This document shows, one piece after another, positions 1-64,000 of a stretch of DNA of 64,000 nucleotides (its first letter is position 1; each line of letters starts with the position of its first letter). The translations under genes were made by a program, and so were the position numbers. Origin of the DNA: a virus; IMG/VR virus record IMGVR_UViG_3300008262_002626, positions 1 through 64,000 of that record. The stretch is one strand, 5' to 3'. The notes under the pieces were generated by a model that saw only the letters and a list, made by a program, of their open reading frames with translations, was not told the DNA's origin and made no database searches.

Positions 1-70
1 TTGATTTACGGTCATCGCCTACCGTGTTGCCGTCTCTATTATCTCACCCTGTCGAAACCATGGCAGGCCC
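1..70 (-). ncRNA. ssrA: Permuted tmRNA, 5' coding piece (cut by window edge)
   Basis: The minus strand from base 70 begins GGGCCTGCCATGGTTTCGAC. This is the classic tmRNA 5' end: a seven-base acceptor strand followed by the D-loop-like GGTTTCGACAGGG. GGGCCTG pairs with CAGGTCC, just before CCACCA of the acceptor piece at 215-220, with one G-U. The order acceptor piece first, coding piece second is that of two-piece tmRNAs of alphaproteobacteria, cyanobacteria and some betaproteobacteria. The tag reading frame lies beyond the window start. Role: trans-translation rescue of stalled ribosomes. Confidence 0.85.
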
Positions 71-83
71 ATCATAAGAAAAC

Positions 84-200
84 TTAACCTAAATCGTATA
101 GGATACGCCAGTCGGTAGCAGTAAATTTATACATTCCAAAACGCTTACCGCTAGGAAATCTTTTACCGCCATTCAAATAATACAATAATTTAGGTTTCAT
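84..200 (-). CDS. 38-aa ORF inside the tmRNA intervening segment
   Basis: An ATG-to-TAA frame fills almost exactly the spacer between the two tmRNA pieces, a segment normally cut out and discarded. The peptide begins MKPKLLYYLNGGKRFPSG and ends DWRILYDLG. It is basic and aromatic, with a protein-like composition. There is no strong Shine-Dalgarno sequence, only TTGAG upstream. It may be a real micro-gene read from the precursor or a chance frame. No family is recognised. Confidence 0.4.
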   Translation of the reverse strand: MKPKLLYYLNGGKRFPSGKRFGMYKFTATDWRILYDLG

Positions 201-214
201 CTCAAACTTTCTTA

Positions 215-275
215 TGGTGGACCTGGCGGGAGTCGAACCCGCGTCCAGAATGCCTTCACTTTGAAGGGATTACAA
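215..275 (-). ncRNA. ssrA: Permuted tmRNA, 3' acceptor piece
   Basis: The minus strand ends GACTCCCGCCAGGTCCACCA at base 215. It has a T-arm (CGCGGG TTCGACT CCCGC), an encoded CCA, and an upstream hairpin CCTTC-AAAGT-GAAGG as expected before the T-arm of a split tmRNA. This is not a tRNA, because no D- or anticodon arm precedes it. The 5' boundary of the mature piece is estimated. It is transcribed downstream of three micro-genes and upstream of the coding piece. Confidence 0.85.
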
Positions 276-280
276 CAATT

Positions 281-349
281 CTATAAAACAAGAAGAACGA
301 CTATAACTACTACAGCAAAGCCTATCAAAAATCTTGTTAGATCATCCAT
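281..349 (-). CDS. 22-aa single-pass membrane micropeptide
   Basis: A short frame beginning MDDLTRFLIGF and continuing as an uninterrupted hydrophobic stretch (AVVVIVVLLVL) to the stop, so almost the whole peptide is one membrane helix. Its ATG overlaps the stop of the preceding micro-gene (TAATG), which argues for coupled translation. It is the third gene of a minus-strand micro-operon ending at the tmRNA acceptor piece. Function unknown. Confidence 0.55.
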   Translation of the reverse strand: MDDLTRFLIGFAVVVIVVLLVL

Positions 350-423
350 TACTTGCGTTTCTTTAAAACTCTGCGAGCTGTTGCCTTAATAGAACGTGGG
401 TGATGTGCCTTCCATTTAGCCAT
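349..423 (-). CDS. 24-aa strongly basic micropeptide
   Basis: The peptide begins MAKWKAHHPRSIKATARR and ends VLKKRK. It has an AGGAG Shine-Dalgarno sequence six bases before the ATG, and its start overlaps the stop of the gene before (TAATG). Both this and the preceding peptide share the pattern MA-K-K...KA-ARR...RK and look like duplicates. The charge suggests nucleic-acid or ribosome contact, but this is inference. It is too short for confident family assignment. Confidence 0.6.
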   Translation of the reverse strand: MAKWKAHHPRSIKATARRVLKKRK

Positions 424-491
424 TATTTTCTCCTACGCATCGCTCTGCGAGCTGCCGCTTTTACGCTGTTCTTTTTTGCCTTGTATGCCAT
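423..491 (-). CDS. 22-aa strongly basic micropeptide
   Basis: The first gene of the micro-operon, coding MAYKAKKNSVKAAARRAMRR plus RK. An AAGGA Shine-Dalgarno sequence lies upstream, with a sigma70-type promoter at 530-558. More than a third of the residues are Lys or Arg. It resembles the next gene product in length and residue pattern. Function unknown; DNA/RNA binding is a guess from charge. Confidence 0.6.
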   Translation of the reverse strand: MAYKAKKNSVKAAARRAMRRRK

Positions 492-529
492 TTTAATTTC
501 CTTTTTTACAAGTGGTGTTTGTATAGTGT

Positions 530-558
530 ATTTAAACATAATTTGGTTAAAAAGTCAA
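530..558 (-). promoter_or_regulatory. sigma70-type promoter of the micro-operon/tmRNA
   Basis: TTGACT, 17 bases, TTAAAT on the minus strand, about 40 bases before the first micro-gene. No other promoter is obvious before the tmRNA, so it may serve the whole unit. It diverges from the plus-strand gene at 610. Confidence 0.65.
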
Positions 559-609
559 TTATTATGGCAAAAACTAAATACTTGTGTTATCAGAGCGGAG
601 CGAATCAAA

Positions 610-891
610 ATGAGCGAAATATTCAAACTTATCGGGGACCTTGGGTTCCCTATTGCTGTAGCCCTATCCGGCGGCTACTTTGTATATCTAACAATCAAAC
701 TACTATTACAAGGCGTACTAGGTTCAATTAACGGTATGAAGGGCATTATTATTGCTCTTGACAATCGTGTTAAAACTATGAACCACGATGTTGTGCGTAT
801 CGATACTATAGTATCTAACGCATTAGGTTTAAAGCCAGATGTAGATCGTATCGCCCGAGCTGATGGTAAGAATGATGCTAGAAGGGATTAA
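610..891 (+). CDS. Small membrane-anchored protein (holin-like topology)
   Basis: 93 aa. The start is MSEIFKLIGDLGFPIAVALS at 610, with GGAG upstream; a longer frame from 400 runs through the divergent promoter region and is rejected. One N-terminal membrane helix (about residues 10-35) is followed by a charged helix. The segment GFPIAVALSGGYFVY parallels GFPIVMAVGLGYIIK in the protein at 1365, so the two are probably paralogues. The topology fits small holin-like or virion membrane proteins, but no function can be assigned. Confidence 0.8.
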   Translation: MSEIFKLIGDLGFPIAVALSGGYFVYLTIKLLLQGVLGSINGMKGIIIALDNRVKTMNHDVVRIDTIVSNALGLKPDVDRIARADGKNDARRD

Positions 892-893
892 TT

Positions 894-1091
894 ATGTTAT
901 ACCTGGATTATTCCTGGGACTGTAGTCCTAATGGAATCATATTAGATGAAGAATTTAACAGCGATAAACTTGGCTGGCGAGGTGGAGACCTTTTTAAGCT
1001 GATCAATCGTAACGGTCGACAGATGTTAGTTAAAGTCGACCCAGTTGAGGCATTTAGCAAAGGATACCCTGTAAATGTTCAAGAAGAGTAA
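894..1091 (+). CDS. Conserved-type 65-aa phage protein
   Basis: The protein begins MLYLDYSWDCSPNGIILDEE. It is soluble, acidic at the N-terminus, and resembles small proteins seen in marine T4-like phages. It starts two bases after the previous stop and overlaps the next gene by 17 bases, so it belongs to a compact plus-strand operon (610-1769). Function unknown. Confidence 0.75.
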   Translation: MLYLDYSWDCSPNGIILDEEFNSDKLGWRGGDLFKLINRNGRQMLVKVDPVEAFSKGYPVNVQEE

Positions 1092-1233
1092 ATGGGAATT
1101 ATGGTACGATGCTCAACCAGAGCATATTAAGCGTTGGATGGATCAAGACCATGCTATATGGTATGATCGTGACATGTACAAAGCAGTTGCTTTTGGATTA
1201 TTTGTTGGAGTGTTGATTGGACTTGCTATTTGA
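1075..1233 (+). CDS. 52-aa protein with C-terminal membrane helix
   Basis: The frame begins MFKKSKWELWYDAQPEHIKR and ends in a hydrophobic segment, VAFGLFVGVLIGLAI, so it is a tail-anchored type of small protein with a Trp-rich cytoplasmic part. AAGAAGAG precedes further codons rather than the ATG, so translation is likely coupled to the gene it overlaps. No family function known. Confidence 0.65.
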   Translation: MFKKSKWELWYDAQPEHIKRWMDQDHAIWYDRDMYKAVAFGLFVGVLIGLAI

Positions 1234-1240
1234 GTCTTTC

Positions 1241-1363
1241 ATGGTATTTTATCTGCTAGAGCTGATAGTGTTAGCCCTGGCATATTACCTTTACTTCAAA
1301 GAATCTAAAGTCCAAGAGAAAAAAATCTGGGACCCGTGGGGAGTATGGAAGGAGATAAAATAA
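1241..1363 (+). CDS. 40-aa protein with N-terminal membrane helix
   Basis: A short frame beginning MVFYLLELIVLALAYYLYFK, a clear membrane anchor, followed by a charged Trp-containing tail. It sits seven bases after the previous stop, and its own stop is one base before the next ATG. Part of the plus-strand membrane-protein cluster. Function unknown. Confidence 0.6.
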   Translation: MVFYLLELIVLALAYYLYFKESKVQEKKIWDPWGVWKEIK

Positions 1364-1364
1364 T

Positions 1365-1769
1365 ATGGATGTAGTAGAGTTAATTAACAAATATGGATTT
1401 CCGATAGTAATGGCTGTCGGCTTAGGTTATATTATCAAGTATGTTTGGGAGTGGGCTACTAAAGAAGTTAAACCTGTTATCAGCGAAGCCAACACAACCT
1501 TAGTCGCCCTGATAGATCGTATTCGTATGTTAGACAATGATTTAATTCGTCTAAACCAAAAGGTCAACACAGTCTTACACCTACGTGGTAAGATTATCGA
1601 AAGTGATCGTGTTATGGAAGCCGTTAAAGTAGAAAGAGAAGCATCACAACGTTTCGATGAAGCAGCCAAACTCGACGACAATAAACCAAAATTTGTCAAG
1701 CGCCGAGATGATATTGCAGATGCTGAAGAAGAAGAAAATAAAAAAACAGCAGCCTCAGGGGAAGGCTAA
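1365..1769 (+). CDS. Membrane-anchored coiled-coil protein
   Basis: 134 aa with an AAGGAG site before the ATG. The N-terminal segment MDVVELINKYGFPIVMAVGL contains the anchor and is followed by a long charged, probably coiled-coil tail rich in Glu/Lys. It is a paralogue of the protein at 610 by the GFPI..A.G.GY motif. The layout (helix plus cytoplasmic coil) fits holin- or spanin-like accessory proteins. It is the last gene before a structured intergenic segment and aceA. Confidence 0.75.
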   Translation: MDVVELINKYGFPIVMAVGLGYIIKYVWEWATKEVKPVISEANTTLVALIDRIRMLDNDLIRLNQKVNTVLHLRGKIIESDRVMEAVKVEREASQRFDEAAKLDDNKPKFVKRRDDIADAEEEENKKTAASGEG

Positions 1770-1770
1770 A

Positions 1771-1852
1771 GAATTCACCTTAGGACCTTTGTAGTTAGGT
1801 GATGGGCGGCTACTGCCCGGGGGCTCCACGATTCGCTACCGTATCCCCCGAA
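1771..1852. other. Structured intergenic element with a 23S-rRNA-like segment
   Basis: The 144 bases between 1769 and aceA hold three consecutive perfect stems: TCACCT/AGGTGA, GGGC/GCCC and GGGGG/CCCCC. Read on the minus strand, 1777-1799 contains AACTACAAAGGTCCTAAGGT, which matches 18 of 20 bases of the 23S helix 69-71 sequence AACTATAACGGTCCTAAGGT. GGTAGCGAA, which follows it in 23S, occurs instead about 40 bases earlier in the 5-base-stem hairpin. Either strand could be transcribed. A terminator, leader or small RNA are all possible. Confidence 0.5.
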
Positions 1853-1864
1853 AGTGGCATTTTA

Positions 1865-1892
1865 TTGACCTCCTTGTCTAGAACCATAAATA
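1865..1892 (+). promoter_or_regulatory. Candidate late-like promoter of aceA
   Basis: CATAAATA at 1885-1892, one base from the T4 late consensus TATAAATA, lies 22 bases before the aceA ATG. A TTGACC at 1865 could act as a weak -35. An AAGGAG ribosome site follows. Confidence 0.45.
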
Positions 1893-1913
1893 CTAGGCTT
1901 ACAAGGAGATACC

Positions 1914-3122
1914 ATGAAAAAGCGAAATTACACACAAGACACAGTCCGCAAGTTACAAGGCTCATTACAAATTGAGCATACATTAGCAAAACGTGGTGCT
2001 ATCAAACTACGTGAACTACTAGCAAACGAACCATACGTTAACACGCTAGGTGCATACAGTGGACAACAAGCCGTCCAACATGCCAAGGCAGGACTTAAAG
2101 CAATTTATCTATCAGGCTGGCAGGTGGCCGCAGCCGCAAACACAGCAGGACAAACATACCCAGATCAAAGTTTGTATCCTGTAAACTCAGTACCGACAAT
2201 CGTTAAGCAGATTAACAATGCTTTCCGTCGTGCTGATCAAATTGAACATTCAGAAGGCCAAGTAACTACAGATTACTTCTTACCAATCGTAGCTGATGCT
2301 GAAGCAGGCTTTGGTGGTGCATTAAACGCATATGAACTAATGATGGCCATGATTGAAGCAGGTGCAGGTGGTGTACACTTTGAAGATCAGTTATCAAGTG
2401 AAAAGAAATGTGGACACTTAGGTGGCAAGGTTTTAATCCCTACTAGTCAAGCAATACGAAATTTGCAGGCTGCACGGTTAGCCGCAGACGTAGCAGGTGT
2501 TGATACTGTTATCCTAGCACGTACAGATGCCGAGTCAGCAACGCTTATTACCAGCGACCATGATCCACTAGATAAGGATTTTATCATCAATGAACGCACT
2601 GAAGAAGGTTTCTATAAGTTCCGTAATGGATTAGATGCTTGTATTGCTCGCGGGCTTGCTTATGCTCCCTATGCAGATCTACTATGGTTTGAAACTAGTA
2701 CACCTGATATCCAACAGGCCAAGAAGTTCGCAGATGCAATCCACGCACAGTTCCCGGATCAAATGTTGGCTTACAACTGTTCTCCGTCGTTTAACTGGCG
2801 TAAGTTCTTAAGCGAAGAAGAGTGCGAAACATTTCAACATGAACTAGGAGAGCTAGGATACAAGTTCCAGTTCATTACACTAGCAGGTTTCCACTCAGTT
2901 AATCTTGCTACATTTGAACTAGCAGAAGCATACAAGGCACGTGGCATGGCTGGTTATTCAGAAATGCAACAACGTGAGTTTGCCGCACAAGAACGTGGGT
3001 TCACAACTGTTAAACATCAGCGTGAAGTTGGAGTTGGTTATTTTGACTTAATTAGTGAAGCAGTCGGTGCTACCAGTACTGTAGCAAATAAAACTTCTAC
3101 CGAAGCTGATCAGTTCCACTAA
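1914..3122 (+). CDS. aceA: Isocitrate lyase
   Basis: 402 aa. Splits isocitrate into succinate and glyoxylate, the first step of the glyoxylate shunt. The signature KKCGH is at residues 164-168, metal-site Asp in [11 protein letters not shown] at about 128, and FEDQ at 156-159. The C-terminus ends STEADQFH as in bacterial AceA. The N-terminus is about 30 residues shorter than the E. coli enzyme, but all core blocks are present, so it looks complete and active. AAGGAG lies seven bases before the ATG. A desaturase gene follows by 10 bases. No malate synthase is seen in the window, so glyoxylate would feed host enzymes. Family call is firm; its presence in a phage is unusual. Confidence 0.95.
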
Positions 3123-3132
3123 ATAGTAGACT

Positions 3133-3855
3133 ATGTTTACTATTACTTTCTTGCAGGGTTTGCTGATAACCCTGCTACTCACACATCTTACTATTATCAG
3201 CGTAACCTTGTATCTTCATAGATCACAAGCACATCGTGGAGTAGAGTTTCATCCTTGGCTTAATCATTTTTTCCGTTTTTGGATTTGGTTAACAACAGGT
3301 ATGACTACTAAGGCATGGGTAGCAGTACACCGAAAACACCATCAAACTACAGATGTAGAAGGCGATCCACACAGTCCACATGTATTTGGAATTTGGAAAT
3401 TACTATTTGGTGGCTGGAGTTTATATCATGAAGCTACGAAGGACGCGACCTTTGTTATTAAATATGGAGCCGGAACTCCTAAAGATAAACTTGAAATATT
3501 TTATATGAAGTATCACCGGGCAGGATTCTTGTTGATGTTGGTCATAGACCTTGTTCTTTTTGGCCTGCCTGGTATTCTTATTTGGGGTGTTCAAATGATC
3601 TGGATTCCGTTCTGGGCCGCTGGCTTTATTAACGGTATTGGTCATTGGTGGGGATATCGTAACGGAGACACTAACGACTATAGTCGTAATGTTAGTCCTA
3701 TTGGTATTTTAATCGGCGGAGAAGAACTACATAACAATCATCATTTAGATCCTGCTAATCCTAAATTCAGACGTCGTTGGTTTGAATTAGATATCGGTTG
3801 GATCTATATTAAAATACTAGAAGCTTTAAGACTTGCTACCGTTAGGAGTGCATAG
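3133..3855 (+). CDS. Acyl-CoA/acyl-lipid delta-9-type fatty acid desaturase
   Basis: 240 aa, integral membrane. All three histidine boxes of the di-iron desaturase family are present: HRSQAH (29-34), HRKHH (66-70) and HNNHH (200-204), plus GHWWG near 170. Four membrane spans are expected around the boxes. It would introduce a cis double bond in acyl chains and so alter membrane fluidity. It is shorter than most bacterial enzymes (about 300-400 aa), lacking a C-terminal extension but no catalytic block. Probably cotranscribed with aceA; its 3' end overlaps the convergent peptidase gene by 14 bases. Confidence 0.93.
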   Translation: MFTITFLQGLLITLLLTHLTIISVTLYLHRSQAHRGVEFHPWLNHFFRFWIWLTTGMTTKAWVAVHRKHHQTTDVEGDPHSPHVFGIWKLLFGGWSLYHEATKDATFVIKYGAGTPKDKLEIFYMKYHRAGFLLMLVIDLVLFGLPGILIWGVQMIWIPFWAAGFINGIGHWWGYRNGDTNDYSRNVSPIGILIGGEELHNNHHLDPANPKFRRRWFELDIGWIYIKILEALRLATVRSA

Positions 3856-4552
3856 CAAGATAAACTGCCTCCGGAACACGGGTTTTAGTATTTTTACTAT
3901 TCAATAGGACAACAATGCGTTGTCCTATTTTTGTATTCACTAGCATGACGATGCAACCACCGCTGGCTCGAATCCATCCTGTTTTGCTCACAACAAAATC
4001 ATGTGTTGCAATCATTGGGTTTGTATTTCTAAATACTAAAACTTTCTTTTTCTTATGAATCTTTATTTCACTCATCTTGCTGGCTTCGACAATTTCTGTA
4101 TAATTTTCTGCGGCACGTACTAACTTTATCAGATCGTACGCTGTGCTAGAATTCATTACACCTAAACCAGTTGGATCAATAAAACGACTATCTATCATAC
4201 CCAAACTTTTTGCTTTATTATTCATAGCTGTAATACAACTTTGCCGACCGCCTGGATAATGTTTGCACAACTCTTCTGATGCACGATTATCGGAATGAAC
4301 GATAGCCAATTGAATTAGCTCTTTTCTTGTGTATGGTTTTAAAAATTCATCTAAGTCTTGTCTAGCATCTAACACAACCATGACCGTCATTAGTTTGGTT
4401 ATACTGGCAATGCTACGTTGTTGATACATGTTCTCACTTTGAATAACATGCCCGTCGGCATCTGCTACTAACCAACTAGTAGCAGTTATTTTCTCAGCCG
4501 ATGCAGAAAAAGACAGGGATGCTAACAGTAAAAAAAATATATGTTTAATCAT
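3842..4552 (-). CDS. S11-family D-Ala-D-Ala peptidase (PBP7/DacA-like), secreted
   Basis: 236 aa with a signal peptide (residues 1-19, cut near SASA-E). All three serine penicillin-binding motifs are visible: SITK at 50-53 (nucleophile Ser50), SDN at 87-89 and KTG at 190-192. It lacks the C-terminal anchor domain of chromosomal DacA, resembling the shorter PBP7 endopeptidases. It would act in the periplasm on peptidoglycan cross-links or pentapeptides. Its ATG overlaps the stop of the upstream 54-aa gene (TAATG), so it is coupled to the cyclase gene unit. It may aid lysis or wall remodelling around curli secretion. Confidence 0.88.
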   Translation of the reverse strand: MIKHIFFLLLASLSFSASAEKITATSWLVADADGHVIQSENMYQQRSIASITKLMTVMVVLDARQDLDEFLKPYTRKELIQLAIVHSDNRASEELCKHYPGGRQSCITAMNNKAKSLGMIDSRFIDPTGLGVMNSSTAYDLIKLVRAAENYTEIVEASKMSEIKIHKKKKVLVFRNTNPMIATHDFVVSKTGWIRASGGCIVMLVNTKIGQRIVVLLNSKNTKTRVPEAVYLAMHS

Positions 4553-4716
4553 TATCTACAGATGCTAAAAGATTTAATGCCGTTGAGACTAAATTGACTT
4601 AGAAACTTTTCCATATCGTCGTTAACGCTAATCATTTTTGCTGGATACATAAACTTGTATTGTAGCATAAGCCATACATAATAGTCAAACCACCAGTCAA
4701 CCGGAGTATAAATCAT
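4552..4716 (-). CDS. 54-aa coupled small protein
   Basis: The start MIYTPVDWWFDYYVWLMLQY at 4716 overlaps the cyclase stop (ATGA), and its stop overlaps the peptidase start (TAATG). This places it as a translational bridge between the two. The first 30 residues are extremely rich in Trp/Tyr and could sit in a membrane interface. A longer frame from 4746 is rejected because it lies inside the cyclase gene. No known family. Confidence 0.65.
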   Translation of the reverse strand: MIYTPVDWWFDYYVWLMLQYKFMYPAKMISVNDDMEKFLSQFSLNGIKSFSICR

Positions 4717-6755
4717 TTTTCGTGTGCGACAAATTCGCCATTCCAATTATCTGGAAGGTCTTGCTGTTTCATAAATTCGCAACGCTCAATCCAGATTTTG
4801 TAGTACTTGTCCATTTGTCCGCCAAATGTGCCTTTCATTTTCTTACACATTTCTGCGGCTTCGTCAAACTTCTTAGCCTTGTATAGAGATTGCATTTCGT
4901 TATACTTGACTAGGTCTTTACTCCAATCTTCACCGTTAGGTCTTAAGGCTGTATAGATTAAGTCTGCTACACTTTTGCCTTTTGGTTGTAAATTATCGAT
5001 ACACAAGTAAAAGAAATCGTCCTTGGTTCTATTGTAGGTTTCAGCACCAATAATACATAACACACCATAAGCCTTGCAACGTGCTTCTAAACGTGCGGCT
5101 GTTGAAACCATGTCACCTAAGATGTCATAACTATGTCTATCTGTGCTACCCATCTCACCAATAAAGCCTATACCTGTGTTACAACCCCAACCCATAGCCG
5201 CAGGTGGTAATCCCTGTGCTTCCATTTCTTTTGTATAAGCATCAACAGCGTCTAACATTTCAAGTCCAACAGCAACGATTGTACGAGCATGATTAGGATC
5301 TTCAATCGGAGCACCGTGTATGTGCATTGACGCATCTCCTACATACTTAATGACCATACCTTTGTTGTCCATGATTGGGCGGCTGATAGCGTCCATGTAT
5401 CCATTCATATACTTGCCTAGGCCAGCAACGTCATCACCATAGTGTTCACCAATAGGAGTAAAGCCGCGCAAGTCACTGAACATAACACTTACGTCTTTGC
5501 GCACACCACGCTTGATCAAGTCTGGATCTTTCTGTAACATCTCTACTACTTCTTTTGAGCAGTAGCCAGCAAATTGTTTTTTGATTGCCTGCTTCTGTAA
5601 GAATTCACTTACAAACTTAACCCCATAAGTATGCAGAGCGACGAGAATAAGACCAGCCGTGCTTGCCGTCGCGTCTCCCAAGATTCTGAATTCACTGAAA
5701 CCGTACCGACTAGCAACAACACAGGCAACGATCCCACTAACAGTTGTAAAAATACCGACATAGGTCCACCTCGATAATCCAATAATAATTAAACCTAATA
5801 CTAACAAGGTTAGTATTTCCGCTCCATCGGCCCAATCAGGACGTTGGATTACTACACCGTTGGCCATTGTACCGATTACAGCCGCTTGCACTTCATGTGG
5901 CCATACTGCTCCTTTTGCTGTAGGTAATGGATTTCCTATACCTGCGGCGGTTGGTCCTACAATGACTATAGCACCTTCTAAATCTTTAGGCAATTTTAGT
6001 AAACTAAAACTGCGCGACTGCTGACTCCAGTCGATCCACACACGACCTAGTTGATCTGTTGTAATAGGACCAAATTTAGGAATACGCATTTTCTCAATGC
6101 CACCCTCAAACATTTTAACTTGTACTGTTGAATCACCTGCGGCAACACGTAGAGTTTCTAGACTTAGTGATGGATAAAGTTTGCCATCTACTGTAACCAG
6201 TAACGGCATACGACGATTGACACCGTCAACCTCTGGGAGTGTATTTGTAATACCGACACCAGCGGCATTATTTTCTAATACTGGAATATTAGCAATAAGT
6301 CCAGGATACTGGACTATTTGATCTGCGAATTCTGAATTAATTACTGCTGATCCCGGAACACGTGGAGTATTCTTTGTTTTTTGTGCAGGAGTAGAACTTA
6401 AAACTACTGGTGCTTCTTTTAGAGCTTGACCCAGCGCACTGTCGCCACCTGTACGGTCTGCTTCTGGCATGAGTACATTAAGTACAACAAGGCCAGCTCC
6501 CCTCTGATATAAATCTCGTACAATTTTAGCATATTCTGCTCTTGGTAGGGGCCACTGTCCATATTTATTTAAACTCTCTTCGTCAATATTTACAGTTACA
6601 ATATTGTTAAAGGTAGGTTCTTTGGCTGTAATCAGTGTGTCAAAATAACGTAGTCTAACGCTTTCGACAAATGTAGGATCTGCAACACGTATGCCCACTA
6701 CTAACGCTAAGGTTAATAGTGCAGTCCATGGGCTTAAAAGTATTTTTTTTACCAT
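4713..6755 (-). CDS. CHASE2-domain class III adenylate-cyclase-like sensor
   Basis: 680 aa. One N-terminal membrane span (about 8-25), a periplasmic CHASE2 sensor (about 30-310), three closely spaced spans (about 313-380), then a cytoplasmic class III cyclase domain (about 420-600) and a helical tail. Metal-binding aspartates are seen in FSDLRGFT (Asp428) and YVGDASM (Asp474). Lys470 and Asp544 fit adenine recognition, and Arg555 in AARLE is present. The usual catalytic Asn in GDxVN is Ser551, so activity may be weakened or altered. CHASE2 cyclases are often bacterial neighbours of FecR-domain proteins, as here. It probably belongs to the curli-like block. Confidence 0.92.
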   Translation of the reverse strand: MVKKILLSPWTALLTLALVVGIRVADPTFVESVRLRYFDTLITAKEPTFNNIVTVNIDEESLNKYGQWPLPRAEYAKIVRDLYQRGAGLVVLNVLMPEADRTGGDSALGQALKEAPVVLSSTPAQKTKNTPRVPGSAVINSEFADQIVQYPGLIANIPVLENNAAGVGITNTLPEVDGVNRRMPLLVTVDGKLYPSLSLETLRVAAGDSTVQVKMFEGGIEKMRIPKFGPITTDQLGRVWIDWSQQSRSFSLLKLPKDLEGAIVIVGPTAAGIGNPLPTAKGAVWPHEVQAAVIGTMANGVVIQRPDWADGAEILTLLVLGLIIIGLSRWTYVGIFTTVSGIVACVVASRYGFSEFRILGDATASTAGLILVALHTYGVKFVSEFLQKQAIKKQFAGYCSKEVVEMLQKDPDLIKRGVRKDVSVMFSDLRGFTPIGEHYGDDVAGLGKYMNGYMDAISRPIMDNKGMVIKYVGDASMHIHGAPIEDPNHARTIVAVGLEMLDAVDAYTKEMEAQGLPPAAMGWGCNTGIGFIGEMGSTDRHSYDILGDMVSTAARLEARCKAYGVLCIIGAETYNRTKDDFFYLCIDNLQPKGKSVADLIYTALRPNGEDWSKDLVKYNEMQSLYKAKKFDEAAEMCKKMKGTFGGQMDKYYKIWIERCEFMKQQDLPDNWNGEFVAHEK

Positions 6756-6766
6756 ATAATATTTAA

Positions 6767-7063
6767 TTAAATTGAATCACTTAAAAATTTAGAATCTTGG
6801 CCCACTCCGATAATACAGGCTATTTTTGAAGTCATTTGTAATAATGTCCAGAATCCAGTCTTCTCGTTAACAAATAAAGCAAATCTAGTATCGTCTACAG
6901 GATTACGTGCAGTCCATACAGGCTTTTCATTGTAGTTTTCAGTAAGGCTTTTAATAAGAGTTTGTGTATCATCGCAAAGCACGGGTTTACGGCTTTCAAA
7001 TGGTTCGGCATTTGCTAAAGAAACAGTCAAGCTAAGTAGTAACGCTGATAGTAAAGTACGCAT
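6767..7063 (-). CDS. Small secreted protein, unknown
   Basis: 98 aa with a signal peptide (residues 1-19, ending LANA). The mature part begins EPFESRKPVLCDDTQT and contains two cysteines (about 30 and 83), possibly forming a disulfide. It lies between the giant curlin-repeat gene and the cyclase, 11 bases from the latter, so it may be an accessory or ligand-binding component of the same surface system. No family recognised. Confidence 0.8.
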   Translation of the reverse strand: MRTLLSALLLSLTVSLANAEPFESRKPVLCDDTQTLIKSLTENYNEKPVWTARNPVDDTRFALFVNEKTGFWTLLQMTSKIACIIGVGQDSKFLSDSI

Positions 7064-7082
7064 AGCATACTCCTTAAAACTA

Positions 7083-7090
7083 TATTTATT
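7083..7090 (-). promoter_or_regulatory. T4-late-like element AATAAATA
   Basis: AATAAATA on the minus strand, 20 bases before the 98-aa secreted protein gene and overlapping the 3' end of the gene upstream. Its placement matches similar elements before other late-type genes in the window. Confidence 0.4.
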
Positions 7091-9224
7091 GCCTTACTAC
7101 TGTGGTGCAACCTGCAGGATTTGTACAGCTCTGTATAATATTAAATGATTTGCCGCCAGTCTGTTGTAAATCGACATTAGCGGCGCCGCCGGAGTTTGTA
7201 AGATTAATGCTGGCGTTATTAGCAGTAGATCCGCTTTGAGTAACTGTAACTGTATGCCCATTACCTGTTAGCATATTTTCTAAATAATGATTGCCTGTAC
7301 CTTCTTGTACTGCTGTTACAGAATTGTTGCTACCATTTACTGTAGTAAACATAATTTTATTTGCATTATCTTTTTGGTTAGTATTGACAATATTATTGCT
7401 ACCGGTTATAGTAGTCTCTTTAAAATTACTGCTGGTACTATTATTTGATTGTTGTGTAGTAATATTATTATAGGCACCGTTAACATCTAATTTATGATAG
7501 TTAGTTCCAGTCTGTGTTAAATTAATATTATTACTGCCGGACCCCGCGATAGTAGCTTCGGTTGTATTTTTGCCAGCTGATGTAGTCTGTGTCACAGTTA
7601 CATTGTTAGCATTTCCGCTGACCTGATCAATGTACAAATAATTGTTTGAATTTTGACTAGAACCGTTGTTCCAGTTATTAATTCTTCCTTGCTGTTGCGG
7701 TGTTGGCATAACACTGCCTGCACCACTGTTAATAACTTCTTGGCCAGTACCGTTGGTCATTGTGATTGTTCCGCCCTCAACGACTGGTCCTAGGTTAACA
7801 GTAGATCCAGTAATGTTAACCACAGAGGAATTAGAATACACAACTCCTGTTGTATCCACAGTATAGGTAGGAATAGTACCTGTAGTAAATGCACTATTAG
7901 ATATAGTTCTTAGGCCGTCGCCGTAATCCCAATAAAATGTGTTACCAAATCCGCCTTCTGTATTCCAATACCATGCTTCAATATTATATGTTTGTCCTGC
8001 TACAACATCCATCCAACCACTGCTAGTATAACCAAATATAGCCTGATATCGAACAGTTTCATTTTGATTGATGACAGTATTTCCATTTATACGTAAAACA
8101 AATCCGTCATCGGTGTTGTTGTAAAAATACAATCTGTAAACAGTTCCTGCAGGCTTTGATGAAGTTATTGGTGCTGTTATAGTTCCCGAGTATCTAATAA
8201 CTGTACCATCGTTAGATCCAAACCAACTGTTGTCGTTGTTTGGTAAATCAGAATTGGTTGCAATAAAAATGCCGTTACTAGTAACCCCACTGTTTACTGT
8301 GTTGCCATAGTCCGATATATTAGTAGACGGTGTTCTGTAAGTGAAGTTCCAAGTACATATTCCGAGGAAACAATTATAATTTTTGGGATCATATCTCCAT
8401 ACTTGAAAATTAAGACCTCGCTGTATGGTTTGAGAGGATGTTACAGCAGTACCGTTTGATTCAATAGTTGTTCCAGATACGCCTGTTGTTGTAACAGTAT
8501 TAATAGGTGTGTTAATAGTTGTTAGTGTATTTCCAACAATAGTATTAGTTGTCACTGTGCTAGATACCTTTGTCTGATATAGTGATTCTGTACCATTACT
8601 GCTTGTACTAGTTCCGTCGCTATAAGTTGTAGTAGTTACAGGTGTACGATAAACATAAGTTGTATTACCACTTGTTACTGTTCTTGTTGTATAGGTTGTA
8701 GTTGTACCTGTTACAGTAACTACTGGAGCACTAGGTTGTGCTGTTTGACCGGACGTTAAAGGTGTTGTACTTGCCCACGTATAATTAGACAAGTCGGTTG
8801 ATGATACAGAAGTATCCATATTTGGAAAGGACGCACTAGCTCCGTAACTATAACCTTGCGCTGTACTAATGACATTACCAAAAAAACCTGAACCTATATA
8901 AAATATAGCGCCATTTCCCAAAGCAGTAATATCGCCATAGTCATGAACAACTTTTGCCAAGGTTCCGTTGCTGTTATATAAACCTAATCCATATTGACCG
9001 GGATTAGTTGTACTAGGAAAGAATTGAAAATATTGTCCGCTAGATACTGTAACAGTTTGAAAGTTTTTATCATACGGTGCTATAAAATTACTGGCATATA
9101 ATGTTGTTCCACTCCAATAATACTGCACATCAAAAATTTGGTTGACGCCAAATTTACCGTCGGTGATGGCTGCAAAAGCATTTGAACACATCAGCGTGAG
9201 AAGAAATAAAATTCGTTTTATCAT
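7086..9224 (-). CDS. Giant secreted curlin-repeat protein with PA14-like domain
   Basis: 712 aa. It has a signal peptide (1-18), a Thr/Ser-rich low-complexity linker (about 150-280), and a region around 290-460 with PA14-like features (VYRLYFYNNTDDGFVLRING, then a Trp-rich strand pattern). The C-terminal part from about 530 has repeated Asn/Gln/Thr blocks of the type GSNNIVNTNQ and GNGHTVTVTQSG. Those blocks match the spacing of curlin repeats that stack in amyloid fibres. It would be exported through the CsgG-like pore nearby and could combine fibre formation with sugar binding. Its start overlaps the FecR gene stop (ATGA). Confidence 0.8.
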   Translation of the reverse strand: MIKRILFLLTLMCSNAFAAITDGKFGVNQIFDVQYYWSGTTLYASNFIAPYDKNFQTVTVSSGQYFQFFPSTTNPGQYGLGLYNSNGTLAKVVHDYGDITALGNGAIFYIGSGFFGNVISTAQGYSYGASASFPNMDTSVSSTDLSNYTWASTTPLTSGQTAQPSAPVVTVTGTTTTYTTRTVTSGNTTYVYRTPVTTTTYSDGTSTSSNGTESLYQTKVSSTVTTNTIVGNTLTTINTPINTVTTTGVSGTTIESNGTAVTSSQTIQRGLNFQVWRYDPKNYNCFLGICTWNFTYRTPSTNISDYGNTVNSGVTSNGIFIATNSDLPNNDNSWFGSNDGTVIRYSGTITAPITSSKPAGTVYRLYFYNNTDDGFVLRINGNTVINQNETVRYQAIFGYTSSGWMDVVAGQTYNIEAWYWNTEGGFGNTFYWDYGDGLRTISNSAFTTGTIPTYTVDTTGVVYSNSSVVNITGSTVNLGPVVEGGTITMTNGTGQEVINSGAGSVMPTPQQQGRINNWNNGSSQNSNNYLYIDQVSGNANNVTVTQTTSAGKNTTEATIAGSGSNNINLTQTGTNYHKLDVNGAYNNITTQQSNNSTSSNFKETTITGSNNIVNTNQKDNANKIMFTTVNGSNNSVTAVQEGTGNHYLENMLTGNGHTVTVTQSGSTANNASINLTNSGGAANVDLQQTGGKSFNIIQSCTNPAGCTTVVRQ

Positions 9225-10330
9225 TTTTGTATTAAGGTAATAATAGTATTACCTCCCTGATTAACACGATTTTTAAATTCTAAACTACCCTGTTGTTGAT
9301 AGATTGTTGAGTTTTGTGTTAATGGAGTGGTTACGCATTGTACATCTGCACCATTATCTCTACACAAAGTTATGTTAGGGTCCTCTTTAACAACAACTAT
9401 ACCGGACGATTTTTTATAGTCCGGTAATACCGGATCAACTGGTTCTAGAAATTTTTCATCTAGTGCATTTCCTATTATGTCAAATAGGCTAGCAAGGAAC
9501 GCACTATCTAAAAAGTTTTGTTGTAATTTATTTTCATAGAAAGTATTGGCCTGCATGTCTAAGAAATTCTCAAGGCCTTTTTCTTTTAAAAAATCAAAAT
9601 CTAACGGATTAAACATCTTTTGTTGTTCTTGTACAGCACGTTTGATCTCTGCCGGAGGACTAACAATCAACAGATTACTGATAGCCATCTCACTTAGATT
9701 TAAAACTTTAGGTGGTGTAGGTGGGTGACTTCTACTAGTTACTTTAGTGACTTGGAACGGCTGATTTAATATTACTGTACCCATTTCGTTACTGACTTCA
9801 ATTGTTCCAGTTTTACAACTGGCTTCTATATCTTTCACTGTACGAGTCGGGCGATCATTTGGACAACTTGGCAATAAAACAATAGTACTAGCACCAAGTT
9901 CGTCAACTGTAGCTGTAAAGTCTGTACCTCGAACTGCTACTGTAGCAGTGGGCGTATTAAGGGCAACATTCTGTGGACTGTTTTTGGCTATTTGTCCGCT
10001 GGCATAACGAACAGTACCGAGTGCAATTTTAGCACCTAGCTTTCCACTTTTACTCTTGGGGTCATACACAAAATCGTCAATTACAAGTTTACTATTTTCG
10101 TTTACCTGTACTTTTGTATCATCTTCAAAGGTTATTCCGACTTTTCCCTGTAGAGTCTTGATAGCATCGTTCATCTCTACGCCAGTCCCTTTGGATCCCG
10201 TTAGTGTCGAATTCTGCCTGGTTATACTGGGAGGAGTATTTACTAGTTCCGTTACCTTTCCTATCGCGGCGTCGGCTTTCCACGATATACTCAGCAACGG
10301 AACGCATAGTATTACCATCCATAGTTTCAT
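9221..10330 (-). CDS. Secreted FecR-domain protein
   Basis: 369 aa with a signal peptide (1-21). Residues about 22-180 form the FecR domain, with the signatures MNDAIKTLQGKVGITFEDD, ASGQIA and TPTATVAVRGTDF. The rest is unassigned and carries Asn/Gln-rich ends (SLEFKNRVNQGG) like the curlin proteins. In bacteria such soluble FecR proteins are periplasmic and often sit beside CHASE2 cyclases or surface polymers. Here it lies between two curlin-repeat genes and is coupled to the second. It may be a periplasmic adaptor or sensor. Confidence 0.87.
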   Translation of the reverse strand: MKLWMVILCVPLLSISWKADAAIGKVTELVNTPPSITRQNSTLTGSKGTGVEMNDAIKTLQGKVGITFEDDTKVQVNENSKLVIDDFVYDPKSKSGKLGAKIALGTVRYASGQIAKNSPQNVALNTPTATVAVRGTDFTATVDELGASTIVLLPSCPNDRPTRTVKDIEASCKTGTIEVSNEMGTVILNQPFQVTKVTSRSHPPTPPKVLNLSEMAISNLLIVSPPAEIKRAVQEQQKMFNPLDFDFLKEKGLENFLDMQANTFYENKLQQNFLDSAFLASLFDIIGNALDEKFLEPVDPVLPDYKKSSGIVVVKEDPNITLCRDNGADVQCVTTPLTQNSTIYQQQGSLEFKNRVNQGGNTIITLIQK

Positions 10331-10339
10331 GCAACCCTC

Positions 10340-11314
10340 TTAGTTTTTCTGTAAAATTGTATATGTATTTCCTGATCCACTAATTGCAAGATTTGTTAAA
10401 TTACTAACAGTACCTTGCTGTGTTACACCGATAGTATTTGAACTTCCAGTTACTGCCATAGTTGTATGATGCCCTGTACCAGCACCACCTGTTTGTGATA
10501 GTGTGATACCGTTACTACTGCCGGTTACTGTTATACTAGCATAATGATCAAACAATCCAGTCTGTGTTACATCTGTAGTGTTGCCTGACCCGTTAACATT
10601 AACTATTACTTGTGCGCCGGTAGAACCGTATGCGCTCTGTGTTATGTTAGTAGTATTTGTTGCGCCAGTTGTAGTTACACTAACTTGACCCTTATTGCCA
10701 GTCATGTTAAGTGTTGTTGAATTGCCGCCACCTAGTGTATTGCTTACTGTTGCTACAGTTTCGTCTGCATTGATAGTTCCTGTGAAGCTATTGTTTGCGC
10801 CGCCTGACTGTGTAACTGATAGATTGTTACTTGTGCCTGTCATGTTTAATGTAGTAGTTGCTCCACCACCTGCTTGTGTAATACCTACTACATTTCCGCT
10901 TGCTGTGCCCAAGCCGTTGTTATTAATATTGATATAACCTGTATTTCCGCCGCCACTAACTACATAGTTTAAGTTAACACCGACATTAGCATAGCCAGAA
11001 ACTGTTCCGCCTTGTGTACTATTAACACCTAAAGATAATACGTTTGTCGCACCAGTTTGCTCAATATTGATTGTCTGTGCGTTTCCTGTTAACTTTGCTG
11101 GATCTGTAGTGCCGCCAGCATTACCGTTTGTTAAAATACCTTTTACTTTGTTTCCAGATCCGTCCTGTGTCATAGTAATAGTACTGTTATCACCCGACTG
11201 TTCTATGTAAATGCTGTTGTCAGCCGCGTGACCCAGTGTTGCCATTGCAGACAACACCAGAATAGTGAGTACTTTTCTCGACAACCCACCAGCGCCTGTT
11301 CTACTTGTTTCCAT
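10340..11314 (-). CDS. Secreted curlin-repeat (CsgA/CsgB-like) amyloid subunit
   Basis: 324 aa. An N-terminal signal region (residues 12-31, ending GHAA) is followed by SIYIEQSGDNSTITMTQDGS, the first of more than ten irregular curlin-type repeats with the pattern G.N....TQ.G. Gln and Asn recur at the spacing used in cross-beta stacking. AAGGAG lies nine bases before the ATG. It lies directly downstream of csgF and csgG homologues, supporting export by that pore. It is longer than E. coli CsgA (151 aa). Confidence 0.85.
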   Translation of the reverse strand: METSRTGAGGLSRKVLTILVLSAMATLGHAADNSIYIEQSGDNSTITMTQDGSGNKVKGILTNGNAGGTTDPAKLTGNAQTINIEQTGATNVLSLGVNSTQGGTVSGYANVGVNLNYVVSGGGNTGYININNNGLGTASGNVVGITQAGGGATTTLNMTGTSNNLSVTQSGGANNSFTGTINADETVATVSNTLGGGNSTTLNMTGNKGQVSVTTTGATNTTNITQSAYGSTGAQVIVNVNGSGNTTDVTQTGLFDHYASITVTGSSNGITLSQTGGAGTGHHTTMAVTGSSNTIGVTQQGTVSNLTNLAISGSGNTYTILQKN

Positions 11315-11360
11315 TTTTTTCTGCTCCTTGGTACTTTATTATTTTTATAAGTGTACCATA

Positions 11361-12575
11361 TTATTTTACTGCGTCTTTCGCTATCCACCCTTTCTTGCCG
11401 TTCTCTAATTCAATGTATAAAAGAACACCTTCTTCTTTTACTACTTTTACTACTTGACCGGATTCAAGAACGGCAATAATTGTTGAACCCGATTTACTAC
11501 TTTCTCTTACGTTACTCTTACCCTTTGAAGTTACTGTTTTTTCTTTTGTATCTTCGACGGGCTTGTTCTCAACTTTGTTTCCTTCAGGGCCTTTTCCGTC
11601 ATTGGACTGCTGTAGTGCGGTTGCAGGCCCGGAGGTTCCTTGGGATGGCGTAACGGTTTGTGATTGAACCAACTCATCTCGTTTCTCCTCAGGTTTTTTG
11701 ATTTCTGATGAAATCACAGGTTGCTTAGATTCTTCTTTTGCCGGAACAGCTGGTGGCAATGGTGCTTGTGCTTCTTGTTGAAGTTTAAAACCCCAGATAC
11801 CTTTACGCTGTCCTTCTTTGATTAATTCAACAACTGCCATTTCTGTAGCAGCCTTAACTGCGTATGTTCCTGGCTCATTGATATTCATACCTGCTTCTGC
11901 TTCAAAAGCCTTTGTTCCAGCATCATAAAATTTTAATGCTGTTACACTATCTGCAGAACTTAAAATAGTTTTTTGTACTGTAACGCTGGCCAACACTTTG
12001 CCGGTATTTACGCTAACTGCTCGTAAACTGACAGTAACTGTGTCTGTACTCCACTGTGTTTGTTTTCCGATACCGAAAATTCGTTGTCCGATACCGCCGC
12101 TGGTCGTGCTTTGATCGTAACCAACTATGCCACCTTCAAGAATGATGCCTGCAAACTGCATCGGTAATAAAGGTCTAGCATCTTTACCCTCATATGCTTC
12201 TCTCATCTGGCGAATAATTAATCGCTCTTTAGTTAAATTATCAATACCAACACGTTCGACAACTTCAAACCATTCTCCACGTCCAACATTTTGTAGAGCT
12301 TGGATTAAGAATGTTTCTGCACCTTGCGTAACTGCGGTTGATAGGCTAGCGATATTACTCTGTGGTCTACGTTGACCTGTTTTATCTGTAAAACTGTAAA
12401 CTGCTACACTTAATGGTTTTCCGGCTTGTGGTCCGGGAATAGTGTCAAACTCTTTCTTGACTCCTTTCATTTGTGTAGTGACTTCAGGTTCTCTATCCAA
12501 TACTCCGGTTGCCTGCATCATAGCACAACCAGAAAGCATACTCAATACTGCTAGGGATAATATCGTTTTTTTCAT
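11361..12575 (-). CDS. csgG: CsgG-type outer-membrane curli secretion lipoprotein with SH3 tail
   Basis: 404 aa. Lipobox LSGC at 14-17. The CsgG domain (about 30-265) carries SVAVYSFTDKTGQRR, WFEVVERVGIDNLTKER and the transmembrane-hairpin region before WSTDTVTVSLRAV. A linker rich in Lys/Pro/Glu follows (about 270-345). The last 60 residues form an SH3_3-like domain (SNVRESSKSGSTIIAVLESG), which standard CsgG lacks and which could bind peptidoglycan. It forms the export channel for curlin-repeat proteins. csgF lies four bases upstream. Confidence 0.92.
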   Translation of the reverse strand: MKKTILSLAVLSMLSGCAMMQATGVLDREPEVTTQMKGVKKEFDTIPGPQAGKPLSVAVYSFTDKTGQRRPQSNIASLSTAVTQGAETFLIQALQNVGRGEWFEVVERVGIDNLTKERLIIRQMREAYEGKDARPLLPMQFAGIILEGGIVGYDQSTTSGGIGQRIFGIGKQTQWSTDTVTVSLRAVSVNTGKVLASVTVQKTILSSADSVTALKFYDAGTKAFEAEAGMNINEPGTYAVKAATEMAVVELIKEGQRKGIWGFKLQQEAQAPLPPAVPAKEESKQPVISSEIKKPEEKRDELVQSQTVTPSQGTSGPATALQQSNDGKGPEGNKVENKPVEDTKEKTVTSKGKSNVRESSKSGSTIIAVLESGQVVKVVKEEGVLLYIELENGKKGWIAKDAVK

Positions 12576-12578
12576 GAT

Positions 12579-13124
12579 TTAGTTCCCTGGCATTTGGAAT
12601 GACTGTAATGGCACATAGACACAACTCATTCCAGTGTCTGTACATGCGGCCGTACTTGGATTAGTAGCAGTAGGATCTGCAATTTTCATCATTATGCAAT
12701 ATCCGTACGCAGTGGAACAGTTTGCATCATCTGCACTACTAACTCTATTCCAACTAATGAAGTTTCCTTGGAAGTCAATACTTCCAGTGCAATTTGTGTT
12801 TGTACTTGCGGTACAATTATTATTAGCAAACATAGCAGTTGCTACGTTTTGGCTAATCTGTGCATAGATACGTGATTCTAAATTACTGACAAATTTAGCT
12901 AAGTTTGTATTTTTCTTATCGGCGGCTGCTTTGTCGATTTCTGCTTGTAATTTGTCTGCACGTTCTTTTTGTCGTGTTCTTTCTTGATTTTCAATCGTTA
13001 ATACGTGACTACTATAACCAACACCATTGAAGGAAGGACTCTTAAACTGAAAGTCACCCAATGGAGCGGCTACTGCCACAACTGGCAATATGAATAACGC
13101 TATTATTTTTGGTAGTTTGGACAT
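12579..13124 (-). CDS. csgF: CsgF-like curli assembly protein
   Basis: 181 aa with a signal peptide (1-19). The mature start APLGDFQFKSPSFNGVGYSS matches the CsgF N-terminus (FQFRNPNFGG type), the part that plugs into the CsgG pore. The C-terminal half carries six cysteines in a region unlike E. coli CsgF (138 aa), so this part is divergent. Gene order csgF-csgG-curlin supports the call. Confidence 0.85.
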   Translation of the reverse strand: MSKLPKIIALFILPVVAVAAPLGDFQFKSPSFNGVGYSSHVLTIENQERTRQKERADKLQAEIDKAAADKKNTNLAKFVSNLESRIYAQISQNVATAMFANNNCTASTNTNCTGSIDFQGNFISWNRVSSADDANCSTAYGYCIMMKIADPTATNPSTAACTDTGMSCVYVPLQSFQMPGN

Positions 13125-13131
13125 TGGTTCG

Positions 13132-13167
13132 CTCCCGGTATCCTGTATTATATTTACTACCGGGGAG
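13132..13167. repeat. Inverted repeat in the csgF leader
   Basis: CTCCCGGTA and TACCGGGGAG form a nine-pair stem with one bulged G, with an AT-rich loop, in the 63-base gap before csgF. It could end transcription of the gene upstream or shape the csgF leader. No U-tract follows on either strand. Confidence 0.4.
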
Positions 13168-13187
13168 GAACTTATTAAGCGACAATA

Positions 13188-14705
13188 TTATGTTGCTATA
13201 CCTGCATTCTTTTTTACTGTATCAAGTTCGTCTGGTTCTGCAGGTTCTTGTGGAATAATTTGTGGTTGATCTTGTTGTGGTTGAACTGCTGTAGGTGTTG
13301 TATTGCTAGGTGGTAAACTTGGAGTAAGTTTAGTCTTGGCCTGCATAACTGTTAATTCTGATAATAACGGTTCCATAGTAATGGAATTCCAAATCTTTTT
13401 ATTATCACCAGTAGCATGATATCCCATCTTAACTAAACTTTTACCTGAGTTTTTATCGAAGATGTTTATTTCAGGTCTTGGCTCTCCGTTGTTACTTACA
13501 CCTTCTCTATAGGAAACAGTTAGGTCAATATTACCTGCAACTAATTTTTGCATTAGACCCTTAAAATTGTGTACTGTACTGATGCCTTTTTTTCCTAGTT
13601 GCACAAGACGAACTGTGTCATCACCTTTTGTAGCATGATGTACAATTACTGATGCTATTCGAGATATAACTCCAGCTTCGTCTCTAGCGTCAAATCCTGC
13701 TAATTGTTCTTTTAGTTGACGAGTTGCTTCTTTATAGGCCTTAGTCCAAAAGGCTACTTTAGTGGTTGGAGTCCTTTTTGGTGTATCGATAGTAACACCA
13801 AGAGGTCCGAAAAAGTTTACAGTACTTTGCCATATCCCCTTACTGCTTTTAACATCAGATGTTATTGATCCTGCGCCTTGTTGTCCAAATTGACTACTAC
13901 CTGCTTTTAAACTAATCTTGAGATTTTTCAAAGGTCTAACTTCACCGTTGGCTGTTCTCACAAACGCTTCGATGTCTGTCTTTTTGCCTTTTTGATCACT
14001 CATTCCGTCGCTTTGGACCCAGATAGCATCAACCTTTCCATTCTTATAAAAGTAGTCTGCGTATTTGTCTATCTGTCCGCTATTAGCATAATGAACAGCA
14101 CTAGGTAACAAGGGACTATATGTTTCCCAGAAACTAGGAGACTGCATAAACACTTTTGTAGGTTCACGGACTGCTACTGTAAATTTAATAATGTCAGCAA
14201 TTTTACTATTCTTATCAGCTACTGTATATGTACTATTTCCTTGGCTGATTGCTTTATTAAGACAATCAATCACGTCTTTATCTGTAATGTCTTCTATACT
14301 ATTGCTACCGCGCTTGATTAGTTTAGCCACGACAGCCGCACTTAAAACAGGCTCTGAGAGATCTCCTACATTCCCTTCTGTACTGCCTTTTTGTCCTGGG
14401 GCATGTACTAGACCGCTTTGTATGCTATTATCGGTTCCAACAATATCTATGTATGTTTTATTTGGACGTTTGAAACTTCTAACAACGCTGCCAGTCCCAA
14501 ATTGTATTTTAGGAGTTCTTGCAGGAGAACTTTTAATCCATTCTAAATCTTCGCTGGGATCAAAATCAGGTACTATCTTTTTAATAGCAGTTAATAGGGA
14601 CTTGCCCTTCGCTGACGATGCTCCTACACGAACTTTGTGTCCGTAGGAATACTTGTCTTTTCTGGTAAAAATGCTGGCTTCGCCGATAATTTCAAAGGTC
14701 TTCAT
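13188..14705 (-). CDS. Large protein with T4-type capsid-targeting N-terminus
   Basis: About 505 aa from ATG 14705 (a TTG frame from 14738 runs through a late-promoter motif and is disfavoured). The N-terminus MKTFEIIGEASIFTRKDKYS closely resembles the T4 capsid-targeting peptide (MKTYQEFIAE type, cleaved after I-x-E). The middle is a mixed alpha/beta protein with no family I recognise; the C-terminal 50 residues are Pro/Gln-rich. It is likely an internal head protein packaged with the DNA. It lies between the bilin genes and the curli block, 63 bases from csgF. Confidence 0.7.
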   Translation of the reverse strand: MKTFEIIGEASIFTRKDKYSYGHKVRVGASSAKGKSLLTAIKKIVPDFDPSEDLEWIKSSPARTPKIQFGTGSVVRSFKRPNKTYIDIVGTDNSIQSGLVHAPGQKGSTEGNVGDLSEPVLSAAVVAKLIKRGSNSIEDITDKDVIDCLNKAISQGNSTYTVADKNSKIADIIKFTVAVREPTKVFMQSPSFWETYSPLLPSAVHYANSGQIDKYADYFYKNGKVDAIWVQSDGMSDQKGKKTDIEAFVRTANGEVRPLKNLKISLKAGSSQFGQQGAGSITSDVKSSKGIWQSTVNFFGPLGVTIDTPKRTPTTKVAFWTKAYKEATRQLKEQLAGFDARDEAGVISRIASVIVHHATKGDDTVRLVQLGKKGISTVHNFKGLMQKLVAGNIDLTVSYREGVSNNGEPRPEINIFDKNSGKSLVKMGYHATGDNKKIWNSITMEPLLSELTVMQAKTKLTPSLPPSNTTPTAVQPQQDQPQIIPQEPAEPDELDTVKKNAGIAT

Positions 14706-14710
14706 ACGAA

Positions 14711-14718
14711 TATTTATC
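14711..14718 (-). promoter_or_regulatory. T4-late-like element GATAAATA
   Basis: GATAAATA ends five bases before ATG 14705, leaving no room for a Shine-Dalgarno sequence. Either this mRNA is nearly leaderless or the motif is fortuitous. Similar elements precede many other late-type genes here. Confidence 0.4.
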
Positions 14719-15409
14719 GTATTTCTGGGAACAGACAATCCTGGATAAAAACACGTACATCTTCCTCGTCTAAACCTAAACTTGTCATAACACGGGGTGT
14801 ATGGGGGTTTTGTTTTTGATTTTGTGCGTAATAGTTCTGTTCAAAAGTAGTGTCTGCAACCATATTATTAGTTTGACCCACAGTTTCTAGGTAGTGTTCA
14901 ATACCCTTTTCAGCCATAGCAAATATCTGATCTAGTTCTGTTTCATCTTGCACATTGCCTGCGGCAACCATGCTAGGACTAAAAATACGTTTTGCCCAAT
15001 CAGGAAGCTCACGTTCTCTGCGCCATTCTAGTTTCGATGCTTCATTAGCGAACCAATCACACATAGGATGTTCTTTATCAGAGGTAGGACTATAATCGTA
15101 AAAACAGCCAGTGATCTTACGAGCACCGGCAATAACATCAAAACCAAATATAGGAGCAGGATTGTGTATATGTGGGAAGATGCAACAGTGCATCATCCAC
15201 AGTCCTTTTGTTTCTCGGGCATCTACTACATCAACGTGGGCTCTTCGATAATTACCTGATGACCATACACGATTAACCCATCCTGGTTGATTAAATCGAT
15301 TCATTCCAGGTTCGAATACTTCTATTCCAGTATCGTTAAATGATTTTTCTAAGAGATGCTGGATACTGATCAATGTATCCCAAACTTTACTCTGCTGGTT
15401 GTTCAACAT
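14714..15409 (-). CDS. Ferredoxin-dependent bilin reductase (PebS/PcyX/PcyA family)
   Basis: About 231 aa. The central block PIFGFDVIAGARKITGCFYD and the following YSPT are hallmarks of this family, which reduces biliverdin to phycobilins using ferredoxin. The Asp in FGFDV corresponds to the conserved catalytic Asp. The length matches phage PebS/PcyX (about 230 aa). It starts inside the heme oxygenase gene, overlapping by 23 bases, so biliverdin maker and user are coupled. Which bilin is made cannot be told from sequence alone; PcyX of non-cyanobacterial phages is the closest concept. Confidence 0.9.
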   Translation of the reverse strand: MLNNQQSKVWDTLISIQHLLEKSFNDTGIEVFEPGMNRFNQPGWVNRVWSSGNYRRAHVDVVDARETKGLWMMHCCIFPHIHNPAPIFGFDVIAGARKITGCFYDYSPTSDKEHPMCDWFANEASKLEWRRERELPDWAKRIFSPSMVAAGNVQDETELDQIFAMAEKGIEHYLETVGQTNNMVADTTFEQNYYAQNQKQNPHTPRVMTSLGLDEEDVRVFIQDCLFPEIR

Positions 15410-15947
15410 CAACGATTTCCATCATCTGTTCGAAGGTCTTAGCGGCAAAGTCAAAGCATACCTTTGCTTCTTCTGCTAGACTGTCATCAAGTTTGGTACG
15501 GATTATTTCTTTAATTTTTTCAGGTTCGTCGCCAAACTGATAATACTTACCTTGGCCCGGAACACGTTTAGCAATCATCTGTCCGCCGCTAAGGTCTCCC
15601 ATATGGCGAACATAGATATGAGCCATTAGTTTGTTAGGATCGTTTTTGATGCTTAGAATATACTTTAAGTATTCGTCAACTACGGGAAAGATTTTAGGTT
15701 GACCATAGTCTTCTTTCCATAGCTCTAGAAAATCTTCTAGGATAGCCGGTGCTCTACGAATCTCAGGAATATCTTGGAATAGACCGTGCGGCATAGCACA
15801 CACTTCTAACACTTCGTACATAAGATGTTGATTCTTGAGATATGTTGCGTAGATCTTAGGATCAACGTGTCCGGAAAATAAGACTTTAACAAAAGGCCTA
15901 GTTTCTGCTCTTCGATGTTGTTCCCAAGTTAGTTCTTTTAAACTCAT
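15387..15947 (-). CDS. ho1: Heme oxygenase
   Basis: 186 aa. Opens heme to biliverdin, CO and iron. Proximal His is in EQHRRAE (His11), and the distal helix HMGDLSGGQMIAKRV is fully conserved. It is shorter than cyanobacterial HO1 (about 240 aa), as usual for phage forms. The stop region overlaps the bilin reductase start, and its own start overlaps the clpS stop (ATGA), giving a clpS-ho1-bilin reductase operon. Confidence 0.95.
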   Translation of the reverse strand: MSLKELTWEQHRRAETRPFVKVLFSGHVDPKIYATYLKNQHLMYEVLEVCAMPHGLFQDIPEIRRAPAILEDFLELWKEDYGQPKIFPVVDEYLKYILSIKNDPNKLMAHIYVRHMGDLSGGQMIAKRVPGQGKYYQFGDEPEKIKEIIRTKLDDSLAEEAKVCFDFAAKTFEQMMEIVDVEQPAE

Positions 15948-16246
15948 TCTTCCTCCAACTTAATTTGTAAAGGAAACCCGTTACTTCTAGCTTGGTTAGT
16001 TGCTTCAACTGCTTTCGCTTCGGCAATCTCAAAACTGTAAACTCCGGCGATACCGCTACCTGTTTCGTGTACAGTTAGCATAATCTCTTGAGCACTATCT
16101 ATTGAGTGTCTAAATATTTCCATTAATATGGAAATAACAAACTCCATAGGAGTCGAGTCATCATTAAGAAGTATAACCTTCCAACGCTTAGGTTCGCTTA
16201 CAGTAACCTTAATCTTTTCATCTAGTTGGATATCTGTGCTAGGCAT
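15944..16246 (-). CDS. clpS: ClpS adaptor of the ClpAP protease
   Basis: 100 aa, the normal length. The N-degron pocket and ClpA-binding signatures are present: WKVILLNDDSTPMEFV (about 22-37) and HETGSGIAGVYSFEIAE (about 60-76). ClpS delivers N-end-rule substrates to ClpA. A phage copy could redirect host proteolysis. It precedes the heme oxygenase with a four-base overlap; upstream lies a strong hairpin and hsp20. Confidence 0.93.
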   Translation of the reverse strand: MPSTDIQLDEKIKVTVSEPKRWKVILLNDDSTPMEFVISILMEIFRHSIDSAQEIMLTVHETGSGIAGVYSFEIAEAKAVEATNQARSNGFPLQIKLEEE

Positions 16247-16270
16247 GTCTTTCTCTTTTTTTTAAGTAAT

Positions 16271-16288
16271 GGGGGAGTTTCCTCCCCC
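16271..16288. terminator. Strong G/C hairpin between hsp20 and clpS
   Basis: GGGGGAG-TTT-CCTCCCCC gives a seven-pair stem in the 54-base gap. On the minus strand it follows the hsp20 stop, but no U-tract comes after it. It could stabilise the 3' end or partly stop transcription before clpS. Confidence 0.45.
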
Positions 16289-16300
16289 GGGTTTCAAAAC

Positions 16301-16732
16301 TTATTTAATCTCGATAGTACGAGGCTTTAGTGCTTCTGGAATAATACGCTCTATTTGTATCTTGAGCATACCGTCCTTAACTTCTGCACCCTTAACTTCC
16401 ATATACTCTGCAAGAGTAAATGTTTGTTCAAAATCACGAGCCGCTAATCCACGATGCAAGTATTCTTTAGTTTCGTCTACATCGATAGACTTAGTGCCTG
16501 AGATCATTAGTTGATCTTGGTCAACTTCGACTGTAATTTCCTCTTTGGTAAATCCTGCAACAGCAACCTCAATGCCATATTCATTTTCAGTATACTTTAC
16601 AATGTTGTATGGGGGGTAGTTGCCGTTTGCGTGTGCATTGAAGAATCGATCATTGAAAATACGATCAAATCCAACAAGTGCTTTGTTTAATTGTGCTAGT
16701 GCTTGTGTGTCAATAGTTCTTAATTGTGTCAT
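16301..16732 (-). CDS. hsp20: Small heat-shock chaperone Hsp20 (IbpA type)
   Basis: 143 aa. The alpha-crystallin domain covers about 35-130, with YGIEVAVAGFTKEEITVEV and the GLAARDFEQTFTLAEYMEV block. The C-terminal I-x-I-type tail is weakly present (RTIEIK). It holds unfolded proteins for DnaK. It has its own sigma70 promoter inside the dnaK 3' end and a leader that can sequester the ribosome site (16740-16757). Hsp20 occurs in many marine T4-like phages. Confidence 0.95.
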   Translation of the reverse strand: MTQLRTIDTQALAQLNKALVGFDRIFNDRFFNAHANGNYPPYNIVKYTENEYGIEVAVAGFTKEEITVEVDQDQLMISGTKSIDVDETKEYLHRGLAARDFEQTFTLAEYMEVKGAEVKDGMLKIQIERIIPEALKPRTIEIK

Positions 16733-16739
16733 TTTATAT

Positions 16740-16790
16740 CTCCTTTAATTAAGCAAGATTAGTGTAGGGCCCGACCATCGGCACCCTACA
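16740..16790 (-). promoter_or_regulatory. ROSE-like leader of hsp20 (candidate RNA thermometer)
   Basis: The leader has a hairpin TGTAGGG/CCCTACA (16763-16790), then CTTGCTT (16751-16757) facing AAGGAG (16740-16745). The second stem hides the Shine-Dalgarno sequence, with T-G wobble and a bulged G, as in the UUGCU box of alphaproteobacterial ROSE elements. The dnaK leader has the same design. Confidence 0.55.
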
Positions 16791-16795
16791 TTTTT

Positions 16796-16824
16796 ATTAT
16801 AAGACTGTTAGTCTTTTTTATCAA
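16796..16824 (-). promoter_or_regulatory. sigma70 promoter of hsp20
   Basis: TTGATA, 17 bases, TATAAT on the minus strand, with the -35 inside the last codons of dnaK. The short hairpin AAGACT/AGTCTT lies in the spacer. It would give hsp20 its own transcript. Confidence 0.75.
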
Positions 16825-18703
16825 CCTCTTTGAACTCCGCATCTACGGTTTGTTCGCCTTGGGTTGTTTGGCTTTGAGCGGCAGACTCAGAGGCTTGCTT
16901 TTTGGCAAACACTGGACTAGCCGATTCAAATAGTTTTTGTACTGCGGTGTCGATCGCAGACTTATCTTCGCCTTTGATAGCATCCTCGACTGCTGTTTTT
17001 GCAGTTTCAAATAAAGACTTTTCTTCGTCTGACAATTGATCCTTGTAAGTATCAAAATCTTTGTTAATCGAATGAACAGCACCTTCTGCTTGGTTGCGAG
17101 CTTCAATAAGTTCCTTAGCCTTCTTATCAGCTTCGGCATTTTCTTCTGCCTCTCGAACCATACGTTGTATTTCTGCTTCTGAAAGTCCTGAATCCGATTT
17201 AATAGTAATTTTATTTTCTTTACCAGTCGACTTGTCCTTAGCACTGATGTTCATGATACCGTTCGCGTCAATGTCAAAAGTAACTTCGATCTGGGGCATG
17301 CCGCGTGGAGCAGGATTAATACCGTCTAATTTAAATTCGCCAAGTGTTTTATTGTATTTGAATAACTCACGTTCGCCTTGTGCTACTTTAATATCAACAG
17401 CTGGTTGATTATCTTCTGCTGTTGAGAATGTTTGACTGGCCTTAGTTGGGATTGTTGTGTTCTTTTGAATCAACTTAGTAAACACACCTCCCATTGTTTC
17501 GATGCCTAGAGATAATGGAGTAACGTCTAGCAATAGAACGTCTGTCTTATCTCCTCCCAACACCGCACCTTGGATGGCAGCACCGGCAGCAACGGCCTCG
17601 TCTGGATTGACGTCTTTACGTGGAGCCTTACTAAACAGTTTCTCAACTGCTTCCTGTACTTTAGGCATACGTGTTTGACCACCGACAAGGATAACTTCAT
17701 CAATGTCGCTTGCGCCTACACCCGCATCTTTTAGTGCTTGTTTACAAGGATCGATAGACCGCTGGATTAGATCTTCGACCATTGATTCAAACTTAGCACG
17801 GGTAATAGTAACATTCATGTGCTTAGGCCCAGATGAGTCGGCTGTAATATAAGGTAAATTTACTGCTGTTGATTGTGTGCTTGACAATTCAATCTTAGCT
17901 TTTTCTGCGGCATCTTTTAGACGCTGTAATGCCAACATGTCTGTCTTTAGATCAATACCATTTTCTTTCTTAAACACTTCAACAAGATGATCCATAATAC
18001 GTTGGTCAAAGTCTTCGCCGCCTAGGAATGTATCGCCATTAGTTGACAACACTTCGATTTGTTTATCGCCTTCGACGTTGGCAATTTCAATAATACTGAT
18101 GTCGAATGTACCGCCACCGAGGTCATATACAGCAACCTTGCGGTCTTTCTTATCTTGTTTATCAACACCGTAGGCTAGAGCAGCCGCAGTTGGTTCGTTG
18201 ATAATACGTAATACTTCCAAACCTGCAATCTTACCTGCATCTTTAGTTGCTTGTCTTTGACTGTCGTTAAAATATGCAGGAACTGTGATGACAGCTTTTG
18301 TGACTGCTGTACCAAGATAGTCTTCAGCAGTCTTTTTCATCTTGCGTAGAACTTCTGCGCTAACCTGTGGAGGTGCAAGTTCTTTATCTTGTGCCTTGAT
18401 CCAAGCATCACCGTTCTTTGCTTCTGTAATTTCATAAGGCATTAAATCAATATCCTTCTGAACTTCTTTTTCAGAAAACTTACGGCCAATTAAACGCTTG
18501 GCGGCATAGATTGTATTTTTTGGGTTTGTGACTGCTTGTCGTTTTGCTGTTGCACCTACTAAAATTTCTTCTGGTGTGTACGCAACAATTGATGGTGTTG
18601 TACGGGCGCCTTCTGAGTTTTCAATAACTTTAGCTACACCGTTTTCTAGGATGGCTACGCAACTATTTGTGGTGCCAAGGTCAATACCTATGATTTTGCT
18701 CAT
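16808..18703 (-). CDS. dnaK: DnaK (Hsp70) chaperone
   Basis: 631 aa from ATG 18703, chosen because AAGGAG sits at the right distance (an upstream start at 18727 is discarded). Full-length Hsp70: the ATPase domain opens [19 protein letters not shown], with [14 protein letters not shown] and [12 protein letters not shown] blocks. The substrate domain contains [17 protein letters not shown], and the tail ends EFKEVDKKD, close to the bacterial EEVKDKK end. Length is near E. coli DnaK (638). No dnaJ or grpE lies in the window, so host co-chaperones would be used. A complete dnaK on a phage genome is rare. Confidence 0.96.
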
Positions 18704-18710
18704 ATCTGTT

Positions 18711-18763
18711 CTCCTTATGTTAAGCAAGAATATTGTAGAACCCTATTGGCGTCCTACAATATT
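18711..18763 (-). promoter_or_regulatory. ROSE-like leader of dnaK (candidate RNA thermometer)
   Basis: A perfect ten-pair hairpin AATATTGTAG/CTACAATATT (18729-18763) is followed by CTTGCTT (18722-18728) facing AAGGAG (18711-18716), the same plan and box sequence as in the hsp20 leader. TTA/TAA can extend the stem around an ACA loop. Confidence 0.55.
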
Positions 18764-18770
18764 ATTTATA
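18763..18770 (-). promoter_or_regulatory. T4-late consensus TATAAATA before dnaK
   Basis: A perfect TATAAATA on the minus strand, overlapping the guaC stop codon and abutting the leader hairpin of dnaK. It suggests that dnaK is expressed late in infection by the gp55-type sigma factor. Confidence 0.6.
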
Positions 18771-19791
18771 CCTGTTTTTCAAAAATATTATTATACTGGG
18801 TGTTTACTCTAACGAATGTAGTACACTTAGATAACTGCTTTAGAGTCGGAGCACCGACGTATGTACATGTACTACGTAACCCTCCTAGGATATCTAGTAC
18901 AGTATCTTCTACAGGGCCTTTGTATTTTACCTGTACAGTACGGCCTTCACTGCTACGATAACTAGCAACACCGCCGTGATGTTTGTCCATAGCAGTATCA
19001 GAGCTCATACCGTAAAATGTAACCTTACCGTCTTTGACTTCACCGCCACCTTCATCATGCCCAGCTAGCATGCCGCCTAGCATTACAAAGTCCGCACCAG
19101 CCCCGAAAGCCTTAGCAACATCACCAGGGCAAACACATCCGCCGTCAGCAATAATATGCCCGCCAAGACCATGAGCGGCATCGGCACACTCAATAATAGC
19201 ACTAAGCTGTGGGTAGCCCACACCAGTTTGGATACGAGTAGTACAAACGCTACCAGGGCCAATGCCCACTTTAACAATGTCCGCGCCACGTAAAATTAAC
19301 TCCTGTGTCATGTCTCCGGTAACCACATTACCGGCAATAATAGTTTTATCTGGATGTTTAGTTCTAACACGTTCAACAAAATCGCCAAAGTGTTCACTAT
19401 AACCATTTGCAACATCTATACAAATAAATTTTATTGTCGGTAAAACACTTAAGGTGATATTTAATACTTCAAATGCTTTGTCGCCTGTGCCTGTAGAAAC
19501 TGCCAGATATTCTTCATTCAGATCATTAATGTGATCAAACCAGTCTCTTACTTCAAGACTTTTAACTAGACAAGTAAACATATTATGATTTTGCAATGAC
19601 TTGGCCATAGCAAATGTGCCTACGCCGTCCATGTTACTGGCCATGATAGGCACACCGATCCATTCTTGTTGACTGTGTCTAAATTTATATTTTCGATTAA
19701 GCTCAACATGCTGTCTACTTGCGAGCTTACTACGTTTCGGGCGAATTAAAACATCTTTAAAATCTAAAAGAATTTCATTTTCAATACGCAT
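18766..19791 (-). CDS. guaC: GMP reductase
   Basis: 341 aa, IMPDH/GMPR fold. The catalytic loop [11 protein letters not shown] puts the nucleophile at Cys183. [13 protein letters not shown] and [20 protein letters not shown] are GMPR-type, and there is no CBS insert as in IMP dehydrogenase. It converts GMP to IMP with NADPH, letting the phage rebalance purines toward adenine nucleotides. The next gene upstream is an exonuclease. IMP dehydrogenase is the alternative but less likely. Confidence 0.92.
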
Positions 19792-19794
19792 TTT

Positions 19795-20382
19795 TTATCT
19801 TTCATTTGAAAAGGGCGAGATCATTTTACCATCATAGGTAGTGCTTGATCTCAAAGCATTATACACATTTTGAATACCTACCGCCTGGTTCCATGCATCT
19901 TGTAGTGCGTGGTGTGCGGTTACTGGGGGTCGATGTGGATTGATTCCAAGATCGAATGCTGTACGAACATCTCGAACTTGCCAGAAACTCCAAGGAACTG
20001 CTTTGTTTAATCTCTTAAACACATTTTCACAAATGACTATGTCAAAGCCTGCACCATTTGACCAAACACGTTTCGCACCCCAACAGAATTTGTACAGTTG
20101 ATCGAATGCTGTTCGAATATGTACTCGATCTTTTCCTTCTCCGAACGCCTCGTCTTGTGCTTCCTTGCTCTGGTTTGACCACCATGCGATGGTATCATCA
20201 TTTACAGCCAATCCTAGATCGTGACAGCTATCAAGGTCGACTCGAACATAGAAGCTTTCCATTTGAGGTTCTTGAAGATCTTTACCAAAAGGATCAAACT
20301 TAACTGCTCCTATGGTAAGAATGGCGGCATCGTTTGATGTCGCCAAAGTTTCTAAGTCAATCATTACATCTGTATTAGCCAT
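19795..20382 (-). CDS. dexA: DexA-type 3'-5' exonuclease
   Basis: 195 aa, DEDD superfamily. Motif I is DVMIDLETLATS (Asp and Glu pair near residues 8-10), motif II lies in SNGAGFDIVICENVFK, and motif III is HHALQDAWNQA. The family includes T4 DexA, which degrades DNA or RNA from the 3' end. It is driven by a consensus sigma70 promoter at 20410, so probably early. It sits between rpsU and guaC. Confidence 0.87.
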   Translation of the reverse strand: MANTDVMIDLETLATSNDAAILTIGAVKFDPFGKDLQEPQMESFYVRVDLDSCHDLGLAVNDDTIAWWSNQSKEAQDEAFGEGKDRVHIRTAFDQLYKFCWGAKRVWSNGAGFDIVICENVFKRLNKAVPWSFWQVRDVRTAFDLGINPHRPPVTAHHALQDAWNQAVGIQNVYNALRSSTTYDGKMISPFSNER

Positions 20383-20409
20383 ATACTCTTTCGTTATTTG
20401 AGAGTATAT

Positions 20410-20438
20410 ATTTTAACACGAAATGTTATTGATGTCAA
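20410..20438 (-). promoter_or_regulatory. sigma70 promoter of the dexA gene
   Basis: TTGACA, 17 bases, TAAAAT on the minus strand, 28 bases before the dexA-like ATG. The -35 overlaps the last codons of rpsU. Confidence 0.75.
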
Positions 20439-20665
20439 TACATTTTTGGTGGTAATTGCTCTTTTTGGAGTTTCTTTTTCCAACGGGCTTTCGCGGCACC
20501 CTTGGCACGTTTACGAGCAGTAGTTGGTTTCTCGTAAAACTCTTTTTTACGCAGGTCGTCTAGAATACCTGCGTCTTCAACCTTACGCTTAAATCTTTTA
20601 AGTGCTTGATTTATGTTTTCGTGATCTTTTACGATAACACCTGTACCTTTACTCTTCTGAATCAT
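20435..20665 (-). CDS. rpsU: Ribosomal protein bS21
   Basis: 76 aa from ATG 20665, six bases after AGAGG. Core GVIVKDHENINQALKRFKRK is followed by FYEKPTTARKRAKGAAKARW, the S21 pattern of N-terminal strand then basic helices. Slightly longer than E. coli S21 (71). S21 sits at the mRNA exit of the 30S subunit, so a phage copy may bias initiation toward phage mRNAs. It overlaps the previous gene by 17 bases. Confidence 0.92.
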   Translation of the reverse strand: MIQKSKGTGVIVKDHENINQALKRFKRKVEDAGILDDLRKKEFYEKPTTARKRAKGAAKARWKKKLQKEQLPPKMY

Positions 20666-21053
20666 TATCATCCTCTTCTGTAAATTGTTCAACTATTCCG
20701 TCCAAATCCCAAATTCTATTTTTACTAATCAAATTATAAGGAGTTGTTTCGTCTAATGTTATATAGTGTGAGTTTGGTTTTGCCAACATAAAAGTGATAA
20801 AACTTTTAGTAATCGGATCGCAGTTATCGACATCGATAATCACTACGTCAACTTGTTGGCTAACACTTAACATCCATGCTATATCATCGTCATTATGATC
20901 GTATATAAAAATGTTGAGATCATCTAAACACTTACTAAGAATAGTTTGAAATTGCTGTTTAACTGCATTCGAAGGTTTAACTAACAGATAGCTTAAATTG
21001 TCATTAAAAAGTTTATCCGGCGGTGTTATTACCGTTATTTTTCCTAAGTTCAT
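20649..21053 (-). CDS. Conserved-type 134-aa phage protein
   Basis: The protein begins MNLGKITVITPPDKLFNDNL, has a Rossmann-like alternation in the middle (VDVVIIDVDNCDPITKSFIT), and an acidic tail (EEDDNDSEE). It looks like a small receiver-like or nucleotide-binding fold, but no catalytic motif is clear. It overlaps rpsU and lies upstream of it, so the two are probably co-expressed. Function unknown. Confidence 0.75.
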   Translation of the reverse strand: MNLGKITVITPPDKLFNDNLSYLLVKPSNAVKQQFQTILSKCLDDLNIFIYDHNDDDIAWMLSVSQQVDVVIIDVDNCDPITKSFITFMLAKPNSHYITLDETTPYNLISKNRIWDLDGIVEQFTEEDDNDSEE

Positions 21054-21353
21054 ATATCCTACTTACAAATTCTTTTAATCTTTCAGGGCTATAGTTTGCA
21101 AACTTAGGCCCTTTTGTTTTTGTTTCTTCTACAAACTCGTACAGAGCAGGATCTGTGTATCTGTCGATGATTAGATCGTTAAAATTATCCAATCCATAAA
21201 GCCTATATAATTCGTCCTTAGGTTTAACTGTGTTGCCTATTCTTGACCAAATTGAATTTTCACTTTGTTCAGCGTTTTGTACATATCCTGTTACGATCTG
21301 TTCTTGACTTGTATCTTGCCTGTCTCGTCTTTGGTCATGTAAGTTTTTTTTTT
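21013..21353 (-). CDS. Start-less reading frame, apparent -1 extension of the 409-aa protein
   Basis: A frame with no ATG or GTG runs from a run of ten A (21344-21353, minus strand) to a stop at 21013. It encodes a natural-looking segment with GYVQNAEQSENSIWSRIGN and DELYRLYGLDNFNDLIIDRY. It is in the -1 frame relative to the 409-aa gene, whose own frame ends at 21291. Reading A-AAA-AAA with a -1 slip would join them into a protein of about 500 aa. A homopolymer sequencing error or a true mutation are the alternatives. Confidence 0.55.
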
Positions 21354-22520
21354 AGATTCTTCTTCTACTGCCTTTTCTGCCTCTTCGATCATTTTGTTCC
21401 ATTGTTCAACTGGCATAGGTGTCTCTTCTAATTGAGCTACTTTTTCCTGAATACGGTCTTCAGCTCTTTTTAGATAGTCTGGTTCTAGATTGACTTCCTC
21501 TGCTGGTTTCTGCTGTTCTTCTTGCGCTGTTTGTTCACCCCCTTGGTCAGTCACAAGCTCGGTTGCTGGAACTTCTTTTTTCTCTTCTTCCCAAGGTTTA
21601 CCTTCGGGATAAAGATCTTTTTCATCCGCTAGAAACTTAAAATCATCTTCTTTTTCTTTAACTGGAAATGGCCACGGACTGTGTACATGTCCTGTATCTT
21701 CAGGCTCTGGCTCTTTAAAATTATCTATTTCATATAGGTCACTGGCCATTTCTTCTGTCTTTTGTTCTCTAGCCCATTGGAATGTCATTTGTGCGGCCAG
21801 CAACATAATAACTGCTAACGGATCAAAAACAAAAACAATAACGATAATAACCCAGGTTACTGCTTTTTCTAAAAGATTGGCATCTGGATTATCTCCATAA
21901 ATCAATTTAGCAATATACTTGATAGGACCAACTTCTGCTTCTACTTTACGAAGATCTTTAGCGATAGGAGCACGTTCTTCGTTAAGTGCGGCAATGGCTT
22001 TTTGTGCCTTAGCAATATCGTTCTGTAGGTTGGTGCGTTCACGTGCTTGATTTCGACGAAGTGCGGCGGCTTTGTCTGCACCTTTTTCATCAGTTGAACG
22101 AGCCATTGTCTGATCGACAGCTTCGTCCATCTGACGTAATGCTTTACGAGCGGCTTCAATATTATCTTTTTGAGTTTTTATTTTCTCGTCAAGTATAGCC
22201 ACCTTGTCAACGACATCACCACTGACAATACTTTGATCTAAATGTGCTTTACTTAAAAAACCAAAGATACCCATAGATGTAATGAACATTAACACAACCA
22301 CAGCAATGGTCATGTAGGTTTTCATTAATCGGGGCACACGTTCCCAATTGGCTTTAAGCCAACTGGCACAGACTAGTTTGGCTACTTCTAATGCACTTCC
22401 CATGATATAGATGGGAATAGCAGCCGCGGCAAAGATAGCAGCCAAACCTACTACGGAGTAGTAGATTGCGACTGCTGAAATTGTTAAACCAGTTAGAAGT
22501 AGTAACCAGGCTAGGATCAT
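21291..22520 (-). CDS. Multi-span membrane protein with coiled coil
   Basis: 409 aa. Spans near 5-50 and 70-90, a long predicted coiled coil (about 110-215, rich in Lys/Glu/Gln/Ala), another span near 235-260 (VIIVIVFVFDPLAVIMLLAA), and an acidic Pro/Glu-rich tail. The layout recalls membrane proteins of marine T4-like phages often called structural, but no function is known. Its 3' end carries a ten-A run where a -1 frameshift would add about 90 residues. Confidence 0.8.
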   Translation of the reverse strand: MILAWLLLLTGLTISAVAIYYSVVGLAAIFAAAAIPIYIMGSALEVAKLVCASWLKANWERVPRLMKTYMTIAVVVLMFITSMGIFGFLSKAHLDQSIVSGDVVDKVAILDEKIKTQKDNIEAARKALRQMDEAVDQTMARSTDEKGADKAAALRRNQARERTNLQNDIAKAQKAIAALNEERAPIAKDLRKVEAEVGPIKYIAKLIYGDNPDANLLEKAVTWVIIVIVFVFDPLAVIMLLAAQMTFQWAREQKTEEMASDLYEIDNFKEPEPEDTGHVHSPWPFPVKEKEDDFKFLADEKDLYPEGKPWEEEKKEVPATELVTDQGGEQTAQEEQQKPAEEVNLEPDYLKRAEDRIQEKVAQLEETPMPVEQWNKMIEEAEKAVEEESKKKTYMTKDETGKIQVKNRS

Positions 22521-22530
22521 TGATTACCTA

Positions 22531-23139
22531 TTATTCTGCATCGCCGCTGGCGTCTGCGGTAGTTAACTCGGTGCCGTCAATTAGTGTAACAGCCACAGTA
22601 CCAAGGGTCTGAGTTGCTGTAGCACCAGTATGGGTAACTGTGATAGGTAATTGCTTGTCTTGACCAGTAGTACCATCATACACTCGAGCATTGGCTGTTG
22701 TTGATACACGAATTGCTTTGGCAACTTCGTTTTTAAGATAAAGTGCTTTGGTAGTAATACTTCCGCCGGCAATGTCAGTTCCAGAAGTAGGAATGAACGC
22801 ATCGCGATCGTACTTAACAGTAAATGCCAATGTTGTAGCCTGTGCATCACCGTTAGACTCGTCGCTGTCTAATTCAATATCTAAAATCTGGCAATCTGCT
22901 ATTCCTGAAAGAGCGTTAACGATGTTACGGAAACGCATATTTCCTCTTGCACGGGCTTGTCCTTTAGCTAGGGTAGTTGGCAAGTTAGCAGTTGAAAAAC
23001 TGTCAGAACTATTAGGTGTTACGCCACCGTTATCGTCGCTGTCAGCTGTTGGGTAATAGGTTGTGTTTGTCATTGTTAGCACAACTCTGTAAAAACCAGG
23101 TGCTAGTTGGTTTGAGTCTTGTTGAAATCCTGATGGCAT
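22531..23139 (-). CDS. Virion-type protein, unknown
   Basis: 202 aa beginning MPSGFQQDSNQLAPGFYRVV. Composition is beta-rich, Thr/Asp/Ala-rich, with few Cys or Trp, typical of phage tail or decoration proteins. A late-like GATAAATA lies at 23162-23169. It is followed by the membrane/coiled-coil gene after 10 bases. Confidence 0.7.
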   Translation of the reverse strand: MPSGFQQDSNQLAPGFYRVVLTMTNTTYYPTADSDDNGGVTPNSSDSFSTANLPTTLAKGQARARGNMRFRNIVNALSGIADCQILDIELDSDESNGDAQATTLAFTVKYDRDAFIPTSGTDIAGGSITTKALYLKNEVAKAIRVSTTANARVYDGTTGQDKQLPITVTHTGATATQTLGTVAVTLIDGTELTTADASGDAE

Positions 23140-23161
23140 AATATGCTCCTAAGTTATCTAA

Positions 23162-23169
23162 TATTTATC
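23162..23169 (-). promoter_or_regulatory. T4-late-like element GATAAATA
   Basis: Located 23 bases before the start of the 202-aa virion-type protein and just after a strong terminator of the upstream gene, so it marks a new late unit. Confidence 0.5.
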
Positions 23170-23175
23170 AGCAAA

Positions 23176-23210
23176 ACGCCCTTAAAAACAATTATAGCTT
23201 TTAAGGGCGT
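23176..23210 (-). terminator. Intrinsic terminator after the 100-aa membrane protein
   Basis: A perfect twelve-pair stem ACGCCCTTAAAA/TTTTAAGGGCGT lies 10 bases past the stop at 23221. On the minus strand it is followed by TTTTGC. This is one of the clearest terminators in the window. Confidence 0.75.
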
Positions 23211-23220
23211 ATATAGCAAT

Positions 23221-23523
23221 TTATTTGAAGAAAATAAGTGCCATCATAACTGCTTGGATGATAAAACCAAATCCAATCGTTACTACATTTAACATATCTT
23301 TCTGAACTGCGGCCTTAATGAACATCAAACTAAGACCGGCCCAAACTAGTAAAACTAGATCAACAGCAGGTAGTCTATCAGTTAGGCCACTCATAACAGC
23401 TAGCATACTCGGAATAGTGCTGGCATGTAATACGATAGCCGCTAGCCATCCAAATGTTTCTGCAGAAATATGACTGATTTTTGTGCTGACAAACTCTTTG
23501 AGCTGATTAATATTGTCGATCAT
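23221..23523 (-). CDS. Small polytopic membrane protein (holin candidate)
   Basis: 100 aa. After an N-terminal amphipathic part (MIDNINQLKEFVSTKISHIS) there are three hydrophobic stretches (about 25-45, 53-70, 78-98). Its start overlaps the cell-wall hydrolase stop (ATGA), and the pairing of a small polytopic membrane protein with a hydrolase is typical of lysis cassettes. The holin role is inferred from context only. Confidence 0.75.
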   Translation of the reverse strand: MIDNINQLKEFVSTKISHISAETFGWLAAIVLHASTIPSMLAVMSGLTDRLPAVDLVLLVWAGLSLMFIKAAVQKDMLNVVTIGFGFIIQAVMMALIFFK

Positions 23524-24074
23524 ATACGTCTCTCTTTCTCTTTATAAAAAATGTGTTGTCCTATTACTCCTATCTTTTCCAACTGCCATCTTGGGTTGAC
23601 ATAGGTGGCATGATAATATAGAGCATCTTTGAGAATGTCCAATCGGAAGTTTTCCAAAAGAACTTTTTTAGCAACGGCATAACTTTCATTATAGGCCTCC
23701 TTGTTTATAGGTCTTGCTTTGTGTACTGAATCACATGCCCATGAGAATTGGCATACAACTTTTTCCATAATTACATTTTTTTGGTAAACAACGCCGCAGA
23801 CGTCGTTACCGAATTTTCCAGAAGCTACACGGTTCATAGTAACCTGTGCGACAGCTACTTTACCTTCAAATGGCTCGTAGCCTGCTTCTCTATAGATATT
23901 GATTGCTAAACAGTCTAATTGTTTTTCTCGTGTCTTGATCGAAACAATGTCTTGACTGAAAAGACCATTGCGTTCTTTGAGAACAGCAAATTTTTGTGTA
24001 GTCAGTGTTTGTACCAAAAAGGCCACAGCTACAAATCCTATCATGCAGGATATAAATTTAATCGACTTTTCCAT
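23520..24074 (-). CDS. SleB-like cell-wall hydrolase (Hydrolase_2 family)
   Basis: 184 aa from ATG 24074. The ATG at 24089 is rejected because the AAGGAGG ribosome site lies between it and 24074. An N-terminal membrane anchor or signal (about 7-25) precedes the domain LDCLAINIYREAGYEPFEGK with catalytic Glu in the YREAGYE block, then NRVASGKFGNDVCGVVYQ and CQFSWACD. It cleaves peptidoglycan glycan strands. Together with the next gene it probably forms an endolysin-holin pair. Confidence 0.88.
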   Translation of the reverse strand: MEKSIKFISCMIGFVAVAFLVQTLTTQKFAVLKERNGLFSQDIVSIKTREKQLDCLAINIYREAGYEPFEGKVAVAQVTMNRVASGKFGNDVCGVVYQKNVIMEKVVCQFSWACDSVHKARPINKEAYNESYAVAKKVLLENFRLDILKDALYYHATYVNPRWQLEKIGVIGQHIFYKEKERRI

Positions 24075-24131
24075 AAGTCCTCCTTTCACTTGGTGTTACG
24101 ATATTTTGTAACATTACATTAAGGGAGTAAA

Positions 24132-24320
24132 CTTCACGAGGCTCAATAAAAGAACCCTACTTTCGTGTAGTTGTCTCCATCGGACGCACAAGCTCATAAC
24201 ATTGTGTGCCTTTGGCGACCCTTGGCATCCCGAAAATACGGGTTTCTCATTAGCCAAGACCCGCCGGTTTGAGTCAGATATTTCGCTACCATATCAAACC
24301 AACTATCTTAGTTTCTTTGC
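24132..24320 (-). ncRNA. Highly structured intergenic RNA candidate
   Basis: The gap between 24074 and 24373 holds five stems: CACGA/TCGTG, CACAA/TTGTG, a nested GGCG/CGCC + CTTGGC/GCCAAG + CCCG/CGGG arm (24214-24264), GGTTTGA/TCAAACC (24266-24300) and GTTTC/GAAAC (24311-24325). The GGTTTGA arm has the loop GGTAGCGAAAT (minus strand), also present in 23S rRNA and, in part, in the element upstream of aceA. TATAAT on the minus strand at 24330 could start it, which would make it either an independent RNA or the hydrolase leader. Confidence 0.5.
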
Positions 24321-24372
24321 GAAACGTATATTATATAGCCCATTGCACTAAAATTCCCAGAGAAAAAGGTAA

Positions 24373-24762
24373 TTATCGGCGCATTTTGGCTATTGCTACT
24401 GCTTCTTCATCACTGAAGATTGGTACTGCATTACTTTTGTGCATAGTGCCAATGCCTTTGATCATTGTACCGGTATAGACCTTATCGGGGGCTTTAGTAC
24501 AAGGACCCGCAGTAAATGGCAGGCTGTTAATTTTTGGTGTTTCTCTACGGTACGGCTCAACCTTAGGAGATTGGTAAGTACCAGACTCCATAGCACGTTT
24601 CCGTTTACGTTCTTCTTGTTCAATACCGTGACGCTTGAGCAGATCTTGCCAAGCATCGGCTTGTTCGCGGGCCTTACGAGCCTGCTCAGCATTTCGAAAC
24701 TTCTGTTTGCCTTTTTTCTTGCCTGTGGTGCTGAGCCACGGACCTTCCAAATGCATACTCAT
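24373..24762 (-). CDS. Conserved-type 129-aa phage protein
   Basis: The protein begins MSMHLEGPWLSTTGKKKGKQ. A basic helical region follows (RNAEQARKAREQADAWQDLL), then VEPYRRETPKINSLP and a C-terminal TMHKSNAVPIFSDEEAVAIA block. This order and these blocks recur in T4-like marine phages, where it is uncharacterised. It has its own consensus sigma70 promoter (24791-24819), so it is likely early. Confidence 0.8.
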   Translation of the reverse strand: MSMHLEGPWLSTTGKKKGKQKFRNAEQARKAREQADAWQDLLKRHGIEQEERKRKRAMESGTYQSPKVEPYRRETPKINSLPFTAGPCTKAPDKVYTGTMIKGIGTMHKSNAVPIFSDEEAVAIAKMRR

Positions 24763-24790
24763 AATTTCTCCAAAAATTTAATATACTTCT

Positions 24791-24819
24791 ATTATACGAT
24801 TTTTTTTGGATAGAGTCAA
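24791..24819 (-). promoter_or_regulatory. sigma70 promoter of the 129-aa gene
   Basis: TTGACT, 17 bases, TATAAT on the minus strand, 29 bases before the ATG at 24762. The -35 follows directly the end of the IscA-type gene. Confidence 0.8.
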
Positions 24820-24824
24820 GTATA

Positions 24825-25151
24825 TTATACTCGAAAAGATTCTCCACAGCCACAGCGATCACGTTCATTTGGATTAATGAATTCAAAACCTTCATTTAGT
24901 CCATTTTTTACCCAATCCATTGTTAGGCCGTTTAAGTAGGGAAGACTTTTAGCATCAACTAATACTACAAAGTTTGGCTGGGCGAAATTTGTAACTCCAA
25001 CTTCTGGGTCGTATTTGTCTACATATTCTATAGTGTATGCTAAACCACTACATCCTGTAGTTTTGACTCCTAACCGAATACCGACACCCTTACCTCGTCG
25101 TTCAAGTAGTTGCTTGATTTTCTGTTGGGCTATGTCGGTTACGGTAATCAT
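24825..25151 (-). CDS. iscA: A-type iron-sulfur carrier (IscA/ErpA)
   Basis: 108 aa. The three cluster-binding cysteines are present: TTGCSGLAY (about Cys34) and the C-terminal CGCGESF. The fold-defining block GIRLGVKTTGCSG matches the family. It carries Fe-S clusters from the scaffold to target enzymes. It overlaps the IscU gene by 50 bases. No cysteine desulfurase is seen, so host IscS/SufS would supply sulfur. Confidence 0.93.
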   Translation of the reverse strand: MITVTDIAQQKIKQLLERRGKGVGIRLGVKTTGCSGLAYTIEYVDKYDPEVGVTNFAQPNFVVLVDAKSLPYLNGLTMDWVKNGLNEGFEFINPNERDRCGCGESFRV

Positions 25152-25509
25152 TGACTGCGGCTTTAATGGCGTCTTCTGCTAGGATACTACAATGTATTTT
25201 AACAGGAGGTAATGCTAATTCTTCTGCGATGGCTGAGTTTTTAATTGTTCCGGCTTCGTCGAGAGTTTTTCCTTTGAGCCACTCTGTGACAAGGCTCGAA
25301 CTCGCGATAGCCGATCCACAGCCATACGTTTTAAATTTTGCATCTGTAATAATACCTGTATCATCATCCACCTTTATTTGTAATTTCATAACATCACCGC
25401 AAGCAGGGGCACCAACCATGCCGGTGCCTACTGTTGGATCATTTTTATCAAAACTGCCTACGTTACGTGGATTTTCGTAATGATCAATTACTTTATCACT
25501 ATACGCCAT
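25102..25509 (-). CDS. iscU: Iron-sulfur scaffold IscU/NifU-N
   Basis: 135 aa. Cluster ligands are Cys37 (GAPACGDVMKLQ), Cys63 (YGCGSAIASSS) and Cys106 (VKIHCSILAEDAI), with the stabilising Asp39 and Lys103 conserved. It assembles [2Fe-2S] clusters and passes them to the downstream IscA. A late-like AATAAATA lies at 25528. Length matches bacterial IscU (128). Confidence 0.95.
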   Translation of the reverse strand: MAYSDKVIDHYENPRNVGSFDKNDPTVGTGMVGAPACGDVMKLQIKVDDDTGIITDAKFKTYGCGSAIASSSLVTEWLKGKTLDEAGTIKNSAIAEELALPPVKIHCSILAEDAIKAAVNDYRNRHSPTENQATT

Positions 25510-25527
25510 ACCAAACTCCTTGTTTGG

Positions 25528-25535
25528 TATTTATT
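25528..25535 (-). promoter_or_regulatory. T4-late-like element AATAAATA before iscU
   Basis: Lies 19 bases before the iscU ATG and overlaps the stop of the H1-like gene. An AAGGAG ribosome site follows. Confidence 0.4.
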
Positions 25536-25734
25536 ACTTGCCGGTTGCTTCTTTACGAGCGTTTTTAACTGCTGTGACGTCGTTACGAACTTCTTTGCAA
25601 AGTTTGGCAAGTTCTTGTAGGTGTTTGCGAACACGGGTACCAGCCGCACCAACTTCTTTATCATAGAACTTTTCGAAATCGCTTTCCATTGCTTCTACGA
25701 TTGCGGTAAATTCTGAATGTCTATTTTGAGCCAT
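25534..25734 (-). CDS. Histone H1/Hc1-like small protein
   Basis: 66 aa, helical. The block AAGTRVRKHLQELAKLCKEV and the Lys-rich end match the small Hc1-like proteins of bacteria and phages. An acidic N-terminal half (EAMESDFEKFYDKE) precedes it. Such proteins may bind DNA or help fold chromatin-like structures, though the balance of charge here is mild. It lies just upstream of iscU. Confidence 0.6.
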   Translation of the reverse strand: MAQNRHSEFTAIVEAMESDFEKFYDKEVGAAGTRVRKHLQELAKLCKEVRNDVTAVKNARKEATGK

Positions 25735-25810
25735 AATATTTCTCCTTGTCTAATAATTATGTCGACTAGGATAGCTTATAATAAAATGTGGTTTTAGTAA
25801 AGTTTTTTGG

Positions 25811-26059
25811 TTAGGCAAATACTTTTGTACTGCCACTTTGGACGTTTCCACCGCCGCTCATAGGATCGCTCTCTCTAGCAATGGCTTTATCATTGACTAT
25901 GACTTTTGAGTTACCGGCTACTACAGTTTTGCCTTTAACATTAGCAGAAGTTACAAATGCTGTTTTGGCATCGTTAGTAATAACATTGACAGAACCAGAA
26001 ACTAATAATGATCCAGCGGCAATATCTTTTCCTACTCGTGCTACACTATTCTTAGCCAT
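25811..26059 (-). CDS. PAAR-type spike-tip protein
   Basis: 82 aa, beginning MAKNSVARVGKDIAAGSLLV and ending GGGNVQSGSTKVFA. Short beta strands with Gly turns and repeated VNVITNDAK/KVIVNDKAI patterns fit the small PAAR cone (T4 gp5.4 type) that sharpens the tail spike. Histidine ligands of classic PAAR are not clearly seen. A three-base gap separates it from the 236-aa gene upstream. Confidence 0.65.
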   Translation of the reverse strand: MAKNSVARVGKDIAAGSLLVSGSVNVITNDAKTAFVTSANVKGKTVVAGNSKVIVNDKAIARESDPMSGGGNVQSGSTKVFA

Positions 26060-26062
26060 AGT

Positions 26063-26773
26063 TTATGGCCCTGGTGGGATTGGAGTTGGATCTACTAGTA
26101 GAGCGCCGCGTGTAGTTGCTTTCTGCTCGGCAACGGTTTCTTTAATAGGAGGATCGGAAATTCCCAACCATCCCTTAAGAGTTCCCCAAGCACTTGTTGC
26201 GGCAGTTCCAATAAAGCTATTTGCAATAATGTTGTTAGCGGTTGTAGTAGTCCAAGCGACAGCACTTGTAATTTGCTCTTCGACCAGTGCTGAAGTTTTA
26301 ACCTGTGCTTTAACTGTCAATGTATCTTGTACTGCTGATTGAATGCTAGTTTGTAAATCAGTAGGTAATACAACTGTCTTAGGTAATTCAGCTCTTTCAA
26401 GTGCCGCGTTTGTTGTTTGTTGCTGAAATTGGTTATTTTTAATTTGATCTGCAACTGCCAGCTGTTGTGTTGTTACACCAGCGGCAACGTTTGCACTAAC
26501 TGATGCTAGTGCAGATTGTAATACCTGTACAGAAGCAGTTAATTTTTTCTGCTGATCGATAATTTCTGATAATAGAACAGTCATGTCATTGAGAGACTGT
26601 GCTTGCATACGAGCCACAGCCGCAGGACTTCCTGGTATTGCAGTCGCGGCTTTTCCAAAATTTAAATCTAAGTACGTAACAAAAGTTTCGTAAATTGCTA
26701 ACTGTTGTACATTTTGTTCTTTGATTGCCGCGGCAATCGCCATTGCGGCTGTATCGCTGACTGCTACTGCCAT
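26063..26773 (-). CDS. Virion-type Ala/Gln-rich helical protein
   Basis: 236 aa beginning MAVAVSDTAAMAIAAAIKEQ. Long amphipathic helices rich in Ala, Gln, Val and Thr occupy most of the protein; a Trp-containing segment (SAWGTLKGWLGISDPP) and a Pro-rich end follow. Its position before the PAAR gene suggests a baseplate or tail role. A late-like CATAAATA lies at 26796. No family function known. Confidence 0.65.
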   Translation of the reverse strand: MAVAVSDTAAMAIAAAIKEQNVQQLAIYETFVTYLDLNFGKAATAIPGSPAAVARMQAQSLNDMTVLLSEIIDQQKKLTASVQVLQSALASVSANVAAGVTTQQLAVADQIKNNQFQQQTTNAALERAELPKTVVLPTDLQTSIQSAVQDTLTVKAQVKTSALVEEQITSAVAWTTTTANNIIANSFIGTAATSAWGTLKGWLGISDPPIKETVAEQKATTRGALLVDPTPIPPGP

Positions 26774-26795
26774 AATATTTCTCCTGTGCTAGAGA

Positions 26796-26803
26796 TATTT
26801 ATG
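26796..26803 (-). promoter_or_regulatory. T4-late-like element CATAAATA
   Basis: Located 23 bases before the 236-aa gene start, within the last codons of the gene upstream. TTCTCCT/AGGAGAAA follows as ribosome site. Confidence 0.45.
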
Positions 26804-27089
26804 CTAGTTTTATACCAGTAGTTGCCTGTATAAATTGATCAGCAAAGCTCTTGTCTGTGGCTTCTACAACTGTAACTGTAGTTTTAAACAGTTTTACATC
26901 CTTTTCTGGATGTACAGTAAACAAGTAGGGCATCAATCCTGGGCCGTTTGCACCCATACCAATAACCATTGGACGACTTAATTTGTAGTAGGAAACTGCA
27001 TCTTCTACTAGTTTAGCTACAATTTCCTCTCCGCTAGTTAGTTTAAGAGTAATTACTTCGCCTTCTGTTACACCTTTGTCTATTAGCAT
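26799..27089 (-). CDS. Small beta-barrel-like (Sm-like) phage protein
   Basis: 96 aa. The N-terminal half EVITLKLTSGEEIVAKLVED resembles the strand-turn-strand start of Sm/Hfq-like barrels seen in many marine phages, followed by LSRPMVIGMGANGPG. An RNA-binding role is possible but not shown. One base separates it from the glutaredoxin gene upstream. Confidence 0.6.
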   Translation of the reverse strand: MLIDKGVTEGEVITLKLTSGEEIVAKLVEDAVSYYKLSRPMVIGMGANGPGLMPYLFTVHPEKDVKLFKTTVTVVEATDKSFADQFIQATTGIKLA

Positions 27090-27090
27090 A

Positions 27091-27318
27091 TTATACCTTT
27101 TGTAAATGTGTGCGTAGTTCTGTAAACCCGCCTATTAATTTATCATCTAAAAAAATCTGCGGTAAAGTTCTGGCTGTTGGAACTGCTTCTAGTAATTGTT
27201 CCTTGGTCCAATCTTTATTGATATTTCTTTCCTCGTACTCAATGTTCTTTGATGCGAGCAAGTTTTTGGCTTGAACACAAAAAGGACACTGATCCTTACT
27301 CCAAACTATTGCTTTCAT
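27091..27318 (-). CDS. grx: Glutaredoxin
   Basis: 75 aa. Redox motif CPFC (about 11-14), cis-Pro in TLPQIFLDD and the GGFTEL glutathione-binding turn are all present. It most likely re-reduces the ribonucleotide reductase encoded just upstream in the same operon. Length typical for phage glutaredoxins. Confidence 0.94.
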   Translation of the reverse strand: MKAIVWSKDQCPFCVQAKNLLASKNIEYEERNINKDWTKEQLLEAVPTARTLPQIFLDDKLIGGFTELRTHLQKV

Positions 27319-27327
27319 AATTCCTCT

Positions 27328-28428
27328 TTAAATTGCTGGTAATTTATCGTAATCAATTACGTCACTCATAACACCAATGACATAATTCGTTGATTCGTTT
27401 TCTTGTAGTGCAGTTTGTTTTTTGCTAGTATCGCTATGTTTATTGAACCACGGAATCGGTGTTGTCTTTGATGCAGAATTCCAGTACTTGATTCCAATGT
27501 CTTTAAGAGCACCAACTGCTGTGTAGTCAACAAAATCTTTTAGAATATTTGCGTTAAGACCGATAACAGGTCCTTTCATAAACAAATAGTCTGCCCATGC
27601 TTTTTCTTCTGCAATGACATCCTTATATATCTGTAAGACTTCTTCTTGACATTCCTGTGCGGCCCTAGCAAAACGTGGATCTTCTTTAACTACTTGATTA
27701 ATTAACCAAGCTGTCCAACCTTTGTGTAGTAGTTCGTCTTGTAGAATTAGGCTGATGATGTTGCCATTACCAATAAAGATCTTGTTCTCAACCATTGCTA
27801 GACTTGTAGCAAATGACACCATAAAGCGGAATGCTTCTAAGGCATAACTCGCATGTAAAGCGAGGTAAATGGCCTTGATATGAATCTCTTCAGGTACCAC
27901 TTCGCCAAGCTCTTTCCTGCTGTTGATGATATGCAGGTCATCATAATAACGTCCAACACTTGATGCCATATCGACAATTTCTTTAGTGTCATGGATTGTA
28001 TTGAATATGTCTTTTGGTACATTGTAAATATTCCGAATAATATGACTGTAACTACGGCTATGAATGTTAGTTTCAAAGAATGTCCAGTTGTAGACCAATG
28101 CTTCTAGTTCTGGAAGACTTACGACCGGAGTAAAGATTTGACTTGGGCCGCGACCTTGCAGACTGTCAAGAGCAGTTTGCCTAAGCAGGTTGCTAGTGAA
28201 GATATGTTTAACTGCATCTGATGCATCCTTAAAATCTTGTGCATCTTTGGTTAGACTAATCTCTTCTGGAACCCAAAAGAAACCCCTAGCTGTCTTTTCA
28301 AAGTCTGCAATCTTGTTATACTTTACTTCTTCAAATCGTTGAATGGTAACTGGGCCCGCTGGATCCAAAAACATTTTACGACTCAAGTAGTCAGTTTTTG
28401 TCTGTAAGTTATATTGTTGTTTGCTCAT
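27328..28428 (-). CDS. nrdB: Ribonucleotide reductase class Ia, beta subunit
   Basis: 366 aa from ATG 28428, whose first base overlaps the stop of the aldolase gene (TAATG); an upstream frame start at 28500 is rejected. Di-iron ligands are seen in EALVYNWTFFETNIHSRSYS and the later LQDELLHKGW block. It supplies the tyrosyl radical to NrdA for dNTP synthesis. Operon order: nrdA, aldolase, nrdB, grx. Confidence 0.95.
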   Translation of the reverse strand: MSKQQYNLQTKTDYLSRKMFLDPAGPVTIQRFEEVKYNKIADFEKTARGFFWVPEEISLTKDAQDFKDASDAVKHIFTSNLLRQTALDSLQGRGPSQIFTPVVSLPELEALVYNWTFFETNIHSRSYSHIIRNIYNVPKDIFNTIHDTKEIVDMASSVGRYYDDLHIINSRKELGEVVPEEIHIKAIYLALHASYALEAFRFMVSFATSLAMVENKIFIGNGNIISLILQDELLHKGWTAWLINQVVKEDPRFARAAQECQEEVLQIYKDVIAEEKAWADYLFMKGPVIGLNANILKDFVDYTAVGALKDIGIKYWNSASKTTPIPWFNKHSDTSKKQTALQENESTNYVIGVMSDVIDYDKLPAI

Positions 28429-29084
28429 TAGTAATTTCCTGATGCAAGAACAATCTTGCAAATATGTTCTAATCGTTCTATATGTTCGTAGGCACGCCAA
28501 GGACTAGTATCGATAGCAACTACACCATGTCCTTTGATGCCTACTATATCAAATTTAATATTGCCATCACGATCTAATTGTAACTTCTCGTGACATTGAT
28601 TTCCTAGTTCTTCGGAAATTGGGGGTACGTCACCTACATTCGGAGCAACTTTAGTGTACCGACTAAGCTCTGGAAAATATTGGCAGAGAGTATTCAATTC
28701 GATTCCGGCATGCATAGCCGCAACAGTATAAGTTGGATGCACATGAATCACTACCCGAACGTCGTCCTTGTGTTGTCCCATTTCTTTTTGTAATCCAAAA
28801 TGTAATGGGATCTCTCCAGATGGTCTTAGTTTGGCGCTGATATCAGTATATTGTATATCTTCCCAACTGTAGTTAAATGCGGCACTACCTACACCACTAT
28901 TAATAGTTCTCCAAATTTTAATTTTCTTGAACTGATCAGGTTGTAGTGTTTGCTTACGGACACCGCTAGGTGTAATATAAAAGTGATCACGGTCGTGGTG
29001 ACGAATACTTACATTACCATCACGACTGGTAATCCAATTACGTTGATAAGCATCTTTAAGAACTTCACAAATAGTTTCTAACAT
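28428..29084 (-). CDS. Class II aldolase/adducin-family protein
   Basis: 218 aa. RDGNVSIR (about 21-28), TPSGVRKQTLQPDQ, RPSGEIPLHFGL, and the zinc histidines in VIHVHPTY and near GIKGHGV follow the fuculose-phosphate aldolase/MtnB fold. It could act on a sugar phosphate or methylthioribulose phosphate, but the substrate is unknown. It is coupled at both ends (TAATG) to nrdA and nrdB, so it is probably made in step with deoxynucleotide synthesis. Confidence 0.88.
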   Translation of the reverse strand: MLETICEVLKDAYQRNWITSRDGNVSIRHHDRDHFYITPSGVRKQTLQPDQFKKIKIWRTINSGVGSAAFNYSWEDIQYTDISAKLRPSGEIPLHFGLQKEMGQHKDDVRVVIHVHPTYTVAAMHAGIELNTLCQYFPELSRYTKVAPNVGDVPPISEELGNQCHEKLQLDRDGNIKFDIVGIKGHGVVAIDTSPWRAYEHIERLEHICKIVLASGNY

Positions 29085-31432
29085 TATAACTTACACGCCT
29101 CACAATCTTCTTCTACCATCTCGACATCGACACTATGCCCATTCATTCCAGCTGTGTGGTATCCGTTAACTTCCGATGCTACTTCGATTGCTTTACTGCC
29201 TGCTTTATTAATTAGGCTGTAGTAGAAAGTCTTAATACCCCATAGCTGTGCTTGCATTAAGTTCTTAGCAATCAGTGTAGTTGGTACTTTGCGCTCTGGG
29301 AAGTGTGCAGGATTATAGAATGTGTTTGTTGAGATACTTTGATCAACATAGACTTGGAGAACAGCCGCTGTTTTTAAATATCCTACACAGTCAGTTTGAT
29401 CCCACATCAATTGATACTTGTTCTTTAGTTTATGATAATCCGGAACAACTTGTGTGAATGATCCTGCCTTAGACTCTTTAGTACTAATAAGGCTCATCGG
29501 CATTTCTATTCCATTTGTACTATTAATAACAACACTACTAGACTCAACTGGAGCAATAGCCATAAGTGTAGCATTTCGTACGCCATGTTCCTTCATCTCC
29601 TTACGTAGTGGTTCCCAGTCAAGCTCTGGTTTAAAGTTTGCTAGTTCGTTTACACCCTTAGCACGGATTTCCCATGGAAATATACCTTGACCATAGCGTG
29701 TCTTATCACTGTCTAAACATTTTCCACGTTCTTTAGCTAGTTCAACCGTTGCTTCTGTTAGATAATAGGCTTGATGCTCCATCCAGCTCTTAACTTCTGC
29801 TAGTGCATCTTTCTCACCATACTTATGACCTCGCTTGGCATGCCAGTAGGCTAGATTAGTTACGCCAATACCCAGTGGTTGAATTTCGTCGTTACTTAAT
29901 TTAGATTGGATGCTAAGAAAGTCTTGGTAATCCAATATATTGCAAAGACTACGCTGAAGTATCCTGCAAGCACGACGCATATCTTCGGGATTACGGAACG
30001 CTCCCCAGTTGATGCTGCCAAGAGTACATAAAGCGATGCGGCCGGAAGGGTCATCGAGGCGCTTAAAACTACGAGTAGGTAAAAGTATTTCACAGCATAA
30101 GTTTGACTGATAGATAGTGTGGTACTCAGGATCAAATGGCCCTTGGTTCATGACATTATCAATGAACACCAGGTAGATGCGACCTGTATCAGTCCTCTCC
30201 TTTAAAATACCACCTTTAAATACATCTTCGGCATTCATCGACTTCTTACGAAGGCCGGCCTGCTTCTCATATTTGACATACAATTTTTCGAATAATTCGG
30301 TGTCTCTGTAAAAGGCTTCGTACAAGTCAGGCACTTCATTAGGATCAAAAAACGTAATGTTTTCTTTATTTTTGAAACGGCGCCAAAAGAATGCTGATAG
30401 CACCACTCCGTAGTCCATGTGACGCACACGAGTTTCTTCAGTTCCTTGATTGTTCTTAAGGACAATGAGGTCGTCAAACTGATGATGCCAAATAGGATAA
30501 AAGACTGTAGCACTAGCGTTACGTATTCCACCTTGACTGCAACTCCTTAAATCTCCAAACCATTTCTTTAGAAATGGGATCATACCAGTATGCATGATCT
30601 CACCACCTCTGATGGGGCTACCTAGTGGACGTAGACGCCCAATCTCCAAACCAATGCCAGCACGTTTGCTGGCATACTTGGCCATCATCTCACCAGAAGC
30701 AAATATGCTATCCAGATCGTCGTCACTGCGGATAAGAACACAACTAGAAAACTGTTTAGTAGGAGTCCCGAGGCCAGCCAACACAGGTGTAGCAAGAGTA
30801 AACAGACCATCTGAAGCACAGTTGTAGTACTCTTTGATGTAACGCATACGGGCCGCATTAGGTTCCTCTTTATGGAATACAGTCGCGGCCGCAACCATAT
30901 AACGAACCTGTGGTGTTTCATAAATTTCCTTTGTCGCACGATTGCGTACCAAATATTTTTCAATCAACTGCTCAATAGCGGCGTACGAGTATGTTTCGTC
31001 TTTTTCGTGATCGATAAACTCGTCCATCTTATTCCAATCATCTTCTGAATACCAGTTTAGCAACTCCGGAGTATATAGACCAATGTCTACATTTCGTTTG
31101 ACAATTTCGTATAGACGAGGAACTTGATAGTCTCCGTACACATCCTTTCGCAACATACTAAGACGTTGTTTGCCTGCTACATATTGATAATTGGTGTGCC
31201 CTACATCTGGATTATGTTCTACATCAATAAGATCAACGATTGCTCTAAGAGTTATTTCGTCGATTTCTCTAGTAGTAATTCCATCATAGAAATGTGGTTG
31301 ACTCTTAATTTCTATCATTGATTGGCTAACGTCGGCAATACCACTGCATACTTTCGCTACCTGAGCTTGCCATTTTTCTACTGCTAGTGGTTCACGCTTT
31401 CCGGATCTTTTAATTACTGTAATGTTATTCAT
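29084..31432 (-). CDS. nrdA: Ribonucleotide reductase class Ia, alpha subunit
   Basis: 782 aa. An N-terminal ATP-cone (KRSGKREPLAVEKWQAQVAK) is present. Active-site cysteines are FSSCVL and NLCCEIL, with the loop ALCTLGSINW and VESSSVVINSTNGIEMP. The C-terminal redox pair is CEACKL. It reduces ribonucleoside diphosphates with NrdB. The gene starts 150-200 bases downstream of a strong promoter with flanking inverted repeats. Length matches E. coli NrdA (761). Confidence 0.97.
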   Translation of the reverse strand: MNNITVIKRSGKREPLAVEKWQAQVAKVCSGIADVSQSMIEIKSQPHFYDGITTREIDEITLRAIVDLIDVEHNPDVGHTNYQYVAGKQRLSMLRKDVYGDYQVPRLYEIVKRNVDIGLYTPELLNWYSEDDWNKMDEFIDHEKDETYSYAAIEQLIEKYLVRNRATKEIYETPQVRYMVAAATVFHKEEPNAARMRYIKEYYNCASDGLFTLATPVLAGLGTPTKQFSSCVLIRSDDDLDSIFASGEMMAKYASKRAGIGLEIGRLRPLGSPIRGGEIMHTGMIPFLKKWFGDLRSCSQGGIRNASATVFYPIWHHQFDDLIVLKNNQGTEETRVRHMDYGVVLSAFFWRRFKNKENITFFDPNEVPDLYEAFYRDTELFEKLYVKYEKQAGLRKKSMNAEDVFKGGILKERTDTGRIYLVFIDNVMNQGPFDPEYHTIYQSNLCCEILLPTRSFKRLDDPSGRIALCTLGSINWGAFRNPEDMRRACRILQRSLCNILDYQDFLSIQSKLSNDEIQPLGIGVTNLAYWHAKRGHKYGEKDALAEVKSWMEHQAYYLTEATVELAKERGKCLDSDKTRYGQGIFPWEIRAKGVNELANFKPELDWEPLRKEMKEHGVRNATLMAIAPVESSSVVINSTNGIEMPMSLISTKESKAGSFTQVVPDYHKLKNKYQLMWDQTDCVGYLKTAAVLQVYVDQSISTNTFYNPAHFPERKVPTTLIAKNLMQAQLWGIKTFYYSLINKAGSKAIEVASEVNGYHTAGMNGHSVDVEMVEEDCEACKL

Positions 31433-31584
31433 GTCTTTTACGCTCTTTGTGTATGGTTCTATATTGTTGTTTATTATGATTAGGAAGTATTTAGTGGCTC
31501 ATACCGAACCAAAGAAATATCGTGGTTCTCAATGGTTTAAGCCTTGATTTTGCTTGATTTTGGAAAAAAAATTTTTCAACACGA

Positions 31585-31636
31585 ACCTTATCAAAGATAT
31601 AAAGTAAATTATATGCGTATTTTTTGATAAGGTCAA
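31585..31636 (-). promoter_or_regulatory. nrdA-operon promoter with operator-like inverted repeat
   Basis: TTGACC (31631-31636), 17 bases, TATAAT (31608-31613) on the minus strand. An eleven-base perfect inverted repeat, ACCTTATCAAA (31623-31633) and TTTGATAAGGT (31585-31595), brackets the -10 region. It does not look like the NrdR box. The 5' leader would be about 170 bases and contains no gene. Confidence 0.75.
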
Positions 31637-31649
31637 GAAAGATTGATTA

Positions 31650-31672
31650 GGATGGAAAATAATATTCCATCC
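31650..31672 (-). terminator. Hairpin after the fibre gene
   Basis: GGATGG/CCATCC with an 11-base AT loop lies eight bases beyond the fibre stop. TAATC follows rather than a strong U-tract, so termination may be partial. Confidence 0.45.
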
Positions 31673-31679
31673 AAACCAA

Positions 31680-33869
31680 TTACATGATTGCAGTATATGA
31701 ATATGTAAATGTGCCACTAGCCAAATCATTTACGACACGTAGGGCAACTGCTCGAGGAGTGTCTGTACCACCAAACACTGATCCATTTTCATTTAATAGA
31801 ACTGCTGAGAATTCTAAGTCTAACGATGATTCTTCAGATACTCCGGTGATAACGTAATCGTCGGAAAGCTGGAGTTTGTTTTGACCGGTGGAATCACTTG
31901 CATCAACATCAACTAGTAATGATATTTTTCCTTTTCTAGTAAAAGTATTACTGTCTGCTTTGAAAACATAATCAATAACATAACTTATTGATCCACTAGC
32001 TGTCCCATTAGCACCTGTTGAGATTGGTAATACAGTAACCAATGATGGACTTGAAATCGGTCCAAGGTTTACTTGCCTTGTTGCATATGATGTATAGGTA
32101 ACATTTCCTGCAACTTCTGGAATATATGGTATCAACGACAGGTCTCCAACTAGTGTTGGATGGGTGCTTGAATTAAATGTTCCAGTCATATTTCCTGTAG
32201 AAACAGTTAATGATCTTTGTGGGCCGCCTAAAGTGTTGCTAATCGAAAACGTATTATCATCAACAATATTTTGAACATAATATGTTGTTCCAGAAGTAAC
32301 ACCACCTAAGTTGCTGTTAAATGTAATAGGTGTTCCTACTACTAATACATCCGTTGACTGGCTCGATTCAATAGTAAATGCTGTTGATGATGAACTTACG
32401 ATTGTTAATGTGTCTTGATCTGCAAAGGCTTCTGTAAAAGTTGTTTCGCCTACCGGTCTTATTTTCAAATTACTAAAATTGTTAAATTCAGTTAGATATC
32501 TTGTTACAAGAGTTATTGTTGAATCTGAAGTATAATCTTGTTTCAACGTTCCTCTAACTAGTGTTGTATTCTGCTCAATAGTATCTCCGCGACTAGCAGT
32601 TATAGGAGCACTCAATGTTAAGTCAACTGTAAATGACAGCACTGACAGTGATTCTTCTCTATCGGATTGATTATTACTACTTACATTACCTATTGAGCCG
32701 AACCACATCTGAGGATACTCTGGAAAGAAAACGCCGGCGCCGTCGTTACCAACATTAACTAATTTAGAATCTTCTACAGTATTTCCTTTGCCTCTACCGA
32801 TGTAAACAGCATGTCTCATTATATCTTCAAACTTACAAGAGCTAATCTGTGTTTCTCTAGGACCATATTGTTGTCCAACTGTAGTACCGTCAGCAGTTTC
32901 GCCTAGAACGAATCCCTGGCGGCAATCTCTTACTACGCATTCAGTAAATTGATTATTTAAAATATCTTGATTAGCATATACAGCAAAGCTAAATCCGAAT
33001 ATATTAATTCTATTAAACACGTTGTCCTGGCAGGTAACAATGCTAGATACAGCATTCATAACTATACCTTTACTGTCAGGATCATATATACCTTGCCAGC
33101 TACCTTCTATTACTAGATCTTCGAACACACTGTCTTTAACTGCATCTAGTTGTAGTACAGTTTGATCATTGTCATTACTCTTAAGAGTCATACCTTTGAT
33201 TATAATGTGTCTTGGCTGTGTATTTGCTGTTGTACTACCTAATGCACTTGGATTGTCAATAACCGAACTATCATTAATAAATTGAATTACAGGACCATTG
33301 CCTGTATGAGAAATAATAGTGCTGTTTGGGCCTGCGCCAATTAAACTGGCATAACTTGGAATATATAGTGTTCTTGTAGTTTTGTAAATGCCCGGAGGTA
33401 ATTCTAAAATCACACGAGCTTTAGCACCATCAGCGTCTTCAACTGATGCTTTTGTTGTTGGGTTGAGAAATAATTGATCTATGGCACGTTGTAATGCATC
33501 AGTGTCATCTGTTGTGCTGTTGGCTTCTGTTCCGAAGTCAGCTGTAGTAACTCTCTCATCTAACCGATCTTGTAGATCTCTTGATACAGGGTCGTTTGTT
33601 GATGGACCTGTTTGTATGGCAGGATCATTAACTTTATAAATGTAACTTAATAAATTTAGTAGGTTACCCTGAGCAGTTAGGTCACGCTCAGTTAGAATCT
33701 TTGTATTACCTACAGCAGGTGCACCTTCAGAAACAGACCCGTTACCAATATAAAGCTCTTGGGTATCTAGAGACCACGCTAGTTCGCCCGAAGCTAACTG
33801 CGGAAGTCCTGTTCCTGATAGTGATTTTCCTCTGCGTATTTGAATACGGCTGATTTGCACAACTGCCAT
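31680..33869 (-). CDS. Tail fibre/tailspike with beta-helix
   Basis: 729 aa. The N-terminus MAVVQISRIQIRRGKSLSGT with LASGELAWSLDTQELYIGNG is the anchoring domain found on many marine T4-like phage fibres. Residues about 110-400 read as a pectate-lyase-type right-handed beta-helix (tandem rungs with N-rich turns such as NVFNRINIFG), then beta-sandwich-like C-terminal domains. It probably contacts host surface sugars. It has a late-like GATAAATA upstream and no enzyme motif I can assign. Confidence 0.82.
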   Translation of the reverse strand: MAVVQISRIQIRRGKSLSGTGLPQLASGELAWSLDTQELYIGNGSVSEGAPAVGNTKILTERDLTAQGNLLNLLSYIYKVNDPAIQTGPSTNDPVSRDLQDRLDERVTTADFGTEANSTTDDTDALQRAIDQLFLNPTTKASVEDADGAKARVILELPPGIYKTTRTLYIPSYASLIGAGPNSTIISHTGNGPVIQFINDSSVIDNPSALGSTTANTQPRHIIIKGMTLKSNDNDQTVLQLDAVKDSVFEDLVIEGSWQGIYDPDSKGIVMNAVSSIVTCQDNVFNRINIFGFSFAVYANQDILNNQFTECVVRDCRQGFVLGETADGTTVGQQYGPRETQISSCKFEDIMRHAVYIGRGKGNTVEDSKLVNVGNDGAGVFFPEYPQMWFGSIGNVSSNNQSDREESLSVLSFTVDLTLSAPITASRGDTIEQNTTLVRGTLKQDYTSDSTITLVTRYLTEFNNFSNLKIRPVGETTFTEAFADQDTLTIVSSSSTAFTIESSQSTDVLVVGTPITFNSNLGGVTSGTTYYVQNIVDDNTFSISNTLGGPQRSLTVSTGNMTGTFNSSTHPTLVGDLSLIPYIPEVAGNVTYTSYATRQVNLGPISSPSLVTVLPISTGANGTASGSISYVIDYVFKADSNTFTRKGKISLLVDVDASDSTGQNKLQLSDDYVITGVSEESSLDLEFSAVLLNENGSVFGGTDTPRAVALRVVNDLASGTFTYSYTAIM

Positions 33870-33890
33870 AATAATATCCTCTATATAGGA

Positions 33891-33898
33891 TATTTATC
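33891..33898 (-). promoter_or_regulatory. T4-late-like element GATAAATA before the fibre gene
   Basis: Located 22 bases before ATG 33869, at the very end of the exonuclease gene. AGAGGATAT follows as a weak ribosome site. Confidence 0.5.
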
Positions 33899-34616
33899 AG
33901 TTGTTGCGGTAGTATTCCTCTACTCTGTCCCACCAGCGTTTTTCCCAGTAGTCAAAGTCTTTTGATTCAAGTATAAACTCTTGATATTTGGGTTCTTCCA
34001 CCATAATTAACTGCTCGTTTAATTTAGGGCTAACACACATTAAGACAACACCTTTGCGTATGTTTGTACCATGTACTTCATTGTGTGCTAGGGCATAGGC
34101 AGTTAATTGTAGATAATAATCCTCAATCCACTCTTGTTTTTTAGGTTTATTAGTTTGTTTGTAGTCTAGGATACTTTCTTCGTTTAGGTGTAAACCGCAT
34201 CCATCAGTCGTTCCTGCATACAGCCCCGGAAAATACAAAGGAACTTCTACACCCCATACTTCGTTAACATTTTTAAGGCCTTCACTAATAATGTGCTGTG
34301 CCATTTTATGACTTTGTTTACTGTAAGGATTAGTCCCTGGATCGTTTAAGTTTCCTGTAGTAATATAATCTTCTAGAAACTTGTGCATCCTAGTTCCCCT
34401 GCCGGCAGCTTCTGTAACGATAGCCTGTGCCTTTTCTTCACCTACTCGTTTCTTCCAGGCCTGAAGAGCCTGTACTTTTTCAATAGGTTTTGTTTTATCT
34501 AGGATTGTTGTAACTGACGGAACTTTGCTTCCGTCTGGAGTAGCATAAAGTCTTCGACCTTCTACGCTTTCTCTGCTGATTGGTGTATAATTAAATTTTG
34601 AAGTTAAGAGAGTCAT
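33897..34616 (-). CDS. PD-(D/E)XK exonuclease (MGME1/RecB-like)
   Basis: 239 aa. Motif order fits the superfamily: GTRMHKFLEDYI (about 93-104), Asp in AGTTDGCG (about 137), ILDYKQTNKPK (D-x-K core) and YYLQLTAYALAHN (Q-x-x-x-Y helix). It would degrade DNA ends, perhaps host DNA or recombination intermediates. Annotated as exonuclease in similar phages. No helicase lies beside it. Confidence 0.85.
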   Translation of the reverse strand: MTLLTSKFNYTPISRESVEGRRLYATPDGSKVPSVTTILDKTKPIEKVQALQAWKKRVGEEKAQAIVTEAAGRGTRMHKFLEDYITTGNLNDPGTNPYSKQSHKMAQHIISEGLKNVNEVWGVEVPLYFPGLYAGTTDGCGLHLNEESILDYKQTNKPKKQEWIEDYYLQLTAYALAHNEVHGTNIRKGVVLMCVSPKLNEQLIMVEEPKYQEFILESKDFDYWEKRWWDRVEEYYRNN

Positions 34617-34655
34617 GGTGCAAGTATATAGTCACTTGCACCATTTGTCAATATA

Positions 34656-34880
34656 TTATTTGCCTAGTTTAGTGGCACGTTTAGCCATTTTCTCAACTTC
34701 ACTTTGGCCGGAATCTGTTCCTACTTCTGGTTCTTCTTCTGCCGTCTTTAGTGTAAGTCCTGTGCCGTCAAACTTATCTACCATTTTATGTAAAACCTGT
34801 TGTTCAGGTGGTAGTTGATCTTCTTGATCCCACGCGGCCAACTTCAGCTGCCGGAGCGGCCATTGGCTCTTCTTCAGCAC
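34656..34880 (-). pseudogene. Frame-shifted C-terminal piece of the 312-aa head-type protein
   Basis: A frame overlapping the end of the 312-aa gene continues with WDQEDQLPPEQQVLHKMVDK and a natural acidic end (EPEVGTDSGQSEVEKMAKRA). Its first 15 residues are only a shadow of the other frame. The natural protein would pass from PAAEVG into this frame near 34820 through a one-base shift. A mutation, an assembly error or programmed +1 shifting are possible. Confidence 0.5.
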
Positions 34881-35742
34881 CTAATTCTGGTGGTGCGCCT
34901 AAGTCTGCTGTCATTTCGTCGCCTGTTGGTGCGCCCATTGCCATAGGTGCCTCACCGCCTGATACGATAGATAATGCTGATGAAAGGCCTGTACGTGATG
35001 TTTCAAGTGCTGTATAAATTGCCTCAAGTGCTGGCTTGACTGATTCTTGCCAACGTTGTGCAACGTCGCTACCTTGTGTTTCTCTTATAGAGTCTACTAA
35101 TTCTAAAAGCTGTTCTGCCTTCATGGCGGCCACGTCTTCTAGCCACCCTGTGATGCGGTCAACCATATCTTTGGTAGCCATAATGGTTTCAGCTTTATCT
35201 TCTTCGCCTTCCATTAGAACCCAGCCGGCAACGGATTCGTTTAGGTCGTAACGTAGTTGTAGTTCGGCCTTTAATTCTTCCTTGTCTGACTCGCCTAGTT
35301 CCATACGTGATAAAGCAGTATTGATCCAAGTTGTTGGAACTGACTCACTCATTGCACGTTTGCGAATAGTTGCGAAATAAACATTTTCGCCTTTCTCTTT
35401 ACCATATTGTTTTTTCATAGATGCCTTCATTCCTGAATCGTCTGTTTTAGCTTTGATATCTTTTTCTTTCTTTTTCTCAGCTGGAGTCATTTCTCTTTCT
35501 AGGATCTCTTGATTAATAACATCTAGCATTAGTCTTGTTTTTTGATATGTTGGACTTTCTAGCACAGAATCAAAGCTTTCTGAAAGCTCTAGTTGGCTTA
35601 TTCGTGTGCGTAGCTTATTACGTGCATCTTCAAGTTGCACATCTGTAAACTGCTCAAAGTTTAGCTTGTAGCCAAACTGTTTAGCTAGACTCTCGTTGAG
35701 CTGACTAGCTGTAGGTTGTTTTGAAAATTCTCTAATTTGCAT
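34804..35742 (-). CDS. Head/internal-type protein with capsid-targeting-like N-terminus
   Basis: 312 aa beginning MQIREFSKQPTASQLNESLA, a variant of the packaging-type leader seen on other genes here. The body is helical and charged (QLEDARNKLRTRISQLELSE; PAEKKKEKDIKAK), with an Ala/Pro/Glu-rich end, resembling T4-like scaffold or internal proteins. A consensus TATAAATA lies 27 bases upstream. The reading frame ends in SRRSTTT, which looks like a frameshift artefact; the likely true C-terminus is in the frame 34656-34820. Confidence 0.75.
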   Translation of the reverse strand: MQIREFSKQPTASQLNESLAKQFGYKLNFEQFTDVQLEDARNKLRTRISQLELSESFDSVLESPTYQKTRLMLDVINQEILEREMTPAEKKKEKDIKAKTDDSGMKASMKKQYGKEKGENVYFATIRKRAMSESVPTTWINTALSRMELGESDKEELKAELQLRYDLNESVAGWVLMEGEEDKAETIMATKDMVDRITGWLEDVAAMKAEQLLELVDSIRETQGSDVAQRWQESVKPALEAIYTALETSRTGLSSALSIVSGGEAPMAMGAPTGDEMTADLGAPPELGAEEEPMAAPAAEVGRVGSRRSTTT

Positions 35743-35768
35743 GATTCTGTCCTAGAATTCTTATTACG

Positions 35769-35776
35769 TATTTATA
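35769..35776 (-). promoter_or_regulatory. T4-late consensus TATAAATA
   Basis: A perfect match on the minus strand 27 bases before the 312-aa gene, overlapping the stop of the upstream gene. Confidence 0.6.
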
Positions 35777-36227
35777 CAAATGACCACTTAAACATCTTAG
35801 AAATTTCTTGCTTAAAATGCTGTTCTTTGAATGAGCTAGTTTCAAATCTAGTCAGCAATATCTGATATCTTTCGTAGTCTTTGGTTAATTTCATATTGTA
35901 TTTAAACACTTGAGAATCAATATGATTTGCCCAGTATTGTGTATCCAAGCGTTTAATTTCTTGTAGTTTTTCTAACTTAATCTCGTTATAGGCTTTTGCT
36001 GCCATAAGAGCACAGGTTTTTAAGAAAAACTCTCCTACATGCTGATCATGTTTAAAATTATACACAGACCAGTTGCCGGCTTTGGTCTGTTTAACGATAA
36101 AGTCTTCGTAGGATATCGAACCGTTGGGTAAAACTGTAATAGGAAGATTGCGATCTAGCTCTTCCTTAAATTGTTCAGCTAGGGCTCGTACTTTAGAACG
36201 ATTGATTTTATGTTTTGATTTTTTCAT
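35772..36227 (-). CDS. Conserved-type 151-aa phage protein
   Basis: Starts at MKKSKHKINRSKVRALAEQF (36227). Basic N-terminus, a middle beta segment (NGSISYEDFIVKQTKAGNWS) and a helical C-terminus with charged pairs. It lies in a run of overlapping head/internal-type genes, overlapping the previous one by 20 bases. No motif recognised. Confidence 0.7.
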   Translation of the reverse strand: MKKSKHKINRSKVRALAEQFKEELDRNLPITVLPNGSISYEDFIVKQTKAGNWSVYNFKHDQHVGEFFLKTCALMAAKAYNEIKLEKLQEIKRLDTQYWANHIDSQVFKYNMKLTKDYERYQILLTRFETSSFKEQHFKQEISKMFKWSFV

Positions 36228-36417
36228 TTGCAACTACAGTAGGATTTTCCATTCCTATCTTAGTTACCAAACTTTTGCGGATCATGGCCTCAACTTTGAA
36301 TTGCTCGTGTTCGCTTAGAGTAGAGAGCTTAACTGGACGAGTTAGCTTTTTTAATATTTCTGCTTCTTCGTTAGTAGTCCAGATTTCGAAGTTATCAACT
36401 AGTTCGCTTATTTTCAT
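36208..36417 (-). CDS. 69-aa protein with capsid-targeting-like N-terminus
   Basis: Begins MKISELVDNFEIWTTNEEAE. The first ten residues fit the packaging-type pattern M-K-x-x-E-L. The rest is helical (EAEILKKLTRPVKLSTLSEH). Its start overlaps the previous gene stop (ATGA). It may be a small internal head protein or a helical adaptor. Confidence 0.65.
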   Translation of the reverse strand: MKISELVDNFEIWTTNEEAEILKKLTRPVKLSTLSEHEQFKVEAMIRKSLVTKIGMENPTVVANEKIKT

Positions 36418-37112
36418 AGCCCAGATAGTTTCTTAATTGCTAGTAGTTCTTGATTTTCAAACTTTAGACTTGGATTTGTAGGATGTTGTCCAGGAAGACC
36501 AATAAAATCTAAACCTCTACCTACCATATTTGATTTTTGTAGGTATTCGGGACTTAGTCCATCCTTGCCAATCAATCTTGCAATAGTTGTTGGATCTGTA
36601 GTTTTCTCCCACTCAACTGGAGAAAGTACTTTTTTGTCTCTAGGTACTTGTCCTGACTGTACCGCTTTGATTCTATATTCTAACTGCTTCTTTTCCCAGG
36701 GTTGGGTAGCCTGTTGCATTAATGCAGTCAGCTGAGAAATATAATTTTGTGCTAGTTGATCATTAGGACCTTCTTCCATGTTCTTTTCAGCATTGACTGT
36801 AGTACCAGGTGCAATATTATCAGGAGTATTTAAGGTTAAAGTATTATTCTCGCCGGGTTTTAATTGTGATAGTTCGACAGTTTTGGCCTGCCCGTCTGGT
36901 CCGGTAATAGTTGCTGTGCCTGCGGCTTGGTTAACCTGGGAAATTTTACCTACCATACCACCTGGTTGCGTTTCGTTGACTTTCTTTTTGTCATCTCCCG
37001 GAGCAACAGGACCTTGTGGCTTTATCGGCTCAATATACTGCTTTGGCTTCTGTGCATACTTTTTAGCTCTAAAGCCTTTTTTATGTTCACCTACGATCTG
37101 ATTAACCTTCAT
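36414..37112 (-). CDS. Internal-type protein with capsid-targeting-like N-terminus
   Basis: 232 aa from ATG 37112: MKVNQIVGEHKKGFRAKKYA. VGE at 7-9 could be the maturation cut. A basic Lys/Pro stretch follows, then a small beta domain (KISQVNQAAGTATITGPDGQ) and a helical C-terminus. Similar basic head proteins of T4 are injected. An in-frame start at 37139 is rejected because it removes the leader and lies in the upstream gene. Confidence 0.7.
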   Translation of the reverse strand: MKVNQIVGEHKKGFRAKKYAQKPKQYIEPIKPQGPVAPGDDKKKVNETQPGGMVGKISQVNQAAGTATITGPDGQAKTVELSQLKPGENNTLTLNTPDNIAPGTTVNAEKNMEEGPNDQLAQNYISQLTALMQQATQPWEKKQLEYRIKAVQSGQVPRDKKVLSPVEWEKTTDPTTIARLIGKDGLSPEYLQKSNMVGRGLDFIGLPGQHPTNPSLKFENQELLAIKKLSGL

Positions 37113-37803
37113 TTTGTTCTCCAATGCTAAGACTAGCACTTTCTAATTTGTCTATATATTTACGCAATTTATCAATCTTACCTCTCGCTCTGAGTAACTT
37201 AAAAGCTAGATTTTCAACAGAATGTTCGCCGCCTTGTTCTAGGCCTGCTTGGCGGAGTCGTCTTATATTAGCCATAGTTTCTTTGGCTGTGGTTAGATCA
37301 TCAGATTTTAATGCTTGATTGATGCGTGAAGCATAGTTTCGAGCTTTGCTTTTTACTTCTTGTGCTGTAGCACGAGGTGCTCCCGGTTTTGGTTCACTGA
37401 GCCAGCTGTTATTTAAAACACTATAGATTCCAGCCGAGTAGTGTCGTTGTTCGTGGTCTTGTACATAAAGTTCTACATCGATATCTTTGATTTTAATAGA
37501 GTATCGACTGTTGTAGACATTCTTTTTAGCATCGTAGAGTTCTACCTTTTCCGGTGAGTCTACTACTGCTACTAGGTGCAGATCTAGATCACTGCTGTCG
37601 TTATAACCATAGCTGGCATTTGAGCCACTAATAGTTATGTCTTTAAGATCTAGTTTTTCTACGTTGAGATATTCTGCGAAGTGTCGAGCTATTTTTAGTA
37701 GTTGTAGTCTAACTTCGGGTATGAGTTTATTGTTGTCCCAGAGTTTAGGATTTAACTCGGGATGATAGGTAATAGGAGCAACTGATAGTTCTTGAAAGTT
37801 CAT
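37102..37803 (-). CDS. Nucleotidyltransferase-fold protein
   Basis: 233 aa. The core motif GSNASYGYNDSSDLDLHLVA (about 63-82) is the G-S...G...S-D-x-D signature of the pol-beta superfamily, with a third acidic residue in KIKDIDVELYV. The C-terminal half is helical (minimal-NTase helper-like). The N-terminus MNFQELSVAPITYHPELN is a weak version of the packaging leader. It could add a nucleotide to RNA, protein or a small molecule; substrate unknown. Confidence 0.8.
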   Translation of the reverse strand: MNFQELSVAPITYHPELNPKLWDNNKLIPEVRLQLLKIARHFAEYLNVEKLDLKDITISGSNASYGYNDSSDLDLHLVAVVDSPEKVELYDAKKNVYNSRYSIKIKDIDVELYVQDHEQRHYSAGIYSVLNNSWLSEPKPGAPRATAQEVKSKARNYASRINQALKSDDLTTAKETMANIRRLRQAGLEQGGEHSVENLAFKLLRARGKIDKLRKYIDKLESASLSIGEQNEG

Positions 37804-37806
37804 TCA

Positions 37807-38091
37807 TTATTTAAAGAATTGTGCTACGCTATCCCAATGACTTGACATCCAACCAAGCACGGCCATGCCGCCTAGTATCATGTAAGTCCATTTCATCTTA
37901 AACCCTTCTAGGTCTTTGATCTTTCCAGCAAGTTGGGCGTGTTGTTCGCAACTGGCATCATACATGGTCTTTAGTTGTGCTTTGATATCGTCATGGCCAG
38001 CTTTGATGTCCACCTGCAGATGGTCAATTTTTTCATCTAAGTTAGCTACTTTCGTTTCGACTATACCAAGTCGTTCTGCTGTTGTCGCCAT
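37807..38091 (-). CDS. Coiled-coil protein with C-terminal membrane helix
   Basis: 94 aa. Heptad-like segment ETKVANLDEKIDHLQVDIKA, then a C-terminal hydrophobic stretch WTYMILGGMAVLGWMS. This is the layout of small phage membrane proteins annotated as holin- or lysis-related, but context here is head genes, so the role is open. A late-like element lies at 38171. Confidence 0.65.
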   Translation of the reverse strand: MATTAERLGIVETKVANLDEKIDHLQVDIKAGHDDIKAQLKTMYDASCEQHAQLAGKIKDLEGFKMKWTYMILGGMAVLGWMSSHWDSVAQFFK

Positions 38092-38170
38092 CGTGGCATT
38101 CTCCGTTATTAAGTCAGGGCTCTTATGAGCATGTGCCTAATCAAAAATGCCTTGTAGTTGCCTTATGATA

Positions 38171-38178
38171 TATTTATT
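38171..38178 (-). promoter_or_regulatory. T4-late-like element AATAAATA
   Basis: On the minus strand, overlapping the stop codon of the 133-aa gene and 80 bases before the coiled-coil gene. The longer gap makes its assignment weaker. Confidence 0.35.
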
Positions 38179-38578
38179 AAAGTTGTTTAAAAATAATGTT
38201 GCGGGCATCGCCATCTGTTACAAAAACAGCATAGTTTTGCTCCATAGATTCGTCTAATCCACTAATATAAGGTACACCCTCAAAGTCATTTATTAAAAAT
38301 GAAACAGGATTATTCAAATCTCCGAATAGGTAATCTTTTTCTACTTCAAATTCAAAAACCCAAACTTTTATTATTTTACTAGTTTTAAATCCAACTACGT
38401 TACCTGCTACTGTTATTACTTCAGGTTTTTTAGAAAAAGATACATTTGCCCTCATACCTAAAGTTTGAAGAACTGTTTGGAAGTTTTGTTCCTTCCATCG
38501 ATCTGTTTCTTGTCCAGAAATATTTCTATATTGTTCTGTATTAGTAATATCAACTGTAGTATAGATAGTATAACGCAT
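38177..38578 (-). CDS. Conserved-type 133-aa phage protein
   Basis: Begins MRYTIYTTVDITNTEQYRNI and contains FKTSKIIKVWVFEFEVEKDY. Alternating beta strands suggest a compact alpha/beta fold. Similar proteins occur in marine T4-like phages without a known function. It is flanked by a strong terminator upstream (38599-38622), so it may have its own transcript. Confidence 0.72.
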   Translation of the reverse strand: MRYTIYTTVDITNTEQYRNISGQETDRWKEQNFQTVLQTLGMRANVSFSKKPEVITVAGNVVGFKTSKIIKVWVFEFEVEKDYLFGDLNNPVSFLINDFEGVPYISGLDESMEQNYAVFVTDGDARNIIFKQL

Positions 38579-38598
38579 GGCTGTATTTAACAGTCATA

Positions 38599-38622
38599 AA
38601 AAAAGCCTACTATAAAGTAGGC
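38599..38622 (-). terminator. Intrinsic terminator after the 110-aa virion protein
   Basis: AAGCCTAC-TTTATA-GTAGGCTT followed by TTTTT on the minus strand, 22 bases past the stop at 38645. A clear rho-independent signal. Confidence 0.85.
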
Positions 38623-38644
38623 TTCCCTTCCCATCCCTAGGAAA

Positions 38645-38977
38645 TTATACTGGGTTCTGATCGAAATCAGCAACAACAGCTAGAGTAATGTCTGTACCGT
38701 AGTCGCCTGAGCTAGTACCGATAGTACCTGTTCCTTGAACTGCTAGGTAAACTGGATCTGTACCGATAGTTCCTGCGATACCTGCAACTGTGAATGCATC
38801 GTTTGTTGAACCAACGTCTGTTCCAACTGTTAGTGCTTTGATAACTGCAACTAATTCAGCTTCTGTTGCGTTGCCTGTTCCTTTGTTTACGCTAACAATG
38901 CGTGTACGTGGGCCTAGGCCGTTTACTGTTGATAATTGCTCGTAATTAGCAATGACTGTTCCTGATAATGCTGGCAT
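38645..38977 (-). CDS. Small virion-type protein
   Basis: 110 aa beginning MPALSGTVIANYEQLSTVNG. Gly/Thr/Val-rich strands and few charged residues, as in decoration or tail proteins. It has a late-like AATAAATA upstream and terminators on both sides, so it is a monocistronic unit, as expected for an abundant structural protein. Confidence 0.7.
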   Translation of the reverse strand: MPALSGTVIANYEQLSTVNGLGPRTRIVSVNKGTGNATEAELVAVIKALTVGTDVGSTNDAFTVAGIAGTIGTDPVYLAVQGTGTIGTSSGDYGTDITLAVVADFDQNPV

Positions 38978-39001
38978 AATAATTTCTCCTCTTTAGCATT
39001 A

Positions 39002-39024
39002 AACCTACCACTCCGTAGGCTTTT
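39002..39024 (-). terminator. Terminator-like hairpin after the 280-aa gene
   Basis: AAGCCTACGGAGTGGTAGGTTT on the minus strand (stem CCTAC/GTAGG plus wobble ends) 36 bases past the stop at 39060. The stem resembles the terminator at 38599. Confidence 0.5.
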
Positions 39025-39031
39025 GTATATG

Positions 39032-39039
39032 TATTTATT
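39032..39039 (-). promoter_or_regulatory. T4-late-like element AATAAATA
   Basis: On the minus strand, 55 bases before the 110-aa virion gene, between the 280-aa gene and its terminator-like hairpin. Confidence 0.4.
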
Positions 39040-39059
39040 ATTTGGACTAGAAATCTAGC

Positions 39060-39902
39060 TTAAAGGGCCAGTTTTTGGCGAATAGATTTGAACCAATCTA
39101 CTGTGCCTTCTTTTACGGCTACACCCTTTTTAGCCATATCGTCACGGAACTGTGCTAGGCGAGGGCTGTCTATGCCCCCAACAGCATCTATAATGCTTTC
39201 AGCACTGCCTAGATCGTCTGCTGTAGCTTTAGGACCTAGCACAATGCGAGCAAGCTCGTCAACATCTTGTGTTACGATTTCTCCAGTAGCACGATTTTTT
39301 AGGCTACCGCCAAACCCGTCATACTGGAATGTCTTAGGAGGGTGTCCTGGAATACTGTTAACTAGACTAGATACTGCTAACTGTTGATCAACACCTTTGT
39401 ACGGACTGTCTTTGCGACTGTAATCATGCTCATGATGACGTCCGATAGCATGGGCATTTTTCATAGTCATTAGATCTATTTGAAAGTATGCAGGTAGGCC
39501 TTCTATTTCTTTGCCCACAGGCAAGCCTATGTGTACATTTTTACCAATCTGTGTAGTTGGAAACTGCTGGCTCATTGCTTTAGCCAGGGCAACACGTACT
39601 TCTTTGTCGTCTGCTTCCGGTGCTAGGCCAAGTTTGCCTTTGATTGCATCTGTGTCAATAAACACGTCAACATCACCGGAATCAATTTTAGTAGTTCCTT
39701 TCTTGGCAAAACGATGTTCTGGGTCAAATGATCCGGCGCCACCACTACGCCAAAAACCTGGATCACCTAGGTCTGCTAGAATAGGCTGTAGTTGCTTTTT
39801 GATCTGTAAAAACTGTTCTTTGCTTAGGCGGACTAATACACCCTTTTCTGGGTTATTGTCTAGCGCATCTATTCCTAGCTTTTTAAGAGCATTACCACTC
39901 AT
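39060..39902 (-). CDS. Nucleotidyltransferase-like protein
   Basis: 280 aa. GGAGSFDPEHRFAKKG then SGDVDVFIDTDAI (D-x-D) and a third Asp in AYFQIDLMTMKN fit a pol-beta-type nucleotidyltransferase. His-rich AIGRHHEHDYSRKD and TFQYDGFGGSLKN follow. Function unknown. It is the second such fold within 3 kb (see 37102). It ends four bases into the preceding gene (ATGA overlap). Confidence 0.7.
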   Translation of the reverse strand: MSGNALKKLGIDALDNNPEKGVLVRLSKEQFLQIKKQLQPILADLGDPGFWRSGGAGSFDPEHRFAKKGTTKIDSGDVDVFIDTDAIKGKLGLAPEADDKEVRVALAKAMSQQFPTTQIGKNVHIGLPVGKEIEGLPAYFQIDLMTMKNAHAIGRHHEHDYSRKDSPYKGVDQQLAVSSLVNSIPGHPPKTFQYDGFGGSLKNRATGEIVTQDVDELARIVLGPKATADDLGSAESIIDAVGGIDSPRLAQFRDDMAKKGVAVKEGTVDWFKSIRQKLAL

Positions 39903-40150
39903 TCTTTAGATTCCTGAATACGTTTAACACCACGCTTAAATTTCGCAGGATCACCTGATTTAATGCTATTGATAAATCTACGCTCAAGTTCTGCGGCTGT
40001 TTCGATATCGTAATGTTCTCTAATCAGTGAGATTAGATTGATAGCACTTTGTATGATGTTACTGCCCCGGCTTTCTACTACGAGATCAGTATCTCTACTA
40101 ATCCCTAAATCCGAAAGCTCCTGCAGAATCGATCTAGTTGATTTTCTCAT
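39899..40150 (-). CDS. Small helical phage protein
   Basis: About 83 aa from ATG 40150: MRKSTRSILQELSDLGISRD. An all-helix protein with ERRFINSIKSGDPAKFKRGV. Upstream lie both a sigma70 promoter (40180) and a late-like element. It is coupled to the nucleotidyltransferase-like gene by ATGA. Confidence 0.68.
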   Translation of the reverse strand: MRKSTRSILQELSDLGISRDTDLVVESRGSNIIQSAINLISLIREHYDIETAAELERRFINSIKSGDPAKFKRGVKRIQESKE

Positions 40151-40169
40151 ATTTGTGTCTTCCAACATT

Positions 40170-40208
40170 ATTTATTGTATATTACAATATCTTTTTGGTA
40201 AAATCAAG
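40170..40208 (-). promoter_or_regulatory. sigma70 plus late-like promoter, minus direction
   Basis: TTGATT (40203-40208), 17 bases, TAATAT (40180-40185), then AATAAATA at 40170-40177, all on the minus strand. The combination could give both early and late expression of the 39899 gene. Confidence 0.55.
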
Positions 40209-40252
40209 CCGTTAGAACAGGTCAATAAATGTGCAGTTGCACACGACTCAGT

Positions 40253-40260
40253 ATAAATAC
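40253..40260 (+). promoter_or_regulatory. T4-late consensus TATAAATA within a palindrome
   Basis: TCAGTATAAATACTGA centres a perfect TATAAATA in a dyad on the plus strand, 23 bases before a 40-aa gene. It starts the plus-strand island 40283-41291. Confidence 0.6.
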
Positions 40261-40282
40261 TGATACACACAAGGAGAGAGTA

Positions 40283-40405
40283 ATGTTTAAAAAAGTTCTA
40301 TCATCAGTATGGGATTTTTTCTGTGCAGTTGGGGAAGCTCGATATGCCGCAGAATTAGCCCGCAATGGCAAATGGCGTGAAGCCCAGGAATATTGCCAGA
40401 AGTAA
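40283..40405 (+). CDS. 40-aa small protein
   Basis: Begins MFKKVLSSVWDFFCAVGEAR and ends EAQEYCQK. Amphipathic helix with AAGGAG in front of the ATG within the repeated leader ACACACAAGGAG. First of five plus-strand small genes. Function unknown. Confidence 0.65.
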   Translation: MFKKVLSSVWDFFCAVGEARYAAELARNGKWREAQEYCQK

Positions 40406-40406
40406 T

Positions 40407-40616
40407 ATGTTTTGCGAATTCCAAGAAGTACCGTATCACCAGTGGGGGCCGTGGCGTAATCAATGGGGTTACATAACCACGGTAGCCCAGTTTGCTGAAG
40501 ATGATATCCTGCTTAAATCTATCACCCCTTATAAAACAAATATCGTTAAACGATATAGCGACTGGGAAGATTGTCAGCGTGGGATAGAATTAATTGAACA
40601 GGATAGGAGATTCTAA
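40407..40616 (+). CDS. 69-aa small protein
   Basis: ATG one base after the previous stop. It begins MFCEFQEVPYHQWGPWRNQW and is rich in Trp, Tyr and Gln, then acidic. No family. Probably translated by coupling, as no ribosome site precedes it. Confidence 0.65.
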   Translation: MFCEFQEVPYHQWGPWRNQWGYITTVAQFAEDDILLKSITPYKTNIVKRYSDWEDCQRGIELIEQDRRF

Positions 40617-40693
40617 TGACACAGTTACACTGGCAACCAATGACCGACGAAGATGTCGAATGGGTAAATAATCCAGGGAAAAAATCATGTTGA
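40616..40693 (+). CDS. 25-aa small ORF
   Basis: Its start overlaps the previous stop (TAATG), and the peptide begins MTQLHWQPMTDEDVEWVNNP. Acidic. The downstream promoter overlaps its end. It may be a real micro-gene, but evidence is only coupling and composition. Confidence 0.45.
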   Translation: MTQLHWQPMTDEDVEWVNNPGKKSC

Positions 40694-40696
40694 CTC

Positions 40697-40725
40697 TTGA
40701 TTTCTTTCCTGCAGGTATATATAAT
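40697..40725 (+). promoter_or_regulatory. sigma70 promoter for 40753
   Basis: TTGATT, 17 bases, TATAAT on the plus strand, 28 bases before the next ATG. Makes the two genes at 40753 and 41007 an independent, probably early, unit. Confidence 0.72.
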
Positions 40726-40752
40726 AATAACACATACACACAAGGAGGAGTT

Positions 40753-40974
40753 ATGTTTTCACCACACTTTTATATTGAATCTTTTCAGAACACTAAAAAG
40801 ATTGTTACTGATCAGATCTTCAAAGATCCCGCCCTAAACAAAGCGGCACATGCATATATCGATGCACAAACCCAATTCGCCAAGATGGCTGTTAACAACA
40901 CCATTGACATGGCTAAATATTCTGTGGAAACAGTCAGCAAGTATCTGTTTCCTAAGAAGGAAGGTACCGCCTAA
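40753..40974 (+). CDS. Phasin-like helical small protein
   Basis: 73 aa from MFSPHFYIESFQNTKKIVTD, with AAGGAGGAG upstream. Two amphipathic helices (AHAYIDAQTQFAKMAVNNTI; KYSVETVSKYL) resemble phasin-type surfaces, but no firm family. Same leader repeat as neighbours. Function unknown. Confidence 0.65.
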   Translation: MFSPHFYIESFQNTKKIVTDQIFKDPALNKAAHAYIDAQTQFAKMAVNNTIDMAKYSVETVSKYLFPKKEGTA

Positions 40975-41006
40975 AGGTACAGACATACACACACAAGGAG
41001 ATTATT

Positions 41007-41291
41007 ATGTCAACAGTATTAAATGGACTACCAGAAGTGAAACTACCAGAAGTTAAATTTAACAAGAACGGCTACGAAATCCGTACAGACATCCTAGCAA
41101 TGGCCAAGGACCTAGTTGAAAGCGAATATCGCGTTGCTTTCCAAGGTTGGGAAATGTCAGCACAGCGTGACGAGAAGACTGGTCAGATCGTTACTACAGT
41201 GGCTATGCCACAATTTCCAGGACTTGATAAAGTTCTAGAAACAGCTGAAAAGATGTATGGTTTTGTTAACGCTGGTGCTAGCAAGAAGTAA
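41007..41291 (+). CDS. 94-aa small protein
   Basis: Begins MSTVLNGLPEVKLPEVKFNK, contains a tandem LPEVK repeat and ends VNAGASKK. AAGGAG upstream within the same ACACACAAGGAG leader. It is followed by a terminator at 41343. No family recognised; the leader similarity suggests co-ordinate expression with 40283 and 40753. Confidence 0.68.
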   Translation: MSTVLNGLPEVKLPEVKFNKNGYEIRTDILAMAKDLVESEYRVAFQGWEMSAQRDEKTGQIVTTVAMPQFPGLDKVLETAEKMYGFVNAGASKK

Positions 41292-41342
41292 TTATATCGG
41301 CTAAATGCCTTATAGTCACGCATAGCGTTTATTATATATTAG

Positions 41343-41364
41343 GACGGGCACTACGGTGCTCGTT
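41343..41364 (+). terminator. Hairpin terminator of the plus-strand island
   Basis: GACGGGCAC-TACG-GTGCTCGTT (nine pairs with two G-U) 52 bases after the stop at 41291, followed by CTCTTAT. A TACG tetraloop favours a stable stem. Confidence 0.6.
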
Positions 41365-41372
41365 CTCTTATG

Positions 41373-41467
41373 TGAGCTTAGGGAATTTGGCCTTTACCCT
41401 TGTGCTAGTGGAAACAAGGAAAACACTAGCATTCAGCATCCTTCCATACCTTGTTGATCTAAGCTCA
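41373..41467. ncRNA. Structured RNA candidate with internal pseudoknot
   Basis: A perfect nine-pair outer stem TGAGCTTAG/CTAAGCTCA (41373-41381/41459-41467) encloses a perfect eight-pair stem TGCTAGTG/CACTAGCA (41403-41410/41424-41431). The inner loop holds AACAAGG (41413-41419), which pairs with CCTTGTT (41449-41455) to make a seven-pair pseudoknot. The segment lies between convergent genes and has no ORF. Strand unknown. Confidence 0.7.
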
Positions 41468-41474
41468 ATAGTAT

Positions 41475-41879
41475 TTAAACTATCGACTCTCGATCAAACA
41501 GGTTAGGGTGCTTTTTACCCCAATTACGCATAATCACTGCGGCTTCGGCATTGGCTTCGTTTTCTTGTGGGCTACCGGTAGCACCAGGATCGTCGCCATC
41601 AAGTTCTCGATTTAGATCTTGTTTGTAGTGGACAAGCTCGTGTGCCAGTGTACGACAGACATCCATGATGTGTCTGTTAACTACAGTAATACGAATATGT
41701 TCGTTACCGTAGCCTCCGAAACTAGAATGTTCAACACTACCTTTAGCATCAAACTTAAATTCAAACTTAGGAAGGCTGTCAAGTTCTAAGTGTTCTGCGG
41801 CAAATCGAACAAATTCAAGCAAGGTGCTGTAAGTATCTTTACGACTCATTCCTTCGGTTAGTAGCTCTTTGATTTTCAT
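41475..41879 (-). CDS. SprT-like zinc metalloprotease with capsid-targeting-like N-terminus
   Basis: 134 aa. Starts MKIKELLTEGMSRKDTYSTL; LTE at 7-9 fits the prohead-protease cut. The zinc motif HELVHYKQD (HExxH) follows a beta hairpin (HIRITVVNRHIMDVCRTLA). A small HExxH protease packaged in the head could act on host proteins after injection; this is inference. Its start overlaps the previous stop. Confidence 0.78.
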   Translation of the reverse strand: MKIKELLTEGMSRKDTYSTLLEFVRFAAEHLELDSLPKFEFKFDAKGSVEHSSFGGYGNEHIRITVVNRHIMDVCRTLAHELVHYKQDLNRELDGDDPGATGSPQENEANAEAAVIMRNWGKKHPNLFDRESIV

Positions 41880-42292
41880 TACTTCTTCCTACCTTGGCAA
41901 TGAGCACGTTGGCTAAATCCTTTTGGATTGTTACAGTTGATAGAACGCTTGTATTTGTCGCTCCACTCTTCACCAATATTTTTATCTATACCTCTGCTAC
42001 CTGTACCACCCTTACGACGTTTGGCAGCTAGTTCTTCAATGCCGTGGCGAATCTGTTCTAAGTTCTGCTCTAGACCCATAAACAGACCGCCCTTGGCATC
42101 ACGCACAATACTCTGCCACACTAGTAAATCGTTTGACTCTGCACGTTCTGCTAGATCTTTTAATTGAGCACGGGCCTGCATGATGCGCCCTTTTAAGCTC
42201 ATTGGATTAGCTTTTTCGTGGCCGTAGATTACGGGATCGTTAGGATCACCGGTCATATCTATTGGAGTTTCTAGCAGTTGATGTATCTTCAT
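41879..42292 (-). CDS. Internal-type protein with capsid-targeting-like N-terminus
   Basis: 137 aa beginning MKIHQLLETPIDMTGDPNDP; LLE at 6-8 fits the maturation cut. A helical middle (SLKGRIMQARAQLKDLAERA) is followed by a basic Cys-containing tail (KRSINCNNPKGFSQRAHCQG). Tails of this type occur in several T4-like marine phage proteins. Function unknown. It overlaps the metalloprotease gene by one base. Confidence 0.7.
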   Translation of the reverse strand: MKIHQLLETPIDMTGDPNDPVIYGHEKANPMSLKGRIMQARAQLKDLAERAESNDLLVWQSIVRDAKGGLFMGLEQNLEQIRHGIEELAAKRRKGGTGSRGIDKNIGEEWSDKYKRSINCNNPKGFSQRAHCQGRKK

Positions 42293-42307
42293 AATAATAC
42301 TTATCTT

Positions 42308-43639
42308 TTAGTAGATTTCGCGCCACTGTAGACCTGCACCTACGTTAGTGCTCTGAGCGCCAATATTAGTTGCTACAATCAAATAAATTTCGCTATCAGT
42401 ACTGTCATAGTTTTGTACGATATAATTCTTTTTAGCTTCGCTAGGTAAGTTAGATGCTGGCGCACCACCTGCTTTTTGACTACCCTGTGTGCTGGCTCCT
42501 ACCCAACCGTTGTCTAGCTCGTCACCGTCAGTCCAAGTAGTAGCATCTACATTATATTGTACACCGCTGTCATCATCTACATCTGTCCAGGTAGTGTCGT
42601 TAAGAAAAGTACTATTGGGTAGTTTTAACAAGCGCCATTTAATACTGTCGCCATCACTGAACATCTTAAGATTGCCCATACGCACAATCATACGATTGGC
42701 ATAGGTTCTAAATGCAGTTTTTAATCTAATGGCTATGATAGGCGATGTAGCACCTGCGGCAATATTTTTTAGGGTAGGACTAGTTACAGCCCAATCAATA
42801 CCTGCTTCCACATAGCCACCTTCGCTGGCCACAGTACTACAGATCTGATCAAAGTAGGCACCTGTGGTTGCGCCTGTGTTTACAATTTCACAGCGTACAG
42901 GCAAGTTAGGTGTACTCATATACACAGTAGACAAATTATTAGAGTGATGGAATATGTGACAGGGTATGAATGAACCTTCGTGTACAAATCCCACAGTAAC
43001 CGAACCTACCCCTAACCATTGAAACTCTATAAATGACAGTTGTGTTTTAGTAATATCTAAGCTAAATTGGCTTCCGCCTTGTCCGTTACAACTATCAATG
43101 TTCCATTCGCTTTGTGTCTTACGAACTTCTTGTGGCGCTCCAGTTATATAACTGCGTATGACCCAACTCAGTGTACCATCGCCCGCCTGTTCAAAGTAGA
43201 TGCCATTGTTGTCATCGTAGTAACCTGTGCGTTTGGTTACATTAGGTGTTGCCGCATAGAAATTAAAACTGCTGAGTATCTGCTGACTCTTGCCAGGCAT
43301 ATAATGATGATAGAATTTGGTCTGATGCACTACACGGCTGCTAGGATCGTTTGAGGTTGTTAGTCTAGCACAGGCTTTGTTAGGTTGAAATGCCACAGTA
43401 CCGCCATTGACTAGGTAATCTACAAAGTTTGGATCTAATCCATATAAATGCTTATAGTCGCCTAAGGTAAACGGACTAGACATACGAATACGGCCAAACG
43501 CATCTGTCTGTCCTACCTTAAGTGTGGTACGAAGCACAGGTTGCCCTAGAGCATTGTACTCCATGGTATTATGTAGGTCTAGTAGATTAGACTCATGCGG
43601 ATGCTGATAGTTAGTTGAATTAGGTTGTTGAACGCCCAT
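42308..43639 (-). CDS. Large virion-type protein
   Basis: 443 aa beginning MGVQQPNSTNYQHPHESNLL. Beta-rich with aromatic-rich strands (GKSQQILSSFNFYAATPNV; FIEFQWLGVGSVTVGFVHEG). It resembles large structural proteins of marine phages that decorate the head or tail and have no assigned role. It lies next to a LamG-domain protein, so both may be surface adhesins. Confidence 0.68.
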   Translation of the reverse strand: MGVQQPNSTNYQHPHESNLLDLHNTMEYNALGQPVLRTTLKVGQTDAFGRIRMSSPFTLGDYKHLYGLDPNFVDYLVNGGTVAFQPNKACARLTTSNDPSSRVVHQTKFYHHYMPGKSQQILSSFNFYAATPNVTKRTGYYDDNNGIYFEQAGDGTLSWVIRSYITGAPQEVRKTQSEWNIDSCNGQGGSQFSLDITKTQLSFIEFQWLGVGSVTVGFVHEGSFIPCHIFHHSNNLSTVYMSTPNLPVRCEIVNTGATTGAYFDQICSTVASEGGYVEAGIDWAVTSPTLKNIAAGATSPIIAIRLKTAFRTYANRMIVRMGNLKMFSDGDSIKWRLLKLPNSTFLNDTTWTDVDDDSGVQYNVDATTWTDGDELDNGWVGASTQGSQKAGGAPASNLPSEAKKNYIVQNYDSTDSEIYLIVATNIGAQSTNVGAGLQWREIY

Positions 43640-43642
43640 GGA

Positions 43643-44659
43643 TTACAAGCCCCATTTATTGCTGAGATAGTTTTCCACGTTAGAAATTTCAGTAGAATTT
43701 AACGCATGGGTAAAAATTAAGAACTCGCCTATATCACCTGTATAGTAGTTGGCACCATTATTGTTACCAATATATAAAGTAGTATTACTTGCACTGAGAG
43801 TATCACCTACTGTTCCGGCAAATGTAAGTGTAATATCAGTTTTATCGTATCGGTACTTTAAACTTGCGGCATTGGTAGTTTGTGTACCGTCATAGGCAAA
43901 AGTATGTATATGGAATGCTGTGCCATCATTGACTACTGTACTAGTTCCTACGCCGCCAGCAGCCTTGGCTACAAACTTTCCTGCCGTAGTATCATAAATC
44001 AATCCGGTAGCACCACTATTGGTTACAAATATATTTGGGCTTCCTGTTGTTGCTGTCATCTTCATCACTACAAAAACTGTCAGGGCAGGAGCACTGGCTA
44101 ACGAAGAATACGGATTGATACTTAAACCATCGTTACCGTCAAAACGAACAACACTTAGAGTATTCTGTTCACTGGTCTGGTAACTGGCTCTAGTAGTAGC
44201 ACCGCCAATTGGGTTAGCGTTGTGGGCGAAACCAGACTTGTCTGTCCATTGCGTGAACGTCTGGCCGTCACTAGGGTTGCTTGGAACGAATTGTACTCCA
44301 TCACTGCCATCATACCAAGATTCAAGCTGAACAAAAGTTTCTGTAGGAACTGCTTCTTCAATTGTAGCAGGTGCCGACAATGATGCAATTCCTACCCAGG
44401 GCCTAGCTGGTAGTAAAGGGTCTGCATCTGCTGTGGTTCCGTAGGCCAAACTTAATGCATCTAAATCATAAACGTTGTTAGTTCTATAATAGGGTTTAGA
44501 TGAATCTACTGATCCAGAAATAGTTCCATCATCAGCAACTATTTTACCTTGACGTTTTGCCTGTGCAATATCTAATTTAGCCACCTGTCTTGCGGCTTTG
44601 TTAGCAACAGGATCAGATCCGTCGCCTGAAATTAAATGAGCAATACCGTTAGCTGACAT
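43643..44659 (-). CDS. LamG/concanavalin-like domain virion protein
   Basis: 338 aa. Residues about 115-330 form a laminin-G-like lectin domain: VQLESWYDGSDGVQFVPSNP, SVVRFDGNDGLSINPYSSLA, TVFVVMKM, LYIGNNNGANYYTGDIGEFL and the end VENYLSNKWGL. The first 100 residues carry SGDGSDPVANKAARQVAKLD, typical of marine phage virion proteins. It probably binds glycans on the host. Overlaps the next gene by one base. Confidence 0.82.
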   Translation of the reverse strand: MSANGIAHLISGDGSDPVANKAARQVAKLDIAQAKRQGKIVADDGTISGSVDSSKPYYRTNNVYDLDALSLAYGTTADADPLLPARPWVGIASLSAPATIEEAVPTETFVQLESWYDGSDGVQFVPSNPSDGQTFTQWTDKSGFAHNANPIGGATTRASYQTSEQNTLSVVRFDGNDGLSINPYSSLASAPALTVFVVMKMTATTGSPNIFVTNSGATGLIYDTTAGKFVAKAAGGVGTSTVVNDGTAFHIHTFAYDGTQTTNAASLKYRYDKTDITLTFAGTVGDTLSASNTTLYIGNNNGANYYTGDIGEFLIFTHALNSTEISNVENYLSNKWGL

Positions 44660-44994
44660 TATTCATTCTCCGGATTATGTTGGTGCCCAGGATAAGCACT
44701 TGGATGCTGTACACGAATATCGCTAGGATGTTTAGGTTCTTGCCAACCACCGCCAGCATCTTTAGTTACTGCGTCTATATCTGCATATTCTTCCTTAGGT
44801 GCATTTGAAAAAACGCTAGCAGAGCCGTCTGTATCGTCTTTGCTGACTAGATCTACTATCTGTTTAAATTTGCGAATAGTATCCGGATTCTCTTCTTGCG
44901 GCTCTGCTACAGCAACTACCTGTATTTCTGGTTCTGCTGTTTTCTGGCCGTCAATTAAGTCTAAAATACTGCGTATGATTTCTTGGGCTCTCAT
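44659..44994 (-). CDS. Acidic protein with capsid-targeting-like N-terminus
   Basis: 111 aa beginning MRAQEIIRSILDLIDGQKTA. The leader pattern M-R-A-x-E-I-I matches the others, but there is no clear I/L-x-E cut, so confidence in packaging is lower. The body is acidic, with His/Pro-rich end (HPSDIRVQHPSAYPGHQHNP). Diverges from the ALAS gene. Confidence 0.62.
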   Translation of the reverse strand: MRAQEIIRSILDLIDGQKTAEPEIQVVAVAEPQEENPDTIRKFKQIVDLVSKDDTDGSASVFSNAPKEEYADIDAVTKDAGGGWQEPKHPSDIRVQHPSAYPGHQHNPENE

Positions 44995-45036
44995 GATTGT
45001 TTCCTGTATCCTATATTTAGTGTTAAATAGCGTACT

Positions 45037-46239
45037 ATGATAAACAAAGAACCTTTCAAAAAACTACTACAAGATCTAAAAGATTCAGGAAAATATCGTG
45101 TTTTTAACGATATTGTACGAGAAGCTGGTAAATTTCCTACAGCTATTTGGTATGGACCCTATGCTATTAAAAATATAGTTAACTGGTGCTCGAATGATTA
45201 TCTAGGCATGGGACAGCACAAAGTTGTTATTGATGCTATGCACACAGCATTAGATCATACTGGGACAGGATCAGGCGGAACTCGTAACATCGGAGGAACT
45301 AGTCATTATCATGTAGCTTTGGAACATGAACTAGCAACATTACATAAGAAAGAACGTGCCTTGCTGTTCAGTAGTGCTTACGTTGCAAATGAATGGACAC
45401 TGATCGCATTGAGCAAGATCGTACCCAATATTGAGTTTATCAGCGATAGTAAGAATCATAATAGTTTGATAGTCGGAATACAACATAGTAAAGCTAAGAA
45501 AGTAGTCTTTAAACATAACGACTTAGAAGATCTAGAACAAAAACTTAAAATTAGTTTTGCACAAGGCAATACTCCTTGCATAGTATTTGAAAGTGTTTAT
45601 AGCATGGATGGAGATGTTAGTCCTATCAAAGAAATATGTCGCCTAGCTAAAAAATACAAAGCAATCACTTATATCGACGAAGTACACGCAGTAGGACTCT
45701 ACGGAAATCGCGGAGGAGGCAAAGTAGAAGAATTAGGCCTAGAAGATCAAATTGATATTATCAACGGAACATTGGGTAAAGCATTTGGTGTTCAGGGCGG
45801 ATACATCGCAGCCGATAGTGATATCGTTGATGCTATCCGTTCAGTGGCTGCTGGCTTCATCTTTACAACATCGATGAGTCCTGTAAGTTGTGCCGGTGCT
45901 CTGGCCGCAATCAAGTGGTTGAAGGAGCATAACGAAATACGCGAAAAGCACCAAGAACGTGCTCGTAAATTAAAGTATCGATTGAACAAAGCAGGTATTA
46001 CAGTTATGGAGTGTTCAACTACACACATTGTTCCTGTACTAGTAGGTGAGGCTAAGAAATGTAAAAAGATCAGTGATTACCTATTAGCTGAACACGGTAT
46101 CTATGTACAGCCAATTAATTACCCAACTGTCGATGTAGGCACAGAACGACTACGCTTTGCTCCTACACCATACCATGATGACGGTATGATCGAAGATCTA
46201 GTTGATGCTCTTAAACAAGCATTTGAGCAATTTGAGTAA
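45037..46239 (+). CDS. hemA: 5-aminolevulinate synthase (C4 pathway)
   Basis: 400 aa, PLP enzyme joining glycine and succinyl-CoA. ALAS-specific [15 protein letters not shown] (20-34) and [11 protein letters not shown] (51-61), the Gly-rich [16 protein letters not shown] and PLP Lys248 in [13 protein letters not shown] are seen. The C-terminal [20 protein letters not shown] distinguishes ALAS from the related KBL and BioF enzymes. The normal length is present. No Shine-Dalgarno sequence is seen, so initiation may be unusual. The enzyme is typical of alphaproteobacteria, not cyanobacteria. It should raise tetrapyrrole flux toward heme for the phage heme oxygenase. Confidence 0.95.
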
Positions 46240-46447
46240 CACCAAAAACTAGCATAGAGCGAGCTTCGGCATTAGTTGCTTCTTCGTTTAACTTATCTGT
46301 ATTAACCAAATCTTGTAACAAAGCACGAGCTTCGTCTGCTGATATTTCACCGTTGCGGTTAGCTTCGGCAATCTGTAGTGCCATCTGGGCACGAGTCTCA
46401 GCCCAAGGTAAACCACATCCTGCTAGTTGTAATAGACTATCTGACAT
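46211..46447 (-). CDS. Conserved-type 78-aa phage protein
   Basis: Begins [20 protein letters not shown]. All-helix with [20 protein letters not shown], which loosely resembles an EF-hand-like or short helical repeat. It converges on the hemA 3' end (29-base overlap). No function known. Confidence 0.7.
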
Positions 46448-46831
46448 TTAGAATCTCCCCTGTACTGTATGAGCAATCATATCAGCCTGTTGAATTAATA
46501 TCTTCTTTTTGATTTCGCAATAGGTAGGACTTACTGGACCTTTGGCTGTACGATCTACCATTTCTTTTACAGAGTCCTGCATCTTGCCTACAGGTACAAT
46601 TACGTCGCGTGTTGGTTTGCTCTTTGCGTAGATTTCAAACCATTCGATCTTTTGTGCTAGGTCTCTTGACTGTTGTGCAATATCGCCTTTGCAGTCAAAG
46701 TTACGAGTTGTCTGTTGTATTGTTGTAATGCTATGGCTTTGGTTGGCATCCCATTTAACCGGGATCCATTGTTGAATTGTTGAACAACCGGTTAGCCCAA
46801 CAAATGCTAATGCTAGTATTATATTTTTCAT
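46448..46831 (-). CDS. Lipoprotein, possible outer spanin
   Basis: 127 aa. Signal with lipobox LTGC (14-17). The mature part has two cysteines (DCKGDIAQQ; TYCEIKKK) and helical segments. Size and anchor fit an outer-membrane spanin subunit, but no inner partner overlaps it. It starts one base after the stop of the next upstream gene region. Confidence 0.72.
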   Translation of the reverse strand: MKNIILALAFVGLTGCSTIQQWIPVKWDANQSHSITTIQQTTRNFDCKGDIAQQSRDLAQKIEWFEIYAKSKPTRDVIVPVGKMQDSVKEMVDRTAKGPVSPTYCEIKKKILIQQADMIAHTVQGRF

Positions 46832-46839
46832 GACTATCC

Positions 46840-47244
46840 TTATGTAATAGGGCCGCCTTCGATCCAGGCATCACATGTCCGTTTAGCGGCACATTTAAAT
46901 TTTAAAAACTTACAGTAGCCTAACTGCCCTGCATCTACTGTATCGTGTGGATTTGAACCGGGCTCACTGCCTATACCTGTTGCTATACAATCCTGCATTT
47001 TTTCTGATATATCAAATGCTCCGCAGTTACCACAACGATTATTTTTAACTGATTCTATATCTTTAGTGTTCCACTTATCTGCTAGTTTTTGCCAATATTC
47101 ATCATTTGGCTCGTTAGGATTTAGTGGGCCGTAATGATACTCGTTTATAGCCTTTTGTCTATTCTTTAGATTAAGATCGATATCTTGGGTAGCTGGTGGA
47201 CACCCCTTCTCTAGTGCCTCAACGACATTGATATAATTTCTCAT
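46840..47244 (-). CDS. Cys-rich protein, possible metal-binding
   Basis: 134 aa. Six cysteines are arranged as RCGNCGAFD..C.. and LGYCKFLKFKCAAKRTCDAW in the C-terminal half, which could form a zinc or Fe-S site. The N-terminus is polar (NVVEALEKGCPPATQDIDLN). Similar proteins appear in marine T4-like phages. It overlaps the HAD gene by four bases (ATGA). Confidence 0.68.
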   Translation of the reverse strand: MRNYINVVEALEKGCPPATQDIDLNLKNRQKAINEYHYGPLNPNEPNDEYWQKLADKWNTKDIESVKNNRCGNCGAFDISEKMQDCIATGIGSEPGSNPHDTVDAGQLGYCKFLKFKCAAKRTCDAWIEGGPIT

Positions 47245-48368
47245 TTCTTTTTTGCCCTTCCGGCTTTCATGTTAGCTAACCAATGTGCTAGTTGTCCTTT
47301 ACGTCCACCCTGCTTGGCAGTCTTACGTAGACTACTAATGCTAGCTTTAGTATTGATACCATGGCGTTTAGCATCTCCTTTGTCTTGTGGATTGCGTCCA
47401 TCTGCAAAGTTTTCATCTATGTCGTGTGTTGTTAGTCCTAGATCTTTTAGATACTTTAAGTATTCGTGTTCTAGTGGTTCACTGCCAAAAGCCATTACAG
47501 TCTGTGGAGGTCCTTTACCAAAATCATGTTTTCCTAGACCATCGAGATCGCTAATGTGCTGTCCTAACTTATACCAATCATATACATCGCTAACGTCGAT
47601 CTTTACAGTACCTTTAGGCCAAGGTATTAAATCACCCTCTTCTATACTTTCGCCACCTCCGTCTCCACCACCGCCATCTCCGCTGTAGCCTGAGTCATAC
47701 CCGTACCAACCATATGGGCCTGGGCCGTATGCTCCGAAACGATACTTAGTCTTTTTCTTACGCCGTTTAGCTTCTTCGATATTCTGTGTTACACCACCAG
47801 GGCCAACATAGATAGCACGGAAATCTACTTGAGGATATTCTTTTTGTAGTTCCTTAAATACACGCAGATTGCTCATGCTATCATCATACAAGCGAACATG
47901 TCCATATTGTTTAGTGTCGAGGTATTTACGAACCCATACCGCTTTCTTGTAAGCTGGAGATTCATCTCCAGGTAAGTTACCTGCACGATGCACGTGAACA
48001 CGGCTCATGTTTATGCCTAAATCTTTAAATGTCTGCAGAAACTCTTCTTTGTTGTCAAAGTCTGCACGGGCTGTCAGCATGATAACTTTGGCATTACCTG
48101 CATGATTAAGAATTGTTTTAAGTTTTCTAATCATCGGAACGATCGGCTTGCTTTCTTGGCGGAACTTTTCTGCATCTCTAAATTCGCCAAAGTCAAACTT
48201 TTCACCCGGTTGTAGTTGGTAGTTATTAAACTCTTGGTTAGTTAAATCACGTATGACCTGCCCTTGTGCATTTAAAACTTTAATCTTTGCTGTCGTGTGA
48301 AGTAATGTATCATCTATATCAAAGATGATTAGATCTCGATTACCGGGAGTAAATTCATTCGCTCTCAT
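47241..48368 (-). CDS. HAD phosphatase fused to a basic C-terminal domain, packaging-type leader
   Basis: 375 aa from ATG 48368 (an in-frame GTG at 48380 is less likely). The leader MRANEFTPGN precedes the HAD motif I LIIFDIDDTLLHTTAKI (14-30), motif II VIMLTARADFD and the acidic loop VRLYDDSMSNLR. A Gly-rich linker and IEEGD, a possible maturation cut, lead to a C-terminal part ending in HWLANMKAGRAKKK. It may dephosphorylate nucleotides or nucleic-acid ends. Only the leader suggests packaging. Confidence 0.8.
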   Translation of the reverse strand: MRANEFTPGNRDLIIFDIDDTLLHTTAKIKVLNAQGQVIRDLTNQEFNNYQLQPGEKFDFGEFRDAEKFRQESKPIVPMIRKLKTILNHAGNAKVIMLTARADFDNKEEFLQTFKDLGINMSRVHVHRAGNLPGDESPAYKKAVWVRKYLDTKQYGHVRLYDDSMSNLRVFKELQKEYPQVDFRAIYVGPGGVTQNIEEAKRRKKKTKYRFGAYGPGPYGWYGYDSGYSGDGGGGDGGGESIEEGDLIPWPKGTVKIDVSDVYDWYKLGQHISDLDGLGKHDFGKGPPQTVMAFGSEPLEHEYLKYLKDLGLTTHDIDENFADGRNPQDKGDAKRHGINTKASISSLRKTAKQGGRKGQLAHWLANMKAGRAKKK

Positions 48369-48444
48369 AAGGTATTCCACCTAAGCCGCAACCAAAGCGG
48401 GCTATTGCCTCATACAGGGCTGTAAGGATTTCTTGGAAGGTCAT
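48355..48444 (-). CDS. 29-aa small ORF overlapping the HAD start
   Basis: Starts ATG 48444 (MTFQEILTALYEAIARFGCG) and ends 14 bases inside the HAD gene. A plausible amphipathic helix with a Gly-rich end. No ribosome site, and it overlaps the 25-aa frame. Low-confidence micro-gene. Confidence 0.35.
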   Translation of the reverse strand: MTFQEILTALYEAIARFGCGLGGIPYESE

Positions 48445-48487
48445 AGCCGTCGTCCTCTGGATAAACTGGATAATCGTTTGGGTTCAT
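48410..48487 (-). CDS. 25-aa small ORF after the nuclease
   Basis: Its ATG overlaps the nuclease stop (TAATG). The peptide begins MNPNDYPVYPEDDGYDLPRN, rich in Pro, Asp and Tyr. Coupling and codon-level plausibility are the only evidence. Confidence 0.4.
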   Translation of the reverse strand: MNPNDYPVYPEDDGYDLPRNPYSPV

Positions 48488-48933
48488 TAGTTACACCAAC
48501 TTTGTTTTGCATCACCATAGTATTCACGAGCAAAGCCGTTAGCAATTAAAGCTGAACGTAGGCTCTGTCCGTTGACTAAAATGTCCCCGAGAACACGACC
48601 ACCAAATTTGTCCCATCCGTAGAGTGTAGCTTGAAATTTACCACCGCTGGCTGCGGCTTGGGCGATTGCATTTTTAGTAAAAGCAGATGCGGCTTCTCCT
48701 CGCTGTGCTTCGCTAGGGCATTGTGCTCTGTGTCCTTTTTCTGGAGTGTCAACTCCGTAAACTCTGACAGCAAGTTCTGGCTTAAGAGGTGCTGGTAAAA
48801 AGGGGGCGGCGATCACAACTGTATCGCCATCGCTCACTCGTAGAATTTGTGCGTCATATGTAACACCTTTGGGTGCTTTTTGTGCTAGGGCTAGTGTTGG
48901 AACTAGTAATAATAAAGCCAGTAACTTTTTCAT
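48487..48933 (-). CDS. Secreted thermonuclease (SNase family)
   Basis: 148 aa with a signal peptide (1-17). Catalytic blocks RVSDGDTVVI, RVYGVDTPEKG and GWDKFGGRVLGD give the Asp/Asp and Arg residues of the staphylococcal nuclease fold. It would cut DNA or RNA in the periplasm or outside the cell. A phage use could be nutrient scavenging or exclusion of competing DNA. Late-like AATAAATA upstream. Confidence 0.92.
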   Translation of the reverse strand: MKKLLALLLLVPTLALAQKAPKGVTYDAQILRVSDGDTVVIAAPFLPAPLKPELAVRVYGVDTPEKGHRAQCPSEAQRGEAASAFTKNAIAQAAASGGKFQATLYGWDKFGGRVLGDILVNGQSLRSALIANGFAREYYGDAKQSWCN

Positions 48934-48958
48934 AGAATACTCCGTAATATTTACAGAG

Positions 48959-48966
48959 TATTTATT
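48959..48966 (-). promoter_or_regulatory. T4-late-like element AATAAATA
   Basis: 26 bases before the nuclease ATG, at the stop of the DUF454-type gene. Confidence 0.42.
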
Positions 48967-49399
48967 AGATATAATTGTTGAACCAACCTACTTTACGTCC
49001 TTCTGCGATACGACGATCGTGTTCTTCTACACTACTAGGATAACGCCAAGCCCATACTGCAACACAGGCCATAAAGACTGCTGTACTGATTATACCAATA
49101 GGCTTTACTCCGCCTGTGTACATAAGCACAAGACTTAAACTCATCATGGCCAGCATGAAATATTTCATTTTCTGGGGGAATACACGCTTTTCATTCCAGT
49201 TGGTTAGGAACGGCCCAAATAGTTTATGATTGTACAGCCAGGCATGCATCTTGGGTGAGCCTTTGGCAAAACAATAGGCGGCAAAAACCACAAAGGGACT
49301 GTAGGGTATGCCGGGTGTTACCACGCCGACATACGCCATACCTAGGCTACAAAAGCCTAGTATCTTCCAAAACCACTTTTTTAAATGAACTGTAACCAT
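48965..49399 (-). CDS. YbaN-like (DUF454) inner-membrane protein
   Basis: 144 aa. Four hydrophobic spans, with GVVTPGIPYSPFVVFAAYCF and KGSPKMHAWLYNHKLFGPFL, the signature blocks of the DUF454/YbaN family. Function unknown in bacteria. Its start overlaps the HNH gene stop by 19 bases. Membrane modification is a possible role. Confidence 0.85.
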   Translation of the reverse strand: MVTVHLKKWFWKILGFCSLGMAYVGVVTPGIPYSPFVVFAAYCFAKGSPKMHAWLYNHKLFGPFLTNWNEKRVFPQKMKYFMLAMMSLSLVLMYTGGVKPIGIISTAVFMACVAVWAWRYPSSVEEHDRRIAEGRKVGWFNNYI

Positions 49400-49893
49400 T
49401 CGTCAAACCTCACGTTGAAGCCTTGCTTCTTACGCTTATTTACAAGTTCAAAGTAGTCTGGCTTGTAAGGTTTGATTTTAGGCTTGTGGGTGTGGGTCTT
49501 GTCTGCCTTATCAGCATTACATGGGCCACATGCAGTCACACAGTTTTCCCAGACGGTTTTACCACCCTTTGAAATAGGGTGTACATGGTCTAGGGTAGAT
49601 TCTTTACGTTCTACTCCTGTACCGCAGTATTGGCAAGTTCCTTCGTCGCGTAGGTACACATTGCCGCGACTGAAGCGGACAGCATTTTTTGGCTTCATGT
49701 AGTCTCTAAGCATGATAACGCTAGGAACAGGTGTTTCCCAACGTGCAGATCTCACGATCCAATTGTCATGCCAAGACAGTACATCGGCCTTATCAAGGAC
49801 CATGTATTTGATGGCTTCTTGCCAATCAATAGTGCTCAACGGTAGGTAGCTGACTGGTAATCCGTCAGCATTCAGAACTAGGGTGTCTGACAT
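49381..49893 (-). CDS. HNH endonuclease
   Basis: 170 aa. The core CQYCGTGVERKESTLDHVHP ... NCVTACGPCNADK contains the His-Asn-His site and two CxxC zinc pairs. No intron or intein lies next to it, and no target disruption is visible, so it may be freestanding. It is driven by a perfect sigma70 promoter at 49941, consistent with early expression and host DNA attack. Confidence 0.92.
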   Translation of the reverse strand: MSDTLVLNADGLPVSYLPLSTIDWQEAIKYMVLDKADVLSWHDNWIVRSARWETPVPSVIMLRDYMKPKNAVRFSRGNVYLRDEGTCQYCGTGVERKESTLDHVHPISKGGKTVWENCVTACGPCNADKADKTHTHKPKIKPYKPDYFELVNKRKKQGFNVRFDEWLQFI

Positions 49894-49940
49894 TTTACTT
49901 CCTTCTTAGTTGTGTTACAGACCCAACCGAACGAGCTTAA

Positions 49941-49969
49941 ATTATAAGCTCATATTGTACTTATGTCAA
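49941..49969 (-). promoter_or_regulatory. Consensus sigma70 promoter of the HNH gene
   Basis: TTGACA, 17 bases, TATAAT on the minus strand, with the -10 set in a small dyad (AGCTTATAATTTAAGCT). 48 bases before the ATG. Confidence 0.85.
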
Positions 49970-49974
49970 CTCTT

Positions 49975-50526
49975 TTATGCTAGTATTTTTTGGGCGAATT
50001 CTAATCCGGAACGGTCAAGGGCGTTGCACCATTGATCCTTATTGTCCGATCCGAAAACCAATTCTTCGTCTGCACTAGCCAAGCACCAACTAGTTTCTTT
50101 ATTCCAGGGCGGATCACCTTTGATTTCGCCTGCCAGTTGCCCATGCGCCCAACCACACATACCGAGAAACATACGCCAACGTTCGGGCTCATCTCCGTTA
50201 GCAATTCTAGGTAATATATCATCAGCAGAGCTTATGCTGAAGTGATCGTTAACACGCATGGTATTTTTACATTCCCAATCGCTGGTGTGTAATAGGCTTA
50301 GACTTTTTACGTTAACCGGGCCACCTAGATAAATGAATCCCGGACGATCTAGTGGAAATCCTAATTGGTCTCCAAACTCTTTTACGCTCATCTGGCTACG
50401 TTTGTTTAGTACTAAACCGACACTACCATGATTATGGTTTTCAGTAATCATAACTACTGTCTTGTACCAGAAGCTGCCTTTGACCGCAGGCGGCGCGATG
50501 ATAAGATTTCCAACTAATGTGTTCAT
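49975..50526 (-). CDS. yqgE: YqgE/AlgH (UPF0301) protein
   Basis: 183 aa from ATG 50526 (the longer frame to 50604 runs into the neighbouring gene). GNLIIAPPAVKGSFWYKTVV, LVLNKRSQ, GGPVNVKSLSLLHTSDW and FLGMCGWAHGQLAGEIKGDP are the family blocks. Its role in bacteria is poorly defined (AlgH was first named as an alginate regulator). Widespread in marine phages. It converges with nothing and overlaps no gene. Confidence 0.88.
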   Translation of the reverse strand: MNTLVGNLIIAPPAVKGSFWYKTVVMITENHNHGSVGLVLNKRSQMSVKEFGDQLGFPLDRPGFIYLGGPVNVKSLSLLHTSDWECKNTMRVNDHFSISSADDILPRIANGDEPERWRMFLGMCGWAHGQLAGEIKGDPPWNKETSWCLASADEELVFGSDNKDQWCNALDRSGLEFAQKILA

Positions 50527-50539
50527 GCAATATTTACAT

Positions 50540-51949
50540 TTATGCGCGAGCTTGGATCGCTCTTCTGACATCGCCTGCTGTGAGTATTCCATCCTTGGTA
50601 ACATCTAACCCGTCGTTCCAGTCGTAGACTGCACTTCCTCTTTTAGCAATGACGTAACTGTTAGGTTTTCCTACACCTGCAGGCCAGAACACTGAAAGAT
50701 AAAGATCGCCTAACTTCATTCCTGGTTGTACACCTCGCATGACAAAATACTTGTAGACATAATCTAGCTGTTCAACTGCTGACATTTTCTTTAGTTCATC
50801 AACTGTTGTCCCAAGAGATCGTGCTGTGTCTGGCATAAACTGAATTAATCCAGTAGCCTTAGACTTTTTGTTTTGTATTGTATGATCAAGGCCAGATTCT
50901 AACCTCATGATAGCAATTAGATCTGATTTAGCTACTCCTAACTTATCGGCAATCTTTTGTAGTTTGTTATTAAAGTCTGGATCCTGTATTGTTGTAGTGT
51001 CAATCTTACGTTTCTCAAACGATCCTCTAGCTGGTTTAACTTCTGCATCTGTACTCTTAGTTAGGCCTTTGAATAGCTCAGGTTTAGATTTGATTATTGC
51101 ATTTAACTTCGCGACAGTTTCTGGTCCTGGATCTCCGTCAACACTAAGTCCATTGTCTCGTTGGAACAGCATTACTGCCGCAGATGTTTCTCTTCCTCTA
51201 ATACCGTCGACGCCGTGTGTTGGTAACTTATAGCCTAGAGCCAATAATGCTTTTTGTACGTCTGCTACTGCTGGCTCTCGTCGAGTCTTAGGAACATCAA
51301 TTATAAACGATCCAGGTGTGGTGGGCTGTACAGGCTTACCGCTTTGATCCGGCTTTGCTGGTGTTGTGCTAGCGGACCTACCTGCTAATGATATAGCTTC
51401 TTGGGCCGCGGATTTGTAAGCCCCTGGAGTGCCATGTATTCCATCTGAAGAAAGACCTTTGCCATCTAGGTCAACAACAGGAACACCTACAGCAGATTTA
51501 ATTGCCTGTCTAACTTCTTCTTGGTAATCACCTGAATAATACTTGGCCAATCCTGGAGCTCTCGCCTGGCCGTTTGGAAATAAAATAAACACTACAGTAT
51601 GTCCTGCAGCCTTGGCAGCATCAACTACTCGTCTTACGTTGCTGGCAATCGTAGCTGGGGGTACTAAGGGTCTTTTACCTTTAGAATCCATATGTGCTCT
51701 TGCACTGTTAGCAGTATCGTTGGCACCTTGGCTAATTAAAACTATTTGATTTTTTGGAATAGTTTCAATACCTACTGGGCCACCGTTCTTTGTATGGCGC
51801 CCATTAAAATTATTTTGGTGTGTCGATGGAACTCCACCGTTGGCTCTATTAATAACACCTTTCTGATAGGCCAATCCTTCAGCATGACTATCGCCTACTG
51901 AATAGACTTTTCTTTCTTCTTCAAATAGTTTAAATTCTGCGTATCTCAT
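50540..51949 (-). CDS. SGNH hydrolase + peptidoglycan-binding + lytic transglycosylase fusion
   Basis: 469 aa, three domains. Residues about 12-190 are an SGNH esterase: VYSVGDSHAEG, ISQGANDT and SSDGIHGTP (catalytic Ser/Asp-x-x-His). Residues about 220-295 form a PG_binding_1 repeat (VADVQKALLALGYKLPTHGV). From about 330 there is an SLT lysozyme-like fold, IAIMRLESGLDHTIQ with the catalytic Glu and ATGLIQFMP. The leader MRYAEFKLFEE, with LFE at 8-10, suggests packaging. It may open the wall at DNA entry and also act as a deacetylase. An unusual combination. Confidence 0.85.
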   Translation of the reverse strand: MRYAEFKLFEEERKVYSVGDSHAEGLAYQKGVINRANGGVPSTHQNNFNGRHTKNGGPVGIETIPKNQIVLISQGANDTANSARAHMDSKGKRPLVPPATIASNVRRVVDAAKAAGHTVVFILFPNGQARAPGLAKYYSGDYQEEVRQAIKSAVGVPVVDLDGKGLSSDGIHGTPGAYKSAAQEAISLAGRSASTTPAKPDQSGKPVQPTTPGSFIIDVPKTRREPAVADVQKALLALGYKLPTHGVDGIRGRETSAAVMLFQRDNGLSVDGDPGPETVAKLNAIIKSKPELFKGLTKSTDAEVKPARGSFEKRKIDTTTIQDPDFNNKLQKIADKLGVAKSDLIAIMRLESGLDHTIQNKKSKATGLIQFMPDTARSLGTTVDELKKMSAVEQLDYVYKYFVMRGVQPGMKLGDLYLSVFWPAGVGKPNSYVIAKRGSAVYDWNDGLDVTKDGILTAGDVRRAIQARA

Positions 51950-51950
51950 A

Positions 51951-52553
51951 TTATTCTGCTATTGGGTTAACTTGTTGACCGCTTGCATATTTTTCCCAAT
52001 GCAAGTGAGGGCCTGAACTAAAACCAGTGCTGCCAACTGCACCTACTGTTTGTCCTTTTTTCACTTCATCACCTTGTCTTACTGATATCTTTGATAGATG
52101 CATAAATCTATGTTTCACGCCGCTGGCTGTAATTAGTTCGACTAGATTGCCTGCTGAGCCTGCCATACCAGCAAATTGTATCTTGCCATCATCAGGTGCG
52201 ATAACTGGAGTTCCTGTAGGTGCTCCGATATCAACACCCGGGTGTTTAACTTTATTTCCTTTAGGGCCAGTTACAGTTCTACCATAGTGTCCTGTGATCG
52301 TGCCCTTGGTTGGCATGATTTCACCTGAGGAAGTTGTTGGAGATCTAGGTTGTGTGTTTGTTCTGGGAGCAGGTGCTGAGCCTGGCGACTGTCCGCTTAG
52401 ATATTTGTCTACAGCGGCCTTAGTGTAAGGTCCCATTATTCCGTCATCTTTAGTAGGACCTAGATCATAACCTTTGGATATCAAATATCGTTGCATTTGT
52501 TTCACGATTGGACTAAAAACACCTTCGAGTAATTTAAATTCTGAGTAACGCAT
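51951..52553 (-). CDS. M23 metallopeptidase with peptidoglycan-binding domain
   Basis: 200 aa from ATG 52553 with GGAG upstream. Leader MRYSEFKLLEGVFSPIVKQM, LLE at 8-10. A PG_binding_1 domain (about 18-55) is followed by an M23 domain with HPGVDIG, HRFMHLS and GPHLHWEK holding the zinc His/Asp residues. It would cut peptidoglycan cross-links. It lies just upstream of the transglycosylase fusion, so the pair may act together at injection or lysis. Confidence 0.88.
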   Translation of the reverse strand: MRYSEFKLLEGVFSPIVKQMQRYLISKGYDLGPTKDDGIMGPYTKAAVDKYLSGQSPGSAPAPRTNTQPRSPTTSSGEIMPTKGTITGHYGRTVTGPKGNKVKHPGVDIGAPTGTPVIAPDDGKIQFAGMAGSAGNLVELITASGVKHRFMHLSKISVRQGDEVKKGQTVGAVGSTGFSSGPHLHWEKYASGQQVNPIAE

Positions 52554-52555
52554 CG

Positions 52556-52897
52556 TTAACTCCAATCGGGCAAAGGCCCGCCGTACTTGTGGCCTTTGAT
52601 CTTATGTCCGCCTACCTTAACACGGCTCTTGGGACTTTTACCAAGTTTATGACTCTTTTCGCCATCACGAGCACGTAGACCTTGACTCTTACAGCTGGAC
52701 AGTTGGCTAGCACCTAATTCGTCGTCGGGCTTAGAACTTAGGCATAGTTTACGACTAGCCTTTCCTGCTTCGTCTACATCAACTGATTTGTATTGAGGCA
52801 CTGGTTCGTGCCCGCGGCTAGGACGGCTACCAGATCTTGCTGGGCGTTTAGGGTTTATACCTATAGGGTCTTCGACTATAAATTCTTTTGCTCGCAT
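52556..52897 (-). CDS. Basic protein with capsid-targeting-like N-terminus
   Basis: 113 aa beginning MRAKEFIVEDPIGINPKRPA. IVE at 7-9 is an ideal maturation cut. The body is basic, Ser/Lys-rich (GEKSHKLGKSPKSRVKVGGH). This kind of small basic head protein resembles T4 internal proteins that enter the host with DNA. It is coupled to the M23 gene. Confidence 0.75.
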   Translation of the reverse strand: MRAKEFIVEDPIGINPKRPARSGSRPSRGHEPVPQYKSVDVDEAGKASRKLCLSSKPDDELGASQLSSCKSQGLRARDGEKSHKLGKSPKSRVKVGGHKIKGHKYGGPLPDWS

Positions 52898-52904
52898 AGT
52901 TATG

Positions 52905-52912
52905 TATTTATT
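52905..52912 (-). promoter_or_regulatory. T4-late-like element AATAAATA
   Basis: Eight bases before the ATG at 52897 on the minus strand; the short distance leaves little leader. Confidence 0.4.
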
Positions 52913-52916
52913 GTTC

Positions 52917-53735
52917 TTACTGTGCTAAGAACTCAAATACATTTAGCCATTTACGTTTGCCTATAGTTGCTTTAAGATTAGTTAAATCTGCCTTAGTTGT
53001 GTGTCTAAAGCGGGTTTTTTCGATATCAGGCATGGGTACAAATTCTAAAGGTACACCTTCTTGCTCTGCTATCTCTTCAGCAATATCTAAGAAACTGTGG
53101 GTAAGCCCGCTACCAACATTCCAAATTCCGGACCCATTAACTTGTTTAATGAAGTCAATGTGTAGACGACAAACATCACCAACCCAAGTCCAATCACGAC
53201 GAACATGTTCAGCGTTCTCCCATACTGTTATTTTACCCTCGTTGCGAGCCTGTGTACGCCACTTATGTATTGCGTTTGCCCTACGTCCTCTAAGATGCAT
53301 CCATTTTCCGTAAACATTAAAATAACGGAAACCCTGCACCATTACAGTAAGCCTTTGTTGAAACACCCAACGATCAAATAGATACTTGCTCCAAGCATAA
53401 GGAGTCTGTGGATGACAGGCAGAGTGTTCGCTAAAGTCTTTAGTATCGCCGTATACTGAACTCGAACTAGCATATTGTAGATGTGTACCATGTTTGTTGC
53501 ACTCGTTGAACAACCATTGACTAAACTCGTAGTTCTGTTTCATGACTAGATCTACATCTGTACAGGTCATGTCGGCAATAGCACCTAGGTGTATAACCCA
53601 ATCGTAGTGTTCTACTTCGGGTAAATTTATAGGGTCCCATTCCCAACCATCAACTTGCCAGCCTTCTTCTTGGTGGCACCAAGCCAGCATATTGCGGCCA
53701 ATAAAACCCTCATGGCCGGTTATTAGTATCTTCAT
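52917..53735 (-). CDS. NAD-dependent sugar-nucleotide epimerase (HldD/GalE-like SDR)
   Basis: 272 aa. Rossmann start MKILITGHEGFIGRNML, SSSSVYG serine motif, catalytic YAWSK (Tyr-x-x-x-Lys) and the FRYFNVYG block. The later RRDWTWVGDVC matches short-chain extended SDRs such as ADP-heptose epimerase. Substrate uncertain. It may alter host surface sugar or support capsid/tail glycosylation. Confidence 0.87.
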   Translation of the reverse strand: MKILITGHEGFIGRNMLAWCHQEEGWQVDGWEWDPINLPEVEHYDWVIHLGAIADMTCTDVDLVMKQNYEFSQWLFNECNKHGTHLQYASSSSVYGDTKDFSEHSACHPQTPYAWSKYLFDRWVFQQRLTVMVQGFRYFNVYGKWMHLRGRRANAIHKWRTQARNEGKITVWENAEHVRRDWTWVGDVCRLHIDFIKQVNGSGIWNVGSGLTHSFLDIAEEIAEQEGVPLEFVPMPDIEKTRFRHTTKADLTNLKATIGKRKWLNVFEFLAQ

Positions 53736-53743
53736 ACTGCTAT

Positions 53744-54091
53744 TTAATTCGTAGGTAGCTCTTGTAAAAAATTATAATTTTCTACAATTAATTTTAATTT
53801 GAAATGTCTTTCTTTAATAAGATCTTCTACATATTTCTTAAGAGTCTTCATTGAAACATCTTCATTCAGCCACTCTGTTTTCCAGTCTTCTATTTGCCAG
53901 ATGTTATCAATATACTGTGTTTTGATTGTACGTTCAATGGCTTTGGCGTGAGCTCTAAGTCCACCGTACAGATGCATATTAACAATACCGCCCGCATGTG
54001 AGCAGTATTGTTTATTACGTTCTTTAGGATCCTGTGCAATGCCAAAGCCTGCACGGCCTCCTAACGATTCGATCAAATAGAAGTAATACAT
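53744..54091 (-). CDS. GIY-YIG-like nuclease-fold protein
   Basis: 115 aa. An aberrant first motif YYFYLIES, then GFGIAQDPKERNKQYCSHAG and AKAIERTIKTQYIDN (Arg and Glu at the usual spacing) recall a GIY-YIG domain with weak first motif. The classical Tyr pair is not intact, so catalysis is uncertain. It overlaps the ParB-like gene by one base. Confidence 0.6.
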   Translation of the reverse strand: MYYFYLIESLGGRAGFGIAQDPKERNKQYCSHAGGIVNMHLYGGLRAHAKAIERTIKTQYIDNIWQIEDWKTEWLNEDVSMKTLKKYVEDLIKERHFKLKLIVENYNFLQELPTN

Positions 54092-55221
54092 TAGTCAGCC
54101 ATGTCTAGCAAGTCTTGATCAAAGAATTCGATCAAACCATCAAACTGATCTAACAGGGTTGGAGCAATCTTTTCCTTGCCGCCGAAATGTTGATACAGCT
54201 GAACAAGGGCGCAAGCATAAGCGTCATCGTCCCAGTTGGCTTGATAGCCGTAACGCTTTGTAGTCCAACGACGATGTGCCTCTGTTACACTCTCTTGGAA
54301 CTGTGACAGATTACCAAACAGGTTCTGCACTAGAGCCGCAAGCTCTTCTAGGAACTTAGGTGTGAGTTTAATCTTTGCACTGTCAGACTGACGAATTAAA
54401 TCACGGAAGGCAAAAAACAAACTAACGTGAACATTTTCATAATGGAAGTATTTGTCATGCCATCCACAGGCAACACTAATTTCTTCTGTATTAAGAGTCT
54501 TAAATGTTGCGATGTTAGTAAAGGTGCCTGGATACTTGCTTAGGTCACTGTCTACTTCAACAGGGAAGCAATTATGCTTTTCTGCTGTAGCAACTTTCTT
54601 TTCAAGTTCAACATCGTCCTTATCACTCTTATCCTTGTCAATACGAATAGCAAAAACGCCATTACGGAGATCTTGATAAGCACTCTGTTTCTTTTTACCT
54701 TTGCCGTTAAGGATACCAAACGCCTTACGAGCATAAGCAAGGTTGTCCGTTTCTATATACATAAACGGATATTTAAATGTGCGCCAGTTAGTGTGTCCAG
54801 GGACTAGTCCTGCATCAATTAAGGCCGCAACGGTACTGACAGAATGTTGTGCGTCAATACTGATGAATTTGCCTTTGCTTGTTTTGATACAGATAACTGG
54901 CTGTAGTAGGGCAGGGTCAAAGACATCAGGATTAGCGATCGTTTTAGCACAATGCTTCTCGTCTAACTCGCGCTGAATATCCTCTTCGATATCTAGCACA
55001 ACTAATTCTTCATTAGTGATTTTTGGAAAACGAGTCATGTCAAAAGTTTTATTTTGGGCCAGCCATGCCTTGATGGTCTTTTTCCAAACTGCACTCTTGT
55101 TTAGTTTATCAACTCGATCCTGTAGGTTAACAACCTTAGCAGATCCACGTTTGAGTGGATTGATTTTAACCATCGGATTTGGTTTACGAACTACATCTTC
55201 GTATTTGAGTTTAAATGCCAT
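54091..55221 (-). CDS. ParB/sulfiredoxin-like DGQHR-type protein
   Basis: 376 aa. The segment FISIDAQHSVSTVAALIDAG resembles the D-G-Q-H-R motif of ParB-like nucleases/ATPases. A helix-turn-helix-like helical region follows (AYQDLRNGVFAIRIDKDKSD). The function in phages is unknown; DNA binding or CTP/ATP-dependent action is likely. A consensus sigma70 promoter at 55251 makes it early. Confidence 0.7.
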   Translation of the reverse strand: MAFKLKYEDVVRKPNPMVKINPLKRGSAKVVNLQDRVDKLNKSAVWKKTIKAWLAQNKTFDMTRFPKITNEELVVLDIEEDIQRELDEKHCAKTIANPDVFDPALLQPVICIKTSKGKFISIDAQHSVSTVAALIDAGLVPGHTNWRTFKYPFMYIETDNLAYARKAFGILNGKGKKKQSAYQDLRNGVFAIRIDKDKSDKDDVELEKKVATAEKHNCFPVEVDSDLSKYPGTFTNIATFKTLNTEEISVACGWHDKYFHYENVHVSLFFAFRDLIRQSDSAKIKLTPKFLEELAALVQNLFGNLSQFQESVTEAHRRWTTKRYGYQANWDDDAYACALVQLYQHFGGKEKIAPTLLDQFDGLIEFFDQDLLDMAD

Positions 55222-55250
55222 TGTGTGCCTTTCTGTGTTTATGTGCCTTT

Positions 55251-55279
55251 ATTATATTCTCGTTTATGCAAACTGTCAA
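55251..55279 (-). promoter_or_regulatory. Consensus sigma70 promoter of the ParB-like gene
   Basis: TTGACA, 17 bases, TATAAT on the minus strand, 30 bases before ATG 55221. The -35 lies in the 3' end of the lipoprotein gene. Confidence 0.85.
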
Positions 55280-55506
55280 AAACTATTCCGATTATAGACA
55301 ACTGGCATCTCACAAACATACTGCCTATTAACAGTATGTTTAATAAGATTACAGTCTCCGCCTGTGACTGCAGAACCTGCATGGTCACCTATGCCTTTAC
55401 CCGTTACGGCGTATGAACCTATACTAGCCGCAGTATAAACAGCACAACCGTTTAACGAGATTCCGGCAATGGCGAGAATCGCGATAAGAAGGCTTCTTGT
55501 CTGCAT
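55276..55506 (-). CDS. Small lipoprotein
   Basis: 76 aa from MQTRSLLIAILAIAGISLNG, lipobox LNGC (about 18-21), then AVYTAASIGSYAVTGKGIGD and two further cysteines. It is likely exported and lipidated; the short length and cysteines suggest spanin or entry-exclusion role. It overlaps the upstream gene by 55 bases. Confidence 0.75.
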   Translation of the reverse strand: MQTRSLLIAILAIAGISLNGCAVYTAASIGSYAVTGKGIGDHAGSAVTGGDCNLIKHTVNRQYVCEMPVVYNRNSF

Positions 55507-55634
55507 GAGTATTCTTGTAGAGTCTTGATATTGAAGTATTCTACCCAAGGGTCGTTTTCTTCACTTTTATTGAATACGGCTTTGATCTTAAATATCGTGC
55601 CATTGCCGCCGCTGTATAAATCGTTTAACTTCAC
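55452..55634 (-). CDS. Conserved-type 60-aa phage protein
   Basis: Begins MKLNDLYSGGNGTIFKIKAV. Short alpha/beta protein with an aromatic middle (NDPWVEYFNIKTLQEYSC). It starts within the preceding gene's stop (ATGA). Function unknown. Confidence 0.65.
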   Translation of the reverse strand: MKLNDLYSGGNGTIFKIKAVFNKSEENDPWVEYFNIKTLQEYSCRQEAFLSRFSPLPESR

Positions 55635-55921
55635 ATTAGCATCCTTATTAATCCAATGGTATCAATAGTAGTCAGCAAGAGGTAGTTAGCCAACATGCCA
55701 AATGATTTCCTAGTATAACTAGCCCAGCCATACATAGCACAGCCAAAGATCCAGATAGGATATAGGACAAGTAAGGGAGGATTGGGAACTGTAAGAGCCA
55801 TCGTAATGCTACATCCAATCGATATCGCCCAAGCCAGTACCTCAACAACGAAACGAAACGGATTTGATTGCCAGTCATCTTTTATCCATTCTAGTGTAGG
55901 TTTAAAAAAAGTATCTATCAT
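55631..55921 (-). CDS. Two-span membrane protein, apparently leaderless mRNA
   Basis: 96 aa from MIDTFFKPTLEWIKDDWQSN (55921). Two or three hydrophobic segments (VLAWAISIGCSITMAL; LVLYPIWIFGCAMYGWASY) follow. It resembles a protein common in marine T4-like phages. The ATG lies about seven bases after a consensus -10, so the mRNA would begin at or next to the start codon; an extended frame to 55978 lies upstream of the -10 and is rejected. Confidence 0.8.
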   Translation of the reverse strand: MIDTFFKPTLEWIKDDWQSNPFRFVVEVLAWAISIGCSITMALTVPNPPLLVLYPIWIFGCAMYGWASYTRKSFGMLANYLLLTTIDTIGLIRMLM

Positions 55922-55927
55922 AAGTTT

Positions 55928-55956
55928 ATTATATAACATCTTAACTAAAATGTCAA
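55928..55956 (-). promoter_or_regulatory. Consensus sigma70 promoter with almost no leader
   Basis: TTGACA, 17 bases, TATAAT on the minus strand, six bases before ATG 55921. A terminator for the gene upstream overlaps at 55969-55992. Confidence 0.82.
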
Positions 55957-55968
55957 GACATAAAATGA

Positions 55969-55992
55969 AAAAGCCCACCGAAGTGGGCTTTT
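55969..55992 (-). terminator. Intrinsic terminator, probably bidirectional
   Basis: AAAAGCCCAC-TTCG-GTGGGCTTTT with a UUCG-type loop and T-runs in both directions. It follows the gene at 56016 on the minus strand by 24 bases. Confidence 0.9.
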
Positions 55993-56015
55993 GGATAGGC
56001 CTATCCTCTGATTAA

Positions 56016-56288
56016 TTAGAGGGTGATACCCATTGCCTTAGCCTTGTAGCCAAGTGCAACGATTTCACGTGATGGCTTACCCATAACATACTCAGTTACT
56101 GTAACGCCATTACCTGCTGTACGGCTATTAGCATAGACAGCATAACCGTTTGAACGGATGCGGCTTGCTTCAGCGGCTAGGTTCTTTACACCAAAACGCT
56201 TAGAAGCCTGAGCGGCTGTTAGTGCTTCGCCATTGTAAAGTGCGTTAAAAACTTTGTATGTCTTTGTCTCTGGGTTAAAAAATTTCAT
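56016..56288 (-). CDS. Winged-helix-like small protein
   Basis: 90 aa beginning MKFFNPETKTYKVFNALYNG. Helix pattern ALTAAQASKRFGVKNLAAEA then ASRIRSNGYAVYANSRTAGN is that of a winged-helix DNA-binding protein. It could regulate phage transcription. Very compact gene ended by a strong terminator. A weak sigma70-like sequence lies at about 56320. Confidence 0.72.
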   Translation of the reverse strand: MKFFNPETKTYKVFNALYNGEALTAAQASKRFGVKNLAAEASRIRSNGYAVYANSRTAGNGVTVTEYVMGKPSREIVALGYKAKAMGITL

Positions 56289-56358
56289 ATCATTTCCTCT
56301 TTTAGATTATGCTGTAATTAAACAGCTAGTATTAGTTTATAATAATCTGTAATCTAAA

Positions 56359-56727
56359 TCAAGCTGTTTGGTTAGATATGTGTTGTTTTTCCAGCCAAAA
56401 ACTTTTGCCAGGGAATCTTGATTTGGCTACGAGGAAAGCATCTTCAATGCTAGATCCCTGTGCTATAAATTGATTATCATCAAGCCCAAAAAGATAAACA
56501 TTTGAGTTGATGACTTCTGCGCGAACTTTAACACCTTCTGCAATTTTCACAGCGTCTTCGGAATTAAATCCAGCTTGCTCAGCTTCGTTAATCTTTTGGA
56601 TCTTTTTAAGAGAATCAATTACCTGTTCTGGATTTTCGCTTAGATGGTATAGCATAATTGCTCCGCGAGTTCGCCAGCCAATCCACGCTCCAACAAGTCC
56701 TGCAACAATGTAACCAAAGTATTCCAT
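56359..56727 (-). CDS. Membrane-anchored 122-aa protein
   Basis: N-terminal span MEYFGYIVAGLVGAWIGWRT, then a soluble part with a beta-rich domain (EVINSNVYLFGLDDNQFIAQ). Similar small anchored proteins are frequent in marine phages, function unknown. It has a 70-base gap before the 90-aa gene that holds no other feature. Confidence 0.72.
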   Translation of the reverse strand: MEYFGYIVAGLVGAWIGWRTRGAIMLYHLSENPEQVIDSLKKIQKINEAEQAGFNSEDAVKIAEGVKVRAEVINSNVYLFGLDDNQFIAQGSSIEDAFLVAKSRFPGKSFWLEKQHISNQTA

Positions 56728-56748
56728 AGAATGCTCCTGTTTGATTTG

Positions 56749-57078
56749 TTATTTAATCAATTCCAAGTTCAAAATCTTAGCTACCCTGGCACCCACGTCT
56801 TCTCCACTGGGGATAACATAAGTTTGAGTATCGTGCATGTCTTTACGCTGATCATATCTGCGTACATTTAGGATGCGGCCGCCTACTGCTGATGTAAGCT
56901 CAAAACTAATACGATCCTCGCCCTCGGCCCGACCCTTTTCGATTGCCATTGCTGTTCCCACCTGTAATCCCCTATGTGCTTTCGTTTTGTTAACGTAAAT
57001 GTCTTCTTCGTATTTTTGGCTATTGTCCCACATGTTGCGAACTTTGCCGTATAGCCATCGATCAAACCATGTTGTCAT
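56749..57078 (-). CDS. Conserved-type 109-aa phage protein
   Basis: Starts ATG 57078 (MTTWFDRWLYGKVRNMWDNS), Trp-rich N-terminus, then a mixed fold with a Gly-rich turn (SAVGGRILNVRRYDQRKDMH). It overlaps the previous gene by 17 bases. No family assignment. Confidence 0.68.
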   Translation of the reverse strand: MTTWFDRWLYGKVRNMWDNSQKYEEDIYVNKTKAHRGLQVGTAMAIEKGRAEGEDRISFELTSAVGGRILNVRRYDQRKDMHDTQTYVIPSGEDVGARVAKILNLELIK

Positions 57079-57268
57079 CAGGTTCTCCCACAGGTTTTTC
57101 GATTCCAATCTTGCCACGACCTGCGGCTATATTGGCCAAGATTTGTGTTTTTTGTTCTGCCCATGCTTGTTCGCTTAGGGTATGTAAGCCTAAACATTTT
57201 CCTGTTGGGCTACGGCCACAGCCGCAACGTCCAAACTCTTCAGAATCTTCAGTTACTCGTACTTGCAT
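57062..57268 (-). CDS. Small Cys-rich CGCG-type protein
   Basis: 68 aa. The block FGRCGCGRSPTGKCLGLHTL has four Cys/His ligands in a pattern like small CDGSH-type Fe-S or zinc proteins, but the CDGSH core itself is absent. It overlaps both neighbours. Possible metal-binding role. Confidence 0.65.
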   Translation of the reverse strand: MQVRVTEDSEEFGRCGCGRSPTGKCLGLHTLSEQAWAEQKTQILANIAAGRGKIGIEKPVGEPDDNMV

Positions 57269-57731
57269 TCTTTGTCTCCTTGGTAAGTTCGCAAATCATT
57301 ATAAATTTTTCAAAGGCCTTACGCACGACTGGATTAGTCAACAGATGTTCTGCTTCAGTCATCATAGCCTTAACTCCTGCTTCGGCAGCTTCTCTATATG
57401 AACAATATTCTAGTGCATATACTTCTTTTCCCATGGCCTTACTAAAGTTTTCCCAGGCAAGACGTTGCTCGTTTGTGAGTTGTTTACGATCACGTTCTGG
57501 AACACGAAGTTTACTAGTTTCCATAATATGTTTGCTGATAGCATCTTCGGCAACACGGCCGGCTGCAATCATAGCCACATAGTTTGGATCAACATTGAAC
57601 CTACGACTTGAGCCACCGGGGTAGACCATAACCAGATGGTTTCCTTTTGGAAAAGCATCGAGAAAGTCACTATCGTATTCCTGTACAGGAACATAGCGTC
57701 GGCCTTTCTTTTCGTAATAAATTTTTTTCAT
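57249..57731 (-). CDS. Conserved-type 160-aa phage protein
   Basis: Starts ATG 57731 (MKKIYYEKKGRRYVPVQEYD); an extended frame to 57833 is rejected. PGGSSRRFNVDPNYVAMIAA and ISKHIMETSKLRVPERDRKQ are the most distinctive parts. Seen in marine T4-like phages, unknown role. Its ATG overlaps the stop of the DksA-like gene (TAATG). Confidence 0.7.
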   Translation of the reverse strand: MKKIYYEKKGRRYVPVQEYDSDFLDAFPKGNHLVMVYPGGSSRRFNVDPNYVAMIAAGRVAEDAISKHIMETSKLRVPERDRKQLTNEQRLAWENFSKAMGKEVYALEYCSYREAAEAGVKAMMTEAEHLLTNPVVRKAFEKFIMICELTKETKNASTSN

Positions 57732-57985
57732 TACAAACCTTTTGAACGTCTTTCTTCTATAGTCTGGCAATGGATGCAGAGTTGCACTCCTGGGATTGCC
57801 TTCTGTCGAGCTTCGGGTATATCTTCTCCACATTCAGCACATTCACTAAGACTTACAAACTTACGCTGTTCTGCAAGTTTTCTTTGAACATCGCCGATGG
57901 CGTTTAAGTGCATGTGGATACTTTGAAGTTGAGCCATTTCGGCTTCTTCTTCATTATTGTATTCAAAATCATTAATATCATTCAT
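57731..57985 (-). CDS. DksA/TraR-type zinc finger protein
   Basis: 84 aa. C4 zinc knuckle CAECGEDIPEARQKAIPGVQ with LCIHCQTIEERR, the DksA/TraR tail signature. The long coiled-coil of DksA is missing, as in short phage TraR proteins. It could bind host RNA polymerase through the secondary channel and change transcription. Overlaps the next gene by one base. Confidence 0.87.
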   Translation of the reverse strand: MNDINDFEYNNEEEAEMAQLQSIHMHLNAIGDVQRKLAEQRKFVSLSECAECGEDIPEARQKAIPGVQLCIHCQTIEERRSKGL

Positions 57986-58015
57986 GCCTAATTATAGCAC
58001 CTAGTGACATTTCAG

Positions 58016-58387
58016 TCAACCTGTGTACCATCCTCGCAGAACATATTCTGTCCACCGTTTGGGCGTTATGTGTGCTGTGATGACAACTTGATATCCGTAT
58101 GAAATTGGATCTGCATTGATATGATAGGTCGGATCTTTAGAGTTAGCCATTACCCATTTGCCATGATCTGTTTGTTGCCATTCGTAGATTGGGTGGGCCA
58201 TGTATATCTCTGGATCTTCTACATCGCCTAAAACAAATTTGTGAACAACTCGGCGTTCATATACGTGATCGTCATATACTTGATACTTTTGGGTTTTCTT
58301 TGTTGTATCCATGCCTAGCTGTTTACTCACCTGTTCTCGTAGATTTTCATCCAGCCCAGGCCATCGTACCTTTGAACTTATCGCCAT
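58016..58387 (-). CDS. Conserved-type 123-aa phage protein
   Basis: Begins MAISSKVRWPGLDENLREQV. A helical start and beta-rich end with FVLGDVEDPEIYMAHPIYEW and ISYGYQVVITAHITP. Overlaps the next gene by 41 bases. The C-terminal YVLRGWY is reminiscent of the aromatic tail motif of neighbours. Function unknown. Confidence 0.65.
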   Translation of the reverse strand: MAISSKVRWPGLDENLREQVSKQLGMDTTKKTQKYQVYDDHVYERRVVHKFVLGDVEDPEIYMAHPIYEWQQTDHGKWVMANSKDPTYHINADPISYGYQVVITAHITPKRWTEYVLRGWYTG

Positions 58388-58874
58388 TAAAAATTTCCTC
58401 TAACCAAGGTCTACACTTTTCCCATGTAGTGTATTCGTGTGCTAGGCCTCCAGCACTACGCCATTCTGAACAATTACTGTGTCTATCATCAATTAGGATA
58501 TCTCCTACTTCGCAATGGCGCCACTTATCGTGACTATACGGGCCAAAGAATACAGGAGTACCTTTGAAGTATTCATCTGCCCACCACACCTTATCCTGCG
58601 AAGCCCAAGGCATAGAGTTGTCATGCGGTAGTGCTGTTAAAAAGAACAGACCTTCTGCTTGGCCTTCTTCTACTAAAGACTTGCAGTAATTGTAGAGTTC
58701 ATAGGCACCTGGTTTCAAAGGTAGCTCGCGATAGAAACGGCTGTACTGTTTAATCTTGTTCCATTCGTGTTGTGGAATACGTTCACCCTCTTTGTTCCAG
58801 CGGCGCTTGAGGAATATCTGTGCGGCCTCGTGCCAGTCTGCAACAACATCGTCCATATCTAAATAAATCTTCAT
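58347..58874 (-). CDS. HAD 5'(3')-deoxyribonucleotidase-like protein
   Basis: 175 aa. Motif I YLDMDDVVADW (4-14), motif II LTALPH, and motif III ILIDDRHSNCSEWRSAGG agree with NT5C/deoxyribonucleotidase family. It would remove phosphate from deoxynucleotides, or from damaged ones, and so shape the phage dNTP pool made by NrdAB. It overlaps both neighbours by a few bases. Confidence 0.82.
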   Translation of the reverse strand: MKIYLDMDDVVADWHEAAQIFLKRRWNKEGERIPQHEWNKIKQYSRFYRELPLKPGAYELYNYCKSLVEEGQAEGLFFLTALPHDNSMPWASQDKVWWADEYFKGTPVFFGPYSHDKWRHCEVGDILIDDRHSNCSEWRSAGGLAHEYTTWEKCRPWLEEIFNGDKFKGTMAWAG

Positions 58875-59116
58875 TCTTCTGCCTTTAACATATCAAACAC
58901 TGTACCGTATTCTACTATAGGTTCCATGTGAAAGCCTGTACCCCATACTGCCCAGTACTTACGCTTATACACTTTCTTACCCCAGACATATCGACCACCG
59001 ACTGTCTTAACTGGCCATAAAGCATAAACTTCGCGCCACGGATAGCAATCTGCTCCGTTAAATATTCGTTGCGTTATTATCATAGGTGTAAATGTATCTT
59101 TGCCAAACTTTTCCAT
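58871..59116 (-). CDS. 81-aa small protein
   Basis: Begins MEKFGKDTFTPMIITQRIFN, Trp-rich (AVWGTGFHMEPIVEYG). No motif. It is part of a run of 15 small overlapping minus-strand genes (58-64 kb). Confidence 0.6.
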   Translation of the reverse strand: MEKFGKDTFTPMIITQRIFNGADCYPWREVYALWPVKTVGGRYVWGKKVYKRKYWAVWGTGFHMEPIVEYGTVFDMLKAEE

Positions 59117-59117
59117 A

Positions 59118-59759
59118 CTACTTTGATAAATTATCTTTTAGAATTCTCTGTATCGTTTTTGCTGTTTCGATTTGAGAAAGAGGCCCCGGGTGCCGATCGT
59201 TTTTACATTCATCGATACAACTAATTCCATCTGTATAGAGATTGTCAATCGGTCCAATAAAGTCAGGCCTGTGTTCTGATAGCTCGTGTGGGAAAGCTGG
59301 GAAATGTATATATTTTAAATTTAAACTCTTAAGATATAAATCAGCATGGTGCATGTACAACCAACTCTTTATTATACTGTCCACTGGTTCGACTCTAGAT
59401 AACCATTCGGCAATGTATCCAGACCTTGCCGACATCCAAACTCCTAGTTGCCGGTAAGGTTTTATTTTTTTAGTACCAGATATAAAATGCATGTCTCGAT
59501 TAGGTAAACTCCACATAACGACTACAAAATCGTTAGGTTGAAAATCAAAATTTAATATATGATACAATATTTCAATATTACTTGATCCAGGTACGCCTTT
59601 GTTCACTGCTTCAACATTTAGCAATTTTCCTAATTCAAATGGCCAAGATTGTTTAGCAGGCTTTGAACTTATTTTAGTCGTGTTGTTACCGGTCTTACAT
59701 CCTGGAAGACCCGACCCGTATGTAAATGAACAGCCAAAGGCAACAACTCTATTAATCAT
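59118..59759 (-). CDS. SGNH-hydrolase-fold protein
   Basis: 213 aa from ATG 59759, in an ATGA overlap with the gene upstream. Block I AFGCSFTYGSGLPG (7-20), block II NKGVPGSSNIEILYH and a late DRHPG (about 192-196) fit a GDSL/SGNH esterase. Substrate unknown. It is one of three SGNH-type proteins in the window (with 50540 and 61191). Confidence 0.75.
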   Translation of the reverse strand: MINRVVAFGCSFTYGSGLPGCKTGNNTTKISSKPAKQSWPFELGKLLNVEAVNKGVPGSSNIEILYHILNFDFQPNDFVVVMWSLPNRDMHFISGTKKIKPYRQLGVWMSARSGYIAEWLSRVEPVDSIIKSWLYMHHADLYLKSLNLKYIHFPAFPHELSEHRPDFIGPIDNLYTDGISCIDECKNDRHPGPLSQIETAKTIQRILKDNLSK

Positions 59760-60022
59760 TTCCAATACTTTATTTTGAACAGCATAAACTTCTTTGGATT
59801 CTTTATAGTATAATCAGCCGTGTAATTTCCTGTGCCATCTATAGCCATGGCAAATCCATACTTTTCTTCTGCCCAATAATGTATGCTAGGACGACTCATG
59901 CTGAAGTCTCCTTTATATTCTTCCATGTACTCTTGACGCATCCTACGGATAGCATCAAAGTATCTTTCACGTTCTGCTTTGTCCTGCATATCCCATGCTC
60001 GGTATTCGTAGACCATTCCCAT
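59756..60022 (-). CDS. Small protein of the aromatic-tail family
   Basis: 88 aa beginning MGMVYEYRAWDMQDKAERER. The helical body ends NPKKFMLFKIKYWK, a variant of the C-terminal pattern (K/D)xxAMxFxxxW shared by several genes here. Overlap with both neighbours. Function unknown. Confidence 0.6.
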   Translation of the reverse strand: MGMVYEYRAWDMQDKAERERYFDAIRRMRQEYMEEYKGDFSMSRPSIHYWAEEKYGFAMAIDGTGNYTADYTIKNPKKFMLFKIKYWK

Positions 60023-60244
60023 TTAAAAATACTCGTCTGGTTCTGCAAAGTAATCCCAACCTTGACCGCCTAGAGCTTTCCACATATCCCATCTAGCTTC
60101 TTCATCTTTGCACTTCTGTGGCATCTGGTCACTGCCTACTACTGCTTCACATTGAGCACAAAAATAGTTCATACCGAATGTAGGTTCATCGTAATAGGCA
60201 ACTCCGCCACAGGGCAGTACCATGTAATCAGTAAAATCTTTCAT
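60023..60244 (-). CDS. Small zinc-ribbon-like protein
   Basis: 73 aa from MKDFTDYMVLPCGGVAYYDE. Four cysteines in LPCGGVAYY, FCAQCEAVV and PQKCKDEE suit a small zinc ribbon. Trp-rich C-terminus. It overlaps the upstream gene by four bases (ATGA). Confidence 0.65.
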   Translation of the reverse strand: MKDFTDYMVLPCGGVAYYDEPTFGMNYFCAQCEAVVGSDQMPQKCKDEEARWDMWKALGGQGWDYFAEPDEYF

Positions 60245-60435
60245 GACCACCTCATAACAAACCACATGGCTTTCTTTTCGTCATTAAAAGTTAATCCTTT
60301 GCTACCCGTAAAGGCTGTAACCCCATACTCCTGTTCAAGCCAGTCATAGATATTATCAATATCCTGTTCCCACTTTATATGATCGTAAAAATAATCAATA
60401 AGTTTATCCCAGTACAGCTCTTTGTCTACTGTCAT
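60241..60435 (-). CDS. Small protein of the aromatic-tail family
   Basis: 64 aa from MTVDKELYWDKLIDYFYDHI. A C-terminal GLTFNDEKKAMWFVMRWS is a clean example of the shared motif. The middle is a helical acidic sequence (DIDNIYDWLEQEYG). ATGA overlap with its upstream paralogue. Confidence 0.62.
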   Translation of the reverse strand: MTVDKELYWDKLIDYFYDHIKWEQDIDNIYDWLEQEYGVTAFTGSKGLTFNDEKKAMWFVMRWS

Positions 60436-60725
60436 CCTAACCACCTCATCTTGAACCACATAGCATCTGTGTCTTCTTCAAATAACCAAACCAATCCTCG
60501 ATTCCAAAATCTTCCTTTGACACGTTTGCTAACCCAAACGTCAACTTCTGTACTCTGTTCATGTGTCATAACCCAAGGTACAACAACTTGATGCCAACCG
60601 ATTCCTACCAGCATACCTCTAAGCACTTCAGCATCAATTTCGTCTGCAAGGGCTTTGGCTTTTTCTTCCAGTATCTGTTCTTGTAGATCACCGGAACGAT
60701 CGGTTAGTAACTTCTTTTTAAGCAT
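60432..60725 (-). CDS. Small protein of the aromatic-tail family
   Basis: 97 aa from MLKKKLLTDRSGDLQEQILE. A coiled helical N-terminal half, then a beta segment (WHQVVVPWVMTHEQSTEVDV), and the tail LFEEDTDAMWFKMRWLG. It overlaps the next gene upstream by eight bases. Confidence 0.62.
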   Translation of the reverse strand: MLKKKLLTDRSGDLQEQILEEKAKALADEIDAEVLRGMLVGIGWHQVVVPWVMTHEQSTEVDVWVSKRVKGRFWNRGLVWLFEEDTDAMWFKMRWLG

Positions 60726-60948
60726 TGTCTTCTTTCTTGCAACGTTTATTAATTTCATCCGACCAGCGTAGTATAAACCACTCTCTGTGTGCTTCTTTCT
60801 TAAAAGACCACAGACGTTCTGTCATGCTCATGCCTACACCTTCTGCTTCAGCCCAGGCGATCATTTCTTCGTTTAGATCTTCAGGCAATTCACCTTTGTC
60901 AAAGGCAATGCCTGGCAAACGAAAAGGGCCTACTTCACAGTTTTCCAT
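60718..60948 (-). CDS. Small protein of the aromatic-tail family
   Basis: 76 aa from MENCEVGPFRLPGIAFDKGE. Has FKKEAHREWFILRWSDEI near the end, followed by a basic extension (NKRCKKEDNA). Overlaps its neighbours by 8 and 14 bases. Confidence 0.6.
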   Translation of the reverse strand: MENCEVGPFRLPGIAFDKGELPEDLNEEMIAWAEAEGVGMSMTERLWSFKKEAHREWFILRWSDEINKRCKKEDNA

Positions 60949-61216
60949 TGCTGATAATCTCACTGAACTTCATTAAAAACATTGTACGCTTATTCTCACT
61001 GTAGAAATCTAAATGTATTTGGAATTGATAATAGCCAACATTTAGATCATCTCCGGCAGTATCGGGCTTGTCTATCCAAGCCTTGTGTTCACGCACAGTA
61101 AAACCCAAGACACGTTTCATCTTGTCTCGGATCATAAACACAGTCTTAGGATACTCTTCGTGTAGTTCTTTACGAATAGCCTTCCACTGTTCAACGCTTA
61201 GTATTACGGGCTTCAT
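60935..61216 (-). CDS. Small protein of the aromatic-tail family
   Basis: 93 aa from MKPVILSVEQWKAIRKELHE. The body has IRDKMKRVLGFTVREHKAWI and YYQFQIHLDFY; the tail SENKRTMFLMKFSEI is a weaker version of the motif. It overlaps the SGNH gene by 26 bases. Confidence 0.6.
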   Translation of the reverse strand: MKPVILSVEQWKAIRKELHEEYPKTVFMIRDKMKRVLGFTVREHKAWIDKPDTAGDDLNVGYYQFQIHLDFYSENKRTMFLMKFSEIISNGKL

Positions 61217-61616
61217 TAGCAATGGCTTGATAGCCCTGGTAAGTTGGATGGACACCGTCTTTGCTCAGAGGGTGTTGGCGGCTGTCAATAACTATGTCAC
61301 CATACTTGTCGGCTACCTTACGAACATCACTGCGTTTATTATCTTTGATCGCAGGCAAGATCCAGTAGACACGATCAGCACGTACTAGATGACGTAGTGT
61401 ATCCAGTTCTTCATAGGTTTTGATTCTAGCCGTGTCGTTAGAACCCAAACTGATAATCACAGTCTTGGCTTCTTTGTTATTTGATCCTGTGTGCATGACG
61501 TGTCTATTGACATAGTCATAACTGTTAATACCGCTCTTGGCATAGGTTACACATTCTTTGCTTACCTGTCCTACACCTACTGCTAGGCTATCGCCCATGA
61601 TTAAACATTCTAACAT
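61191..61616 (-). CDS. SGNH/GDSL esterase-fold protein
   Basis: 141 aa from ATG 61616 (MLECLIMGDSLAVGVGQVSK); the frame to 61697 runs into the neighbour. Block I MGDSLAVGVG, block III SLGSNDTARI and the catalytic DGVHPTYQGYQ (Asp-x-x-His) are all seen. A small stand-alone esterase, possibly acting on host cell-surface acetyl groups. Confidence 0.83.
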   Translation of the reverse strand: MLECLIMGDSLAVGVGQVSKECVTYAKSGINSYDYVNRHVMHTGSNNKEAKTVIISLGSNDTARIKTYEELDTLRHLVRADRVYWILPAIKDNKRSDVRKVADKYGDIVIDSRQHPLSKDGVHPTYQGYQAIANEARNTKR

Positions 61617-61618
61617 TA

Positions 61619-61894
61619 TTATTCCTCGTAAATTTCCCAACATCCGCGATCGTAGTTCCAATGCCTGGTGTCGTGGATGACCAAAGTAAAACACCATGTA
61701 AACAACCCAAACTCAAATCTAAGGCCTGCATGATCCTGTCTATGTGTTAGTTCAAACACGAACTCTGCTAGTACATTACTACGATATACTTGGCACTCCC
61801 AGGCCTTGTGTTTGGTTAATTTATTACCCCAACACCAACCAGCATCAAATAAGGTACTCCAGGGATTAGTAATACTGAATCTAAAGTTAATCAT
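61619..61894 (-). CDS. Conserved-type 91-aa phage protein
   Basis: From ATG 61894, MINFRFSITNPWSTLFDAGW, with LTKHKAWECQVYRSNVLAEF and HDTRHWNYDRGCWEIYEE. This exact plan is familiar from T4-like cyanophages, where its role is unknown. ATGA overlap with the DUF3307 gene. Confidence 0.75.
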   Translation of the reverse strand: MINFRFSITNPWSTLFDAGWCWGNKLTKHKAWECQVYRSNVLAEFVFELTHRQDHAGLRFEFGLFTWCFTLVIHDTRHWNYDRGCWEIYEE

Positions 61895-62256
61895 GTCAAC
61901 ATCCAAACAATAAACAAGTAGGTAAAATAGTGTGCCATTTGATCTAGGCCCAGGTGATTCCAAAAAGCAGGCGTAGTAATATCTCTATTACCCCAGTTCA
62001 TCTTGGCCCAGTCAATGTGATAGTGTAAAATGAAATCTATAATACCAGCTGTGATACTAAACCATAGGACCACATCTGCGGTGGCCAGCATCAGTAGCGT
62101 ACCTATGCCATGTTTAAGGCTGTGCTTGATGCCCAGCCATCGACCATACTGTCCTTTGTTGTCTACTTCTTCTTGGGTTTGATCAACAAAGTCTATGTAC
62201 CAATGTTTGATAAACAGCAGGCCCAGTAAGATGAATATTGCGCTAGAGTAATCCAT
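61891..62256 (-). CDS. DUF3307-like polytopic membrane protein
   Basis: 121 aa. About four spans; FILHYHIDWAKMNWGNRDIT and HLGLDQMAHYFTY match the His/Asp pattern of DUF3307. Function unknown in bacteria and phage. Coupled on both sides. Confidence 0.75.
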   Translation of the reverse strand: MDYSSAIFILLGLLFIKHWYIDFVDQTQEEVDNKGQYGRWLGIKHSLKHGIGTLLMLATADVVLWFSITAGIIDFILHYHIDWAKMNWGNRDITTPAFWNHLGLDQMAHYFTYLFIVWMLT

Positions 62257-62416
62257 TTCTTATCCTATGAAGGTATTCTCGTTTGAGCCAATACTTGTAG
62301 CGTTGGAAGTATTCTTTCTGGGTATAGGGCAGTTCGCCGTAGAGTCTATGTTCCTCGACGTTGTCGTACCAAATTTCCTGCACCCAACTACGGAAAGATT
62401 TTCTACTGATTCCCAC
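62243..62416 (-). CDS. 57-aa basic protein with GTG start
   Basis: A GTG start at 62416 (GGGAG at the right distance) gives VGISRKSFRSWVQEIWYDNV, ending REYLHRIRNGLL. An ATG-based search misses it. The pattern S-W-V-Q-E-I-W-Y...Y-F...Y-W-L-K-R-E-Y is known from T4-like marine phages. Overlaps the DUF3307 gene by 14 bases. Function unknown. Confidence 0.7.
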   Translation of the reverse strand: MGISRKSFRSWVQEIWYDNVEEHRLYGELPYTQKEYFQRYKYWLKREYLHRIRNGLL

Positions 62417-62463
62417 ACCTGCTCCCTGTAGAGTTTACGATATTATCTTGTATTTTATTACAA

Positions 62464-62787
62464 TTAGTTAGATCTGTCAATGGTCTTGACTATAAGCTCA
62501 GTCCAATAGAGTTCGAATAGCATGGCTCGTTTGGGCACCCGTATGTTCATAACCCAAACATTATCCTGGGCACCGCCTTCATAGATAAACCAATCTTTGT
62601 ACTTTTCTCCCAAGTTTTGAGCGGACCACTTGTAGAGTTCGTGCTTGTGTGTTTTCTTGATGTGATAACACCTAAATGGACGTAGATACTCTGTGACCAT
62701 GCGTCCAAAGTCCGGATCTGATTCACCGGGCATTTTTACTGTGCCGCCACTGTCAAGGACTTGATTGTACTTGTTCAGATTCTGCAT
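62464..62787 (-). CDS. Small protein of the aromatic-tail family
   Basis: 107 aa from MQNLNKYNQVLDSGGTVKMP. A beta segment WFIYEGGAQDNVWVMNIRVP is followed by the tail KRAMLFELYWTELIVK. It overlaps the gene upstream by 35 bases. Confidence 0.6.
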   Translation of the reverse strand: MQNLNKYNQVLDSGGTVKMPGESDPDFGRMVTEYLRPFRCYHIKKTHKHELYKWSAQNLGEKYKDWFIYEGGAQDNVWVMNIRVPKRAMLFELYWTELIVKTIDRSN

Positions 62788-63148
62788 CGTTGTCGTGCTC
62801 CACAAACTTTTCAATTAGGTCAAAGTTTGCTTCAGCTCGTTGTATAGCTTCCCAGGCCCGTTGTAGTGCTGGATTGTTTCGTATCAATGATTGACGCTGT
62901 GCTTGTCGGTCACGTTCCTGTCTAGCCCAATCTAACAGCATCTGTGCTTCGCTATTTAGATCTACAGTAGCATAGTTCATGGCCAACTGCATCCAGTTGT
63001 TACCATCAAACACTTCCATATTTTGACTGGTAGTGTTGAACCGTATCTGCCCTACATTTAGAGCACCTGGAAAGTGATTTACATAGTTACTGGAGGGCTG
63101 TCCGTTTTGTACATTTAGGTAGCGGCCACCGGATATTCCTTTGATCAT
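62753..63148 (-). CDS. T4-like virion-type protein
   Basis: 131 aa beginning MIKGISGGRYLNVQNGQPSS. N-terminal part (GQIRFNTTSQNMEVFDGNNW) is a beta domain common in marine phage structural proteins; the C-terminal helix contains RNNPALQRAWEAIQRAEANF. It shares this RNNP....RAW motif with the next gene upstream. Confidence 0.72.
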   Translation of the reverse strand: MIKGISGGRYLNVQNGQPSSNYVNHFPGALNVGQIRFNTTSQNMEVFDGNNWMQLAMNYATVDLNSEAQMLLDWARQERDRQAQRQSLIRNNPALQRAWEAIQRAEANFDLIEKFVEHDNDAESEQVQSSP

Positions 63149-63149
63149 A

Positions 63150-63503
63150 TTATTTCCTTGACATTTCTAACAGCAGTTGATAGTTACGCCAAGCTCGCTC
63201 CACACTGGGATTATTCTTGCGTACCACTTCATCTGCGACCATTTGATTGACCACTTGTACAGCGTAGTCGTGCTGTCGACTCATTTTAGTCCAGTATCGA
63301 TCCTGTTCTACTAGAGTCTGGAACTCACGCTGAGGTATCAGCATTTCTACATAGCGTAGACGCACATGGTCTACCAAGCTCATGCTGGCAGTGACATTGG
63401 TCCAATCGTGCAGTCTAGGCACCTGGGGTTCCATATATTCCTTATGGGGGTGCAGGCTGGCCTGGGCACGGTATTTCTTTAGAAAATCATCTACATCTTG
63501 CAT
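63150..63503 (-). CDS. Helical protein with RNNP-type tail
   Basis: 117 aa beginning MQDVDDFLKKYRAQASLHPH. Mostly helical. KNNPSVERAWRNYQLLLEMS near the end parallels NNPALQRAWEAIQ in the downstream protein, suggesting a shared interaction module. Function unknown. Confidence 0.65.
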   Translation of the reverse strand: MQDVDDFLKKYRAQASLHPHKEYMEPQVPRLHDWTNVTASMSLVDHVRLRYVEMLIPQREFQTLVEQDRYWTKMSRQHDYAVQVVNQMVADEVVRKNNPSVERAWRNYQLLLEMSRK

Positions 63504-63504
63504 A

Positions 63505-63870
63505 TTAACTATTCCACCTTAGAACAAACCAATCACGATCTTTACAATCTCGGAACCAAAACTTACGATTATTCATATACCAACGTTCACTGGGCGAGGG
63601 TGCAGTCTTGTCACCCCACATGTTGTGGCCACTAGAGCCAAATGTAGTCAAACACCAGGCCTGCATGTCAACCCACGAGCCACCCACGGGCTCTACACAG
63701 TAGTAGCGAGCACCGTAGACACGACCTTCAGTGAGTATCAGAGCTTCCAGGGGCTGACTGTTTAGATCCTGCATGAGTCGTTCGATAGCCTGGGCTGTGA
63801 ACTGGCTCTTGCCCTGACCACGCCCTGTGATCTGTATCAAGCCCCGACCAATATAAACAGGCTCACTCAC
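63505..63870 (-). CDS. Small protein of the aromatic-tail family, GTG start
   Basis: 121 aa from GTG 63870 (VSEPVYIGRGLIQITGRGQG), whose start overlaps the upstream stop. An ATG at 63900 would reach into that gene. The C-terminus FRDCKDRDWFVLRWNS carries the shared motif. A Gly/Lys segment (GRGQGKSQ) resembles but does not match a P-loop. Function unknown. Confidence 0.62.
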   Translation of the reverse strand: MSEPVYIGRGLIQITGRGQGKSQFTAQAIERLMQDLNSQPLEALILTEGRVYGARYYCVEPVGGSWVDMQAWCLTTFGSSGHNMWGDKTAPSPSERWYMNNRKFWFRDCKDRDWFVLRWNS

Positions 63871-64000
63871 GGGGCACCTCAAACAGCAGGGTCTGATCAT
63901 AGATCTCCAATAGATCCTGATCAGTTAGGTCAGCCAGTTCATCCTCAGTGATGCTGAAACGCTCAATCAGCTCTTCGGGATCAAAGGCAAACAAGATATA
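63863..64000 (-). CDS. Partial acidic protein (start outside window)
   Basis: The last 45 codons of a minus-strand gene, ending at TGA 63863. Visible peptide includes FDPEELIERFSITEDELADL and ends LLFEVPRE. Acidic, helical. Its stop overlaps the GTG start of the next gene. No family can be judged from the fragment. Confidence 0.6.
   Translation of the reverse strand, partial: YILFAFDPEELIERFSITEDELADLTDQDLLEIYDQTLLFEVPRE

Follow-up and report, generated by a model that had tools for sequence, protein, structure and literature searches.

What a bacteriophage gains from carrying the genes of a curli apparatus, and whether the signalling-type genes that accompany them belong to the same system, are the questions raised by a locus in a 64,000-nt window (bases 1–64000) of an IMG/VR record of 91,076 bases. 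The record is that of a large aquatic phage, encoding RNR, helicases, a primase, a baseplate hub, and virion proteins. A first-pass annotation had described a block of csgF, csgG, curlin-repeat, FecR, CHASE2-cyclase, and S11 peptidase genes in one direction, and had read it as a full surface-amyloid system with its own signalling that might bind neighbours or block superinfection. The observation is confirmed, and the interpretation is partly supported.

Opinions differ on what phage curli do, with sibling capture, a superinfection shield, and an uptake or lysis pore all having been put forward. As the first-pass annotation noted, curli-type genes occur in some marine phages, and they are already in the literature. 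A curli cluster was described in pelagimyophages, where sibling capture was proposed with a pore or uptake function as the alternative (Zaragoza-Solas 2020, PMC7029224); curli genes were reported in the phage Melnitz, where a pore for lysis timing was proposed (Buchholz 2022, PMC9004378); and curli genes together with FecR, a histidine kinase, and an adenylate cyclase were found in pelagiphages of both podo- and myovirus type, the module being traced to alphaproteobacteria and to transfer between phage families (Wittmers 2022, PMC9599517). The combination of curli, FecR, and cyclase studied here is a member of this published kind. It shares with the pelagiphage type VIII secretion module the order CsgF, CsgG, curlin repeat, FecR, second curlin repeat, and adenylate cyclase, as well as the absence of CsgE, CsgC, and CsgD, but differs in an SH3 domain on CsgG, a probable lectin-type domain on the second curlin protein (cur2), a peptidase downstream, and the lack of a recognised histidine kinase upstream. 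Three features appear to be unreported in the literature covered, namely, the modularity of cur2, the Asp/Ser (D/S) site of the cyclase, and the existence of FecR and CHASE2 cyclase as a separate bacterial unit.

Our preferred reading, to which we assign a probability of roughly 60%, is that the phage carries a nearly complete operon for curli (type VIII) secretion, through which the infected cell exports an adhesive amyloid fibre.

Organization of the block

Every gene named in the first-pass annotation is found where it had been placed, and Pfam recovers CsgF, CsgG with SH3_3, Curlin_rpt, FecR, CHASE2 with Guanylate_cyc, and Peptidase_S11 (Table 1). All eight genes lie on the minus strand and are read from 13124 to 3842 in the order csgF, csgG, cur1, the FecR gene, cur2, a 98-aa gene, the CHASE2-cyclase gene, and the S11 peptidase gene, separated by 3, 46, 9, −4, 22, 11, and 160 nt. 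Several start-stop overlaps had been claimed; the sole true one is the 4 nt shared by the FecR and cur2 genes. Given the short gaps among them, the first seven genes, csgF through the cyclase, look like one operon.

Control by a T4-type late promoter was rejected, as the consensus TATAAATA has three matches in the window, below chance expectation, and none at the block. No tRNA genes were found in the 64,000 nt.

Table 1. Genes of the curli block, in order of transcription
Feature	Coordinates	Strand	Assignment	Basis
csgF	12579..13124	-	CsgF family pore-associated chaperone/neck protein, signal-like N-terminus	Pfam, PHROG
csgG	11361..12575	-	Outer-membrane pore lipoprotein with C-terminal SH3_3 extension	Pfam, structure profile
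cur1	10340..11314	-	Curlin-repeat fibre subunit (CsgA/B-like)	Pfam, NCBIfam
FecR-domain protein	9221..10330	-	Probably exported	Pfam, PHROG, AF2 model
cur2 (712 aa)	7086..9224	-	Putative PA14 lectin-like domain and curlin-repeat solenoid	Fold and profile searches
98-aa small protein	6767..7063	-	Signal-like N-terminus	Homologues in close relatives
CHASE2-class III nucleotide cyclase	4713..6755	-		Pfam, PHROG, residue counts
S11 D,D-peptidase	3842..4552	-	Accessory neighbour	Pfam

Conservation among phages

A scan of IMG/VR with CsgG yielded 56 related loci, many of them fragments, and order statistics were restricted to loci in which 7.5 kb or more of sequence follows csgG; these number 35, counting the two GenBank phages. 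The order csgF-csgG-cur1-FecR-cur2-cyclase is repeated in 34 of these 35, which excludes chance; the FecR gene is present in all 35 and the cyclase gene in 34. The spacing is similarly tight across relatives, with a median of 1 nt between csgF and csgG and a median overlap of 4 nt between the FecR and second curlin genes. In the cultured phages HTVC008M and Melnitz the order is identical, and their GenBank entries annotate most of the module. A search of phage genomes for the same gene order, as the first-pass annotation had advised, thus bears out a conserved unit of curli, FecR, and CHASE2-cyclase genes. The S11 peptidase falls outside this unit: homologues occur in only about a dozen (12) relatives, in two cases upstream, which marks it as accessory rather than core. 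A histidine kinase gene preceding csgF has been reported for podoviruses (Wittmers 2022, PMC9599517); the gene at that place here (13188–14738) has no Pfam match, and a histidine kinase is also unannotated in the HTVC008M and Melnitz myophage entries.

The outer-membrane pore

The components that curli (type VIII) secretion requires are found in the block, namely, a CsgG pore homologue, CsgF, and curlin-repeat subunits. The csgF product matches Pfam CsgF (2.6e-7) and PHROG 35372. The csgG product combines Pfam CsgG (3.1e-46) and SH3_3 (3.7e-7) matches with a lipobox (LSGC), and its profile matches the solved E. coli CsgG (8e-69). SH3_3 or SH3_4 matches occur in several relatives as well, whereas the extension is absent from HTVC008M and Melnitz, whose CsgG proteins are 42% identical to this one. 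The SH3 domain may contact the cell wall in the periplasm.

The gate protein CsgE was detected in none of 14 phage records, the present one included, while the E. coli control was positive. Since CsgE is lacking in phage and alphaproteobacterial modules alike (PMC9599517), we do not treat it as defining; with none found in phages, any gating of the pore would be the host's. The absence of CsgE nonetheless counts against an adhesive fibre, as does the lack of cell clumping with Melnitz (Buchholz 2022, PMC9004378). Both agree with the contrasting proposal that CsgG and CsgF, which are present throughout the relatives, form a gated pore in the outer membrane that serves to depolarise the cell or to take in molecules and makes no fibres (Buchholz 2022; the alternative of Zaragoza-Solas 2020). 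The SH3 extension, together with the S11 peptidase of some relatives, would fit the wall contact of such a pore. However, csgA and csgB were thought to be missing from Melnitz in that study, and curlin-repeat genes are in fact present both there and here.

Curlin proteins with interchangeable domains

The cur1 product matches Pfam Curlin_rpt (1e-6) and, weakly, the NCBIfam CsgB/CsgA models, and has homologues in nearly all relatives. The larger cur2 product consists of an N-terminal domain, a linker, a putative PA14 lectin-like domain (residues ~330–455), and a curlin-repeat solenoid (~528–712), the last supported by a match of the family profile to the solved curlin-repeat protein 8c50 (6.8e-7). 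The PA14-like character proposed by the first-pass annotation gains support from fold comparison and from homologues, though the window protein itself stays below the Pfam threshold. Its AF2 model (mean pLDDT 65, with modest confidence over the PA14 region) matches the PA14 sugar-binding domains of a Marinomonas adhesin and the yeast Epa/Flo adhesins (flocculins) with probability 1.00 and E about 0.01; the modest confidence counts against our preferred reading. Two further members tested, those of HTVC008M (2.7e-6) and the relative L022 (3.5e-10), have clear Pfam PA14 matches; in HTVC008M, as probably here, the domain sits on the second curlin protein. Wittmers 2022 and Buchholz 2022 mention neither PA14 nor lectins in their main text.

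In an alignment of 20 cur2 proteins, the C-terminal curlin stretch is conserved and the N-terminal parts are non-homologous. Pfam recognised curlin repeats in eleven, an F5/8 type C domain in four, and PA14 in one. Two N-terminal domain types exist in the family, and these are paired with PA14, with F5/8-C, or with neither. As judged from these sequences, cur2 keeps its curlin tail throughout and varies in the interchangeable part attached to it, which may be a PA14 lectin, an F5/8-C discoidin, or neither. When the curlin tails of 31 phages are arranged in a tree, 13 changes of domain class are required, against a mean of 13.3 for shuffled labels, so the classes are no more clustered than at random, with the proviso that "none" may hide unrecognised domains. 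We read this pattern as that of a conserved fibre anchor whose binding domains are exchanged.

This modular make-up, with its 13 changes of domain class, favours an adhesive fibre over a lysis pore, as a pore would need neither a rapidly swapping, lectin-bearing curlin protein nor FecR, and we consider the fibre-free pore improbable. Interchangeable sugar-binding-type domains provide a direct and simply testable reason to prefer extracellular binding, and the surface-fibre purposes named by the first-pass annotation, the binding of neighbours and effects on superinfection, appear to gain support from them.

The corresponding slot of relatives also holds extra surface genes, such as an autotransporter in one locus (L043), in keeping with our preferred reading, and surface-modifying genes for a glycosyltransferase, RimK, and a carbamoyltransferase.

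The FecR-domain protein

The FecR-domain protein (Pfam FecR, 1.1e-8; PHROG 37870) is modelled by AF2 as an N-terminal signal-like segment, a FecR fold, a helical linker, and a small C-terminal beta module, and the model resembles PupR-type periplasmic signalling domains as well as a domain for anchoring at the cell surface. Its name would suggest that it regulates the operon as an anti-sigma factor responding to iron/citrate, an idea in line with the Pfam domain, the PupR match, and the regulatory role proposed in Wittmers 2022 (PMC9599517). Yet FecR is the only Pfam family common to the 15 homologues scanned; no anti-sigma domain was found by Pfam in these or in the window protein; and only a signal-like N-terminus precedes the FecR domain, where a cytoplasmic anti-sigma region and membrane segment would be expected. 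Furthermore, sigma-70 region 2 has no match in the present record, and the weak matches in the two cultured phages do not lie near the curli block. The phage FecR protein, which is probably exported, thus seems not to be an anti-sigma factor, and we regard such regulation of the operon as very unlikely.

The last 20 residues of the protein are similar to a curlin repeat. This candidate was rejected: the repeat matrix scores no better than in control proteins, Pfam finds no repeat, and the model shows just the small beta module.

The CHASE2-class III cyclase

The cyclase matches Pfam CHASE2 (6.5e-42) and Guanylate_cyc (1.7e-14) as well as PHROG 35576 (4.8e-187). In class III cyclases, a conserved Asn acts in the transition state; the residue aligned with this Asn in solved cyclases such as CyaB is position 551, which here is Ser, with Asp at the base-site position 544. 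The catalytic residues D428, K470, D474, and R555 are retained, and the two metal-binding Asp, the Lys, and the Arg are likewise retained in 38 of 38 phage cyclases, an invariance that argues against decay. Ser551 occurs in 35 of the 38, and the same 35 have Asp at 544, Melnitz sharing this D/S site with the present phage. The three exceptions (L022, L051, and HTVC008M) have Asn551 with Thr or Ser at 544, the HTVC008M site being S/N. All 33 alphaproteobacterial homologues compared have Asn with Ser or Thr at the base site. Phage proteins occupy one side of the cyclase tree, where HTVC008M branches first and L022 and L051 are nested within the D/S group; this distribution would be read most simply as a single switch that took place in phages and a single coupled reversal.

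With Ser in place of Asn551, the enzyme may have little or no activity, which counts against our preferred reading. The same is true of the receiver, since 20 related phage records yielded no receptor that binds cNMPs: a phage-encoded receptor is rejected, and any cyclic nucleotide would be received by the host. The "full system with its own signalling" of the first-pass annotation therefore stands as to the export block, the FecR protein, and the cyclase, the latter two being conserved with the block, and is curtailed by the missing CsgE and receptor, the non-canonical cyclase site, and a FecR protein in which no anti-sigma domain is recognised.

A phage module probably built from two bacterial units

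Bacterial genomes suggest how the phage module was assembled. In a sample of 289 alphaproteobacterial genomes, a phage-like cyclase was detected in 94, FecR in 102, and CsgG in 4, under thresholds that differ among the three proteins. By hand count, at least 23 of those 94 genomes have FecR no more than 3 kb away from the cyclase, against a rough chance estimate of less than 2, and Pfam confirmed three such FecR neighbours, two from the sample and one from Oricola. A cluster with a FecR protein of the outer membrane is also where the majority of Campylobacterota CHASE2 cyclases are found (PMC9239204). Bacterial curli loci of Alpha- and Gammaproteobacteria share CsgF, CsgG, and curlin repeats with the phage module; nevertheless, neither FecR nor the cyclase lies beside csgG in the loci examined, some of which are short, and csgG and the cyclase are on different contigs in the two sampled genomes that match both. 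For the loci and genomes examined, a bacterial linkage of FecR or cyclase to csgG is accordingly rejected. The bacterial CHASE2-cyclase/FecR clusters, which resemble the phage pair in placing a CHASE2-class III cyclase near a FecR-domain protein, show no curli link and differ in the transition-state Asn, retained in all 33 compared. As FecR and the CHASE2 cyclase are neighbours in many bacteria without curli, the likeliest origin of the phage module is a fusion of two separate bacterial units, one of curli and one of FecR-CHASE2.

A proposed mechanism

We infer the following course of events for an adhesive fibre. CsgG and CsgF would form the outer-membrane pore, and cur1 would supply the basic curlin subunit of the fibre, on which cur2 would dock through its curlin tail so as to display a carbohydrate-binding-type domain, putatively PA14 here; elsewhere this is a discoidin domain or is missing. 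FecR and the CHASE2 cyclase would constitute the second unit, in which periplasmic FecR may be the partner of the periplasmic CHASE2 domain, and the pair could report the state of the envelope or the fibre to the cytoplasm, with any cyclic nucleotide acting on a host receptor. The phage might benefit because new hosts or particles are held near, or because the cell is shielded from other phages; this benefit is the least certain step.

The shielding sub-case, in which fibres coat the cell and mask receptors while the lectin domains bind its own glycans, has an anatomy identical to that of our preferred reading, and the surface-modifying genes in that slot of relatives would suit it. Self-binding and neighbour-binding are indistinguishable on these data, however, and in both cases fast domain exchange would fit a variety of targets; we view an exclusion coat as rather unlikely. 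The fuller version of our preferred reading couples lectin-bearing adhesive curli, whose domains would be exchanged in the manner of tail-fibre tips, with a coupled Asp/Ser CHASE2 cyclase site evolved in phages. We advance it tentatively, at somewhat less than an even chance. If true, the departure from the canonical Ser-or-Thr/Asn site would imply a changed product, a changed rate, or non-catalytic signalling, and the D/S pattern offers a second testable handle on the phage curli module.

Small and accessory genes

The 98-aa gene, which the first-pass annotation had left out, encodes a protein with no Pfam, PHROG, or NCBIfam match; about 5 close relatives have a homologue in the corresponding position. 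The S11 peptidase is assigned by Pfam Peptidase_S11 (1e-38), with visible SxxK, SxN, and KTG motifs and a PbpG-type NCBIfam match below the cut-off. Its gene, set apart from the cyclase gene by the longest gap of the block, follows a promoter-like site (4688–4659) and is possibly under a promoter of its own.

Additional genes separating the second curlin gene from the cyclase in some relatives

In some relatives of the curli-type block, additional genes fill the slot that separates the second curlin gene from the CHASE2-class III nucleotide cyclase. In locus L028, these are a metallophosphatase, a RimK-type ligase, and a glycosyltransferase; genes with sizes like this set occupy the slot in L041, L047, and L023, and an autotransporter lies there in L043. 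The block is also present on three contigs filed under a Rhodobacteraceae MAG and a Pirellulales MAG (L060, L061, and L062); by appearance, these are phage sequences that ended up in bacterial bins.

Other genes around the block

Further genes in the window recur to varying extents among these relatives. The two small membrane proteins are mutually similar, one bears a weak likeness to YvrJ, and their genes are possible holin-type candidates. The isocitrate lyase, which adjoins a fatty-acid desaturase, matches NCBIfam PRK15063 (692 bits); Phage C48C1 also has an isocitrate lyase, with 63% identity to that of the window.

Additional genes in the window and in L028, with the number of relatives carrying homologues
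Feature	Position	Strand	Relatives
Small membrane protein pair	400-891; 1365-1769	+	23-28
Isocitrate lyase and fatty-acid desaturase	1914-3122 and 3133-3855	+	only 3 (lyase)
Heme oxygenase and ClpS, 4 nt overlap	15387-16246	-	45 and 51
DnaK/Hsp70, full-length	16808-18727	-	37
IMP dehydrogenase/GMP reductase type	18766-19791	-	9
Metallophosphatase/RimK-type ligase/glycosyltransferase set	L028:14535-17159
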